Positions 1-34,739 of a DNA stretch of 34,739 nt are shown in pieces. The notes under the pieces are model-generated. The model saw only the letters and a list, made by a program, of their open reading frames with translations. It had not been told where the DNA came from and did no database searches. The position numbers and the translations under genes are program-made. The stretch comes from Gallionella sp. (GTDB taxonomy: Bacteria; Pseudomonadota; Gammaproteobacteria; Burkholderiales; Gallionellaceae). The stretch spans positions 1 through 34,739 of the forward strand of contig JAUYJO010000112.1 of NCBI GenBank assembly GCA_030700315.1. The letters are read 5' to 3'. Positions within the stretch are counted from its first letter, which is position 1. The number at the start of each line of letters is the position of its first letter.

Positions 1-63
1 AGGGTTGAGATTGGCATAGGGTCGTTTTCCGCTTGTGTGGTGGGTAATCCTGATTAAAAAATT

Positions 64-142
64 CAGTTAGCCACAGATTTACACGGATAAAAACGGACAA
101 AACATCTGTGTTAATCCGTGTTCATCCGTGGCTCAATTACAT
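64..142. repeat. Palindromic intergenic repeat, copy 1
   Basis: About 79 bp whose left half (ccacagatttacacggat) is an imperfect inverted copy of its right half (atccgtgttcatccgtgg), so it can fold into a long hairpin. A near-identical copy lies 151 bp downstream. I see no coding potential. Repeats of this 'ccacggatttacacggat' style are common between genes in many bacteria; the function is unknown. Confidence 0.8.
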
Positions 143-214
143 TTTCCAAGTTGCGAGATTAAACGCCTAATGCCATTTCATCGCAACCGTCATCTGCAAT
201 CAATCCAAAAGTCT

Positions 215-293
215 CAGTTAGCCACGGATTTACACGGATAAACACGGATAAAACATCTGTGTCAATCCGTGTTCATCCGTGGCTAAATTGCAT
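215..293. repeat. Palindromic intergenic repeat, copy 2
   Basis: Direct copy of the element at 64-142, differing at only a few positions and sharing the flanking cagttag on the left. Together the two copies fill most of bases 1-331, which hold no gene. The element ends about 40 bp beyond the stop codon of the minus-strand CREST gene and could act as its transcription end or mRNA stabiliser, although no T-run is visible. Confidence 0.8.
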
Positions 294-331
294 CTTTCAG
301 GATCAATGTAACTCATCTTCTGGGCAGGATT

Positions 332-1120
332 TTACAGAATACGGCGGCGCCTCAATCGCACCACCACCCAATATATCGCCAGTGCGGCGATGGCGTGTTT
401 TGCGGTGTGTCCGCTGACCACGCCGGTCAGCGCGGCAATCTGGTGATCCGTAAAATCGCACAACAGGGCCAGCAGGTAGAGGCCGATGACGGCAAGGATA
501 TCCCGGTCGCCGCTGTAGCGCGGCGGATAAAGCCGGAGCAGCAGCGGGATCAGCAGCATCGGGTAGAGCTGCATCAGCCCGTAGGCGCGCAGGTCGCCGC
601 TGCCGTGCCTTTCGCTCCAGCCCCAGTAGCCCACGCTGCCCAGCGCGGCGGCAAACAGCAGCGGCAGCAGGCGCAGCCCGGCGGTCAGGCTGACGCGCTC
701 GCACAGGATCGCGGCGAGCCAGGACATCAGCGCCAGCGACATTGCCGCGCGATCCCACACCAGCCGGCTGTTGTCGGGAGCCAGGTGATAGTAGCCGGAG
801 CCGAAGCCGAGCAGGATCGCGGAAAGGAAGAACAGGCGGTAGGGCAGGGCTTCGCGCGGGTCGATGAAGGTGCGCCGTCCCGCCTCGCTGAACAGAAAGC
901 GCAGCCCCGCCAGCCCTGCCAGCATGAACAGCGCATTGGAGGCGGTATCGGAGCAATGGGCCACGCCGAAGCAGGCGCGCTGGTCGGCGAAATCATGGTA
1001 TTGCAGCGGCTGCGGGATGCGCGGCAGCAGCACCCATGCCAGGATGGACAGCGTCGCGACGAGCAGCCACAGGCCGAGTGCCTTTTTGCCGAGAGCCTTC
1101 TTGTCAGTTCGGAGCGGCAT
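332..1120 (-). CDS. CREST-superfamily (alkaline ceramidase-like) membrane hydrolase
   Basis: An integral membrane protein of 262 residues with about seven hydrophobic segments. It carries the scattered polar residues of the CREST superfamily (alkaline ceramidase, PAQR, Per1): Ser108 and His112 in GSGYYH, Asp123 in VWDRAAMSL, His226 in DFTDHQ, and His238 and His242 in SGHTAKH. In the family these form a metal-dependent amide or ester hydrolase site inside the membrane; the substrate here is unknown. I chose the ATG at 1120 because AAAGG lies seven bases before it; an in-frame start at 1150 would lengthen the overlap with the upstream gene. The gene overlaps the end of the macro-domain gene by 17 bp, so the two are probably co-transcribed. 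Family call fairly sure, function open. Confidence 0.75.
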
Positions 1121-1622
1121 CGACGAGCCTTTGATAGACGGCGAAATCACCGGCGGAAAAACAGCAGAAGATCACCTCGCGGATCGAGCCGAATTGCGGC
1201 AGCGAGGAGCGGACGGTTTCAACTGCGATACGGGCGGCCAGCTCCACCGGGTAACCATAGACGCCGGTGCTGATGCACGGGAACGCGATGGAATGCGCGC
1301 CGTGGTCGGCGGCAATCCGCAGCGAATTGCGGTAGCAGGAGGCCAGCAGCTCCGGCTCGCCGTGCGTGCCGCCACGCCAGACCGGGCCGACGGTGTGGAC
1401 GATGAACTTCGCCGGCAGGCGATAGCCCTTGGTGAGTTTCGCTTCGCCCGTCTCGCAGCCGCCCAGCAGACGGCACTCGTGCAGCAACTCCGGGCCGGCG
1501 GCGCGGTGGATCGCACCATCCACACCACCGCCGCCGAGCAGCGAGGAGTTGGCGGCATTGACGATCGCATCGACCCTGAGGGTGGTGATGTCGCCTTGCA
1601 TGACGCGAAGTATGGGTGGCAT
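1104..1622 (-). CDS. Macro-domain protein (O-acetyl-ADP-ribose deacetylase-like)
   Basis: A single macro domain fills all 172 residues. Typical motifs are GDIT (10-13), [20 protein letters not shown] (17-36, the ADP-ribose loop with the Asn-Ala-Ala-Asn and catalytic Asp/Gly-rich segment) and the second phosphate loop [10 protein letters not shown]. This matches the YmdB/MacroD class, which removes ADP-ribose or O-acetyl-ADP-ribose in the cytoplasm. The start at 1622 is supported by GAGG six bases upstream. It is the first gene of a two-gene minus-strand unit with the CREST hydrolase. The pairing of a lipid-hydrolase-like gene with a macro domain is unexplained. The family assignment is firm; the physiological substrate is inferred. 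Confidence 0.9.
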
Positions 1623-1664
1623 AGGTGGCCTCTTTTTTGAAATCGAAAAATGCAGTCAAACTAA

Positions 1665-2105
1665 ACCACGAAGGCCACGAAGAACACGAAGAAGATCAAT
1701 GCGCCGCACGGAACATGAAAATCATCTTGCCGTTGAATAAACCTAAAAACCTCAGTTCAGGCCACAGAGTTCACAGAGAACACAGAGAGCACAGAGAGCA
1801 CAGAGAGCACAGAGAATGTCAGGGTTTATTCGCCTTTTCTGGCCTCACCCAAAAGGTGAATAAACTTTTCTCTATAACCGTTTGGTTTTACTCTGTGAAC
1901 TCTGTGTTCTCTGTGGCTAACTGCTTTTTCTAGGATAAACCCAGATAATTCATTAGAACCAAGCCCCCTTGTGGGAGCGCAATTTATTGCGCGATTCTTG
2001 TCAACAATCGCTCGATAAATCGAGCTCCTACAGCCTAATAGATTATTTGGGATAAATATTGTGTATCCGATGAAAAATCTCCGTGATCTCTGAGCTCTTC
2101 GTGGT
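1665..2105. repeat. Nested palindromic repeat region
   Basis: This gene-free stretch holds stacked inverted repeats. Outer arms are accacgaag near 1665 (followed by related 9-mers to about 1691) and cttcgtggt at 2097-2105. Inner arms are gccacagagttcacagag at 1761-1778 and its inverse ctctgtgaactctgtg...ctctgtggc at 1891-1917. The inner left arm runs into a short tandem array of the 9-mer cacagagag (about 1780-1815). No ORF in the region resembles a protein; the frames through the array give only HREHREHRE-type low complexity. It reads as repeat elements inserted into one another. Confidence 0.75.
1971..2033. repeat. REP-like inverted repeat
   Basis: A 63-bp element beginning gtgggagcgcaatttattgc and ending aaatcgagctcctacag. 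Its ends are inverted copies (gtgggagc/gctcctac), and each half holds its own small palindrome (gcgcaatttattgcgc; tcgctcgataaatcgagc). It is typical of dispersed REP-type sequences in beta- and gammaproteobacteria, and sits inside the larger nested repeat region. Confidence 0.7.
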
Positions 2106-2259
2106 GAAGTGCTTTTTCCCGGTTGATTAGGCCGATGTGAACCAAATTAAACGCCTTATTTTTCAGCATCACAAGCGGCATTAGAGGGCCTTGTATTTTT
2201 AGTCGACCGCGCCGATAGACTGTTATAGTAAGTGCCTCAACGCTTTATTGGGTGCAGAC

Positions 2260-3807
2260 ATGGCAGTCGAAACCGAACTCAAATTGCGCATTGCTCCGAA
2301 GCAGCTTGCCAGGCTGAAGCGGCATCCGTTGCTCAAAAAATATCAAGTCACGCGCCCCGCCACGCGCCGTCTGCACAACATCTACTACGACACGCCGAAA
2401 CTCGAATTGCACAAATCCGCAATGGCGTTGCGCCTGCGCCGCGCCGGGCGGCAATGGCTGCAAACCCTGAAGGGCGGCGGCTCGGTCAAGGCCGGGATGC
2501 ACCAGCGCAACGAATGGGAAATACCGGTGAGCCGTGCGGCGCTGGATTTTTCCTTGCTGGAAAATGCGGGGCCAGAGGCGGCGGAGTGGAAAGAGCATTT
2601 GCCGCTGCGGCTGCGCAAAAAATTGCAGCCGGTTTTCGTCACCGATTTTTCCCGCACCAGCCGCATGCTGGACTGGCAGGGCGCACAAATCGAATTGTGC
2701 ATGGATCACGGCGAGGTGCGCACCGAGCAGCGCAGCACGCCGATCTGCGAGCTGGAGCTGGAATTGAAATCCGGCGAGCCGCGCCAGTTGTTCGAGCTGG
2801 CGCTGGCGCTGCTGGACATCGTGCCGCTCGAACTGGAGCCGGTCAGCAAGGCGGAGCACGGTTACCGGCTGTTGGCGGTCTATGCCGACAGGCCGGTCAA
2901 AGGGCTCGTGCCGGATATCGCCAAAAACGCTACTTTGACAGAGGCGTTGCAAGCGTTGCTCTGGTCATGCTTGCTGCATTTGCAGGGCAATTTTCGCGGG
3001 GCGATGGCCGGCAACGACGCCGAATACCTCCACCAGATGCGGGTTTCCCTGCGGCGTTTGCGCGTGGTGCTGCGCATGGCGAAAAAATTTCGTGCCGATG
3101 AATCTCTCAGCGCTTTGAGCTTGGATGTTGCCGCATTGTGTGTGGCGCTGGGCCAGATTCGCGAATGGGACGTGTTCATCGCCGAGACCGTGCAGCCGAT
3201 GTGCGCGCGCATGGCCGGTCATGCCGGTTTGCAGGCCTTGCTGGCACTCGGTGAGCGGCAGCGCGCGGCGTGTTATGCCGAGCTGCGTAACGAAAAACAG
3301 GCGCGCGAATTGCAGCGGCTGATTTTGCGCTTTGCCCTGTGGATGGACGGCGAATACTGGCAGACGCCGCAAGAAACCACCGTGCCGCCGGTACAAGATT
3401 TCGCCAACCGCCGTCTGCACAAGCTGGCCAAACGTTTCACCCAGGCCGGGCTGCAACTGGATAGCCTCGATAACGTACACTTGCATGCGCTACGCATTCT
3501 CGCGAAGAAGTTGAGATACAGCGCGGAGTTTTTCGCCGCACTCTACGATAAACAGAAAACCGCAGCATTTCTGGCCGCATTGAGCGAGGTGCAGGAAGTG
3601 CTCGGGCAGATCAACGATGTGGCGGTGGCGCACCGCCTGCTGGATGAGTTGGCGGCGCTGCCGGAATTGGCCGCGCATCAGGAAGCGACCGCACTGGCCA
3701 AGGGCTGGATCGCGCACGGCCTATCCCACCAACTGGCCAAATTGCGTAAGGCGGTCCAGAGTTTCAATAAGCAACGCCCCTTTTGGAAAAATAGCCAGAC
3801 GGGGTAA
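2260..3807 (+). CDS. CYTH-CHAD domain protein (inorganic triphosphatase-like)
   Basis: A 515-residue cytoplasmic protein. The N-terminal CYTH domain (about 1-208) has the hallmark E-x-E-x-K at Glu4, Glu6 and Lys8, plus the basic and acidic strands of the triphosphate tunnel (RRLHNIYYDTP, MALRLRR, CELELELK). The CHAD domain (about 225-505) has the family's helical His and Arg/Lys pattern (HQMRVSLRRLR near 258; LHALRILAKKLRYSAEFF). CYTH enzymes of this build, such as E. coli YgiF, hydrolyse triphosphate; CHAD domains bind polyphosphate. I chose the ATG at 2260 over an upstream in-frame TTG because homologues begin just before E-x-E-x-K. A TATAGT hexamer at 2224-2229 may be its -10. The polyphosphate link fits the phosphorus theme of the window, but the gene stands alone. 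Confidence 0.88.
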   Translation: MAVETELKLRIAPKQLARLKRHPLLKKYQVTRPATRRLHNIYYDTPKLELHKSAMALRLRRAGRQWLQTLKGGGSVKAGMHQRNEWEIPVSRAALDFSLLENAGPEAAEWKEHLPLRLRKKLQPVFVTDFSRTSRMLDWQGAQIELCMDHGEVRTEQRSTPICELELELKSGEPRQLFELALALLDIVPLELEPVSKAEHGYRLLAVYADRPVKGLVPDIAKNATLTEALQALLWSCLLHLQGNFRGAMAGNDAEYLHQMRVSLRRLRVVLRMAKKFRADESLSALSLDVAALCVALGQIREWDVFIAETVQPMCARMAGHAGLQALLALGERQRAACYAELRNEKQARELQRLILRFALWMDGEYWQTPQETTVPPVQDFANRRLHKLAKRFTQAGLQLDSLDNVHLHALRILAKKLRYSAEFFAALYDKQKTAAFLAALSEVQEVLGQINDVAVAHRLLDELAALPELAAHQEATALAKGWIAHGLSHQLAKLRKAVQSFNKQRPFWKNSQTG

Positions 3808-3894
3808 AGCCCCTCTCTGCCGCCCAACGGGCATGGCAATTTTGCCACCCCTGAAAATGAAACATTTCGAAAAATTGTTTGCGTTTTACTCCGA

Positions 3895-3980
3895 ACCCCA
3901 AACCCCCTCCAGCTCCCCCTTGTCAGGGGGAGGGTCTAGGCTCCTCACCTGACAAGGGGAGGCTGGGAGGGGTTTGGGTT
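3895..3980. repeat. Palindromic repeat or possible terminator
   Basis: An 86-bp near-perfect palindrome: the left arm (aaccccctccagctcccc) is mirrored by the right arm (ggggaggctgggaggggttt), and an inner stem forms around cccccttgtcaggggg. It lies 88 bp after the CYTH-CHAD stop and 20 bp after the stop of the convergent 165-residue ORF. It could end both transcripts, though no long T-run follows. It shares its style, but not its sequence, with the MITE-like copies. Confidence 0.65.
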
Positions 3981-4000
3981 GTTTCACGTTAACAGGGTGA

Positions 4001-4498
4001 CTAATGCATCACCACACCCTGCACCGACTTTTGCGGTACACGCTCGCTGATCCAGTTTGGCCAGACATCCACCGGCCATTCGGCTTTGACGTACATCCCA
4101 TACACGATGCTCAGCCATTGGCGCAGGGGGAGTGCGTCCATGACAAGTATTGCGCTTTGCCCGTCAGCGGCACGAAAGTTCAGAGTGATCACTTGCCCGG
4201 TGTGCGATACATCCACTGCCATCGCCACCCATGACGAGGCATTAACCGTCACGCTTACAGGTGCTTGCGGCTTGAGTTCTGATTGGGCTGCTTGCTGGGC
4301 GAAACCCTGCATCATTTCCATATAAGGATTGTCGCTGTGCTGCCCTTGGAACAGTTGAATCAGCGCCGGTAACAGGCGCTGCATCAGTCGCCGGGTCAGC
4401 CAGATGACGACTGTTTCGCCGCTGGTTACTTCGCCGGATAGCCTGATGCGGTCTTCCGCTTCAATATATTCGCTGGTGATGCGTTCAAGTTTTAGCAT
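4001..4498 (-). CDS. Hypothetical protein, 165 residues
   Basis: I do not recognise this family. The product is soluble-looking, with no signal peptide or membrane segment. The first half (1-75) alternates charged and hydrophobic residues and has a Met/Gln-rich stretch (YMEMMQGFAQQAAQ, 59-72). The second half looks like beta strands (SVTVNASSWVAMAVDVSHTG, then QVITLNFRAADGQ) followed by a Trp-rich tail (WPVDVWPNWISERV). Sequence character and codon use look like a real gene. It is a single gene, convergent with the CYTH-CHAD gene, with a MITE-like element 67 bp upstream of its start. Confidence 0.6.
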   Translation of the reverse strand: MLKLERITSEYIEAEDRIRLSGEVTSGETVVIWLTRRLMQRLLPALIQLFQGQHSDNPYMEMMQGFAQQAAQSELKPQAPVSVTVNASSWVAMAVDVSHTGQVITLNFRAADGQSAILVMDALPLRQWLSIVYGMYVKAEWPVDVWPNWISERVPQKSVQGVVMH

Positions 4499-4565
4499 GA
4501 TATTTCCTGTGATATTGCTGCTCGCCAGGCAGGCCGAATTCTGGGATCGCTAAATTAGCGACAAT

Positions 4566-4770
4566 AACTACTCAGGTGCTGCCGCTTTTCTTGCCGCTTT
4601 TCTCCTTCCCCCTTGCAGGGGGAAGGCCGGGATGGGGGTAGAAAGGTGGGGTATCAAAGACACTTTGCGATGATTCCACCCTTCCACCCCCATCCTAACC
4701 TTCCCCCTTCCAGGGGGAAGGGACTGGCGTTGTGGCTATTTTCGAGCATACCGCTTCGACCTGAGTAGTT
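4566..4770. mobile_element. MITE-like element, copy 1 (full length)
   Basis: A 205-bp non-coding element with perfect 12-bp terminal inverted repeats, aactactcaggt at 4566-4577 and acctgagtagtt at 4759-4770. Subterminal palindromes are built from ccttcccccttgcaggggg-type arms. The 7-mer tagcgac occurs on both flanks (4556-4562 and 4773-4779), two or three bases outside the inverted repeats, and may be a target-site duplication. The left end carries a 12-bp tandem duplication (tgccgcttttct). No transposase is encoded, so it would depend on a helper elsewhere. A second copy lies at 6285-6468 in the same orientation and a shortened inverted copy begins at 34655. Confidence 0.8.
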
Positions 4771-4810
4771 GCTAGCGACTGCGACAAAACAAAATTCTGC
4801 CACCCCGATT

Positions 4811-6130
4811 TCATTTTTCATTTTCTTCCCCGCGAGGTTTGGTCAGGCGGGCGGCGATCCAGGTAATTCCGACCGCAACCGCCATCAGCCCGAAGGCGAT
4901 GCCGATCTGGCTGATGTAATCCGGCGCGAGCAACAGCAAGGCACCCAATTCCAGCATCATCACGCCGGACATGAGCTTGAGCAGACGGCCCTCGCGTTCC
5001 GTGAGTTTGCGCGCGCCGAGGCTGCGGGCGAAGACGGCGACGATCAGCGCCAGCGGCAGGACGTAGATCAGATTATAGGCGGCGAGATAGCCATAGCGTG
5101 CGGCGTGGCTAAGGTCGGCCAGGGTAAGCAGGCGCGTATAGACCATGGGGAAGCCTGCCGTGCATAACAGTTCGTAGAAATTTGCGGCGATGGCCAGAAA
5201 AATCGTGGCGGCGAGCATGGCCGGCAGGCTTTCGGCGTTGAGGATGGCGCGGCTGCGGCGGAACAGGCCAGGTTTTTTAGACTCGGGGATGGACAGCGTG
5301 AAGCCCTTCTCGAACAGGAAAAAATCCTTCACGTTTACCGCGCCGACGAGCACGGCCAGCGCGCCCGCAGCCAGCGTGACCCAGGCGAGGTGGCCGAACA
5401 ACTGGAAGATATTGAGCCAGGCCGCCATGAAGGCGAAATACATCACCCCCGAAACCAGCACGAAGATGCCGCCGATGAGCAGCATGCGGCGGCGGCTCTT
5501 CTGGTGCGCCATCATCGAAAGCAAAAACAGCAGCACGAAAAAGGCGCAGGGGTTGAAAGCGTCCAGACCGGCGAGCACGAGGGTAAGCGCCGGCAACGAC
5601 AAGCTGGCGGGATCGACGGCACCGATCAGCGGCAGATGGATGGGTTCGGTAGGCTGCGCTTGCGCCGCCATTTTGTCGCCCGTCCCAACGCCCGATCCGC
5701 CGCTCCATTCACCCCCCTGGTCACCCGCTTGGGCACGTGCGCGGCAGTCGTCGAGACGCTGGCGAATTTGCGCACCTGTAGTTTCATACTCATCCCAACC
5801 GACATGCATCTCGCCGCAGAACAGCAGCGCGGGAACGGAAGCCGCGTCCTCGCCCAATTGCCGCGCCATGTCCTGATACTGGCGGACGTTTTCCGGATGG
5901 CGGGTGAGTTCCAGCGCGTGCAGCTTCACCCAGGGGCGTGCACGGGGTATCGCCTCGATGTAGGGATGCGCCTCGGTGCAGTGCGGGCAGGCGAGCGACC
6001 AGAAAAAATAAAGCTGAACTTCAGGCTGGCCGTTTGCGCCTTGCTTGAACCAAATATCGTCGGCCCGAACGGCATTGGAAAACAGCGCGAGCAGGCAGGC
6101 GACTATGAAAAATAAGGGTTTGCCGATCAT
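4811..6130 (-). CDS. Thioredoxin-domain plus DsbD/CcdA-like membrane protein
   Basis: A 439-residue protein in three parts. A Sec signal peptide (1-23, cut near SNAVRA) leads into a periplasmic thioredoxin-fold domain (about 24-135) with the redox motif CPHC at 48-51. A flexible Gly/Gln linker (about 135-185) follows. The membrane domain (about 185-435) has six or so hydrophobic spans and the conserved segment FNPCAFFVLLFLLSMM, which resembles the electron-carrying core of DsbD/CcdA proteins. The likely role is moving reducing power or handling disulfides in the periplasm; partner proteins are unknown. Fusions with the thioredoxin part at the N-terminus are the reverse of classical DsbD order. 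The gene stands alone, with a MITE-like copy beyond each end. Confidence 0.78.
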   Translation of the reverse strand: MIGKPLFFIVACLLALFSNAVRADDIWFKQGANGQPEVQLYFFWSLACPHCTEAHPYIEAIPRARPWVKLHALELTRHPENVRQYQDMARQLGEDAASVPALLFCGEMHVGWDEYETTGAQIRQRLDDCRARAQAGDQGGEWSGGSGVGTGDKMAAQAQPTEPIHLPLIGAVDPASLSLPALTLVLAGLDAFNPCAFFVLLFLLSMMAHQKSRRRMLLIGGIFVLVSGVMYFAFMAAWLNIFQLFGHLAWVTLAAGALAVLVGAVNVKDFFLFEKGFTLSIPESKKPGLFRRSRAILNAESLPAMLAATIFLAIAANFYELLCTAGFPMVYTRLLTLADLSHAARYGYLAAYNLIYVLPLALIVAVFARSLGARKLTEREGRLLKLMSGVMMLELGALLLLAPDYISQIGIAFGLMAVAVGITWIAARLTKPRGEENEK

Positions 6131-6284
6131 CGCAAGTTTCCTGTGGCATTTGCCGGCATGATACCCGACGAAGCGATGGGCGGAAAGGAACTGGCGCGTG
6201 AGGGCAGGAGAGCCCGGCTGGCAGGTGCATGCGTGCCATGTGCAATTTTTTTATGGGCGAGCGAATTTCAGATGAAAAAAGCGG

Positions 6285-6468
6285 CTACTCAGGTACAGCC
6301 GCATTTCTCCTTCCCCCTTGCAGGGGGAAGGCTGGGATGGGGGTAGGAGGGTGGGGTATCAAAGACACTTTGCGATGATTCCACTCTCCCACCCCCATCC
6401 TAACCTTCCCCCTTCCAGGGGGAAGGGGCTGGCGTTGTGGTTGTTTTTGAGCATACTACTTCGACCTG
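6285..6468. mobile_element. MITE-like element, copy 2 (right end worn)
   Basis: Same orientation and core as the copy at 4566-4770: ctactcaggt at 6285-6294, the ccttcccccttgcaggggg palindrome, the identical central stretch ggggtatcaaagacactttg, the mirrored palindrome, and gcgttgtggttgtttttgag. The right end stops at cgacctg without gagtagtt, so its terminal repeat is lost. It fills the gap between phoU and the DsbD-like gene. With copy 1 it brackets the DsbD-like gene as direct repeats about 1.5 kb apart. Confidence 0.8.
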
Positions 6469-6516
6469 CGAAAACAGATACCTTTATTGTCGGGTTTCGG
6501 CTTGTCCGGCTTAGAA

Positions 6517-7212
6517 TTACTCCGGCGAAATGGTGTCTATCCGGGGGCGCGGTCCTTGCAGGGGTATTCCCCTCACCATCAGATAAACTTCCTCCGCGAT
6601 GTCGGTGACGTGGTCGCCGGCGCGCTCCAGCCCCTTGGCGATGAACAGCAGTTGCGTCGCGTCCTTGATCGAGGCAGGGTTGTCGCGCATCTGCTCCAGC
6701 AGGCATACGAACAGTTTGCCGTACATGCGATCCAGCTCGATATCGCTGCTCCAGGCGACGTTCGCCGCTTCGGCATCGCGCTCCAGGTAGGCACCCATCA
6801 CCTGGCGCAGCATGGCGATGACGCGCTCGTTCATCCAGGTGAACTGTTCGCCGATTTCCGCACCGATTTTTCCGTGCAATACCTGCGTCCGCTTGGCGGT
6901 GTTTTTCGCGTAATCGGCCATGCGTTCCAGGTGTGCGGCAATGCGCCCGGAGGCCAGGATTTCGCGCAAATCGTCCGCCATCGCCTGCTGGCGCGCCAGC
7001 ACGATATGCATGTTGCTGTTGATTTGCTGCTGCAAGCGGTCGGCGGCGGCATCGCTGGCAACCACGTCTTGAGCCAGCTCGCGATCGTCGTTCAGCAGCG
7101 CATGCAGGGCGCGTTCGAGCTCTTCCTCGGTCAGGCATGCAAGATGTTGGACTTCGTTGCGCAACAACTCCAAATCCTGGTCGAAAACTTCGAGAGTGTG
7201 TTTTTTTGTCAT
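6517..7212 (-). CDS. phoU: Phosphate uptake regulator PhoU (Pst-linked copy)
   Basis: A 231-residue all-helical cytoplasmic protein made of two PhoU repeats. Each repeat ends in the family's metal-binding acidic motif: HLERMADYAKNTAKR in the first and GLERAGDHVTDIAEE in the second. PhoU binds the Pst transporter and the PhoR kinase and keeps the Pho regulon off when phosphate is plentiful. The start lies 21 bp after the pstB stop, the classical last position of a pst operon. The length is normal for the family. No clear terminator follows; a MITE-like copy begins 48 bp beyond the stop. A second phoU, only distantly alike, lies at 33139. Confidence 0.95.
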   Translation of the reverse strand: MTKKHTLEVFDQDLELLRNEVQHLACLTEEELERALHALLNDDRELAQDVVASDAAADRLQQQINSNMHIVLARQQAMADDLREILASGRIAAHLERMADYAKNTAKRTQVLHGKIGAEIGEQFTWMNERVIAMLRQVMGAYLERDAEAANVAWSSDIELDRMYGKLFVCLLEQMRDNPASIKDATQLLFIAKGLERAGDHVTDIAEEVYLMVRGIPLQGPRPRIDTISPE

Positions 7213-7233
7213 GCTCTGATCCCTGATAAATAG

Positions 7234-8061
7234 TTAGCCGAACCGGCCGGTGATGTAGTCGGAGGTGCGTTCTGATTTGGGGTTGGTAAAAAACGTATTG
7301 GTGTCGGCAAGCTCGATCAGATATCCCATGTGCATGAACGCGGTGAAATCGGAAAGGCGCGCCGCCTGCTGCATGTTGTGGGTGACGATCACGATGGTGT
7401 AGCGGTCTTTCAACTCGTACAGCAACTCTTCGATTTTGGCGGTGGCGATCGGATCCAGCGCCGAGCAGGGCTCGTCGAGCAGCAATACTTCGGGTTCCAG
7501 CGCGATGGCGCGCGCGATTACCAGGCGCTGCTGCTGTCCGCCCGACAGGCTCATGCCGTTCTCGTTCAGCCGGTCTTTCACTTCATCCCACAGCGCCGCG
7601 CCGTGCAGGGATTTTTCCACGGCCTCGTTGAGCGTTTTTTTGTCGTTGATGCCCATGATACGCAGGCCGTAGGCGACGTTCTCGTAAATGGATTTTGGGA
7701 AGGGGTTGGGTTTCTGGAACACCATGCCGACGCGGCGGCGCAGCAGGGCGACGTTCACGTCGCGGTCGTAGATATTCTTATCGTCGAGCAGCACCTTGCC
7801 TTCGATGCGGCATATGTCGACCAGGTCGTTCATGCGGTTGAAACAGCGCAACAGGGTCGATTTGCCGCAGCCGCTCGGACCGATAAACGCGGTGATACGG
7901 TTCCTCGGAATGTCGATGCTGACGCCGTGCAGCGCCCTGGCGTTGCCGTAGAACAGCTCCAGGTCCTGCACGCGTATCGCCACATCGCTGGTTTCATCGG
8001 CAGGCGCGCGCAGGACATCGCTCATCTTGATCGCGTGGTTTTTGTGGTTAACGTCATTCAT
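7234..8061 (-). CDS. pstB: Phosphate ABC transporter ATP-binding protein PstB
   Basis: A 275-residue ABC ATPase that powers phosphate import by the PstSCAB complex on the inner face of the membrane. Walker A is GPSGCGKST (61-69), the signature is LSGGQQQRL (172-180) and Walker B is LLLDEP (193-198), followed by the H-loop [13 protein letters not shown]. The segment [10 protein letters not shown] just after Walker A is typical of PstB. The ATG at 8061 has GAAGGA about nine bases upstream. The first 25 residues are a polar extension compared with the shortest homologues. The gene lies 43 bp after pstA and 21 bp before phoU in the minus-strand operon. Confidence 0.97.
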
Positions 8062-8104
8062 TTTCGGTTTCCTTCAGCAATACATTTTGTGGTCAAGGTA
8101 GAGG

Positions 8105-9769
8105 TCAAACACCCTCGAGCCCGCGCAACTTTTCGCGCATCCGGTTGCGCAATCTGATCGCGAACAGATTGAGCACGACGATGATGATTACCAGCAGCAA
8201 AGCGGTGGCGTACACCAGCGGGCGGGCGGCTTCGACGTTGGGGCTCTGGAAGCCGACATCGTAGATGTGAAAACCCAGATGCATGAACTTGCGTTCCAGG
8301 TGCAGGAATGGGAAATTGCCGTCCAGCGGCAGGCTGGGCGCGAGCTTCACCACGCCGACCAGCATCAGCGGCGCGACCTCGCCGGCGGCGCGTGCCACGG
8401 CAAGAATCAGCCCGGTCATCATCGCCGGGCTGGCAATCGGCAACACCGTGCGCCACAGGGTTTCCGCCTTGGTTGCGCCGAGCGCGAGGCTGCCCTCGCG
8501 GATGGTGCGCGGCACGCGCGACAGGCCTTCTTCGGTAGAGACAATCACCACCGGCAGGGTGAGCAAGGCCAGCGTCAGCGAGGCCCAGAGTATGCCAGGG
8601 CTGCCGAAAGTCGGCGCGGGCAAGGCCTCGGGGAAGAACAGATGGTCTATGTTGCCGCCCAGGAAGTAGACGAAAAAGCCCAGGCCGAACACGCCGTACA
8701 CGATGGAAGGTACGCCCGCCAGGTTGTTGACCGAGATGCGGATGATGCGGATCATCGGGCCCGGTTTGGCGTATTCGCGCATGTAAATTGCCGCCATGAT
8801 GCCGAGCGGCGTCACCATCGCCGACATCAGCAGCACCATCATCACCGTGCCGAAAATGGCCGGAAAAATACCGCCCTCGGTGTTCGCCTCGCGCGGATCG
8901 TCCGTGGTGAATTCCCGGAATTTGCGCGCATAGTGGCCGATTTTTTGCCAGACACCCATGTCGTTCGGCATGATCGCATCGGCCACCTTGGCCAGCGAAA
9001 CATCGACGACCCGGCCATCCATGATTTCCGCGCTCAGGCTATCGCGGCCGATGTCATGGCGCAGTTTTTCGATTTTTTCCTGTAGTGCGGCAAAAGATGT
9101 TTCGAGCGGTTCGCGCTGTTTCAGAATCTCTGCACGAGCGTCGTCGGTCAATTGCTTTTGCAATTCCAGCTTGCGTTCCTGCAGGCGCAATTTTTCCAGC
9201 GCGTAATTCAGCTTGCCGATCTCGACTTTTTCGAGATGCAGGATTTGCTTGAAAATGGCGTTGGAGCGTTCGAGGCGTTTAAGCAATTCCGGCCACGCCT
9301 GTTCACCTTGCGCGACCACCTTGCCATCTTCCTTAACCTCTTTCAGGTGGCCATAGAAATTGCCCCATTCGCGCCGCTCGATAGCCAGCACGTCTTGCGG
9401 GTAGGTGAAAGCCTCCAGCATCGGCGCGGGAAACCATTTGAAATCCGCGCCGGTGATGTCGCGGTTGCCCATCTTGAACAGATAGCGATAGGTGAATTTA
9501 TCCCGGCTATCGATCTTGTAGCCTGCCTCGCGCAGGCGCAGCAGCGAAACCTCCTCTTTGTCCGGCACCTCGCCGATGAGGCGCAATTCTTTGCCGTCAT
9601 TGCCCTTGAAAACTGTTTCAACCACCGGCTTGGGCCAGAAATGCGTCAGTCCTTGAGCGGCGGTCAGCCATACCACCGCGTACACCATCACCAGCGACAA
9701 GGCCACCGCGCCAGCGGTTGTCCATATCCAGGGTTCTCCACTTTTAATCCAGTTTTTCATGACGGCCAT
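8105..9769 (-). CDS. pstA: Phosphate ABC transporter permease PstA (long form)
   Basis: Inner-membrane permease of the Pst complex, 554 residues against roughly 300 in E. coli. After a first membrane span (about 17-38) comes a large periplasmic insert. It includes a probable coiled coil (about 165-245, rich in Leu/Glu/Lys/Gln, e.g. LEKLRLQERKLELQKQL). The canonical permease domain (about 310-545) carries the coupling loop GSLALGATKAETLWRTVLP. Long PstA and PstC forms with extra periplasmic parts are known in Pseudomonas and many betaproteobacteria; the insert's role is not established. Its start is 3 bp beyond the pstC stop, with AAGGG overlapping that junction. Confidence 0.95.
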   Translation of the reverse strand: MAVMKNWIKSGEPWIWTTAGAVALSLVMVYAVVWLTAAQGLTHFWPKPVVETVFKGNDGKELRLIGEVPDKEEVSLLRLREAGYKIDSRDKFTYRYLFKMGNRDITGADFKWFPAPMLEAFTYPQDVLAIERREWGNFYGHLKEVKEDGKVVAQGEQAWPELLKRLERSNAIFKQILHLEKVEIGKLNYALEKLRLQERKLELQKQLTDDARAEILKQREPLETSFAALQEKIEKLRHDIGRDSLSAEIMDGRVVDVSLAKVADAIMPNDMGVWQKIGHYARKFREFTTDDPREANTEGGIFPAIFGTVMMVLLMSAMVTPLGIMAAIYMREYAKPGPMIRIIRISVNNLAGVPSIVYGVFGLGFFVYFLGGNIDHLFFPEALPAPTFGSPGILWASLTLALLTLPVVIVSTEEGLSRVPRTIREGSLALGATKAETLWRTVLPIASPAMMTGLILAVARAAGEVAPLMLVGVVKLAPSLPLDGNFPFLHLERKFMHLGFHIYDVGFQSPNVEAARPLVYATALLLVIIIVVLNLFAIRLRNRMREKLRGLEGV

Positions 9770-9772
9770 CCC

Positions 9773-12079
9773 TTAGATAGAGCTGTATTTTTCACGCAGG
9801 CGCTGGCGCACCAGTTCGGCCAGCGTGTTCACCACGAAGGTGAAGGCGAACAGCACCAGTGCCGAGAAGAACAGTAGCCGGTAGTGGGCGGTTCCCACCG
9901 CCGCCTCCGGCATTTCCACGCCAATGTTGGCGGACAGGGTGCGAAAACCGGTGAAGACGGACAAGTCCATCACCGCCGTGTTGCCGGTCGCCATCAGCAC
10001 GATCATGGTTTCGCCCACCGCGCGCCCCATGCCGATCATCACCGCCGAAAAGATGCCGGGGCTGGCGGTCAGCAGCACCACGTTATAGAGCGTCTGCCAG
10101 CGCGTGGCGCCCAGCGCCAGCGAGCCCGAGGTGAGATGTTTGGGCACGCTGAATACCGCGTCCTCGGCTATCGAAAATATCGTCGGAATCACCGCGAAGC
10201 CCATCGCGATGCCGACCACCAGCGAGTTGCGTTGCTCGTAGTTCCAGCCCAGTTCGTTCGACATCCAGTGCGGCATGTCGCCGCCGAACCAGGCGGCTTC
10301 AATGGGATGCCCCAGTTGAATCGCCAGATAGACGACCGCGACGATGACCGGCATCAGCAGCGCCGCTTCCCAGCCGGGCGGGATGCGCCGCGCGATGTGT
10401 TCGGGCAGCAGGTGCCACAGGTAGGCGGTGATGACGAAGCTGAACGGCAGCAGGAAAACCGCCAGCAGCGTACCGGCCAGATTGTTGTCGACGAAGGGCG
10501 CCAGCCACAGGCCGGCGAGAAAGCCGAGAATGACGGTGGGCAGCGCCTCCATGATCTCGATGGAGGGTTTCACCACACCGCGCATTTTCGGCGACATGAA
10601 ATAGGCCGCGAAAATGGCGCCCAATACCGCCAGCGGAACAGCCACCAGCATGGCGTAAAACGCCGCTTTGAGGGTGCCGAAAGTGAGCGGCGCGAGACTG
10701 AATTTTGGCTCGAAGTCCGAGGTTGCGGCGGAGGATTGCCAGTTGTATTCCGGCTCCTGATAGCTTTCGTACCAGACCTTTTGCCACAGCGAATGGAAAG
10801 AAACTTCCGGATAATCGTTCTCGACTTTGGCGGCGATCACCGCGTTGCCGGCGACCTCCACCATGATCGCGTTGCCGCGCGGCGCGATGCCGGCGACCCT
10901 GACGGGATCATCGCCGATGGAATGGTTGAACAGCAGGCGCCGCGAAGTCGCGTAATACAGGCCGATATTGCCTTTGTCGTCACCCGCCAGGAAGCCCTTG
11001 CGGAAATGCTCCGGGGCGAGGGTCGTGACGCTGCCCTGCATCGGCTCGAACGAGCGGATATGCGTGAGGTGATTGTTATTTTGCGCATCTCGCACCTGGA
11101 ACCATTGCGACAAATCGCCCTTGGTGGTGCCCACGATCAGCGAGAAGCCGCCACTCAATATCGTCGCTGCGGTGATGCGCTCGCCCTCGGGGACCAGCGC
11201 CACGGTCTGGATCAGGCGCGGCCTGGCCTTGTCCATGACATCGTAGTGCGTCATATAACGATCCCCGTGCAGCACATACAGATCGCGCTGTTTGACTTCG
11301 AGCAGCAACTGGCGGATTTCGCCATGCGGCACGGGCGGCAGTTCGGCGGCAGTCCGTTCCGTGGCCACTTCGCCGGTTATCAGGTTGGTGCTGCCCGCGT
11401 AAGCCGCCAGCAGCAGACGCCCGTCTTCGGTCAACGCCACCGCCGTGGTTTCTTCGTCATGGTGCTGCACGGCCAGATGCTTGAGCGCGCGCCCGGCCTC
11501 GTCCACCACCAGTGGCATTTTTCCAAGCGGATAGGCTATGCCCGGCGTGATGGTGCGGATATCCTTGTCCGGGTTGGCGGGGTCCTGCACGAAGCTGACC
11601 TTGAATGTTTGCCGCAGCAACAGCGCCCGCCCATCCGACAGGCCATAGCCCACGGCTTGCTGGGACGGATCGCCGGCGCTGAAACTGGTGATGCCGACGC
11701 CTTTGGGCAAGGTGGCCTGTTCCGCCGCGAGAGGCTTGCCGTCGCGCAGGTCGAAGAAAGTCACGCTGCCGCGATCGGACATGCGTGCGCCGATTTCCGC
11801 CTGTTCTTCCGAGGTCAGATAGACGGTCGCTTCCTGTGTTTGTGGCGTAGCGGGTGCCGCTTGTGCGGCGCGCGGCAGGGAAAATTTTTGTGGCGCGCCC
11901 ATCTGCGCCGGTAAAAATATCGGCACGACGACGCTGGCCAGGTAAAAGAAAATGACGCTGATGGCGATGATCACGCTCAGCCCGCCAAAGGTCATGACAT
12001 GCTTGAACAGCTTGTCCTTGGCCATGCGCTGGCCGGTGTAACCGCCCGCCTTGCAGATGCTGGATTCAATCTTTTCCAT
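9773..12079 (-). CDS. pstC: Phosphate ABC transporter permease PstC (long form)
   Basis: A 768-residue partner permease of PstA. One membrane span near residues 30-57 is followed by a periplasmic insert of some 400 residues. The insert is rich in strands and short Gly/Asp turns (e.g. GVGITSFSAGDPSQQ; LLLAAYAGSTNLITGEV), suggestive of a beta-propeller-like fold, though I cannot identify it by family. The permease domain (about 480-760) has five or six spans and the coupling loop GSLALGATRWQTLYNVVL. The ATG at 12079 has GGTGA just upstream. It is separated from the upstream lipoprotein gene by 290 bp with a palindromic repeat, which may weaken or re-start transcription. Confidence 0.95.
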   Translation of the reverse strand: MEKIESSICKAGGYTGQRMAKDKLFKHVMTFGGLSVIIAISVIFFYLASVVVPIFLPAQMGAPQKFSLPRAAQAAPATPQTQEATVYLTSEEQAEIGARMSDRGSVTFFDLRDGKPLAAEQATLPKGVGITSFSAGDPSQQAVGYGLSDGRALLLRQTFKVSFVQDPANPDKDIRTITPGIAYPLGKMPLVVDEAGRALKHLAVQHHDEETTAVALTEDGRLLLAAYAGSTNLITGEVATERTAAELPPVPHGEIRQLLLEVKQRDLYVLHGDRYMTHYDVMDKARPRLIQTVALVPEGERITAATILSGGFSLIVGTTKGDLSQWFQVRDAQNNNHLTHIRSFEPMQGSVTTLAPEHFRKGFLAGDDKGNIGLYYATSRRLLFNHSIGDDPVRVAGIAPRGNAIMVEVAGNAVIAAKVENDYPEVSFHSLWQKVWYESYQEPEYNWQSSAATSDFEPKFSLAPLTFGTLKAAFYAMLVAVPLAVLGAIFAAYFMSPKMRGVVKPSIEIMEALPTVILGFLAGLWLAPFVDNNLAGTLLAVFLLPFSFVITAYLWHLLPEHIARRIPPGWEAALLMPVIVAVVYLAIQLGHPIEAAWFGGDMPHWMSNELGWNYEQRNSLVVGIAMGFAVIPTIFSIAEDAVFSVPKHLTSGSLALGATRWQTLYNVVLLTASPGIFSAVMIGMGRAVGETMIVLMATGNTAVMDLSVFTGFRTLSANIGVEMPEAAVGTAHYRLLFFSALVLFAFTFVVNTLAELVRQRLREKYSSI

Positions 12080-12118
12080 GGTTCACCGCGTTGCTTGTCA
12101 ACAATACTCCATTGGCCC

Positions 12119-12241
12119 CGTCATTCCCGCGCAGGCGGGAATCCAGTTGATTGAACAACCCTAGCGAAGCGAAACAAAAATTGGTTTTGTCCGCTTCGCA
12201 GAGTGTTTGTTGGCTGGATTTCCGCCTGCGCGGGAATGACG
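12119..12241. repeat. Inverted-repeat element inside the pst operon
   Basis: Outer arms cgtcattcccgcgcaggcgg (from 12119) and its inverse ccgcctgcgcgggaatgacg (to 12241) enclose an inner inverted pair built on gcgaagcg/cgcttcgc. The arm sequence is a very common dispersed bacterial repeat type. It fills much of the 290-bp gap between the lipoprotein gene and pstC and would form a strong hairpin in the operon mRNA. The rest of the gap (12242-12369) shows nothing I can name beyond a short cgacatgtcg palindrome. Confidence 0.75.
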
Positions 12242-12369
12242 AGCTTTTGGCATCAATGGGAAATTCGGGCCCATGCATGGCAGAAGCGCCTGTGTCCCGC
12301 CGACATGTCGGTCGGAGGGGTACCTGCGCTCCCGTCAACCCGTTGTTTACAGAAGTTGATGCCAACACC

Positions 12370-12966
12370 TTATTTTTCTTTTGCCTTGCGTAGCTGTTTG
12401 AATGCCTCGATCAACGCGACCGGGCGACCCTGCTTCTTGGTCTTGCTGTTGAGCGCATAAACCACCGTTTCGCCCTTGGGGCCGGTGCCGATTTCGGTGA
12501 AGGTGAAAGTCACCTCCTTGTGCGCGAGGTAGTCCTGGAAATCCTTCCATTCGCCGAACACATAGAAACGTCCGTTGCGTAGCACTTCGCCGTAGAAGGG
12601 ATCGGCCTCGCCCATTTTGCGGTCGTAAAACATCTCGCCGGACGAGAGCTTGTCCAGATTTTTGCTTTCGCTCTTGGTGATGCCAAAGATGACCGTCTGG
12701 CCTTCCGGCCCGCCGCCGATGCGTGTCCTGGTCAGCGGCACTTCGCCATTTTCCAGAAACATCAGGTAGTTCTTGGTGTCGCCGAAAGCGTAGATACGGC
12801 CATTCTCATGAAATACCAGGAAATAGTTGGCTTTTTCCACAGCGACTTTCTGTGCCTCTGCCGGTTTGCTCTCGGCTATTTCCGGCTGAGTCGCGCAGCC
12901 GCTCATGACACCCAATGCCATCAGGGAAGCCAGTGCGTAAGGGGTGAATTGCTTTTTTTCAAACAT
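12370..12966 (-). CDS. Lipoprotein with two internal repeats, encoded between pstS and pstC
   Basis: A 198-residue predicted lipoprotein of unknown function. The signal peptide ends in the lipobox VMSGC, giving Cys24 as the lipidated residue. A low-complexity linker (25-46) is followed by two copies of a roughly 50-residue unit, N47-I96 and P123-L172. They align without gaps, with 19 of 50 identical by hand, sharing NGRxYxFG, an EV pair, a TxT pair, IGxGPxG and TV. A basic tail closes the protein (KKQGRPVALIEAFKQLRKAKEK spans 177-198). Each unit looks like a small beta-rich domain. It sits between pstS and pstC in the same direction, so it should be induced with phosphate uptake. I know of no standard Pst subunit like it. 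Confidence 0.72.
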   Translation of the reverse strand: MFEKKQFTPYALASLMALGVMSGCATQPEIAESKPAEAQKVAVEKANYFLVFHENGRIYAFGDTKNYLMFLENGEVPLTRTRIGGGPEGQTVIFGITKSESKNLDKLSSGEMFYDRKMGEADPFYGEVLRNGRFYVFGEWKDFQDYLAHKEVTFTFTEIGTGPKGETVVYALNSKTKKQGRPVALIEAFKQLRKAKEK

Positions 12967-12991
12967 GATTGAATTCTCCGTTGGTGAATCG

Positions 12992-13027
12992 GGCCGGACA
13001 CAGCCGCACCTGGCAGTGTGTCCGGCC
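12992..13027 (-). other. Intercistronic hairpin after pstS
   Basis: A perfect 11-bp stem, ggccggacaca (12992-13002) with tgtgtccggcc (13017-13027), around a 14-nt loop. It begins 16 nt after the pstS stop and has no following T-run. Such hairpins after a binding-protein gene usually protect the upstream message and let far more binding protein than permease be made; that role here is inferred. A partial-terminator action is also possible. Confidence 0.7.
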
Positions 13028-13043
13028 TGAAAGGGCTACAGGC

Positions 13044-14027
13044 TTATTCGGCGTCCAGATCCTTCAACGCCTTGGCTACCATGGCGGCAGGCATCGGCAC
13101 GAAGCCGTCCTTGATCACGACTTCCTGGCCTTGTTTGGACAGCACCATCTTGAAGAACTCGCGCTCCAGCGGCGCCAGCGGCTGGTTCGGGCGCTTGTTC
13201 ACATAGACGTACAGCACGCGGGCCAGCGGATAGCTGCCATCGAGGGCGTGAGCCGGATCGGCTTCGACGTAGGGTTGTCCATCTTTCTTGGCCAGCGGCA
13301 ACGCGCGCACACCGGAGGTCTTGTAGCCGATGCCGGAGTAACCGATCGCGCCGATCTGGCCGGTGACGCTCTGCACCACCGAGGCGGAACCCGGTTGCTC
13401 GGCGACGTTGCGCTTGAAATCGCCCTTGCACATGGCATGTTTCTTGAAGTAGCCGTAGGTGCCGGATACCGAGTTACGACCGTACAGCGCGATGGCGCGC
13501 GAACCCCAGTCGCCGGTCATGCCAACCTCGCCCCATTTGGTGAGATCGGCCGTACCTGCACACTTGCGCGTGGCGGAGAAAATCGCATCCACCTGGGGAA
13601 TCGACAGACCCTTGATCGGGTTGTCCTTGTTGACAAACACCGCCAGCGCGTCGATGGCGACCGGCACCGGCGTTGGCTTGTAGCCATATTTGTTTTCGAA
13701 CGCCTCGATTTCCTTGGCGTTCATCATGCGGCTCATCGGGCCGAAGTTGGCGGCGCCTTCGATCAGTGCGGGCGGGGCAGTGGAAGAGCCGGCGCCCTGA
13801 ATCTGGATGTTGACATTCGGGTAGTTGCGCTTGTAGGTCTCGGCCCACAGCGTCATCAGGTTATTCAGCGTGTCTGAGCCAACACTGGTGAAGTTGCCGG
13901 AAATGCCGCTGGTTTTCTGATAGGTCGGCAAGCCTGGATCCACCTCGACAGCCGCAGCGATTGCGCCCTGGCTGATGAAAGAGACGGCAACCAAACCAAG
14001 CGCCGCGAGAGTTTTCTTCTGAATCAT
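13044..14027 (-). CDS. pstS: Periplasmic phosphate-binding protein PstS
   Basis: A 327-residue high-affinity phosphate receptor. A Sec signal peptide (about 1-24, [10 protein letters not shown]... to GAIA) is followed by a two-lobed binding fold. Loops that hold phosphate by backbone and hydroxyl groups are visible: SVGSDTL near the N-terminus, [11 protein letters not shown], and [12 protein letters not shown]. The protein delivers phosphate to PstC/PstA. I chose the ATG at 14027 because AGGAGA lies eight bases upstream and the signal peptide starts there; an in-frame ATG at 14072 would add 15 polar residues before the signal. It is first in the pst operon, with a Pho box at 14106-14123. Confidence 0.96.
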
Positions 14028-14089
14028 GTTTACGATCTCCTGAGAATTGTTTGTCCAATCGGATTGATGCAACGGTGCTACAGTTCGAC

Positions 14090-14123
14090 AAGATAAACTG
14101 ACCGTGTTACGGGATTATTACGA
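14090..14123 (-). promoter_or_regulatory. Pho box and -10 of the pst operon
   Basis: On the minus strand TCGTAATAATCCCGTAAC (14123 down to 14106) has two CGTAA half-sites exactly 11 bp apart, as PhoB sites require; it matches the E. coli consensus at 11 of 18 positions. Ten bases further on lies TATCTT (14095-14090), a plausible -10, since Pho boxes replace the -35. Transcription would start about 56 nt before the pstS ATG. Confidence 0.65.
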
Positions 14124-14149
14124 AGGAGGCTTTTTCTGAATATTTTTTC

Positions 14150-14190
14150 TTGCAAGGAGGAAGGAGAAAAACTGCTGCACTTGGGTAATT
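14150..14190. repeat. Worn terminus of the MITE-like element upstream of pstS
   Basis: The run ttgcaaggaggaaggagaaa continues to ctgctgcacttgggtaatt. It lines up with the inverted left end of the MITE-like copy at 4566-4620 (tgcaagggggaaggagaaaa, then gcggcagcacctgagtagtt). Only this end is recognisable. It lies about 36 bp upstream of the pstS Pho box; a similar remnant lies at the same distance from the porin's Pho box. Confidence 0.5.
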
Positions 14191-14205
14191 ACAAGCAGCC
14201 ATCGC

Positions 14206-14339
14206 TTAACCGCAGAGGCGCCAAGACGCGGAGGAGCCAAGACGCGGAGGAACCATAAAATTCGGACAATTTTTTGGCTCACGCGATCGGAGATAACGCT
14301 GTATCAGAACGCATTATTTCTCATCGCCTTTGCGGTTAA
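14206..14339. repeat. Palindromic intergenic repeat
   Basis: Inverted ends ttaaccgcagaggcg (14206-14220) and cgcctttgcggttaa (14325-14339) enclose two direct copies of gccaagacgcggagga. It belongs to the same general class of dispersed palindromes as those at 64-293 and fills the middle of the 484-bp gap between pstS and the porin gene. Nothing coding is visible in that gap. Confidence 0.7.
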
Positions 14340-14376
14340 ATTAAGTTTTTCCAGGATGACGCGGCCATAGTCACTC

Positions 14377-14406
14377 AAAAAAAACGCGCACCGGACCGGG
14401 TGCGCG
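14377..14406 (-). terminator. Rho-independent terminator of the porin gene
   Basis: Read on the minus strand, a GC-rich stem (CGCGCACC...GGTGCGCG) is followed directly by eight T residues (complement of 14377-14384). This is a textbook intrinsic terminator. It lies 106 bp past the porin stop codon. Confidence 0.88.
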
Positions 14407-14511
14407 TAAACAGGGGGGAACCTGGAGTACTATGAAAAAGTTACACTCTGCTCGCTTTCAGATGCACGGGCATTTTGGTACAGGCCTTTTCGATTGCAGG
14501 CAGGAGCCGGA

Positions 14512-15618
14512 TCAAAAAGTGTGGATCATGCCTACGCCAAAGCCGGACTGGCTGGTGCCCGCTGTCGTGGCGGCGCCCACGGCCCCGACCGTTGCGCCCA
14601 GCGTGCTGTAGTTCGCGCTGGCATCGTTGCTGAGGCGGGTGTAAGCGCCATACAGCTCGGTGCGCTTGGAGAAGCTGTAGCCGTAGCGCAACGAAACCAT
14701 ATCGGCGCCGGTATTGGCGCGTGAACCCAGGTTGCCGTTGTTGGCATAGAAGGCGCCGATTTTGCTGTTGCCGAACTTGTAGCTGCCGGACAACTCCCAG
14801 TTACGCTGGGATTCTGAGGTGGCAGCGGCCGTGCCGACAGACAAGTGTTCATACATCAGGCCGACCTGGCCATCGCCAAATTTGTAAGCGCCAACCAGGC
14901 GGGTTGCCTTGTCGTCCATGGACGCAGTGGTCTGGTCGGGGCGGATTTCGTAAGCCAACGCACCGTACAGCACCTTATTGTCATAAGTGCCGGACAGCGA
15001 CAGTTTGGTTTTGTTGGTGGTAGCGGTTGCCGCGGAATCGGGGCTGTAGGAGATATTTGCCTGGAAGCCGCTCATATTCGGCGACCAGTATTGGATGACG
15101 CCGGCTTGGCGGGTGTTGAAGTTCACGGCTGTTACCTTGGCATTCGCCGCGTCATTCGCGCCGGTGCGCCCGACCATGCTGATTGCGGTAAAGATCGTCG
15201 TGTTGTCGAACAGTTCGATCTTGTTGCGGGCAAGCTTGTAGGGCGTATCCCAGATACCGACGATTACGCTGCCGAACCCGCCTTTTAAGCCAATATTGCT
15301 GTTGCGCGTGCCGTTGAAGGGTGTGCCGCCGCTGAGTCCCGTCACATCAACCTGAGATTCAATCTGCCAGATGGCTGACAGGCCGCCGCCCAGATCTTCG
15401 CTGCCTTTCACGCCGAAGCGTGAAGCGTTGGATTGCACGCGGTTGACGCTCTTGTCTGTCGTCGCCACGGTTGTTTTGTCATTTTTGACGGACTCGAAAT
15501 CCATGTTGATTTTGCCGTAAACGCTCACATTGCCGGTGTCGGCCAATACGGGCATCGAAAAGGCTGCTGCCAGCGCGACAGCGATGAGTTTGCTTTGCTT
15601 CGTGAATGCTCTTTGCAT
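14512..15618 (-). CDS. Outer-membrane porin (betaproteobacterial general porin type)
   Basis: A 368-residue porin with a Sec signal peptide (1-26, cut at MPVLA-DT) and the usual opening strand NVSVYGKINMDFE. Many alternating amphipathic beta strands follow, with the motifs RFGVKGSEDLGGGLSAIWQ and NSNIGLKGGFGSVIVGIWDT, and the chain ends in an aromatic residue (GMIHTF) as outer-membrane insertion requires. The build matches the 16-strand trimeric porins of betaproteobacteria rather than Pseudomonas OprP. The selectivity is unknown, but a Pho box upstream and its place between pstS and phoB suggest a phosphate-starvation porin. It has its own promoter and a strong terminator, so it is a single transcription unit. 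Confidence 0.92.
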   Translation of the reverse strand: MQRAFTKQSKLIAVALAAAFSMPVLADTGNVSVYGKINMDFESVKNDKTTVATTDKSVNRVQSNASRFGVKGSEDLGGGLSAIWQIESQVDVTGLSGGTPFNGTRNSNIGLKGGFGSVIVGIWDTPYKLARNKIELFDNTTIFTAISMVGRTGANDAANAKVTAVNFNTRQAGVIQYWSPNMSGFQANISYSPDSAATATTNKTKLSLSGTYDNKVLYGALAYEIRPDQTTASMDDKATRLVGAYKFGDGQVGLMYEHLSVGTAAATSESQRNWELSGSYKFGNSKIGAFYANNGNLGSRANTGADMVSLRYGYSFSKRTELYGAYTRLSNDASANYSTLGATVGAVGAATTAGTSQSGFGVGMIHTF

Positions 15619-15688
15619 TATTAAATCTCCCGATAATTTTTAACGCCGCCCTAGTGCGACCCCGGCAGATTACAGGGTGAATGTGAAA

Positions 15689-15722
15689 AATAGATTAAGG
15701 ATTGATGAATGTTTTGTTACAG
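15689..15722 (-). promoter_or_regulatory. Pho box and -10 of the porin gene
   Basis: Minus-strand CTGTAACAAAACATTCAT (15722 down to 15705) matches the E. coli Pho-box consensus at 14 of 18 positions, the best site in the window. TCTATT (15694-15689) follows after exactly 10 bases and serves as -10. The transcript would carry a leader of about 60 nt. Confidence 0.75.
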
Positions 15723-15758
15723 GGAAAGGGCGGCCGCTCGGGCCATTTTCCCCATTGT

Positions 15759-15791
15759 GGAAGGAGAAAAGCTGCTGCACCCAAGTCGTTG
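15759..15791. repeat. Worn terminus of the MITE-like element upstream of the porin
   Basis: The 22-mer at 15759-15780 (beginning ggaaggagaaaagctgctg) is identical at 21 of 22 positions to 14159-14180 upstream of pstS. Both resemble the inverted left end of the MITE-like element. It starts 37 bp beyond the porin's Pho box, the same spacing as at pstS. Confidence 0.5.
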
Positions 15792-15866
15792 CGGGAAATG
15801 ATTTGATGAGGCGGTTTGTTTGCAAGGGGGCAAAACAAAGGCAGCCCGGAATGAACGGTTCTGTGC

Positions 15867-16550
15867 TTACGCCGAAAAACGGTAGCCGCTGCCGCGCACC
15901 GTCTGAATCAAATGATCCTTGCCGGCAGCCTCCAGCGCTTTTCTGAGCCGGCGTATATGCACATCTACGGTGCGCTCCTCTATAAAGGCTTGCGTGCCCC
16001 ACACATGGTTGAGCAGTTGAGCGCGACTGTGTACCCGTTCAACATGGCTCATGAAAAAATACAACAGCCGGAATTCGGTCGGCCCCAATTCGATGTTGAT
16101 ACCGCTTGCCCTGACCCGGTGCGATATGGGAGACAGCTCCAATCCGTCTATGGCCAAAGGTTCATCCGGTATTGCGGGAGTATGGCGGCGCAGCATGGCG
16201 CGTACCCGTGCCATCAGTTCGCGGGGAGAAAACGGCTTGGTGATGTAATCGTCCACGCCCGATTCAAACCCCAGTATTTTGTCGTGTTCTTCGCCACGCG
16301 CGGTCAGCATGATGATGGGAATACTGCTGGTGCTCGCATCACTGCGAAATTGCTTGGCAAGCAACAGGCCGCTGGTGTTTGGCAACATCCAGTCGAGCAG
16401 GATCAGATCCGGCGAGTTCTGCCTGATTTGCAGCCAAGCGCTCTTCTCGTCTTCCGCGCGCAATGCACGAAACCCAGCCTGGGTAATATTGAAGGCCAGC
16501 AACTCCTGAATCGCCGGTTCATCTTCGACTATCAAAACTTTTGCACTCAT
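15867..16550 (-). CDS. phoB: Phosphate regulon response regulator PhoB
   Basis: A 227-residue OmpR-class response regulator. The receiver domain (1-120) has the acidic pair E9/D10, phospho-acceptor Asp53 in LLDWMLP, the switch Thr in MLTARGEE and Lys in YITKPFSP. The winged-helix domain (about 130-227) shows LGPTEFRLLYFFMSH, VWGTQAFIEERTVDVHIRRLRKAL and the C-terminal hairpin IQTVRGSGYRFSA, all typical of PhoB. When phosphorylated it would activate the Pho boxes listed here. I chose the ATG at 16550; a GTG at 16559 in frame is possible. Its partner kinase gene phoR, usually next door, is not in the window. Its own promoter carries a strong Pho box, so it is probably autoactivated. Confidence 0.95.
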   Translation of the reverse strand: MSAKVLIVEDEPAIQELLAFNITQAGFRALRAEDEKSAWLQIRQNSPDLILLDWMLPNTSGLLLAKQFRSDASTSSIPIIMLTARGEEHDKILGFESGVDDYITKPFSPRELMARVRAMLRRHTPAIPDEPLAIDGLELSPISHRVRASGINIELGPTEFRLLYFFMSHVERVHSRAQLLNHVWGTQAFIEERTVDVHIRRLRKALEAAGKDHLIQTVRGSGYRFSA

Positions 16551-16583
16551 CGGCAACACTCAATCATTGATTACGAAGCGGCT

Positions 16584-16617
16584 AATATATAAGCGATTTG
16601 TTACAGAAATATGAAAC
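16584..16617 (-). promoter_or_regulatory. Pho box and -10 of phoB
   Basis: Minus-strand GTTTCATATTTCTGTAAC (16617 down to 16600) matches the Pho-box consensus at 13 of 18, with half-sites TTTCAT and CTGTAAC 11 bp apart. TATATT (16589-16584), a five-of-six -10, begins exactly 10 bases later. This is the clearest promoter here and sets the pattern used to judge the others. Confidence 0.78.
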
Positions 16618-16651
16618 CGGGAAAATATTTGCCAAGGTAGCTTGAAGCTCT

Positions 16652-17164
16652 TCAGACGTGGCAAGGCGTTGGCGTATCGAGATGTTGCAGGTAAAGGTTT
16701 GCGGTGCGCCCGGCAATAAAGTTGGCTTCGCTCTTTCCGCTGCCAGGCCAAAATAGGTAATCAAGAGTTTGCAGCCTTGGCTTCATTGGCATATCTACCT
16801 TGTTGATGTGTTCATTCATCCAGCGCATCAAAAAATGGGAGTAATGCATGGTTGCGCTTTCACTCCAAATACCTTGCTTGGCCACCAACTCGTCTCGCAA
16901 ATGTTGCAGTTCTTTCAGCGAATAATGTTGCGCCTGCTTGTATTTGGAAAAATCAAGATAGGCTGCCAAGGCAATCTTCTCTTCATTTTTAAAGTGGACG
17001 CATAACCAACCTTCGAGAAATTCAAATGCTTGCGATATAGCCGAATGGTCTTTTGTACCGATTACACGTTTTATATCGTTGATGATGGCGATCAGATTTT
17101 TGTGATCCGAATCAATAACCGCATTTCCGACACTCAACTGTTTTGTCCATATCAATTTCATCAT
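16652..17164 (-). CDS. Bacteriohemerythrin
   Basis: A 170-residue cytoplasmic four-helix protein binding a diiron centre that carries O2. The ligand pattern is present in order: His in VIDSDHKNL, the HFKNEE pair (His and Glu), the two His of QHYSLKELQHL, and the closing HINKVDM (His and Asp). The last 40 residues, after MPMKPRLQ, have no counterpart in the minimal domain and look unstructured. The start at 17164 has GGGAG just upstream. It follows the olsB stop by 33 bp in the same direction and precedes phoB, whose own promoter begins before its end, so olsB and this gene probably share a transcript. Whether it serves phosphate starvation, oxygen sensing or iron storage is not visible. Confidence 0.9.
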   Translation of the reverse strand: MMKLIWTKQLSVGNAVIDSDHKNLIAIINDIKRVIGTKDHSAISQAFEFLEGWLCVHFKNEEKIALAAYLDFSKYKQAQHYSLKELQHLRDELVAKQGIWSESATMHYSHFLMRWMNEHINKVDMPMKPRLQTLDYLFWPGSGKSEANFIAGRTANLYLQHLDTPTPCHV

Positions 17165-17197
17165 GTACTCCCGTTATGTAACTGCCAAACAAAGCTA

Positions 17198-17998
17198 CTA
17201 GCCGTTCAAACACGGCTTGCCGGATGGCGCTTCGCGGAAGTGTTTCGATGTTTTGAGGAAGTGTTTCGCATAGCGGTCGCTCATGCGCGACATCGGCAGC
17301 AGCATCAACAAATCGGCGGTATTGAATTCCGCATCCCATGCCGGTTCTCCGCAGATATAAGCGCCCAGCCGCAAATAGCCTTTGATCAGCGGCGGGATCG
17401 GCGCGTCCAAGTATGGGTTCAGCGCGTGCAGCGGCAGCGGGTTGCGGGGGAATACGCTGTACTCGACGGGGGCTGAATACATCCGATGCAGCTTGCGATA
17501 GATGCTGGCGGCGACGTGCCCGCCATCCGCAATGCCGATGCTGGCGCAGCCGATAATATATTCATGGCCGCTTTGCTGCATGTATTGCGCGAGACCGCCC
17601 CACAGTTGGGTGATGGTCGCGCCATCGCGGTAATCCCAATGCACGCAGGAACGGCCCACTTCCACCATGCGGTCGCCGAGATGCAGCAAACGGGTCAAAT
17701 CGAATTCGGTCTGGGCATAGTAGCCACCAATTTTTTTCGCCTGATCGGGAGAAAGGATGCGGTAGGTGCCTACCACTCTGTTCGCATCGCTTTCACGCAC
17801 CAATAAATGCTCGCAGTATTTGTCGAAAATGTCGCGGTCTATCCCTTCCTTTGCGCTGGGCAGATTTGCGCCCATTTCTTCGCCAAAAACCTTGTAGCGC
17901 AGGCGTTGCGCCTCCAGTATTTCCAGTTCGTTGCGCGCCATGCTGGTTGTCAGGCGGTGTTTGACTGCGGGTTGAATTTGACGGTTGAGTTCCAGCAT
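17198..17998 (-). CDS. olsB: OlsB-like GNAT acyltransferase (ornithine lipid synthesis)
   Basis: A 266-residue acyltransferase of the autoinducer-synthase-like GNAT group (hemolysin/OlsB type). Recognisable segments are LEILEAQRLRYKVFGEEMGA near the N-terminus, DANRVVGTYRIL, and the core VEVGRSCVHWDYRDG followed by LWGGLAQYM. OlsB moves a 3-hydroxyacyl chain from acyl carrier protein to ornithine, the first step to ornithine lipids that replace phospholipids when phosphate is short; OlsA, the second enzyme, is not in the window. AAGGAG six bases before the ATG is a strong ribosome site. The Pho-box promoter upstream supports this role over a generic acyltransferase. A 49-bp relic of a second copy lies at 30306-30354. 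Confidence 0.8.
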   Translation of the reverse strand: MLELNRQIQPAVKHRLTTSMARNELEILEAQRLRYKVFGEEMGANLPSAKEGIDRDIFDKYCEHLLVRESDANRVVGTYRILSPDQAKKIGGYYAQTEFDLTRLLHLGDRMVEVGRSCVHWDYRDGATITQLWGGLAQYMQQSGHEYIIGCASIGIADGGHVAASIYRKLHRMYSAPVEYSVFPRNPLPLHALNPYLDAPIPPLIKGYLRLGAYICGEPAWDAEFNTADLLMLLPMSRMSDRYAKHFLKTSKHFREAPSGKPCLNG

Positions 17999-18056
17999 TG
18001 CAACTCCTTGGTTGGTTGAAGATGCGTGCAGGTTAGTGAATACTTGTTGCTGTGCG

Positions 18057-18085
18057 ATGACGGGAATATGAAGGGTTTGTGAAAT
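18057..18085 (-). promoter_or_regulatory. Triple Pho half-site array of olsB, inside a duplicated promoter
   Basis: Three related 7-mers at 11-bp steps, read on the plus strand as ATGACGG, ATGAAGG and GTGAAAT. Each adjacent pair forms a Pho box (12 and 13 of 18 matches to the inverse consensus). The 36 bp from 18054 to 18089 recur without a mismatch at 32856-32891 upstream of phoX. I see no convincing -10 at the expected 10-bp distance. The remainder of the 350-bp olsB-phnF gap (about 18100-18240) shows nothing I can name. Confidence 0.68.
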
Positions 18086-18282
18086 CGCTATTTGGATAGC
18101 CGGTTAGCAGGGAATAGTGTGGCTCAGCTCACACGCTCCAGGGTTTGGCGATTGTTGAACCCGGCGCATGCAGCTTTCCTCGTAACCCTTTGCAGAGCAG
18201 CGCCCTGATACCGTGCAGTCGAGAGAGCAGGACCGATCTGCATTGAGCTTCAATACTCAAGTTTCATACAACTGAAATAATC

Positions 18283-18316
18283 CCTTCATCAAACTGCAAC
18301 AACTTAACATCATGAT
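18283..18316 (+). promoter_or_regulatory. Pho box and -10 of the phn operon
   Basis: CCTTCATCAAACTGCAAC (18283-18300) matches the Pho-box consensus at 13 of 18, with half-sites TTCA and TGCA 11 bp apart. CATGAT (18311-18316) follows after 10 bases as a possible -10. This would put the phn genes under PhoB, as in E. coli, with a leader of only about 25 nt before phnF. Confidence 0.62.
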
Positions 18317-18328
18317 GTGTCGCATTAC

Positions 18329-18340
18329 ATGTATAGACAT
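18329..18340 (+). promoter_or_regulatory. Probable PhnF operator
   Basis: ATGTATAGACAT is an inverted repeat of the form TGT-N-TA-N-ACA, the general operator shape of HutC/PhnF-type GntR regulators. It lies between the presumed transcription start and the phnF ATG at 18349, where a bound repressor would block the operon and phnF itself. No Shine-Dalgarno sequence is evident before phnF, which may keep its synthesis low. Confidence 0.6.
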
Positions 18341-18348
18341 CTATCGTC

Positions 18349-19074
18349 ATGAGCCTCTACGCAATTGACCGCGACACTGGAATTACCCTCTATGCGCAAA
18401 TCGCAGAAGTATTGGAGCGCGATTATGTGCGACAAGGCGCGCCCGGAGATAGATTGCCTTCGGAAGGCGAGTTGGCTGCACGTTTCGGTGTTAATCGCCA
18501 TACGTTGCGCCGGGCGGTGGATGAGTTGGTTGCCGACGGGTTGCTCGAACGCCAGCATGGGGTGGGCATATTTATCACAGACCAGTTGTTGGATTATCGG
18601 GTAGACACCGGCACACGGTTCACGCAGAACCTGGCCGATATTGGCATCTCCACAGATACCAGGGTGATCAGGAAGATGATCACCCCCTCATCATCCGGTG
18701 TGGCACGCCATCTGGCTTTGACATCCGACGAGCCTGTTCTTTGGATGGAAACCCTGCGTCTGGCTGACGGATTGCCGTTCTGTGTGATTTCACATTTCCT
18801 GCCGGTAGAGCCTTACAGCGCGTTGCTCAATGATTTTCAAGATGGTTCGTTGCACAAGTTGTTATCTGCAAGTTGTGGATTATTGCGTCGAACTGAAAGC
18901 TTGGTTACGGCAGTTCTGCCGCAAGGTGATGACTCGAAGCTTCTGGGTATTACTCAGAATCGCCCCATCTTGCGCGTTAAGAGTTTGAACGTACTTGATC
19001 GGGATAACACTCCGGTCGAGTACGCCATTACCCGGTTCCGCGCAGACCGGATCCAACTGCGCATTACCCCCTGA
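18349..19074 (+). CDS. phnF: Phosphonate-responsive GntR-family regulator PhnF
   Basis: A 241-residue regulator, the same length as E. coli PhnF. The N-terminal winged helix (about 10-76) includes GDRLPSEGELAARFGVNRHT and LRRAVDELVADGLLERQHG, the standard GntR/HutC DNA-binding pattern. The C-terminal UTRA domain (about 90-240) contains LWMETLRLADGLPFCVISHF and ends VEYAITRFRADRIQLRI, where the effector binds. It presumably represses the phn genes until a phosphonate-pathway ligand is present. It is the first gene of the operon; phnD follows after 41 bp. Confidence 0.92.
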   Translation: MSLYAIDRDTGITLYAQIAEVLERDYVRQGAPGDRLPSEGELAARFGVNRHTLRRAVDELVADGLLERQHGVGIFITDQLLDYRVDTGTRFTQNLADIGISTDTRVIRKMITPSSSGVARHLALTSDEPVLWMETLRLADGLPFCVISHFLPVEPYSALLNDFQDGSLHKLLSASCGLLRRTESLVTAVLPQGDDSKLLGITQNRPILRVKSLNVLDRDNTPVEYAITRFRADRIQLRITP

Positions 19075-19115
19075 TTTTTCCTAACCGTTACTGAACCTGA
19101 CAGGAGTCTCACAAA

Positions 19116-19985
19116 ATGAAAGTAAATAAACTTATTCTCTCGGCGCTAGTCGGCGCGTCGTTGATTGGCGCAGCTGGTATAGCCAGTGCCCGCGAACTGG
19201 TGATGGGTTTGATCCCAGCCGAAAACAACGAAGAAATGATCAAGACATTCGAGCCGATGCGCGCCTATCTGGAAAAGAAGACTGGCCAGAAAGTGAAGGT
19301 GTTTACCGCAACCGACTATGCCGGGGTGATCGAGGCAATGAAGAAGAAGCGCGTTGACGTGGCGTGGTTCGGCCCGTTGTCCTACTACCTGGCTGAACAG
19401 GAAGCTGGTGCGGAAGCCTTCGCGGTGGGTATTCGTGAAGGCAGCGATTCGCACACCTATAAGAGCATCATCGTTGCGCCCTGCGGCAATGGTGTCAATA
19501 GCATTATGGATTTGAAGGGGAAAAGCGTCGCTTTCGTCGATCCCGCTTCCACATCGGGTGGTCTGATGCCAACTTACATGGTGAAGCAGGCGACCGGACA
19601 GATGCCGCAAGACTTCTTCGGGAAATTCACCTACGCGGGATCGCATGATGCGGCTGAATTGGCGGTTAAAAATAAAACGGTTGATGCTGCTGCGGACAAC
19701 GATATCACTTACCCGAAAATGTTGGCAAAAGGCCTGATTACCAAAGAAAGCAATTGCATCATTGCGGAATCCAGCCCGCTGCCCGGCTCGCCGCTGGTCT
19801 ATCGCGGTGATCTGCCAAAATCTTTGAAGGGGAAGATTCGCGATGCGATTCTGAACGCGCACAAGGAAATCAAGGTTGCCGGTTATGGCAATTTGAGCCA
19901 TTACGTTGCTATCGGTCCAAAAGATTATCAAGTCGTCCGGGACATGGTGAAAGAACTGGGTCTGAAGAAAGAGCAATTGAAGTAA
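19116..19985 (+). CDS. phnD: Periplasmic phosphonate-binding protein PhnD
   Basis: A 289-residue substrate-binding protein. A signal peptide (1-25, cut at ASA-RE) leads into a two-lobed fold starting LVMGLIPAENNEE. The phosphonate-holding loop VDPASTSGG (141-149) with its Ser-Thr-Ser cluster and the sequence YAGVIEAMKKKRVDVAWFGP (68-87) are characteristic of PhnD. It delivers phosphonates to PhnE1/PhnE2 and PhnC. AGGAG precedes the ATG by about eight bases. phnD lies before phnC here, the reverse of E. coli phnCDE. Confidence 0.95.
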   Translation: MKVNKLILSALVGASLIGAAGIASARELVMGLIPAENNEEMIKTFEPMRAYLEKKTGQKVKVFTATDYAGVIEAMKKKRVDVAWFGPLSYYLAEQEAGAEAFAVGIREGSDSHTYKSIIVAPCGNGVNSIMDLKGKSVAFVDPASTSGGLMPTYMVKQATGQMPQDFFGKFTYAGSHDAAELAVKNKTVDAAADNDITYPKMLAKGLITKESNCIIAESSPLPGSPLVYRGDLPKSLKGKIRDAILNAHKEIKVAGYGNLSHYVAIGPKDYQVVRDMVKELGLKKEQLK

Positions 19986-20039
19986 TTGCGGTGACGCGGT
20001 CGGTTGCTTGTGCACCGACCGCAATTATTTGGAGGAGAA

Positions 20040-20819
20040 ATGGCTCAAATCATCATCAAAGATGTCACCAAACGTTACGCCAATGGTTTCGAAGCGTTGA
20101 AAGGCGTGAGTGCTGAAATTGTAGCTGGTTCTTTCACTGTCATTCTCGGTCCATCGGGGGCGGGTAAGTCCACCTTGTTGCGTACCATCAACGGGCTGGA
20201 GACGCCGACGGCTGGCACGATCCAAGTCAGTGAACAAATAGTTAGCAAGGCTACGCTGCAACAAGTTCGCTCGCATGTCGCCATGGTGTTCCAACATTTC
20301 AATCTGGTTGATCGCTTGTCGGTCATGACCAATGTGCTGACCGGGCGCCTGTCTCACCGCTCGTGGCTCGGCAGTCTGTTGTATCTGTTCCAGCGCTGCG
20401 ATCTGGATATCGCCCACAATGCGCTGGTACGTGTGGGCCTCACCGAGAAAGCATGGAGCCGTGCGGATCGACTTTCTGGCGGGCAACAACAACGAGTAGG
20501 AATAGCGCGCGCCTTGGCGCAACAACCGCGCGTGATACTGGCAGACGAGCCGGTGGCAAGTCTGGATCCGGTGACCAGCGAAGAGATCATGGGTTTGCTG
20601 CGCGAGATATGTACGCGCGACGGCATCACCATCGTCGTCAACCTGCACCAGGTTGAACTGGCCAAGCGTTTCGCCGACCGTGTGATCGGACTTAACGAAG
20701 GTCTGGTTGTCTATGACGGTCCGGCCACGGGTCTGGATCGCGCAACATTGAGCCGCATCTATCGGCGCAACGGAGATCAAGTCGATGAACAGCTCGAGAC
20801 TATGCTGGCCTACGCCTAA
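20040..20819 (+). CDS. phnC: Phosphonate ABC transporter ATP-binding protein PhnC
   Basis: A 259-residue ABC ATPase driving phosphonate import. Walker A is GPSGAGKST (37-45), the signature LSGGQQQRV (145-153) and Walker B VILADEP (165-171), followed by the H-loop region NLHQVELAKRFADR. The ATG at 20040 has a perfect GGAGGAG just upstream, which decides against an earlier in-frame start at 20004. Its last 35 bp overlap phnE1. Confidence 0.95.
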   Translation: MAQIIIKDVTKRYANGFEALKGVSAEIVAGSFTVILGPSGAGKSTLLRTINGLETPTAGTIQVSEQIVSKATLQQVRSHVAMVFQHFNLVDRLSVMTNVLTGRLSHRSWLGSLLYLFQRCDLDIAHNALVRVGLTEKAWSRADRLSGGQQQRVGIARALAQQPRVILADEPVASLDPVTSEEIMGLLREICTRDGITIVVNLHQVELAKRFADRVIGLNEGLVVYDGPATGLDRATLSRIYRRNGDQVDEQLETMLAYA

Positions 20820-21582
20820 CGGCCTGCCGGCGCTGCTGCCGACTTCCGTATTCGCGGTCTGCATCCTGCTATTGGTGATCAGTGCTTCCGCGGTCGAACT
20901 CGATCTGTTGCGCTTGTTTAACGCGATACCGCGCATGTTCGAATTCGCCGGAAATCTGCTGGTGCTGCCCGATTGGGAGTACTTGCCTACGCTCGCCGTG
21001 AATATGCTGCAAACGCTGGAGATGACCTTCCTCGCCACCAGTATCGCACTGGTCATCAGCCTGCCTTTGGGGGTATTGGCGGCCAAGAATGCGAGTCCGC
21101 ATCCCGCCGTATTCCACGCGGCCCGCAATTCGTTGACGCTGATGCGCGCACTGCCGGAGCTGGTGTGGGCGCTGGTGTTCGTTTCGGCAGTGGGGTTAGG
21201 CCCGTTGCCGGGCATCATGGCGCTGTCTTTCGTGACGGTCGGTTTTATGGGTAAGTTCTTTGCCGAAAGTATCGAGGTGGTGGACCAACGCCAGATAGAA
21301 GGTGTGGTAGCGCATGGTGCCGGCTGGTTGCAGTTGCGCACCTTTGCCCATTTCCCGCAGGCATTCCCCGACTTCGTCGGCACTGTCATGTACATCCTCG
21401 ATCACAACCTGCGCGCCGCCGCCATTCTGGGCTTGGTCGGTGCAGGTGGCATTGGCTACGACCTGGTGATGGCGATGCGCATGTTCGATTACGACAGGCT
21501 GCTGCCCATCGCACTGTCTATCTATATGGTGGTGACTTTGCTCGATCGCGCATCCGATCAATTTCGCAGGAGGCTGATCTAA
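20785..21582 (+). CDS. phnE1: Phosphonate ABC transporter permease PhnE, first copy
   Basis: A 265-residue inner-membrane permease with about six hydrophobic spans and the binding-protein-dependent transport signature. Typical pieces are LMRALPELVWALVFVSAVGLG, the coupling loop around EGVVAHGAGWLQLRTF, and AAAILGLVGAGGIGYDL. It pairs with the next gene to form the channel. It starts inside phnC, with GGAG upstream of the ATG, and its stop codon directly abuts the phnE2 start, which implies coupled translation. Confidence 0.93.
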   Translation: MNSSRLCWPTPNGLPALLPTSVFAVCILLLVISASAVELDLLRLFNAIPRMFEFAGNLLVLPDWEYLPTLAVNMLQTLEMTFLATSIALVISLPLGVLAAKNASPHPAVFHAARNSLTLMRALPELVWALVFVSAVGLGPLPGIMALSFVTVGFMGKFFAESIEVVDQRQIEGVVAHGAGWLQLRTFAHFPQAFPDFVGTVMYILDHNLRAAAILGLVGAGGIGYDLVMAMRMFDYDRLLPIALSIYMVVTLLDRASDQFRRRLI

Positions 21583-22377
21583 ATGTCAGCGCAAACTGTA
21601 TTGCGTCCCCCGTTGCCGAAGAAGCCGTTCAATCCGACGCCGGTGTGGTTGTCGGCATGGCTGGTTTTGCTGTGGCTGATCGTGTTCGATCTGGATTTGT
21701 CATTTGAAACGTTGCTGTACGGTGTGCAGGACATATTCGAGTATTTCAGCCGCTACAGCAGACCGAATTTTGCAGACTTATCTAGATATGTAGAACTCTT
21801 GGCGCAGACCTTGTCCACCGCACTGTGGGGTAGCGCACTGGCCTTGGTTGTGGCCGTGTTACTGGCGCCGTTCGCCGCGCGCAATCTGTCACCCAATCCC
21901 GCAACTTATCGCATCGCCCGTGAACTATTGAACTTCATGCGAGCCATGCCCGATCTGCTGCTGGCCTTGATCTTCGTTGCGGCACTGGGCTTGGGGCCGT
22001 TGCCAGGTGCGTTGGCGCTCGGTATTCACACTGCGGGTTTTCTCGGCAAGTTCTTTGCGGAAAGTCTGGAACGCGTGGATGGCGGTGTGTATGAAGCGGT
22101 CGCCGCCACCGGCGCTTCGCGCGTGCAAGTAGTGATGTATGCGGGCTGGCCGTCGATTCAGCGCGAAGCGTTGGGTTACGTGCTCTATATCTTTGATCGC
22201 AATGTGCGCATGGCCGCCGTGCTGGGGCTGGTCGGTGCGGGCGGCATCGGCCTGGCGCTGCACGACACTTTGCGCATGTTCAATTACGACCAATCGGCAG
22301 CACTGATCATCGTCATTCTCATCACCATTCTGTTCATCGATTACCTATCAACCTGGCTGCGAGGAAAACTGAATTAA
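21583..22377 (+). CDS. phnE2: Phosphonate ABC transporter permease PhnE, second copy
   Basis: A 264-residue permease related to phnE1: it shares LLNFMRAMPDLLLALIFVAAL, the FLGKFFAESLERVDGG coupling segment and MAAVLGLVGAGGIGLAL. Two tandem phnE genes, giving a heterodimeric channel, are common outside the enterics. The N-terminal 20 residues are cytoplasmic and Pro-rich. It runs with no gap into phnG (start at 22378). Confidence 0.93.
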   Translation: MSAQTVLRPPLPKKPFNPTPVWLSAWLVLLWLIVFDLDLSFETLLYGVQDIFEYFSRYSRPNFADLSRYVELLAQTLSTALWGSALALVVAVLLAPFAARNLSPNPATYRIARELLNFMRAMPDLLLALIFVAALGLGPLPGALALGIHTAGFLGKFFAESLERVDGGVYEAVAATGASRVQVVMYAGWPSIQREALGYVLYIFDRNVRMAAVLGLVGAGGIGLALHDTLRMFNYDQSAALIIVILITILFIDYLSTWLRGKLN

Positions 22378-22842
22378 ATGAACATCCCTAGAGAAGATTG
22401 GCCAAGTGCGCTGTGCGCGCTGCATGCCAACGAGGTGAAACAGACGGTCGCGGCGCTGCTGCAAAACATCGAGGTGCATGATGTGGCCTTGCCGCAGGCA
22501 GGGCTGGGTTTGCTGAGCTTGCGCGACGGCGCATTGCATGAATCGTTCTTCATCGGCGAGATGCCGGTGGCGCGTGCCGAAGTTCTTGTGCGCACCCCAG
22601 CGGGAGATGAAGTCAGGGGTGGGGCGGTGATCATCGACGACCGCGCGCAGTTTGCCCGCACCATCGCCATTCTGGATGCGGTACTGGCGGGGAAATTATC
22701 CGGTTGGGAGCAGGCTGCCAGTCTGGTGCAACAGGGCATCGCCGTGCGCAAACAAAAGGACAGCGAACGCAAAAAACTGCTGGCGGTGACCCGTGTGGAT
22801 TTTTCGCTATTGGGGCAAGAAGATGACGAAGATGCAGAGTGA
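22378..22842 (+). CDS. phnG: C-P lyase core subunit PhnG
   Basis: A 154-residue subunit of the PhnGHIJ core complex; E. coli PhnG is 150 long. Family features include the SFFIGEMPVARAEVLV strand pair, the Gly-rich GDEVRGGAVIIDDRAQFARTIA turn and a C-terminal basic helix (RKQKDSERKKLLAVTRVDF) leading to an acidic tail. With PhnI it helps swap the purine of ATP for methylphosphonate. It starts right after the phnE2 stop and overlaps phnH by 20 bp. Confidence 0.92.
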   Translation: MNIPREDWPSALCALHANEVKQTVAALLQNIEVHDVALPQAGLGLLSLRDGALHESFFIGEMPVARAEVLVRTPAGDEVRGGAVIIDDRAQFARTIAILDAVLAGKLSGWEQAASLVQQGIAVRKQKDSERKKLLAVTRVDFSLLGQEDDEDAE

Positions 22843-23413
22843 TACAGCGATAAACGCAGCCGATATCTGGTTGCCGCAGATGCAGCAACAACTGTTTCGT
22901 GGACTACTGAATGCATACAGCTATCCGGGACGCATCACAATTTGCGCAGAGCAGAATACACCAGCATGGCTGGCGATATTGACCGCGCTGGTGGATGGAG
23001 AAACGACGTTAGCCGATCCGCAGCAATTGTTGTCAGAAGCATGGTGGCCGAAACTGGAAGCGCGTCGCGCGCCGCCTGAACGGGCCGCATTCATTTTGCT
23101 GGATGGCAGCCTTGCGCCTGAACTACTGCCCAACCTCGGAACATTGGAAGCGCCGGAAACGGGCGCAACTTTGTTGCTGCGTGTGGAATCATTGCACAGC
23201 AATGAGACAGGCGATGTGCGTTTGCATTTGAGCGGGCCCGGCATCCGGCAGCGCGTTGCCATCAGTGTGAACGGACTGCATCCGGCATGGATCACATCGC
23301 GCAATGATTGGGTAGCCAACTTTCCGCTCGGTGTGGAGATGGTGCTGTGCGACGCGCATCGCTTTGTGGCGCTGCCGCGCACGACGAAGATTGTCATTGG
23401 AGAGGCAGCATGA
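22823..23413 (+). CDS. phnH: C-P lyase core subunit PhnH
   Basis: A 196-residue subunit. Conserved segments are QQLFRGLLNAYSYPGRI, TALVDGETTLAD, EAPETGATLLLRVESL, LSGPGIRQRVAISVNGL and FPLGVEMVLCDAHRFVALPR, the usual PhnH series. In the core complex PhnH packs on PhnJ. I chose the ATG at 22823, which has GGGG about seven bases upstream; one at 22832 would also serve, and an upstream GTG at 22793 lies too far inside phnG. Its stop overlaps the phnI start (ATGA). Confidence 0.93.
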   Translation: MTKMQSDTAINAADIWLPQMQQQLFRGLLNAYSYPGRITICAEQNTPAWLAILTALVDGETTLADPQQLLSEAWWPKLEARRAPPERAAFILLDGSLAPELLPNLGTLEAPETGATLLLRVESLHSNETGDVRLHLSGPGIRQRVAISVNGLHPAWITSRNDWVANFPLGVEMVLCDAHRFVALPRTTKIVIGEAA

Positions 23414-24522
23414 GTTACGTTGCGATCAAGGGCGGCAAGGCCGCGATCGACGGCGCCGCTGCCGCGACTGAATATCTGCGCTGCAAGGGTGCGTCGGAGG
23501 AGCCGCTGACGCTCTCGGTGATCGAAGAGCAGCTGCGTCTGCTTACTTCGCGTGTGGTTTCCGAAGGTGGCTTGTATCACCCGCGTTTGGCTGCGCTCGC
23601 GCTCAAACAATTTCAGGGTGACACACTGGAAGCGGCGTTTGCGTTGCGTGCGTATCGTTCGACCAAACCGAGGTTGCTGGAATCGCCGTTGCAGGCCACG
23701 AGCAATATGCGTTGCATTCGACGCATCTCGTCGGCATTCAAGGAGGTGCCCGGCGGCCAGTACTTGGGGGCGACTTACGATTACGCTTTGCGTTTGTTGC
23801 AACTCGATCTGGCGCATGAGGATCCTGCTGCATTCCAGGCCGTGGCGAAGAATTTTATGCGTGATACCACCGAGACGGAATTGCCCGATTCCTTTCCAAA
23901 GGTGATCGACGCATTGCGCGCCGAAGGCTTGTTGCCGCCTGTCGCGGCAAAACGTGACGTGCCATTCGACATCACCCGCGAACCCTTGGTGTTTCCGGTG
24001 CCGCGTTCTGCCGCACTGGCGACGATGGCGCGCGCCGAGACGGGATCGCTGCTGGCGATGGCGTATTCCAACATGCGCGGTTATGGCGATGTCCATCCCA
24101 CGGTGGCCGAATTGCGCGTGGGTTACCTGCCGGTGATGTTGCCGCATCCGGTGACCGGCGAGCTGATGGAAGCGGGCGAGGTGCTCATCACCGAATGCGA
24201 GGTGGTGGCGATGTATGAAAGCGGCAATGCCGACGACCTGCCCACCTTCACCCTGGGCTATGGCGCATGCTTCGGCCACAACGAAGTCAAAGCCATCAGC
24301 ATGGCGATCCTGGATCGGGCATTGCAAAAGGGCATGCGTGACGGTCCCGGCAATCCCTCGGAAGACCCCGAGTTCGTGCTGCTGCATGTTGACGGAGTCG
24401 ATTCGATGGGCTTCGCTTCGCATTACAAGATGCCGCACTACGTCACCTTCCAGTCCGATATGGACAGGCTGCGCACCACGCAGGGAAAGATGCGTAACAA
24501 GAATGCGGAGGAGGCAGCATGA
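23410..24522 (+). CDS. phnI: C-P lyase core subunit PhnI
   Basis: A 370-residue subunit, slightly longer than the E. coli protein. PhnI is the nucleosidase-like part that, with PhnG, PhnH and PhnL, makes ribose-1-phosphonate-5-triphosphate from ATP and a phosphonate. Recognisable stretches are MSYVAIKGGKAAIDGAAAAT, LPVMLPHPVTGELMEAGEVL, and CFGHNEVKAISMAILDRAL. The last includes the His-Asn-Glu triad typical of the family. GAGG precedes the ATG at 23410. The start overlaps phnH and the stop overlaps phnJ, both by ATGA. Confidence 0.95.
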   Translation: MSYVAIKGGKAAIDGAAAATEYLRCKGASEEPLTLSVIEEQLRLLTSRVVSEGGLYHPRLAALALKQFQGDTLEAAFALRAYRSTKPRLLESPLQATSNMRCIRRISSAFKEVPGGQYLGATYDYALRLLQLDLAHEDPAAFQAVAKNFMRDTTETELPDSFPKVIDALRAEGLLPPVAAKRDVPFDITREPLVFPVPRSAALATMARAETGSLLAMAYSNMRGYGDVHPTVAELRVGYLPVMLPHPVTGELMEAGEVLITECEVVAMYESGNADDLPTFTLGYGACFGHNEVKAISMAILDRALQKGMRDGPGNPSEDPEFVLLHVDGVDSMGFASHYKMPHYVTFQSDMDRLRTTQGKMRNKNAEEAA

Positions 24523-25412
24523 ACACGCATTACGAACTGCCGCTGGAAGATGCCGGCTACTCCTTCGGCTTCATGGATGAGTATGCCAAGAAAGAAGTGC
24601 GCCGCTGCATCCTGAAAGCGATTTCCATTCCCGGTTATCAAACGCCATACGCATCGCGCGAGATGCCGATGGGGCGTGGCTTTGGAACGGGCGGGTTGCA
24701 GCTCACGTTATCGCTGATCGGGGCGGACGATACCTTGAAGGTGATCGACCAAGGCTCTGACGATTCAGTCAATGCTGTGAACTTGCGCCAATTCGTGCAG
24801 CTCACTTGCCCCGGTGTCGAGGTGACAGAGAGGACCGAAGAGGCGACGCTGATCCAATCGCGCCACCGCATTCCGGAAAAACCGCTGACGGAAGCACAGA
24901 TATTGGTATTGCAAGTGCCCTATCCCGATGCCTTGGTTGTGGTTGAATCATCGGAAGCGCGACGCAAGACCATGCATGGCGAAGCCGACTATTCGCGTCT
25001 GCTAGTCAAGTTGTATGAGGATGTCGTGCGCTTCGACGAAATCACCATCTCGCATCGTTATCCGACGCGCATCAATGGGCACTATGTGATCGATCCTTCG
25101 CCGATCCCGCGTTGGGATGTGCCCAAGCTGCATAAATCGCCCGCGCTCATCCTGCTCGGCGCGGGACGTGAAAAGAAAATATATGCCGTGCCGCCGTACA
25201 CGCCGGCCGAGCCGCTGGTGTTCGATGACATCGCATTCCGCGTGGAAGATTTTCGCGATACGGACGGACAACGCTGTGCATGCCGCTGCTGCGGATCGAC
25301 CGTGAGTTTTCTGGATGAACTCATCGATGACCAGGGCGTGGTCACCCACCAATGCTCGGACTCGGCGTATTGCGAAGATCAGCAGCAAATCAATTCTAGG
25401 AACAAGGCATGA
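24519..25412 (+). CDS. phnJ: C-P lyase radical enzyme PhnJ
   Basis: A 297-residue radical SAM-type enzyme that breaks the carbon-phosphorus bond of ribose-1-phosphonate-5-phosphate. The cluster cysteines are Cys255-x2-Cys258 and Cys279, followed by Cys285, which corresponds to the thiyl-radical cysteine of E. coli. Cys253 and Cys257 are extra neighbours in the CACRCC run. The Gly-rich GRGFGTGGLQ (53-61) near the N-terminus corresponds to the E. coli Gly32 region. It is a PhnGHIJ subunit and is coupled to phnI and phnK by ATGA overlaps. Confidence 0.96.
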   Translation: MNTHYELPLEDAGYSFGFMDEYAKKEVRRCILKAISIPGYQTPYASREMPMGRGFGTGGLQLTLSLIGADDTLKVIDQGSDDSVNAVNLRQFVQLTCPGVEVTERTEEATLIQSRHRIPEKPLTEAQILVLQVPYPDALVVVESSEARRKTMHGEADYSRLLVKLYEDVVRFDEITISHRYPTRINGHYVIDPSPIPRWDVPKLHKSPALILLGAGREKKIYAVPPYTPAEPLVFDDIAFRVEDFRDTDGQRCACRCCGSTVSFLDELIDDQGVVTHQCSDSAYCEDQQQINSRNKA

Positions 25413-26242
25413 GCAACAAGATACTGGAAGTGCGCGGACTATCGCGTATCCACGGCACAGGCTGCCCCTTGTGCATCCAAAGCACCGGGCCGGAGTGCGA
25501 TACCAACATCTGCCGCCATTGCGGCAGTGTGGTGGCCGCGCATGACGTGAGCTTCGAACTGTATCGCGGCGAGATACTCGGCATCATCGGCGAATCCGGC
25601 AGCGGAAAATCAAGCACGGTCAAGATGCTCTATTTCGACGATGTGCCAACAGCAGGCGAGGCAACATTTTTTGACGGAAACGACCGGCATGAATTGTTCG
25701 GCCTCAATGCCGCCCGGCAACGCAGCATGCGCAACAAGCGATTCGGCATGGTGTACCAGAACCCTCATCTCGGCTTGAATTTTCAAGTCTCTGCCGGCGG
25801 CAACATCGCGGAACGTCTGCTGATGAGCGACATGAAGAATTACGGCGAGATACGCCGTCGCGCTGGTGATCTCCTGGCGCGCACCGAAGTGTCGCGCGGG
25901 CGCATGGATCAAAATCCAAAGACATTTTCCGGTGGGATGCAGCAACGTGTACAGATTGCCAAGGCGCTTGCGACACAGCCACCACTATTGTTTCTGGACG
26001 AAGTGACTACCGGTTTGGACCTGTCCGTGCAGGCGGCCATCCTCGATCTGATTCTTGAAATTCAGCACGAGCTGGGTACCGCGATGATCGTGGTGACGCA
26101 CGACCTCGGTGTGATCCGTCTGCTGGCGGGGCGCACGCTGGTGATGAAACATGGTCGAGTGATCGAAGCCGGACTGACCGATCAAATTCTTGAAGACCCG
26201 CAGCACGCGTATACCCAGCGGCTGGTGGCTTCCGCATTGTGA
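25409..26242 (+). CDS. phnK: C-P lyase ABC-type subunit PhnK, Cys-rich variant
   Basis: A 277-residue ABC-fold ATPase that docks on the C-P lyase core rather than on a membrane channel. Walker A is GESGSGKSS (61-69), the signature FSGGMQQRV and Walker B LLFLDEV, with the H-loop VVTHDLGVIRLLAG. Compared with the 252-residue E. coli protein there is an extra N-terminal segment with five cysteines, Cys19, Cys22, Cys30, Cys35 and Cys38 (CPLC...CDTNICRHC), which looks like a metal-binding knuckle. It is coupled to phnJ by ATGA; phnL follows after 7 bp. Confidence 0.94.
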   Translation: MSNKILEVRGLSRIHGTGCPLCIQSTGPECDTNICRHCGSVVAAHDVSFELYRGEILGIIGESGSGKSSTVKMLYFDDVPTAGEATFFDGNDRHELFGLNAARQRSMRNKRFGMVYQNPHLGLNFQVSAGGNIAERLLMSDMKNYGEIRRRAGDLLARTEVSRGRMDQNPKTFSGGMQQRVQIAKALATQPPLLFLDEVTTGLDLSVQAAILDLILEIQHELGTAMIVVTHDLGVIRLLAGRTLVMKHGRVIEAGLTDQILEDPQHAYTQRLVASAL

Positions 26243-26249
26243 GAAGAAT

Positions 26250-26972
26250 ATGAACCAAGCCATATTGACCATCGAAGACTATGCAAAAACTTTTCATTTG
26301 CATGAGCGCAACAAGCGGATTCCGTCTGCATCGCATGTCAATTTAAGCGTTTATCCGGGACGATTGACTGCGCTGGTCGGCCCAACAGGGGCAGGCAAGT
26401 CGTCGGTGTTGAAAGGAGTCTACCGGACTTATCTGCCTGATGCGGGGCGCATCCTGTTTCGCACCCATGCCGGAAATGTCGTTGATCTGGTACGTGCGAG
26501 CGAACATCAGGTGCTTGAGTTGCGCAAACAGGAGATCGGATTCGTCACCCAGTTTTTGCATTGCCTGCCACGCAAATCCGCTCTGGATGTGGTGGCCGAA
26601 CCCTTGGTTACGCGTGGGGTGGATGGTGATGAAGCGCATGCACGAGCCGGGCAGATTCTGCAGCAACTGGCCGTGCCGAGGCACTTATGGAACGTACCCC
26701 CTGCCACTTTTTCAGGCGGGGAGAAGCAGCGCGTGAATCTGGCGCGCGGCTTGATCGCACAGCCGCGACTGTTGCTGTTGGATGAACCGACTGCGAGCCT
26801 TGATCCGGCCACCACAGAACGCGTGATCGAACATATCCAATCGATCAAAGCAACGGGAATCGCCATGCTCGCTATTTTTCACCACCCCGACCTCGTCCGG
26901 CGTCTCGCAGATGATGTCGTTGAACTGGCGCCGCCATTAGCCGCAGTCGAAACCATCGAGGAAATAGCATGA
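26250..26972 (+). CDS. phnL: C-P lyase ABC-type subunit PhnL
   Basis: A 240-residue ABC-fold ATPase with Walker A GPTGAGKSS (44-52), signature FSGGEKQRV (154-162), Walker B LLLLDEP (174-180) and H-loop IFHHPDLVRRLAD. PhnL works with PhnG, PhnH and PhnI in the first step of the pathway and binds atop PhnK in the complex. I chose the ATG at 26250, with GAGAAG upstream, over an in-frame start at 26190 that lies deep inside phnK. It overlaps phnM by ATGA. Confidence 0.94.
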   Translation: MNQAILTIEDYAKTFHLHERNKRIPSASHVNLSVYPGRLTALVGPTGAGKSSVLKGVYRTYLPDAGRILFRTHAGNVVDLVRASEHQVLELRKQEIGFVTQFLHCLPRKSALDVVAEPLVTRGVDGDEAHARAGQILQQLAVPRHLWNVPPATFSGGEKQRVNLARGLIAQPRLLLLDEPTASLDPATTERVIEHIQSIKATGIAMLAIFHHPDLVRRLADDVVELAPPLAAVETIEEIA

Positions 26973-28129
26973 AGAATCATTTTTACCTGACCGGCGCACA
27001 AGTGGTGCTGGAAAACGAAACCCTAAAAGAAGCCGGTGTGCTGATAGCGGATGGTCATATCGTTGCAATCGATCCGGTCGGTTGCGGGGAGGCAAAAGAA
27101 GTCAATCTTCGCGGTCATATTCTGATGCCTGGCATGATAGACCTGCATTGCGATGCATTGGAGAAAGAAGCCGAGCCGCGCCCCGGTGTGCATTTCCCAT
27201 TCGATTTCGCCTGTGCGCAGGCAGACAAGCGCAATGCCGCTGCGGGTATCACCACCGTATTCCATGCGTTGTCATTTGCCAATGCAGAGTTGGGGGTGCG
27301 TAACAACAATACTGCCGCAGAGCTGGCGCGTGCGGTGCATGCATGGCAGGCACACGCACTGGTGGATAACCGGGTGCATGCACGTTATGAGATCACCGAC
27401 CCGACCGCACCGGCCATCTTGCACGAGCTGCTGGCTAACGACGAAATTCACCTGATGTCCTTCATGGATCACACGCCCGGACAAGGGCAATTCAAGGATA
27501 CAGATGCCTATCGCAACTATCTGGCACGAACCTACAAAAAAGAAGCTGCCGAGATCGAAACGCTGCTTGCAGACAAACTTGCGCAAGGCGATGGTGCAGT
27601 TGCGCGTATGGAGCGGTTGGCGAAAGCGGCGCGTGAGTTGGGTATTCCACTCGCCAGCCACGATGATGATCGACCCGAGAAGATTGGTATCGTAACGGCA
27701 TTGGGTGTTGCTGTATCAGAGTTCCCCGTCAATCTTGAAACTGCCCAGGCCGCCAGAGCAGCCGGGCTGGCAACACTCTACGGCGCGCCAAACATCTTGC
27801 GCGGCAAGTCACAGTCAGGATCGATGCGCGCGCTCGATGCGGTGATAGAAGGCGTGGCCGATTGTTTGTGCGGCGATTATTCTCCCGCCGCTTTGTTGCC
27901 TGCTGTGATGCAATTGCCCAATCTGGCGGGAATCCCTCTGCATGAGGCAATAGCTTTGGTAACCCGCAACCCCGCTCGTGCAGCAGGCCTTCACGACCGT
28001 GGGGTAATTGCCGCAGGAAAACGCGCCGATTTGCTGGCAGTGCGTAATCTTGGAAAGTTGCCTCAAGCGGCGCGCGTGTGGTCGTCAGGCATAACGGTGA
28101 TGGCGCTCGCTTTTGATCATGGTGAATGA
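26969..28129 (+). CDS. phnM: Ribose 1-methylphosphonate 5-triphosphate diphosphatase PhnM
   Basis: A 386-residue amidohydrolase-fold enzyme that removes pyrophosphate from the triphosphate made by PhnGHIL. Metal-site markers are DLHCD (58-62; His60, Asp62) after the strand LMPGMI, then LASHDDDRPEK, and the late motif NLAGIPLHEAIALVTRNPAR. The C-terminal strand KRADLLAVR is usual for amidohydrolases. It is coupled at both ends: ATGA with phnL, and its stop overlaps the ribosome site of phnN. Confidence 0.95.
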   Translation: MKNHFYLTGAQVVLENETLKEAGVLIADGHIVAIDPVGCGEAKEVNLRGHILMPGMIDLHCDALEKEAEPRPGVHFPFDFACAQADKRNAAAGITTVFHALSFANAELGVRNNNTAAELARAVHAWQAHALVDNRVHARYEITDPTAPAILHELLANDEIHLMSFMDHTPGQGQFKDTDAYRNYLARTYKKEAAEIETLLADKLAQGDGAVARMERLAKAARELGIPLASHDDDRPEKIGIVTALGVAVSEFPVNLETAQAARAAGLATLYGAPNILRGKSQSGSMRALDAVIEGVADCLCGDYSPAALLPAVMQLPNLAGIPLHEAIALVTRNPARAAGLHDRGVIAAGKRADLLAVRNLGKLPQAARVWSSGITVMALAFDHGE

Positions 28130-28130
28130 C

Positions 28131-28700
28131 ATGAGCGGGATTCTGCTTTATGTGATCGGTGCATCGGGTAGCGGCAAAGACAGTTTGATGCGTTATGCAA
28201 GGGAGTCCCTTGCCGGATATTCAGGTGTGGTATTCGCCCATCGCTACATCACTCGCCCTCATGACGCCGGGGGAGAGAATCATGTGGCGCTGAGTGAGGC
28301 CGAGTTTGATGCAAGGCTGGCGCGTAATCTGTTTTCATTACATTGGCATAGCCATGGTATGCGCTACGGCATCGGTTGTGAGCTTAATCAATGGTTGGCA
28401 AAGGGTTTGGCTGCGGTCGTTAACGGCTCTCGTGCCTATTTGGCCGAGGCTTCCAGAAACTATCCCGAACTCACGCCTGTATTGATTGAAGTCTCTCCTG
28501 ATGTCTTGCGCTCTCGACTGCATGCGCGTGGACGAGAAAGCGAATCCGGCATCGGATCCAGACTGGTGCGAGCTGAGAAATTCAAGGAGTTGCATCATCC
28601 AAAATTGCTTCGATTCTCCAATGACGCGGCATTGGAAGAAACAGGCCCTGCATTCGTGGAGCTTATCCGTTCACAAACACAGATGATTACATGCGGTTGA
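28131..28700 (+). CDS. phnN: Ribose 1,5-bisphosphate phosphokinase PhnN
   Basis: A 189-residue guanylate-kinase-fold enzyme making PRPP from ribose 1,5-bisphosphate at the end of the pathway. The P-loop is GASGSGKDS (10-18); HRYITRP and HWHSHGMRYGIG are typical PhnN segments for substrate binding. I chose the ATG at 28131 because GGTGA lies five bases before it; an ATG at 28119 in frame has no such site. It overlaps phnP by 10 bp. Confidence 0.93.
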   Translation: MSGILLYVIGASGSGKDSLMRYARESLAGYSGVVFAHRYITRPHDAGGENHVALSEAEFDARLARNLFSLHWHSHGMRYGIGCELNQWLAKGLAAVVNGSRAYLAEASRNYPELTPVLIEVSPDVLRSRLHARGRESESGIGSRLVRAEKFKELHHPKLLRFSNDAALEETGPAFVELIRSQTQMITCG

Positions 28701-29452
28701 CTTTTCTTGGTACGGGTGCGGCGGGCGGTGTGCCGCTTTGGGGGTGTGGTTGTGTGGTATGTGCCAGCGCCCGTATAGATGTCAGCTATGCGCGCCGCCC
28801 GAACTGTGCGGTGGTTGAGGCTGGTGAGGTGCGCTTGTTATTGGATGCGGGAGTGATGGATGTCGCCGAACGATTCCCGCCAGGAGAACTGTTGGCAATT
28901 TTGATAACACATTTCCACACTGACCATGTTCAAGGGTTGTTCCACTGGCGCTGGGGAGTGGGAGAGCTGGATGTTTTTGCACCACATGATGCAGAAGGCT
29001 GTGCTGATTTGTACAAATATCCGGGGCCATTGAGGTTCAGGCATCTCTCCAAATTCGAAACGTTCAATGTGAGTGATGTTCACATCACACCTGTACCACT
29101 GGTGCATTCAAAACCAACCTTGGGATACTGCATCGAGCACGATGGAATACGAGTAGCTTATTTGACAGACAGCAGTGAACTCCCCCCTGCAACCGCGACA
29201 TTCTTGACGGAATGGAAACCTCACACAATCTGTCTGGGCTGTGCTTATCCGCCCGGAATGGAAGGGCGTCGTAATCACTTCGATCTGCCTGAGGCTATTG
29301 CATTAAGCAACGACTATCCTTCCAGCAGAATTGTATTGATGCATATCAGCCACCACCTGGATGAGTGGCTAAGGGCTCATCCGGACGCGCTGCCGGAGCG
29401 CATGGTGTTGGGGCACGATAATGAGACGCTCGATTTCTCGGGAGTACCATGA
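28691..29452 (+). CDS. phnP: Cyclic ribose phosphate phosphodiesterase PhnP
   Basis: A 253-residue metallo-beta-lactamase-fold enzyme that opens 5-phosphoribosyl 1,2-cyclic phosphate, the product of PhnJ, to ribose 1,5-bisphosphate. The metal site motif THFHTDHVQG has His74, His76, Asp78 and His79. Cys19, Cys21 and Cys24 (GCGCVVC) form the structural zinc site known from E. coli PhnP. HISHHLDEWL and GHDNETLDF supply later ligands. Length matches E. coli (252). Its stop overlaps the start of the transporter gene by ATGA. Confidence 0.95.
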   Translation: MRLTFLGTGAAGGVPLWGCGCVVCASARIDVSYARRPNCAVVEAGEVRLLLDAGVMDVAERFPPGELLAILITHFHTDHVQGLFHWRWGVGELDVFAPHDAEGCADLYKYPGPLRFRHLSKFETFNVSDVHITPVPLVHSKPTLGYCIEHDGIRVAYLTDSSELPPATATFLTEWKPHTICLGCAYPPGMEGRRNHFDLPEAIALSNDYPSSRIVLMHISHHLDEWLRAHPDALPERMVLGHDNETLDFSGVP

Positions 29453-30321
29453 CACCGCTGTCGGCCATCGGGCTATCTGTTCTGCTGCATGTGTCCTGGA
29501 ATCTATTGACACGGCGCACGCCCAGTGAAGCGAATTTCCTGTGGTGGATCGTCGGTCTGTATGTGCTGGTGTTCGCTCCATTCACCTTGCCGGATTTTGT
29601 TCATGCCGCAGAACAGTCACCCGTGCTTTATATCTGCGCTGCCATCAGTGGCACGACCAATGGCTTGTACTTTTTGGCATTGAGAAGGGCTTATTCTATG
29701 GCGCCAGCCAGTGTCGTCTACCCTATAGTACGTAGCTCACCGCTCTTCATTGCAATTGTTGAAACGTTGTTCTTTGGGCTCAGTTTCCCTTTGCTATCGT
29801 GGTTTGCCATCATGGTTGCAGCGGTCGGTCTGTGGCTGATCGCAACCAGCGCGCATGATAGTACCTCACGTCTCAGCCGCGCGTGGCCCTATGCCTTATT
29901 TGCTGCCTTCATGACCGCCTTGTATAGCATGAGCGATAAAGTTGCAGCTTCAAATATGCAAGGCCTTAATGCCGCACTCGGATATGTATGCGTGAATTTT
30001 GCAATCAGTTGGGTTTTTCTCAGCCTGGAACAAAAAATGTCGGATCGTCGTTGGGCGCCAGGAACAATGCCAAGTATCCTTTCCCTAATCATTGGTACAT
30101 TTGGCGTCGGAACGGCTTACGCGCTGGTGATTTATTCGATGCGATGGCTGCCCGCCGCGTATGCGGTAGCACTCACAAACGCCGGCATTGTTTTAAGCGT
30201 ACTGTTAGGTGTGGCTTGGCTGAAGGAGTATGAAGGATGGCGACAGCGTATCACCGGGGCATGTTTGGTTGTGGCGGGCTTGATAGTCGTGAGTAATGGG
30301 ATATTGGTTCAGCGCGTGTAG
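29449..30321 (+). CDS. DMT/EamA-family transporter at the end of the phn operon
   Basis: A 290-residue membrane protein with about ten hydrophobic spans arranged as two EamA repeats: SVLLHVSWNLLTRR with SMAPASVVYPIVRSSPLFIA in the first, and GTAYALVIYSMRWLPAAYAVA with NAGIVLSVLLGVAWL in the second. DMT proteins export or import small metabolites; the substrate here cannot be read off. The ATGA overlap with phnP makes it part of the C-P lyase operon, so a phosphonate, a dephosphonated alcohol or a ribose intermediate are candidate cargoes. Oddity: its last codons and stop (from about 30306) lie in a fragment copied from olsB, so the C-terminus may have been rewritten. Confidence 0.85.
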   Translation: MTPLSAIGLSVLLHVSWNLLTRRTPSEANFLWWIVGLYVLVFAPFTLPDFVHAAEQSPVLYICAAISGTTNGLYFLALRRAYSMAPASVVYPIVRSSPLFIAIVETLFFGLSFPLLSWFAIMVAAVGLWLIATSAHDSTSRLSRAWPYALFAAFMTALYSMSDKVAASNMQGLNAALGYVCVNFAISWVFLSLEQKMSDRRWAPGTMPSILSLIIGTFGVGTAYALVIYSMRWLPAAYAVALTNAGIVLSVLLGVAWLKEYEGWRQRITGACLVVAGLIVVSNGILVQRV

Positions 30322-30354
30322 CGGCAACGGGTTACGGGGGAATATGCTGTATTC
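30306..30354 (-). pseudogene. Relic of a second olsB gene
   Basis: These 49 bp align without gaps to 17416-17464 inside olsB, with five differences, all transitions. On the minus strand it reads EYSIFPRNPLPLHALN against EYSVFPRNPLPLHALN in OlsB; four of the five changes are silent and one is Val to Ile. That pattern means the copy diverged while still coding. Nothing of the rest of the gene is left here; the phoX gene starts its transcript from an olsB-like promoter further right. Confidence 0.82.
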
Positions 30355-30395
30355 ATGTTGCTGCTCTACGATAGTTGCTTGCCCAATAAAGAAAT

Positions 30396-30421
30396 GTGGC
30401 AGCCGAATGAATGGCTGCCAC
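30396..30421 (-). terminator. Probable terminator of phoX
   Basis: A perfect 9-bp stem, gtggcagcc (30396-30404) with ggctgccac (30413-30421), and an 8-nt loop. On the minus strand it is followed by ATTTCTTTATT, a moderately T-rich tract. It lies 28 bp after the phoX stop. It may also limit read-through from the phn operon in the other direction. Confidence 0.68.
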
Positions 30422-30448
30422 AACCACGACAATGGATGAAGAAGCAGG

Positions 30449-32800
30449 TTAGCGCATAGCTGGCAAGCCGCCAAGATAGCCGACCTCCGCCTTGTTTCTA
30501 TTGATCAGCGGCAGGATTCTGGCATGTACTATCGGGTTGGTGCCGTTCAAGTCGCCAGCATGCTGATAGTTGCTCATGATGTAGGCATGGCCTTTCATGT
30601 TGTCCACTACTTGCAGGCCAGTTGATTCCGCACCCATGGGTAAGGAGAGAATGCGCACCAGCTTACCGGTGTCGACGTGATAGGCCCACAGGTAATTATT
30701 GACGTGCCTGGACGAGTCTTCTCCGATGAACAATACTCGCATCCGCTCGGAGAACCATAAATTATCCGGGCTGGCGATCTTGTTCAAGTCCGAGGTATTC
30801 CCGTCTGCATCTGCAACAGCGATATCTGCTCCGATGACAAGTGCTGACATACTGCTTGGGACAAATTCGCTATTGATGGCACTCCCGGTGCTATCGACCT
30901 GACCAGACATTAGCGCTAATTCATAGACTGCGCCCGAGTTGTTTTTCTTCAGGCGAATGTCGTTAACTGGCTCGGTTGCGGATATGGCAACGCTCTCCAT
31001 TCCTTTTGTCATACGTGTCATCGCAGCATAAGCCTTGTTGTTTCTGGCGTTGTAGGCGACACCTTCATATTTCTCGAATTCGGTCGTGGCACCCATAAGG
31101 GCTGCGTAACGGCGCGTTTCAAGAAAAGCTGCCAGAGTGGTGATCGGAATTCCAGCGAAATTGCCAGCCTTCAATTGCAAGTATTCATTTGTTGCGATTT
31201 CATGCCCAGCCTTGATCTGAGTAAATCCGACTGCAACCGTCGGAGAGGTCGTAAACAAATCGTTGAACGTGACTCCGGCAGCTACTGCCGTCTTGATTTC
31301 TGCGTGGGTGGTGTGCCCCAGCTTGACCCAAGTCAAATTTGCTGCACCGCCATCCGTGGCATCGGGCGATGTTTGTACCCATTTTGCGGCGTACAAAGCG
31401 CCTGCGGACAGATCGCCCGGATTATCGGCAACAAACATGGTGAGCGAGGTGTAAGTGCCATCATCCCCTTGAATGGCCGTGCGGGAATCAGCAAAGAACT
31501 GCACCTTCTCGCGAGCAATACGTCCCAGCGTGTACCACTTTTCTACGGTAGTGCTGCCATTGGACGATATGGTGATTTCCGGTACCCGGCCATAGTGGTA
31601 TGGGGATGCGACCGTTTCCCCGTAGGTAGTGCGCATTCCTGACATACGGGCTGTGTATTCCTGGGATAGACAGGAGCCTCCAGCTACAGCCGCATGGGTT
31701 GCATCGACTTCGCAGCGGGCATCGGGTTCATACTCTTCAGAACCCAAATGTGTATTCCAGGGAGAGCGTGAACCGGCGCAAGGTATCCACAGGCCATTCA
31801 CTCCTGAAAAACTGATCGGATTGATGGAGGAAACAGTAAATTTTCCATCCGCGCTATTCTGGCCAAGTTTTGCCAGCGTCATGGTCATCGGTAATTTGCC
31901 GTAAAAACTCGTGCCATTACTGTCCAGATTTTGGTATTCAAAATGTGTGACAAGGTACGGTGTGCCACCGATGTCTATCAGTGAGTTTGCGTCCGGAGTC
32001 TCGGGAACATAGGGCTGGCCGTTGACGTCTTTGATAACAGCGCCTGATTTATTGAGGAGCACAGCGGCCGGGAGGCCGGATACTGTCTTGTTGATATCGG
32101 TGTTATTGAACAAATTTATAAAGGACAGCGGAAAGTTTTTTACGGTACCGTCCGCATAAGTTACATTTGCCGTAGATGTGGTGTAGGTAATTGCACGATT
32201 TGCATCAGACAAACCAGTGATGTCGGTTGGGGTAAATTCCACCGATTTCACTTGGGCCGGTGCCGACAGCAGATGCACTGCAATATCTCTGAGCGGCTTC
32301 GCGGCCAAGCCAGCAGTAGCCAGCACTGTGCTTGCTTGGGTCAAGGAGCCAACTGTCGCAGCCGTTGCAAATTTAGAAGCGTTCGCGCTTACGTCGATAT
32401 GCGTGTCGGTAGGCAATGCACCAGCGGCAGTTTGCATGACCTGAGCGATGGCGAGCGACTTTTGATCGGTTTCATCAGTTACGCCAGCAATATCTTTGGG
32501 GCGAACGACGCTGTTGCCGCCCTCTTTACCTAGAGATGTATCGGACATATTGACCGAGCCCAAAGTGGCACTGCCAATCTTGAAAGCGACTGTGTCACCC
32601 GCAGTATATTTGAATTCACCGTTAGTTCCGGTGCTGCCCGAAGTTCCGCTGCTGGTTGAATAGGACACCCCTTTGACATAAGAGTCAGAAAGGGTTCCCG
32701 TTAATTGTGATTGAGGAACACTGCCAGAACTGCTGCCACCGCTACAGCCTCCAATGCACAAAGCCGCAGATATTGCGACAGAAACTGCTTTCAGATTCAT
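30449..32800 (-). CDS. phoX: PhoX-type phosphatase, lipoprotein form
   Basis: A 783-residue secreted phosphatase-like protein. The signal ends in IGGC (Cys19), so it is probably a lipoprotein; the twin-arginine motif usual for PhoX is absent. Residues about 40-85 look like a small beta domain (GEFKYTAGDTVAFKIGSATL). The PhoX-like part (from about 400) shows ETRRYAALMGATTEFEKYEG, SPDNLWFSERMRVLFIGED and a close in GAESTGLQVV...IMSNYQHAGD, parallel to the classical family motifs. PhoX enzymes use Ca and Fe to free phosphate from esters. I chose the ATG at 32800 with GGAGAAGGA upstream. It is monocistronic, with a Pho-box promoter and terminator. The family is likely; activity is unproven because the catalytic ligands are only partly recognisable by eye. 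Confidence 0.78.
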   Translation of the reverse strand: MNLKAVSVAISAALCIGGCSGGSSSGSVPQSQLTGTLSDSYVKGVSYSTSSGTSGSTGTNGEFKYTAGDTVAFKIGSATLGSVNMSDTSLGKEGGNSVVRPKDIAGVTDETDQKSLAIAQVMQTAAGALPTDTHIDVSANASKFATAATVGSLTQASTVLATAGLAAKPLRDIAVHLLSAPAQVKSVEFTPTDITGLSDANRAITYTTSTANVTYADGTVKNFPLSFINLFNNTDINKTVSGLPAAVLLNKSGAVIKDVNGQPYVPETPDANSLIDIGGTPYLVTHFEYQNLDSNGTSFYGKLPMTMTLAKLGQNSADGKFTVSSINPISFSGVNGLWIPCAGSRSPWNTHLGSEEYEPDARCEVDATHAAVAGGSCLSQEYTARMSGMRTTYGETVASPYHYGRVPEITISSNGSTTVEKWYTLGRIAREKVQFFADSRTAIQGDDGTYTSLTMFVADNPGDLSAGALYAAKWVQTSPDATDGGAANLTWVKLGHTTHAEIKTAVAAGVTFNDLFTTSPTVAVGFTQIKAGHEIATNEYLQLKAGNFAGIPITTLAAFLETRRYAALMGATTEFEKYEGVAYNARNNKAYAAMTRMTKGMESVAISATEPVNDIRLKKNNSGAVYELALMSGQVDSTGSAINSEFVPSSMSALVIGADIAVADADGNTSDLNKIASPDNLWFSERMRVLFIGEDSSRHVNNYLWAYHVDTGKLVRILSLPMGAESTGLQVVDNMKGHAYIMSNYQHAGDLNGTNPIVHARILPLINRNKAEVGYLGGLPAMR

Positions 32801-32858
32801 TTCCTTCTCCACGTTGGTTAAGATGCATGTCAGGTTATTGAACCCCTGTTGCAGCGCG

Positions 32859-32887
32859 ATGACGGGAATATGAAGGGTTTGTGAAAT
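32859..32887 (-). promoter_or_regulatory. Triple Pho half-site array of phoX (duplicate of the olsB promoter)
   Basis: The same three 7-mers at 11-bp steps as at 18057-18085. The identical block is 32856-32891 (36 bp, no mismatch), and weaker similarity continues to about 32814 through the 5' leader (ttggttaagatgcatg against ttggttgaagatgcgtg near olsB). The rest of the 338-bp gap to the second phoU (about 32892-33069) shows only isolated resemblance to the olsB upstream region. Confidence 0.7.
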
Positions 32888-33069
32888 CGCTTCCTGGGTG
32901 GCTGATGCCGAAGCTGAGCGAGTAACAGCACTAAGCGAATTACGCCGAGAGTAGCGTCAGACTTCACGCTCCAACGGGAGAAAGTCCGCACGGAGCTTGC
33001 CTTGATCTTCACGTACTTATTGAATATGCCTATGTTGCTCTTGATCATCATCTAACGTCTCGTGTTGGC

Positions 33070-33103
33070 GCGTAACAATTTCGTCATGAATGATGGGTAG
33101 TCT
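33070..33103 (+). promoter_or_regulatory. Possible Pho box of the second phoU
   Basis: GCGTAACAATTTCGTCAT (33070-33087) has CGTAA and CGTCA half-sites 11 bp apart, 11 of 18 consensus matches. TAGTCT (33098-33103) follows after 10 bases but is a poor -10. It resembles the pstS site in its CGTAAC half. Confidence 0.5.
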
Positions 33104-33138
33104 GGAGGCTGAATCAATTTGTGTCGGGAGAGAATCGG

Positions 33139-33861
33139 ATGGGCAATAGCAGTCATACCTTGGTTCAGTTCGATGTCGAACTCGATGGGGTGCGTGAACA
33201 AGTGATGCTGATGGGCAGTTTGGTGGAAAGCCAGATACGGCTGGCCATAGAAGCGCTGGTCAACAACGATGTCGCCTTGATGGAGCGCGTCATTGAAGGC
33301 GACCGCCGCGTGAACGGCATGGAAGTCGCTATCGACGAAAAGTGCGTCCAGATCATCGCTTGCCGCCAACCGGCAGCAAACGACCTGCGCATGGTGATGA
33401 CGGTTATCAAGACCATCACGGACATGGAACGCATCGGCGATGAGGCGAAAAAAATTGCGTGGATGGGAAAGCGTCTGTCACAGCGGGAGCACCCCAGTCT
33501 GCCACGCTATACCGAAATTCTGCACGCCGCCAATCTGGTGCTCGACATGCTGCATCAATCACTGAGCTCTTTCGCACGCCTGGATATATCCGGCGTCACA
33601 CAAGTAATACGTCAGGATGAGCTGGTAGACAATGAGTTCCGCGCCATTTTGCGCGCCATGGTCATTTTGATGATGGAAAATCCTCGTATCATATCAAGCG
33701 CGCTGGAGATATTGTTCATCGCTAAATCTGTTGAGCGCATGGGTGACCATGTACAGAACATAGCCGAATACATGGTCTACCTGATCAAGGGGCACAATGC
33801 GCGCCATATCAGCGTAGAGGAGATCGAGCGCGAATTGCAGCAAGCGGATTTACAGAAATAG
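33139..33861 (+). CDS. phoU2: Second PhoU-family protein
   Basis: A 240-residue two-repeat PhoU protein. The metal-binding motifs are DMERIGDEAKKIAWM and SVERMGDHVQNIAEYMVYLI, and the chain ends in an acidic helix ISVEEIERELQQADLQK. It differs strongly from the Pst-linked phoU at 6517 and is closer in look to E. coli PhoU. I chose the ATG at 33139, which has GGGAGA eight bases upstream, over a GTG at 33121. It is divergent from phoX and followed by no pst genes. The likely role is Pho-regulon damping or control of another phosphate carrier; which of the two copies signals to PhoR is unknown. Confidence 0.93.
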   Translation: MGNSSHTLVQFDVELDGVREQVMLMGSLVESQIRLAIEALVNNDVALMERVIEGDRRVNGMEVAIDEKCVQIIACRQPAANDLRMVMTVIKTITDMERIGDEAKKIAWMGKRLSQREHPSLPRYTEILHAANLVLDMLHQSLSSFARLDISGVTQVIRQDELVDNEFRAILRAMVILMMENPRIISSALEILFIAKSVERMGDHVQNIAEYMVYLIKGHNARHISVEEIERELQQADLQK

Positions 33862-34079
33862 TGACCTCACCGGGAGGTTGACCTAAGAGGCAGTGTTGCC
33901 GAAAAGAAACCGGCCAACCGGGCAAAACCGGCAGTTCGTTAAAGTCGGCTTGGCGAGGCGGTTATTCGCGGCCTCCACGCTGTATGTGTGGGCACAGCAC
34001 TGCCACAATAAGTTCACCTTGGCATCACAAAAGTGCAACGCCGATCCGCTAAACTCGCTTTAAATTAAAGGGAGCGAAC
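33862..34079. other. Gene-free gap between phoU2 and the STAS gene
   Basis: I see no gene here. A short weak hairpin (acctc/gaggt at about 33864-33878) follows the phoU2 stop without a T-run. TTTAAATTAAAGGGAGCG just before 34080 supplies a ribosome site (GGGAG) and an AT-rich stretch for the next gene. Confidence 0.5.
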
Positions 34080-34463
34080 ATGGCTATCAATGTACAGCTT
34101 TACAAGCATTCGGTGCGCGTTGTCATGACCGGGCGTTTTGATTTTCTGGTGCATCGCAATTTCAAAGATGCCTATATGCCGCTGCTCGGTAACGCGGCAT
34201 TTCACGAAATAGAGATCGAGATGAGCAAGGTGGATTACATCGATAGCTCTGCGCTGGGCATGCTGGTATTGCTGAACGACCGCGCCAAAGCAGCCAATCA
34301 AACGGTTGCGCTGCACAATCCCTCTTCTGCCGTGCAGCAACTGTTGGAAATCGCGAATTTTGACAAGATTTTCAGCATCAGGCACGCGGCCTCATTCAGT
34401 GCGGAAAGCAAGAGAGTGTCGGGTGCGAGACCTTGGGCGGGTTTGCCCGAGGCAGGCAATTGA
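34080..34463 (+). CDS. STAS-domain protein (anti-sigma-factor-antagonist type)
   Basis: A 127-residue cytoplasmic protein with one STAS domain (about 1-100). The conserved loop VDYIDSSALGMLVLL has the Ser56-Ser57 pair where the SpoIIAA/RsbV class is phosphorylated, followed by the usual LLNDRAKAANQTVALHNP helix and strand. Such proteins switch partners according to phosphorylation by a serine kinase or PP2C-type phosphatase; none is visible in the window. The C-terminal 25 residues (SFSAESKRVSGARPW...) are a polar extension. GGGAG precedes the ATG. Its stop overlaps the start of a small basic ORF (TTGA). Confidence 0.88.
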   Translation: MAINVQLYKHSVRVVMTGRFDFLVHRNFKDAYMPLLGNAAFHEIEIEMSKVDYIDSSALGMLVLLNDRAKAANQTVALHNPSSAVQQLLEIANFDKIFSIRHAASFSAESKRVSGARPWAGLPEAGN

Positions 34464-34609
34464 AACGACAATTGCCGTACAGCAGCAAAGGTTGGTTGAA
34501 ATTGAAGAAGGCTATCAAGAGATATTTAAAGAAGCAGTTGCTCAAGGCACAGCGAAAATTCATGAAGAAGCGCATCAGGAAGAAAGCCATTTATGGCGGG
34601 GAGTGGTAA
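34460..34609 (+). CDS. Small, very basic protein, 49 residues, coupled to the STAS gene
   Basis: Not recognised. A TTG start overlaps the STAS stop (TTGA), and GAGG lies seven bases upstream. The product has 14 Lys and 5 Arg against one Glu, with regularly spaced Leu, Ile, Trp and Tyr (KGWLKLKKAIKRYLKKQLL, 10-28), so it could form a cationic amphipathic helix. It ends GGEW. It might bind nucleic acid, polyphosphate or a membrane. An overlapping acidic frame is also open (to 34632), which lowers confidence that this is the real one. Confidence 0.45.
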   Translation: MKRQLPYSSKGWLKLKKAIKRYLKKQLLKAQRKFMKKRIRKKAIYGGEW

Positions 34610-34654
34610 GCCATAAATCCTATGAACAATAGGATGATGTGCGATAGCCACCGT

Positions 34655-34739
34655 AACTACTCAGGTCGAAATTACGATGCTCATGAAAACGCTACAACAC
34701 CAGTCCCTTCCCCCTGGAAGGGGGAAGGAGAAAAGCGGC
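34655..34739. mobile_element. MITE-like element, copy 3 (inverted, internally shortened, cut by window edge)
   Basis: It begins with the terminal repeat aactactcaggt followed by cgaa, the inverse of the right end of copy 1, then the ccttccccctggaaggggga palindrome. Instead of the central part it passes straight to ggagaaaagcggc, which is the inverse of the left end. It is therefore a deletion derivative of roughly 100 bp whose other end lies beyond the window. Confidence 0.75.

What the first reader, a model, noticed from the sequence alone, without database searches (positions are those of the whole stretch)
30306..30354. Relic of a second olsB gene between the transporter gene and phoX
Seen: 49 bp match the inside of olsB with five transitions, four of them silent and one Val to Ile. 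The copy thus diverged as a working gene before most of it was lost. With the olsB-like promoter in front of phoX, the simplest reading is that phoX replaced the body of a second olsB, keeping its promoter and a scrap of its coding sequence.
Basis: partly seen in the sequence, partly recalled or inferred. Interest (0 to 1): 0.68.

Follow-up and report, generated by a model that had tools for sequence, protein, structure and literature searches.

The report
Scar of a lost olsB gene
A 53-base scrap next to a phosphatase gene appears to be what is left of a lipid-synthesis gene (olsB) whose place and starvation-type promoter the phosphatase gene now occupies; some relatives still carry olsB in that spot, so the scar records how one gene can take over the switch of another.

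Summary
In detail: 30302-30354 matches olsB codons 179-195, in order and sense. In a search of 76 genus genomes, all 18 non-self matches with E<0.005 lie in olsB. The reading is mostly right, and relatives support it better than the strip does. In G003 and G067 phoU is divergent from olsB across one intergenic region; the window's phoU-phoX region aligns to it over ~390 bp, so phoX begins where olsB begins there. Seven other close phoX genes have a different leader. Against this empty site the window holds a 14.7-kb insert (phn, strip, phoX) between two copies of the olsB promoter. Corrections: the assembly has two intact olsB genes (window and contig C35), and the strip is no nearer to either than they are to each other, so it stems from a further copy; the silent-change argument is weak (P 0.07-0.08); whether a full olsB stood here or the scrap came with the insert is open. 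Wider pattern: 7 of 41 detected copies of this promoter no longer precede a near-full-length olsB; phoX, a STAS gene, a lipid-type gene set or hemerythrin follow instead.

The parts
30302..30354 (-). olsB scrap: codons 179-195 of olsB, collinear with the promoter at 32813-32906; its other strand gives the last residues and stop codon of the transporter gene
30449..32812 (-). phoX-type alkaline phosphatase gene occupying the olsB slot
   Evidence: Pfam PF05787 above cut-off; close homologues in 7 other family genomes with other leaders
32813..33144 (.). phoU-phoX intergenic region, aligning to the phoU-olsB intergenic region of G003 and G067; includes the olsB leader copy P2
   Evidence: 76% over about 390 bp; 81% over about 1068 bp with phoU
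32859..32887 (-). Pho-box-like core of P2: three TTCA/GTCA units 11 bp apart, as in P1
   Evidence: pattern match only; no binding shown
30395..30422 (-). terminator-like hairpin between the phoX stop codon and the scrap
   Evidence: the region scan found 2 such sites against a mean of 3.6 in shuffles, so the scan alone is no evidence
29449..30321 (+). phn-associated EamA-type transporter gene; its 3' end runs into the scrap
17999..18107 (-). olsB leader P1, the other copy of the direct repeat that flanks the insert
17198..17998 (-). intact olsB (called W17 here)
18104..32812 (.). 14.7-kb insert relative to the empty site in G067: phn cluster, scrap, phoX
33145..33861 (+). phoU, divergent from phoX here and from olsB in G003, G067 and G070
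15867..17164 (-). hemerythrin gene and phoB, the other flank of the empty site

Best explanation
The strip is the scar of a lost olsB gene. Shown: in two relatives the chromosome reads phoU (divergent) - promoter - olsB - hemerythrin genes or remains - phoB; in the window a phn cluster, the scrap and phoX lie between two copies of the olsB promoter, and phoX starts, within about 13 bases, where olsB starts at the phoU side. Inferred: a further olsB copy arose at this locus, most likely through recombination in the olsB/promoter repeat when the phn cluster came in; the phoX coding region then took the place of the 5' part of that copy and the phn end cut off its 3' part, leaving about 17 codons. 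Function (inferred): the scrap does nothing beyond giving the transporter gene its last few residues and stop; what matters is that phoX took over a PhoB-type promoter, so that phosphate starvation should induce phoX from the former olsB switch.
For: Empty site: G067 3905-4952 = window 33875-32813 (81%) and G067 4860-6300 = window 18103-16661 (82%), overlapping by 93 bp at the promoter; G003 gives the same picture. G070 also has phoU divergent from olsB. All 18 non-self matches to the strip with E<0.005 lie in olsB (coordinates compared by eye). The seven other close phoX genes (72-75% aa) have neither this leader nor the strip next to them. Nine full-length and one fragmentary phn transporter loci of relatives end without the strip. 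Precedent: G059 has promoter, olsB N-terminal scrap, metallophosphoesterase-dgkA-glycosyltransferase, promoter, intact olsB; G053 has a similar layout with a STAS gene, its scrap being of borderline score.
Against: Only 53 bases survive, with no further olsB trace on either side, so a full gene cannot be shown. The silent:replacement count is compatible with no selection. The arrangement is seen in one draft assembly (243 contigs, 5.43% contamination estimate). No expression data. At a looser cut-off the Pho-box pattern is no more frequent in the window than in shuffles (7 sites against a mean of 7.35).
Confidence: 0.8

Rival explanations
1. Filler DNA: the 53 bases were copied from an olsB gene by template switching during the break repair that joined the phn end to phoX; no gene ever stood there.
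For: The scrap is short and sits exactly at a junction; both flanks are unrelated to olsB. Its orientation would fit by chance one time in two.
Against: phoX independently sits in the olsB slot behind the olsB leader, so a lost olsB there is expected anyway. A recent copy of W17 or C35 should be nearer to one of them than 6 of 53 differences, and 16 of 17 codons are ones used by working genes.
Confidence: 0.1
2. Imported scar: phn, scrap and phoX came as one block from another species in which phoX had already replaced olsB, and recombined into the phoU-olsB locus through the shared promoter.
For: The insert is flanked by a ~93-bp direct repeat of the promoter, as a single crossover would leave; scrap, W17 and C35 are equally far apart (6 of 53 each). 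One family genome of another genus, G129, has both a close phoX (73%) and a close phn transporter (73%).
Against: In G129 the two lie on different contigs (C192, C134), and the 12.5 kb held around its phoX show no phn gene. In the lists of 158 family genomes (phoX at E<=1e-40 in 16, transporter at E<=1e-60 in 17) the only other genome with both is G116, whose phoX is distant (42%) and on another contig.
Confidence: 0.25
3. The strip is a functional element, for example an antisense stretch in the 3' end of the phn transcript that pairs with olsB mRNA.
For: On the + strand it is antisense to olsB and lies at the end of the phn transporter gene; a terminator-like hairpin lies between phoX and the strip on the phoX strand.
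Against: Absent beside phn in the related phn loci examined (10 loci, one a fragment); 6 mismatches to each intact olsB; no Rfam match at gathering threshold.
Confidence: 0.03

Closest known systems
Gene remnants left by gene replacement at a syntenic locus
   Same: A coding scrap in the right order and sense between a retained promoter and a new neighbour, with the intact gene at the same place in relatives.
   Different: The new gene (phoX) is itself of a phosphate-stress type and sits behind the old gene's promoter; olsB losses behind this promoter recur in the genus.
PhoB/PhoR-controlled olsB of ornithine-lipid producers (A. baumannii, PMC11828411: passages seen)
   Same: There olsB has a predicted Pho box and is induced under phosphate limitation; here the olsB leader holds a Pho-box-like repeat.
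   Different: Here one copy of that leader now leads to phoX; induction has not been tested in this organism.
PlcP-glycosyltransferase lipid-remodelling clusters (PMC4796936: passages seen)
   Same: Such clusters pair plcP with a glycosyltransferase and may carry Pho boxes; G059, G003 and G067 have a metallophosphoesterase-dgkA-glycosyltransferase set at or near the olsB locus.
   Different: That the metallophosphoesterase is PlcP is my inference; its best NCBIfam matches are to LpxH, below cut-off.

Membership tests
olsB remnant | Similarity to olsB well above chance | tested here: met
   E 3e-14 and 4e-13 in the own genome; score 81 against shuffle maximum 29
olsB remnant | Similarity to olsB only, not to a dispersed repeat | tested here: met
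   18 of 18 non-self matches with E<0.005 lie in olsB (2 own genome, 16 in other genomes); 10 weaker matches of 18-25 bases are scattered and taken as chance; in some genomes only 10 first-look candidates were scored
olsB remnant | Collinear with an olsB promoter at a locus where relatives keep olsB | tested here: met
olsB remnant | Past purifying selection on the copy | tested here: inconclusive
   4 of 5 silent, P 0.07-0.08; 16 of 17 codons found in working genes
olsB remnant | More than one piece of the lost gene left | tested here: not met
   no trace above shuffles beside the strip or at the phoX start
OlsB (for the intact gene W17) | NCBIfam OlsB model above curated cut-off | tested here: not met
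   178.7 bits against cut-off 350, while Pfam Acetyltransf_5 is far above its cut-off. The name rests on the best match and on the olsA-like gene next to the C35 copy, whose OlsA match (137 against 300) is also below cut-off
PhoX alkaline phosphatase | Pfam PF05787 | tested here: met
   57.5 bits against cut-off 24
Pho-box promoter | Two 7-bp direct repeats spaced as in a Pho box | tested here: met
   With TCA demanded in both units, P1 and P2 are the only sites with 11 of 14 matches in the window; 1 of 100 mononucleotide shuffles had two such sites. Definition from passages of PMC4971064; the CTGTCAT consensus is recalled
Pho-box promoter | PhoB binding and induction by phosphate starvation | not testable with these tools
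   needs bench work

The most novel reading that the evidence does not exclude
The olsB promoter-leader in Gallionella is a recurrent docking slot: genes useful in phosphate starvation repeatedly come in next to a duplicated promoter, one olsB copy decays, and the newcomer inherits a ready-made PhoB switch. The three genomes with two promoter copies at one locus (G000, G053, G059) each show one copy leading to an intact olsB and the other to olsB remains (borderline in G053) plus new genes; in all, 7 of 41 detected promoter copies no longer precede a near-full-length olsB.
Probability: 0.35. Interest if true: 0.6.

Novelty: new member of a known kind. Interest (0 to 1): 0.42.

Why it matters
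It is a readable case of how a gene may enter a regulon: not by evolving a promoter but by taking the place of a gene that had one. Relatives give the empty site, so the step can be bracketed and tested, and the genus offers further cases at the same promoter.

Tried and rejected
Tried without result: further olsB pieces around the strip; Rfam families in 30200-33200 (none at gathering threshold); a donor genome with phn and phoX side by side; papers with Gallionella and olsB (0) and with Gallionella, alkaline phosphatase and phosphonate (1, off topic by its listing); a search on promoter capture and gene replacement showed nothing relevant in the 10 of 391 papers listed.

Considered and set aside: contamination as the source of the second intact olsB. 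C35 carries the only close olsA match of the assembly (the other match, on C57, is 32% identical), and W17 and C35 are sisters in the tree with 100/99 support, so I take C35 as the same organism; a co-binned close strain is not excluded. A recent duplication of W17 as source of the strip: the strip is no nearer to W17 than to C35, G039 or G053, and G059 is nearest with 5 of 53. I first thought that phoX might have come from behind olsB as in G043, but then the scrap would lie in front of phoX, not behind it. A draft of this report said that no other genome has both phn and a close phoX; one search showed that G129 has both, on different contigs, and the text was mended. A draft also called the G053 scrap clear; one search showed it to be borderline, and G022 and G027 to have no scrap above shuffles.

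Full report
Setting. The window is one whole contig (C119) of a 3.5-Mb, 243-contig assembly. Records found with the phn transporter are titled Gallionella sp., Gallionellales and others; five of them have the contig lengths of G004-group relatives G064, G065, G057, G056 (titled Gallionella sp.) and G006 (titled Gallionellales) of the window's genus, so I call the genus Gallionella by that route. From left to right the part that matters reads: phoB (NCBIfam TIGR02154 above cut-off), hemerythrin, olsB (all -), the phn cluster from phnF to a transporter (+), the strip, phoX (-), phoU (+), a STAS gene (+).

The observation. The strip and the promoter match are both real. The best extent of the strip is 30302-30354. 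It corresponds to codons 179-195 of olsB. Its other strand is read as the last residues and the stop codon of the transporter: nine full-length transporters of relatives have 285-287 residues and other tails, the window's has 290.

The assembly has a second intact olsB on contig C35, behind the only close olsA match, and a C-terminal scrap at the end of contig C36 (score 114 against shuffle maximum 29). W17 (window) and C35 are sisters, 92.6% identical, with 1 difference in the first 83 bases and up to 13 per 83 further on, which looks like partial gene conversion. In the strip segment W17, C35 and strip differ from each other by 6 bases each; G059 is nearest to the strip with 5. The strip is therefore probably from a further copy, not a recent copy of either gene. 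Of 17 codons, 16 occur at the same position in at least one of 32 olsB genes compared; Ile (ATA) occurs in none. The 32 are 30 genes with a fetched locus plus the two own copies; one search found olsB matches in 56 of 76 genomes, so the rest were not compared.

The empty site. In G067 and G003 the neighbourhood exists without phn and phoX: phoU and olsB are divergent over one intergenic region, and hemerythrin genes (G067) or remains (G003) and phoB follow olsB. Alignment to G067 gives 3905-4952 = window 33875-32813 (81%, 1068 bp) and 4860-6300 = window 18103-16661 (82%, 1444 bp); the 93-bp overlap is the olsB promoter, present twice in the window. G003 gives the same picture with an 84-bp overlap. 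G070 also has phoU divergent from olsB. So the insert is about 18104-32812 and phoX starts where olsB starts in these relatives. This is stronger evidence for replacement at this place than the strip alone.

Where phoX comes from. In 158 family genomes, 16 (own included) have a match at E<=1e-40, 8 of them (own included) at 72% identity or more. In the other seven the DNA similarity stays within the coding region (it starts about 110-120 bases inside the gene), none has the olsB leader or the strip next to phoX, and by eye several of the leaders resemble each other. In G043 phoX is the fourth gene behind olsB, after dgkA, a glycosyltransferase and a gene that I read as PAP2-like without a family search. 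G129, of another genus, has both a close phoX and a close phn transporter, but on different contigs and without phn in the 12.5 kb held around phoX.

The promoter. The shared leader has three TTCA/GTCA units 11 bp apart. With TCA demanded in both units, P1 and P2 are the only two sites in the window that reach 11 of 14 matches to two recalled CTGTCAT units, and 1 of 100 mononucleotide shuffles gave two such sites; at 8 of 14 the window has 7 sites against a shuffle mean of 7.35, so weaker sites mean nothing. [quoted passage not shown] PMC11828411 (passages) reports olsB with a predicted Pho box and induction under phosphate limitation in A. baumannii. That P2 drives phoX under phosphate starvation is inferred.

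A recurrent pattern. The promoter was sought in 76 genus genomes: 42 matches in 38 genomes at E<=0.01; one 19-base match (G055) was set aside, leaving 41 in 37. Diverged leaders are missed at this setting: several genomes with olsB show no promoter match. By comparing coordinates (by eye), 34 of the 41 stand before a near-full-length olsB match (stops listed inside some of these matches were not checked) and 7 do not: the window's P2 (phoX); G059 (olsB N-terminal scrap, score 69 against shuffle maximum 35, then metallophosphoesterase-dgkA-glycosyltransferase); G053 (borderline scrap, 30 against 29, then a STAS gene; phoU divergent); and G002, G007, G022, G027, where hemerythrin comes next (G002 and G007 with olsB internal deletions, G022 and G027 with no scrap above shuffles).

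What remains open. Whether phoX replaced a complete olsB here, or scrap, phoX and phn came in together, cannot be told from 53 bases. The selection argument is weak: 18 or 19 of 48 possible transitions are silent, so four or more of five are silent with P 0.07-0.08, and part of the difference lies on the branch of the working gene. The filler-DNA reading is not excluded. The arrangement rests on one assembly.

Literature. Searches found no paper with Gallionella and olsB and one off-topic listing for Gallionella with alkaline phosphatase and phosphonate. This covers only the open-licence library searched. No paper was read whole; listings or passages only.

Noticed in passing
L038 3540-3760 (G002) and L121 5262-5500 (G007): olsB with internal deletions that keep the reading frame: N-terminal and C-terminal parts fused into short open frames of about 60-80 residues behind the promoter.
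   Followed up: partly
L179 12991-13273 (own contig C36) and L005 1-170 (C35): C36 ends in an olsB C-terminal scrap followed by a hemerythrin start; its last 141 bases are the reverse complement of the first 141 of C35, a likely repeat break in the assembly.
   Followed up: partly
L040 2837-2873 (G003): A further olsB C-terminal scrap beside hemerythrin remains.
   Followed up: partly
window 17198-17998 and L005 189-986: The two intact olsB genes are nearly identical at the 5' end and clearly diverged towards the 3' end, as if partly converted.
   Followed up: partly
window 4593-4763, 6298-6468, 34686-34739: A repeat with CCTTCCCCC...GGGGGAAGG arms, one partial copy at the contig end.
   Followed up: no
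L072 4040-9687 (G043): olsB, dgkA, glycosyltransferase, a PAP2-like gene (my reading) and phoX in one direction behind one olsB promoter.
   Followed up: partly
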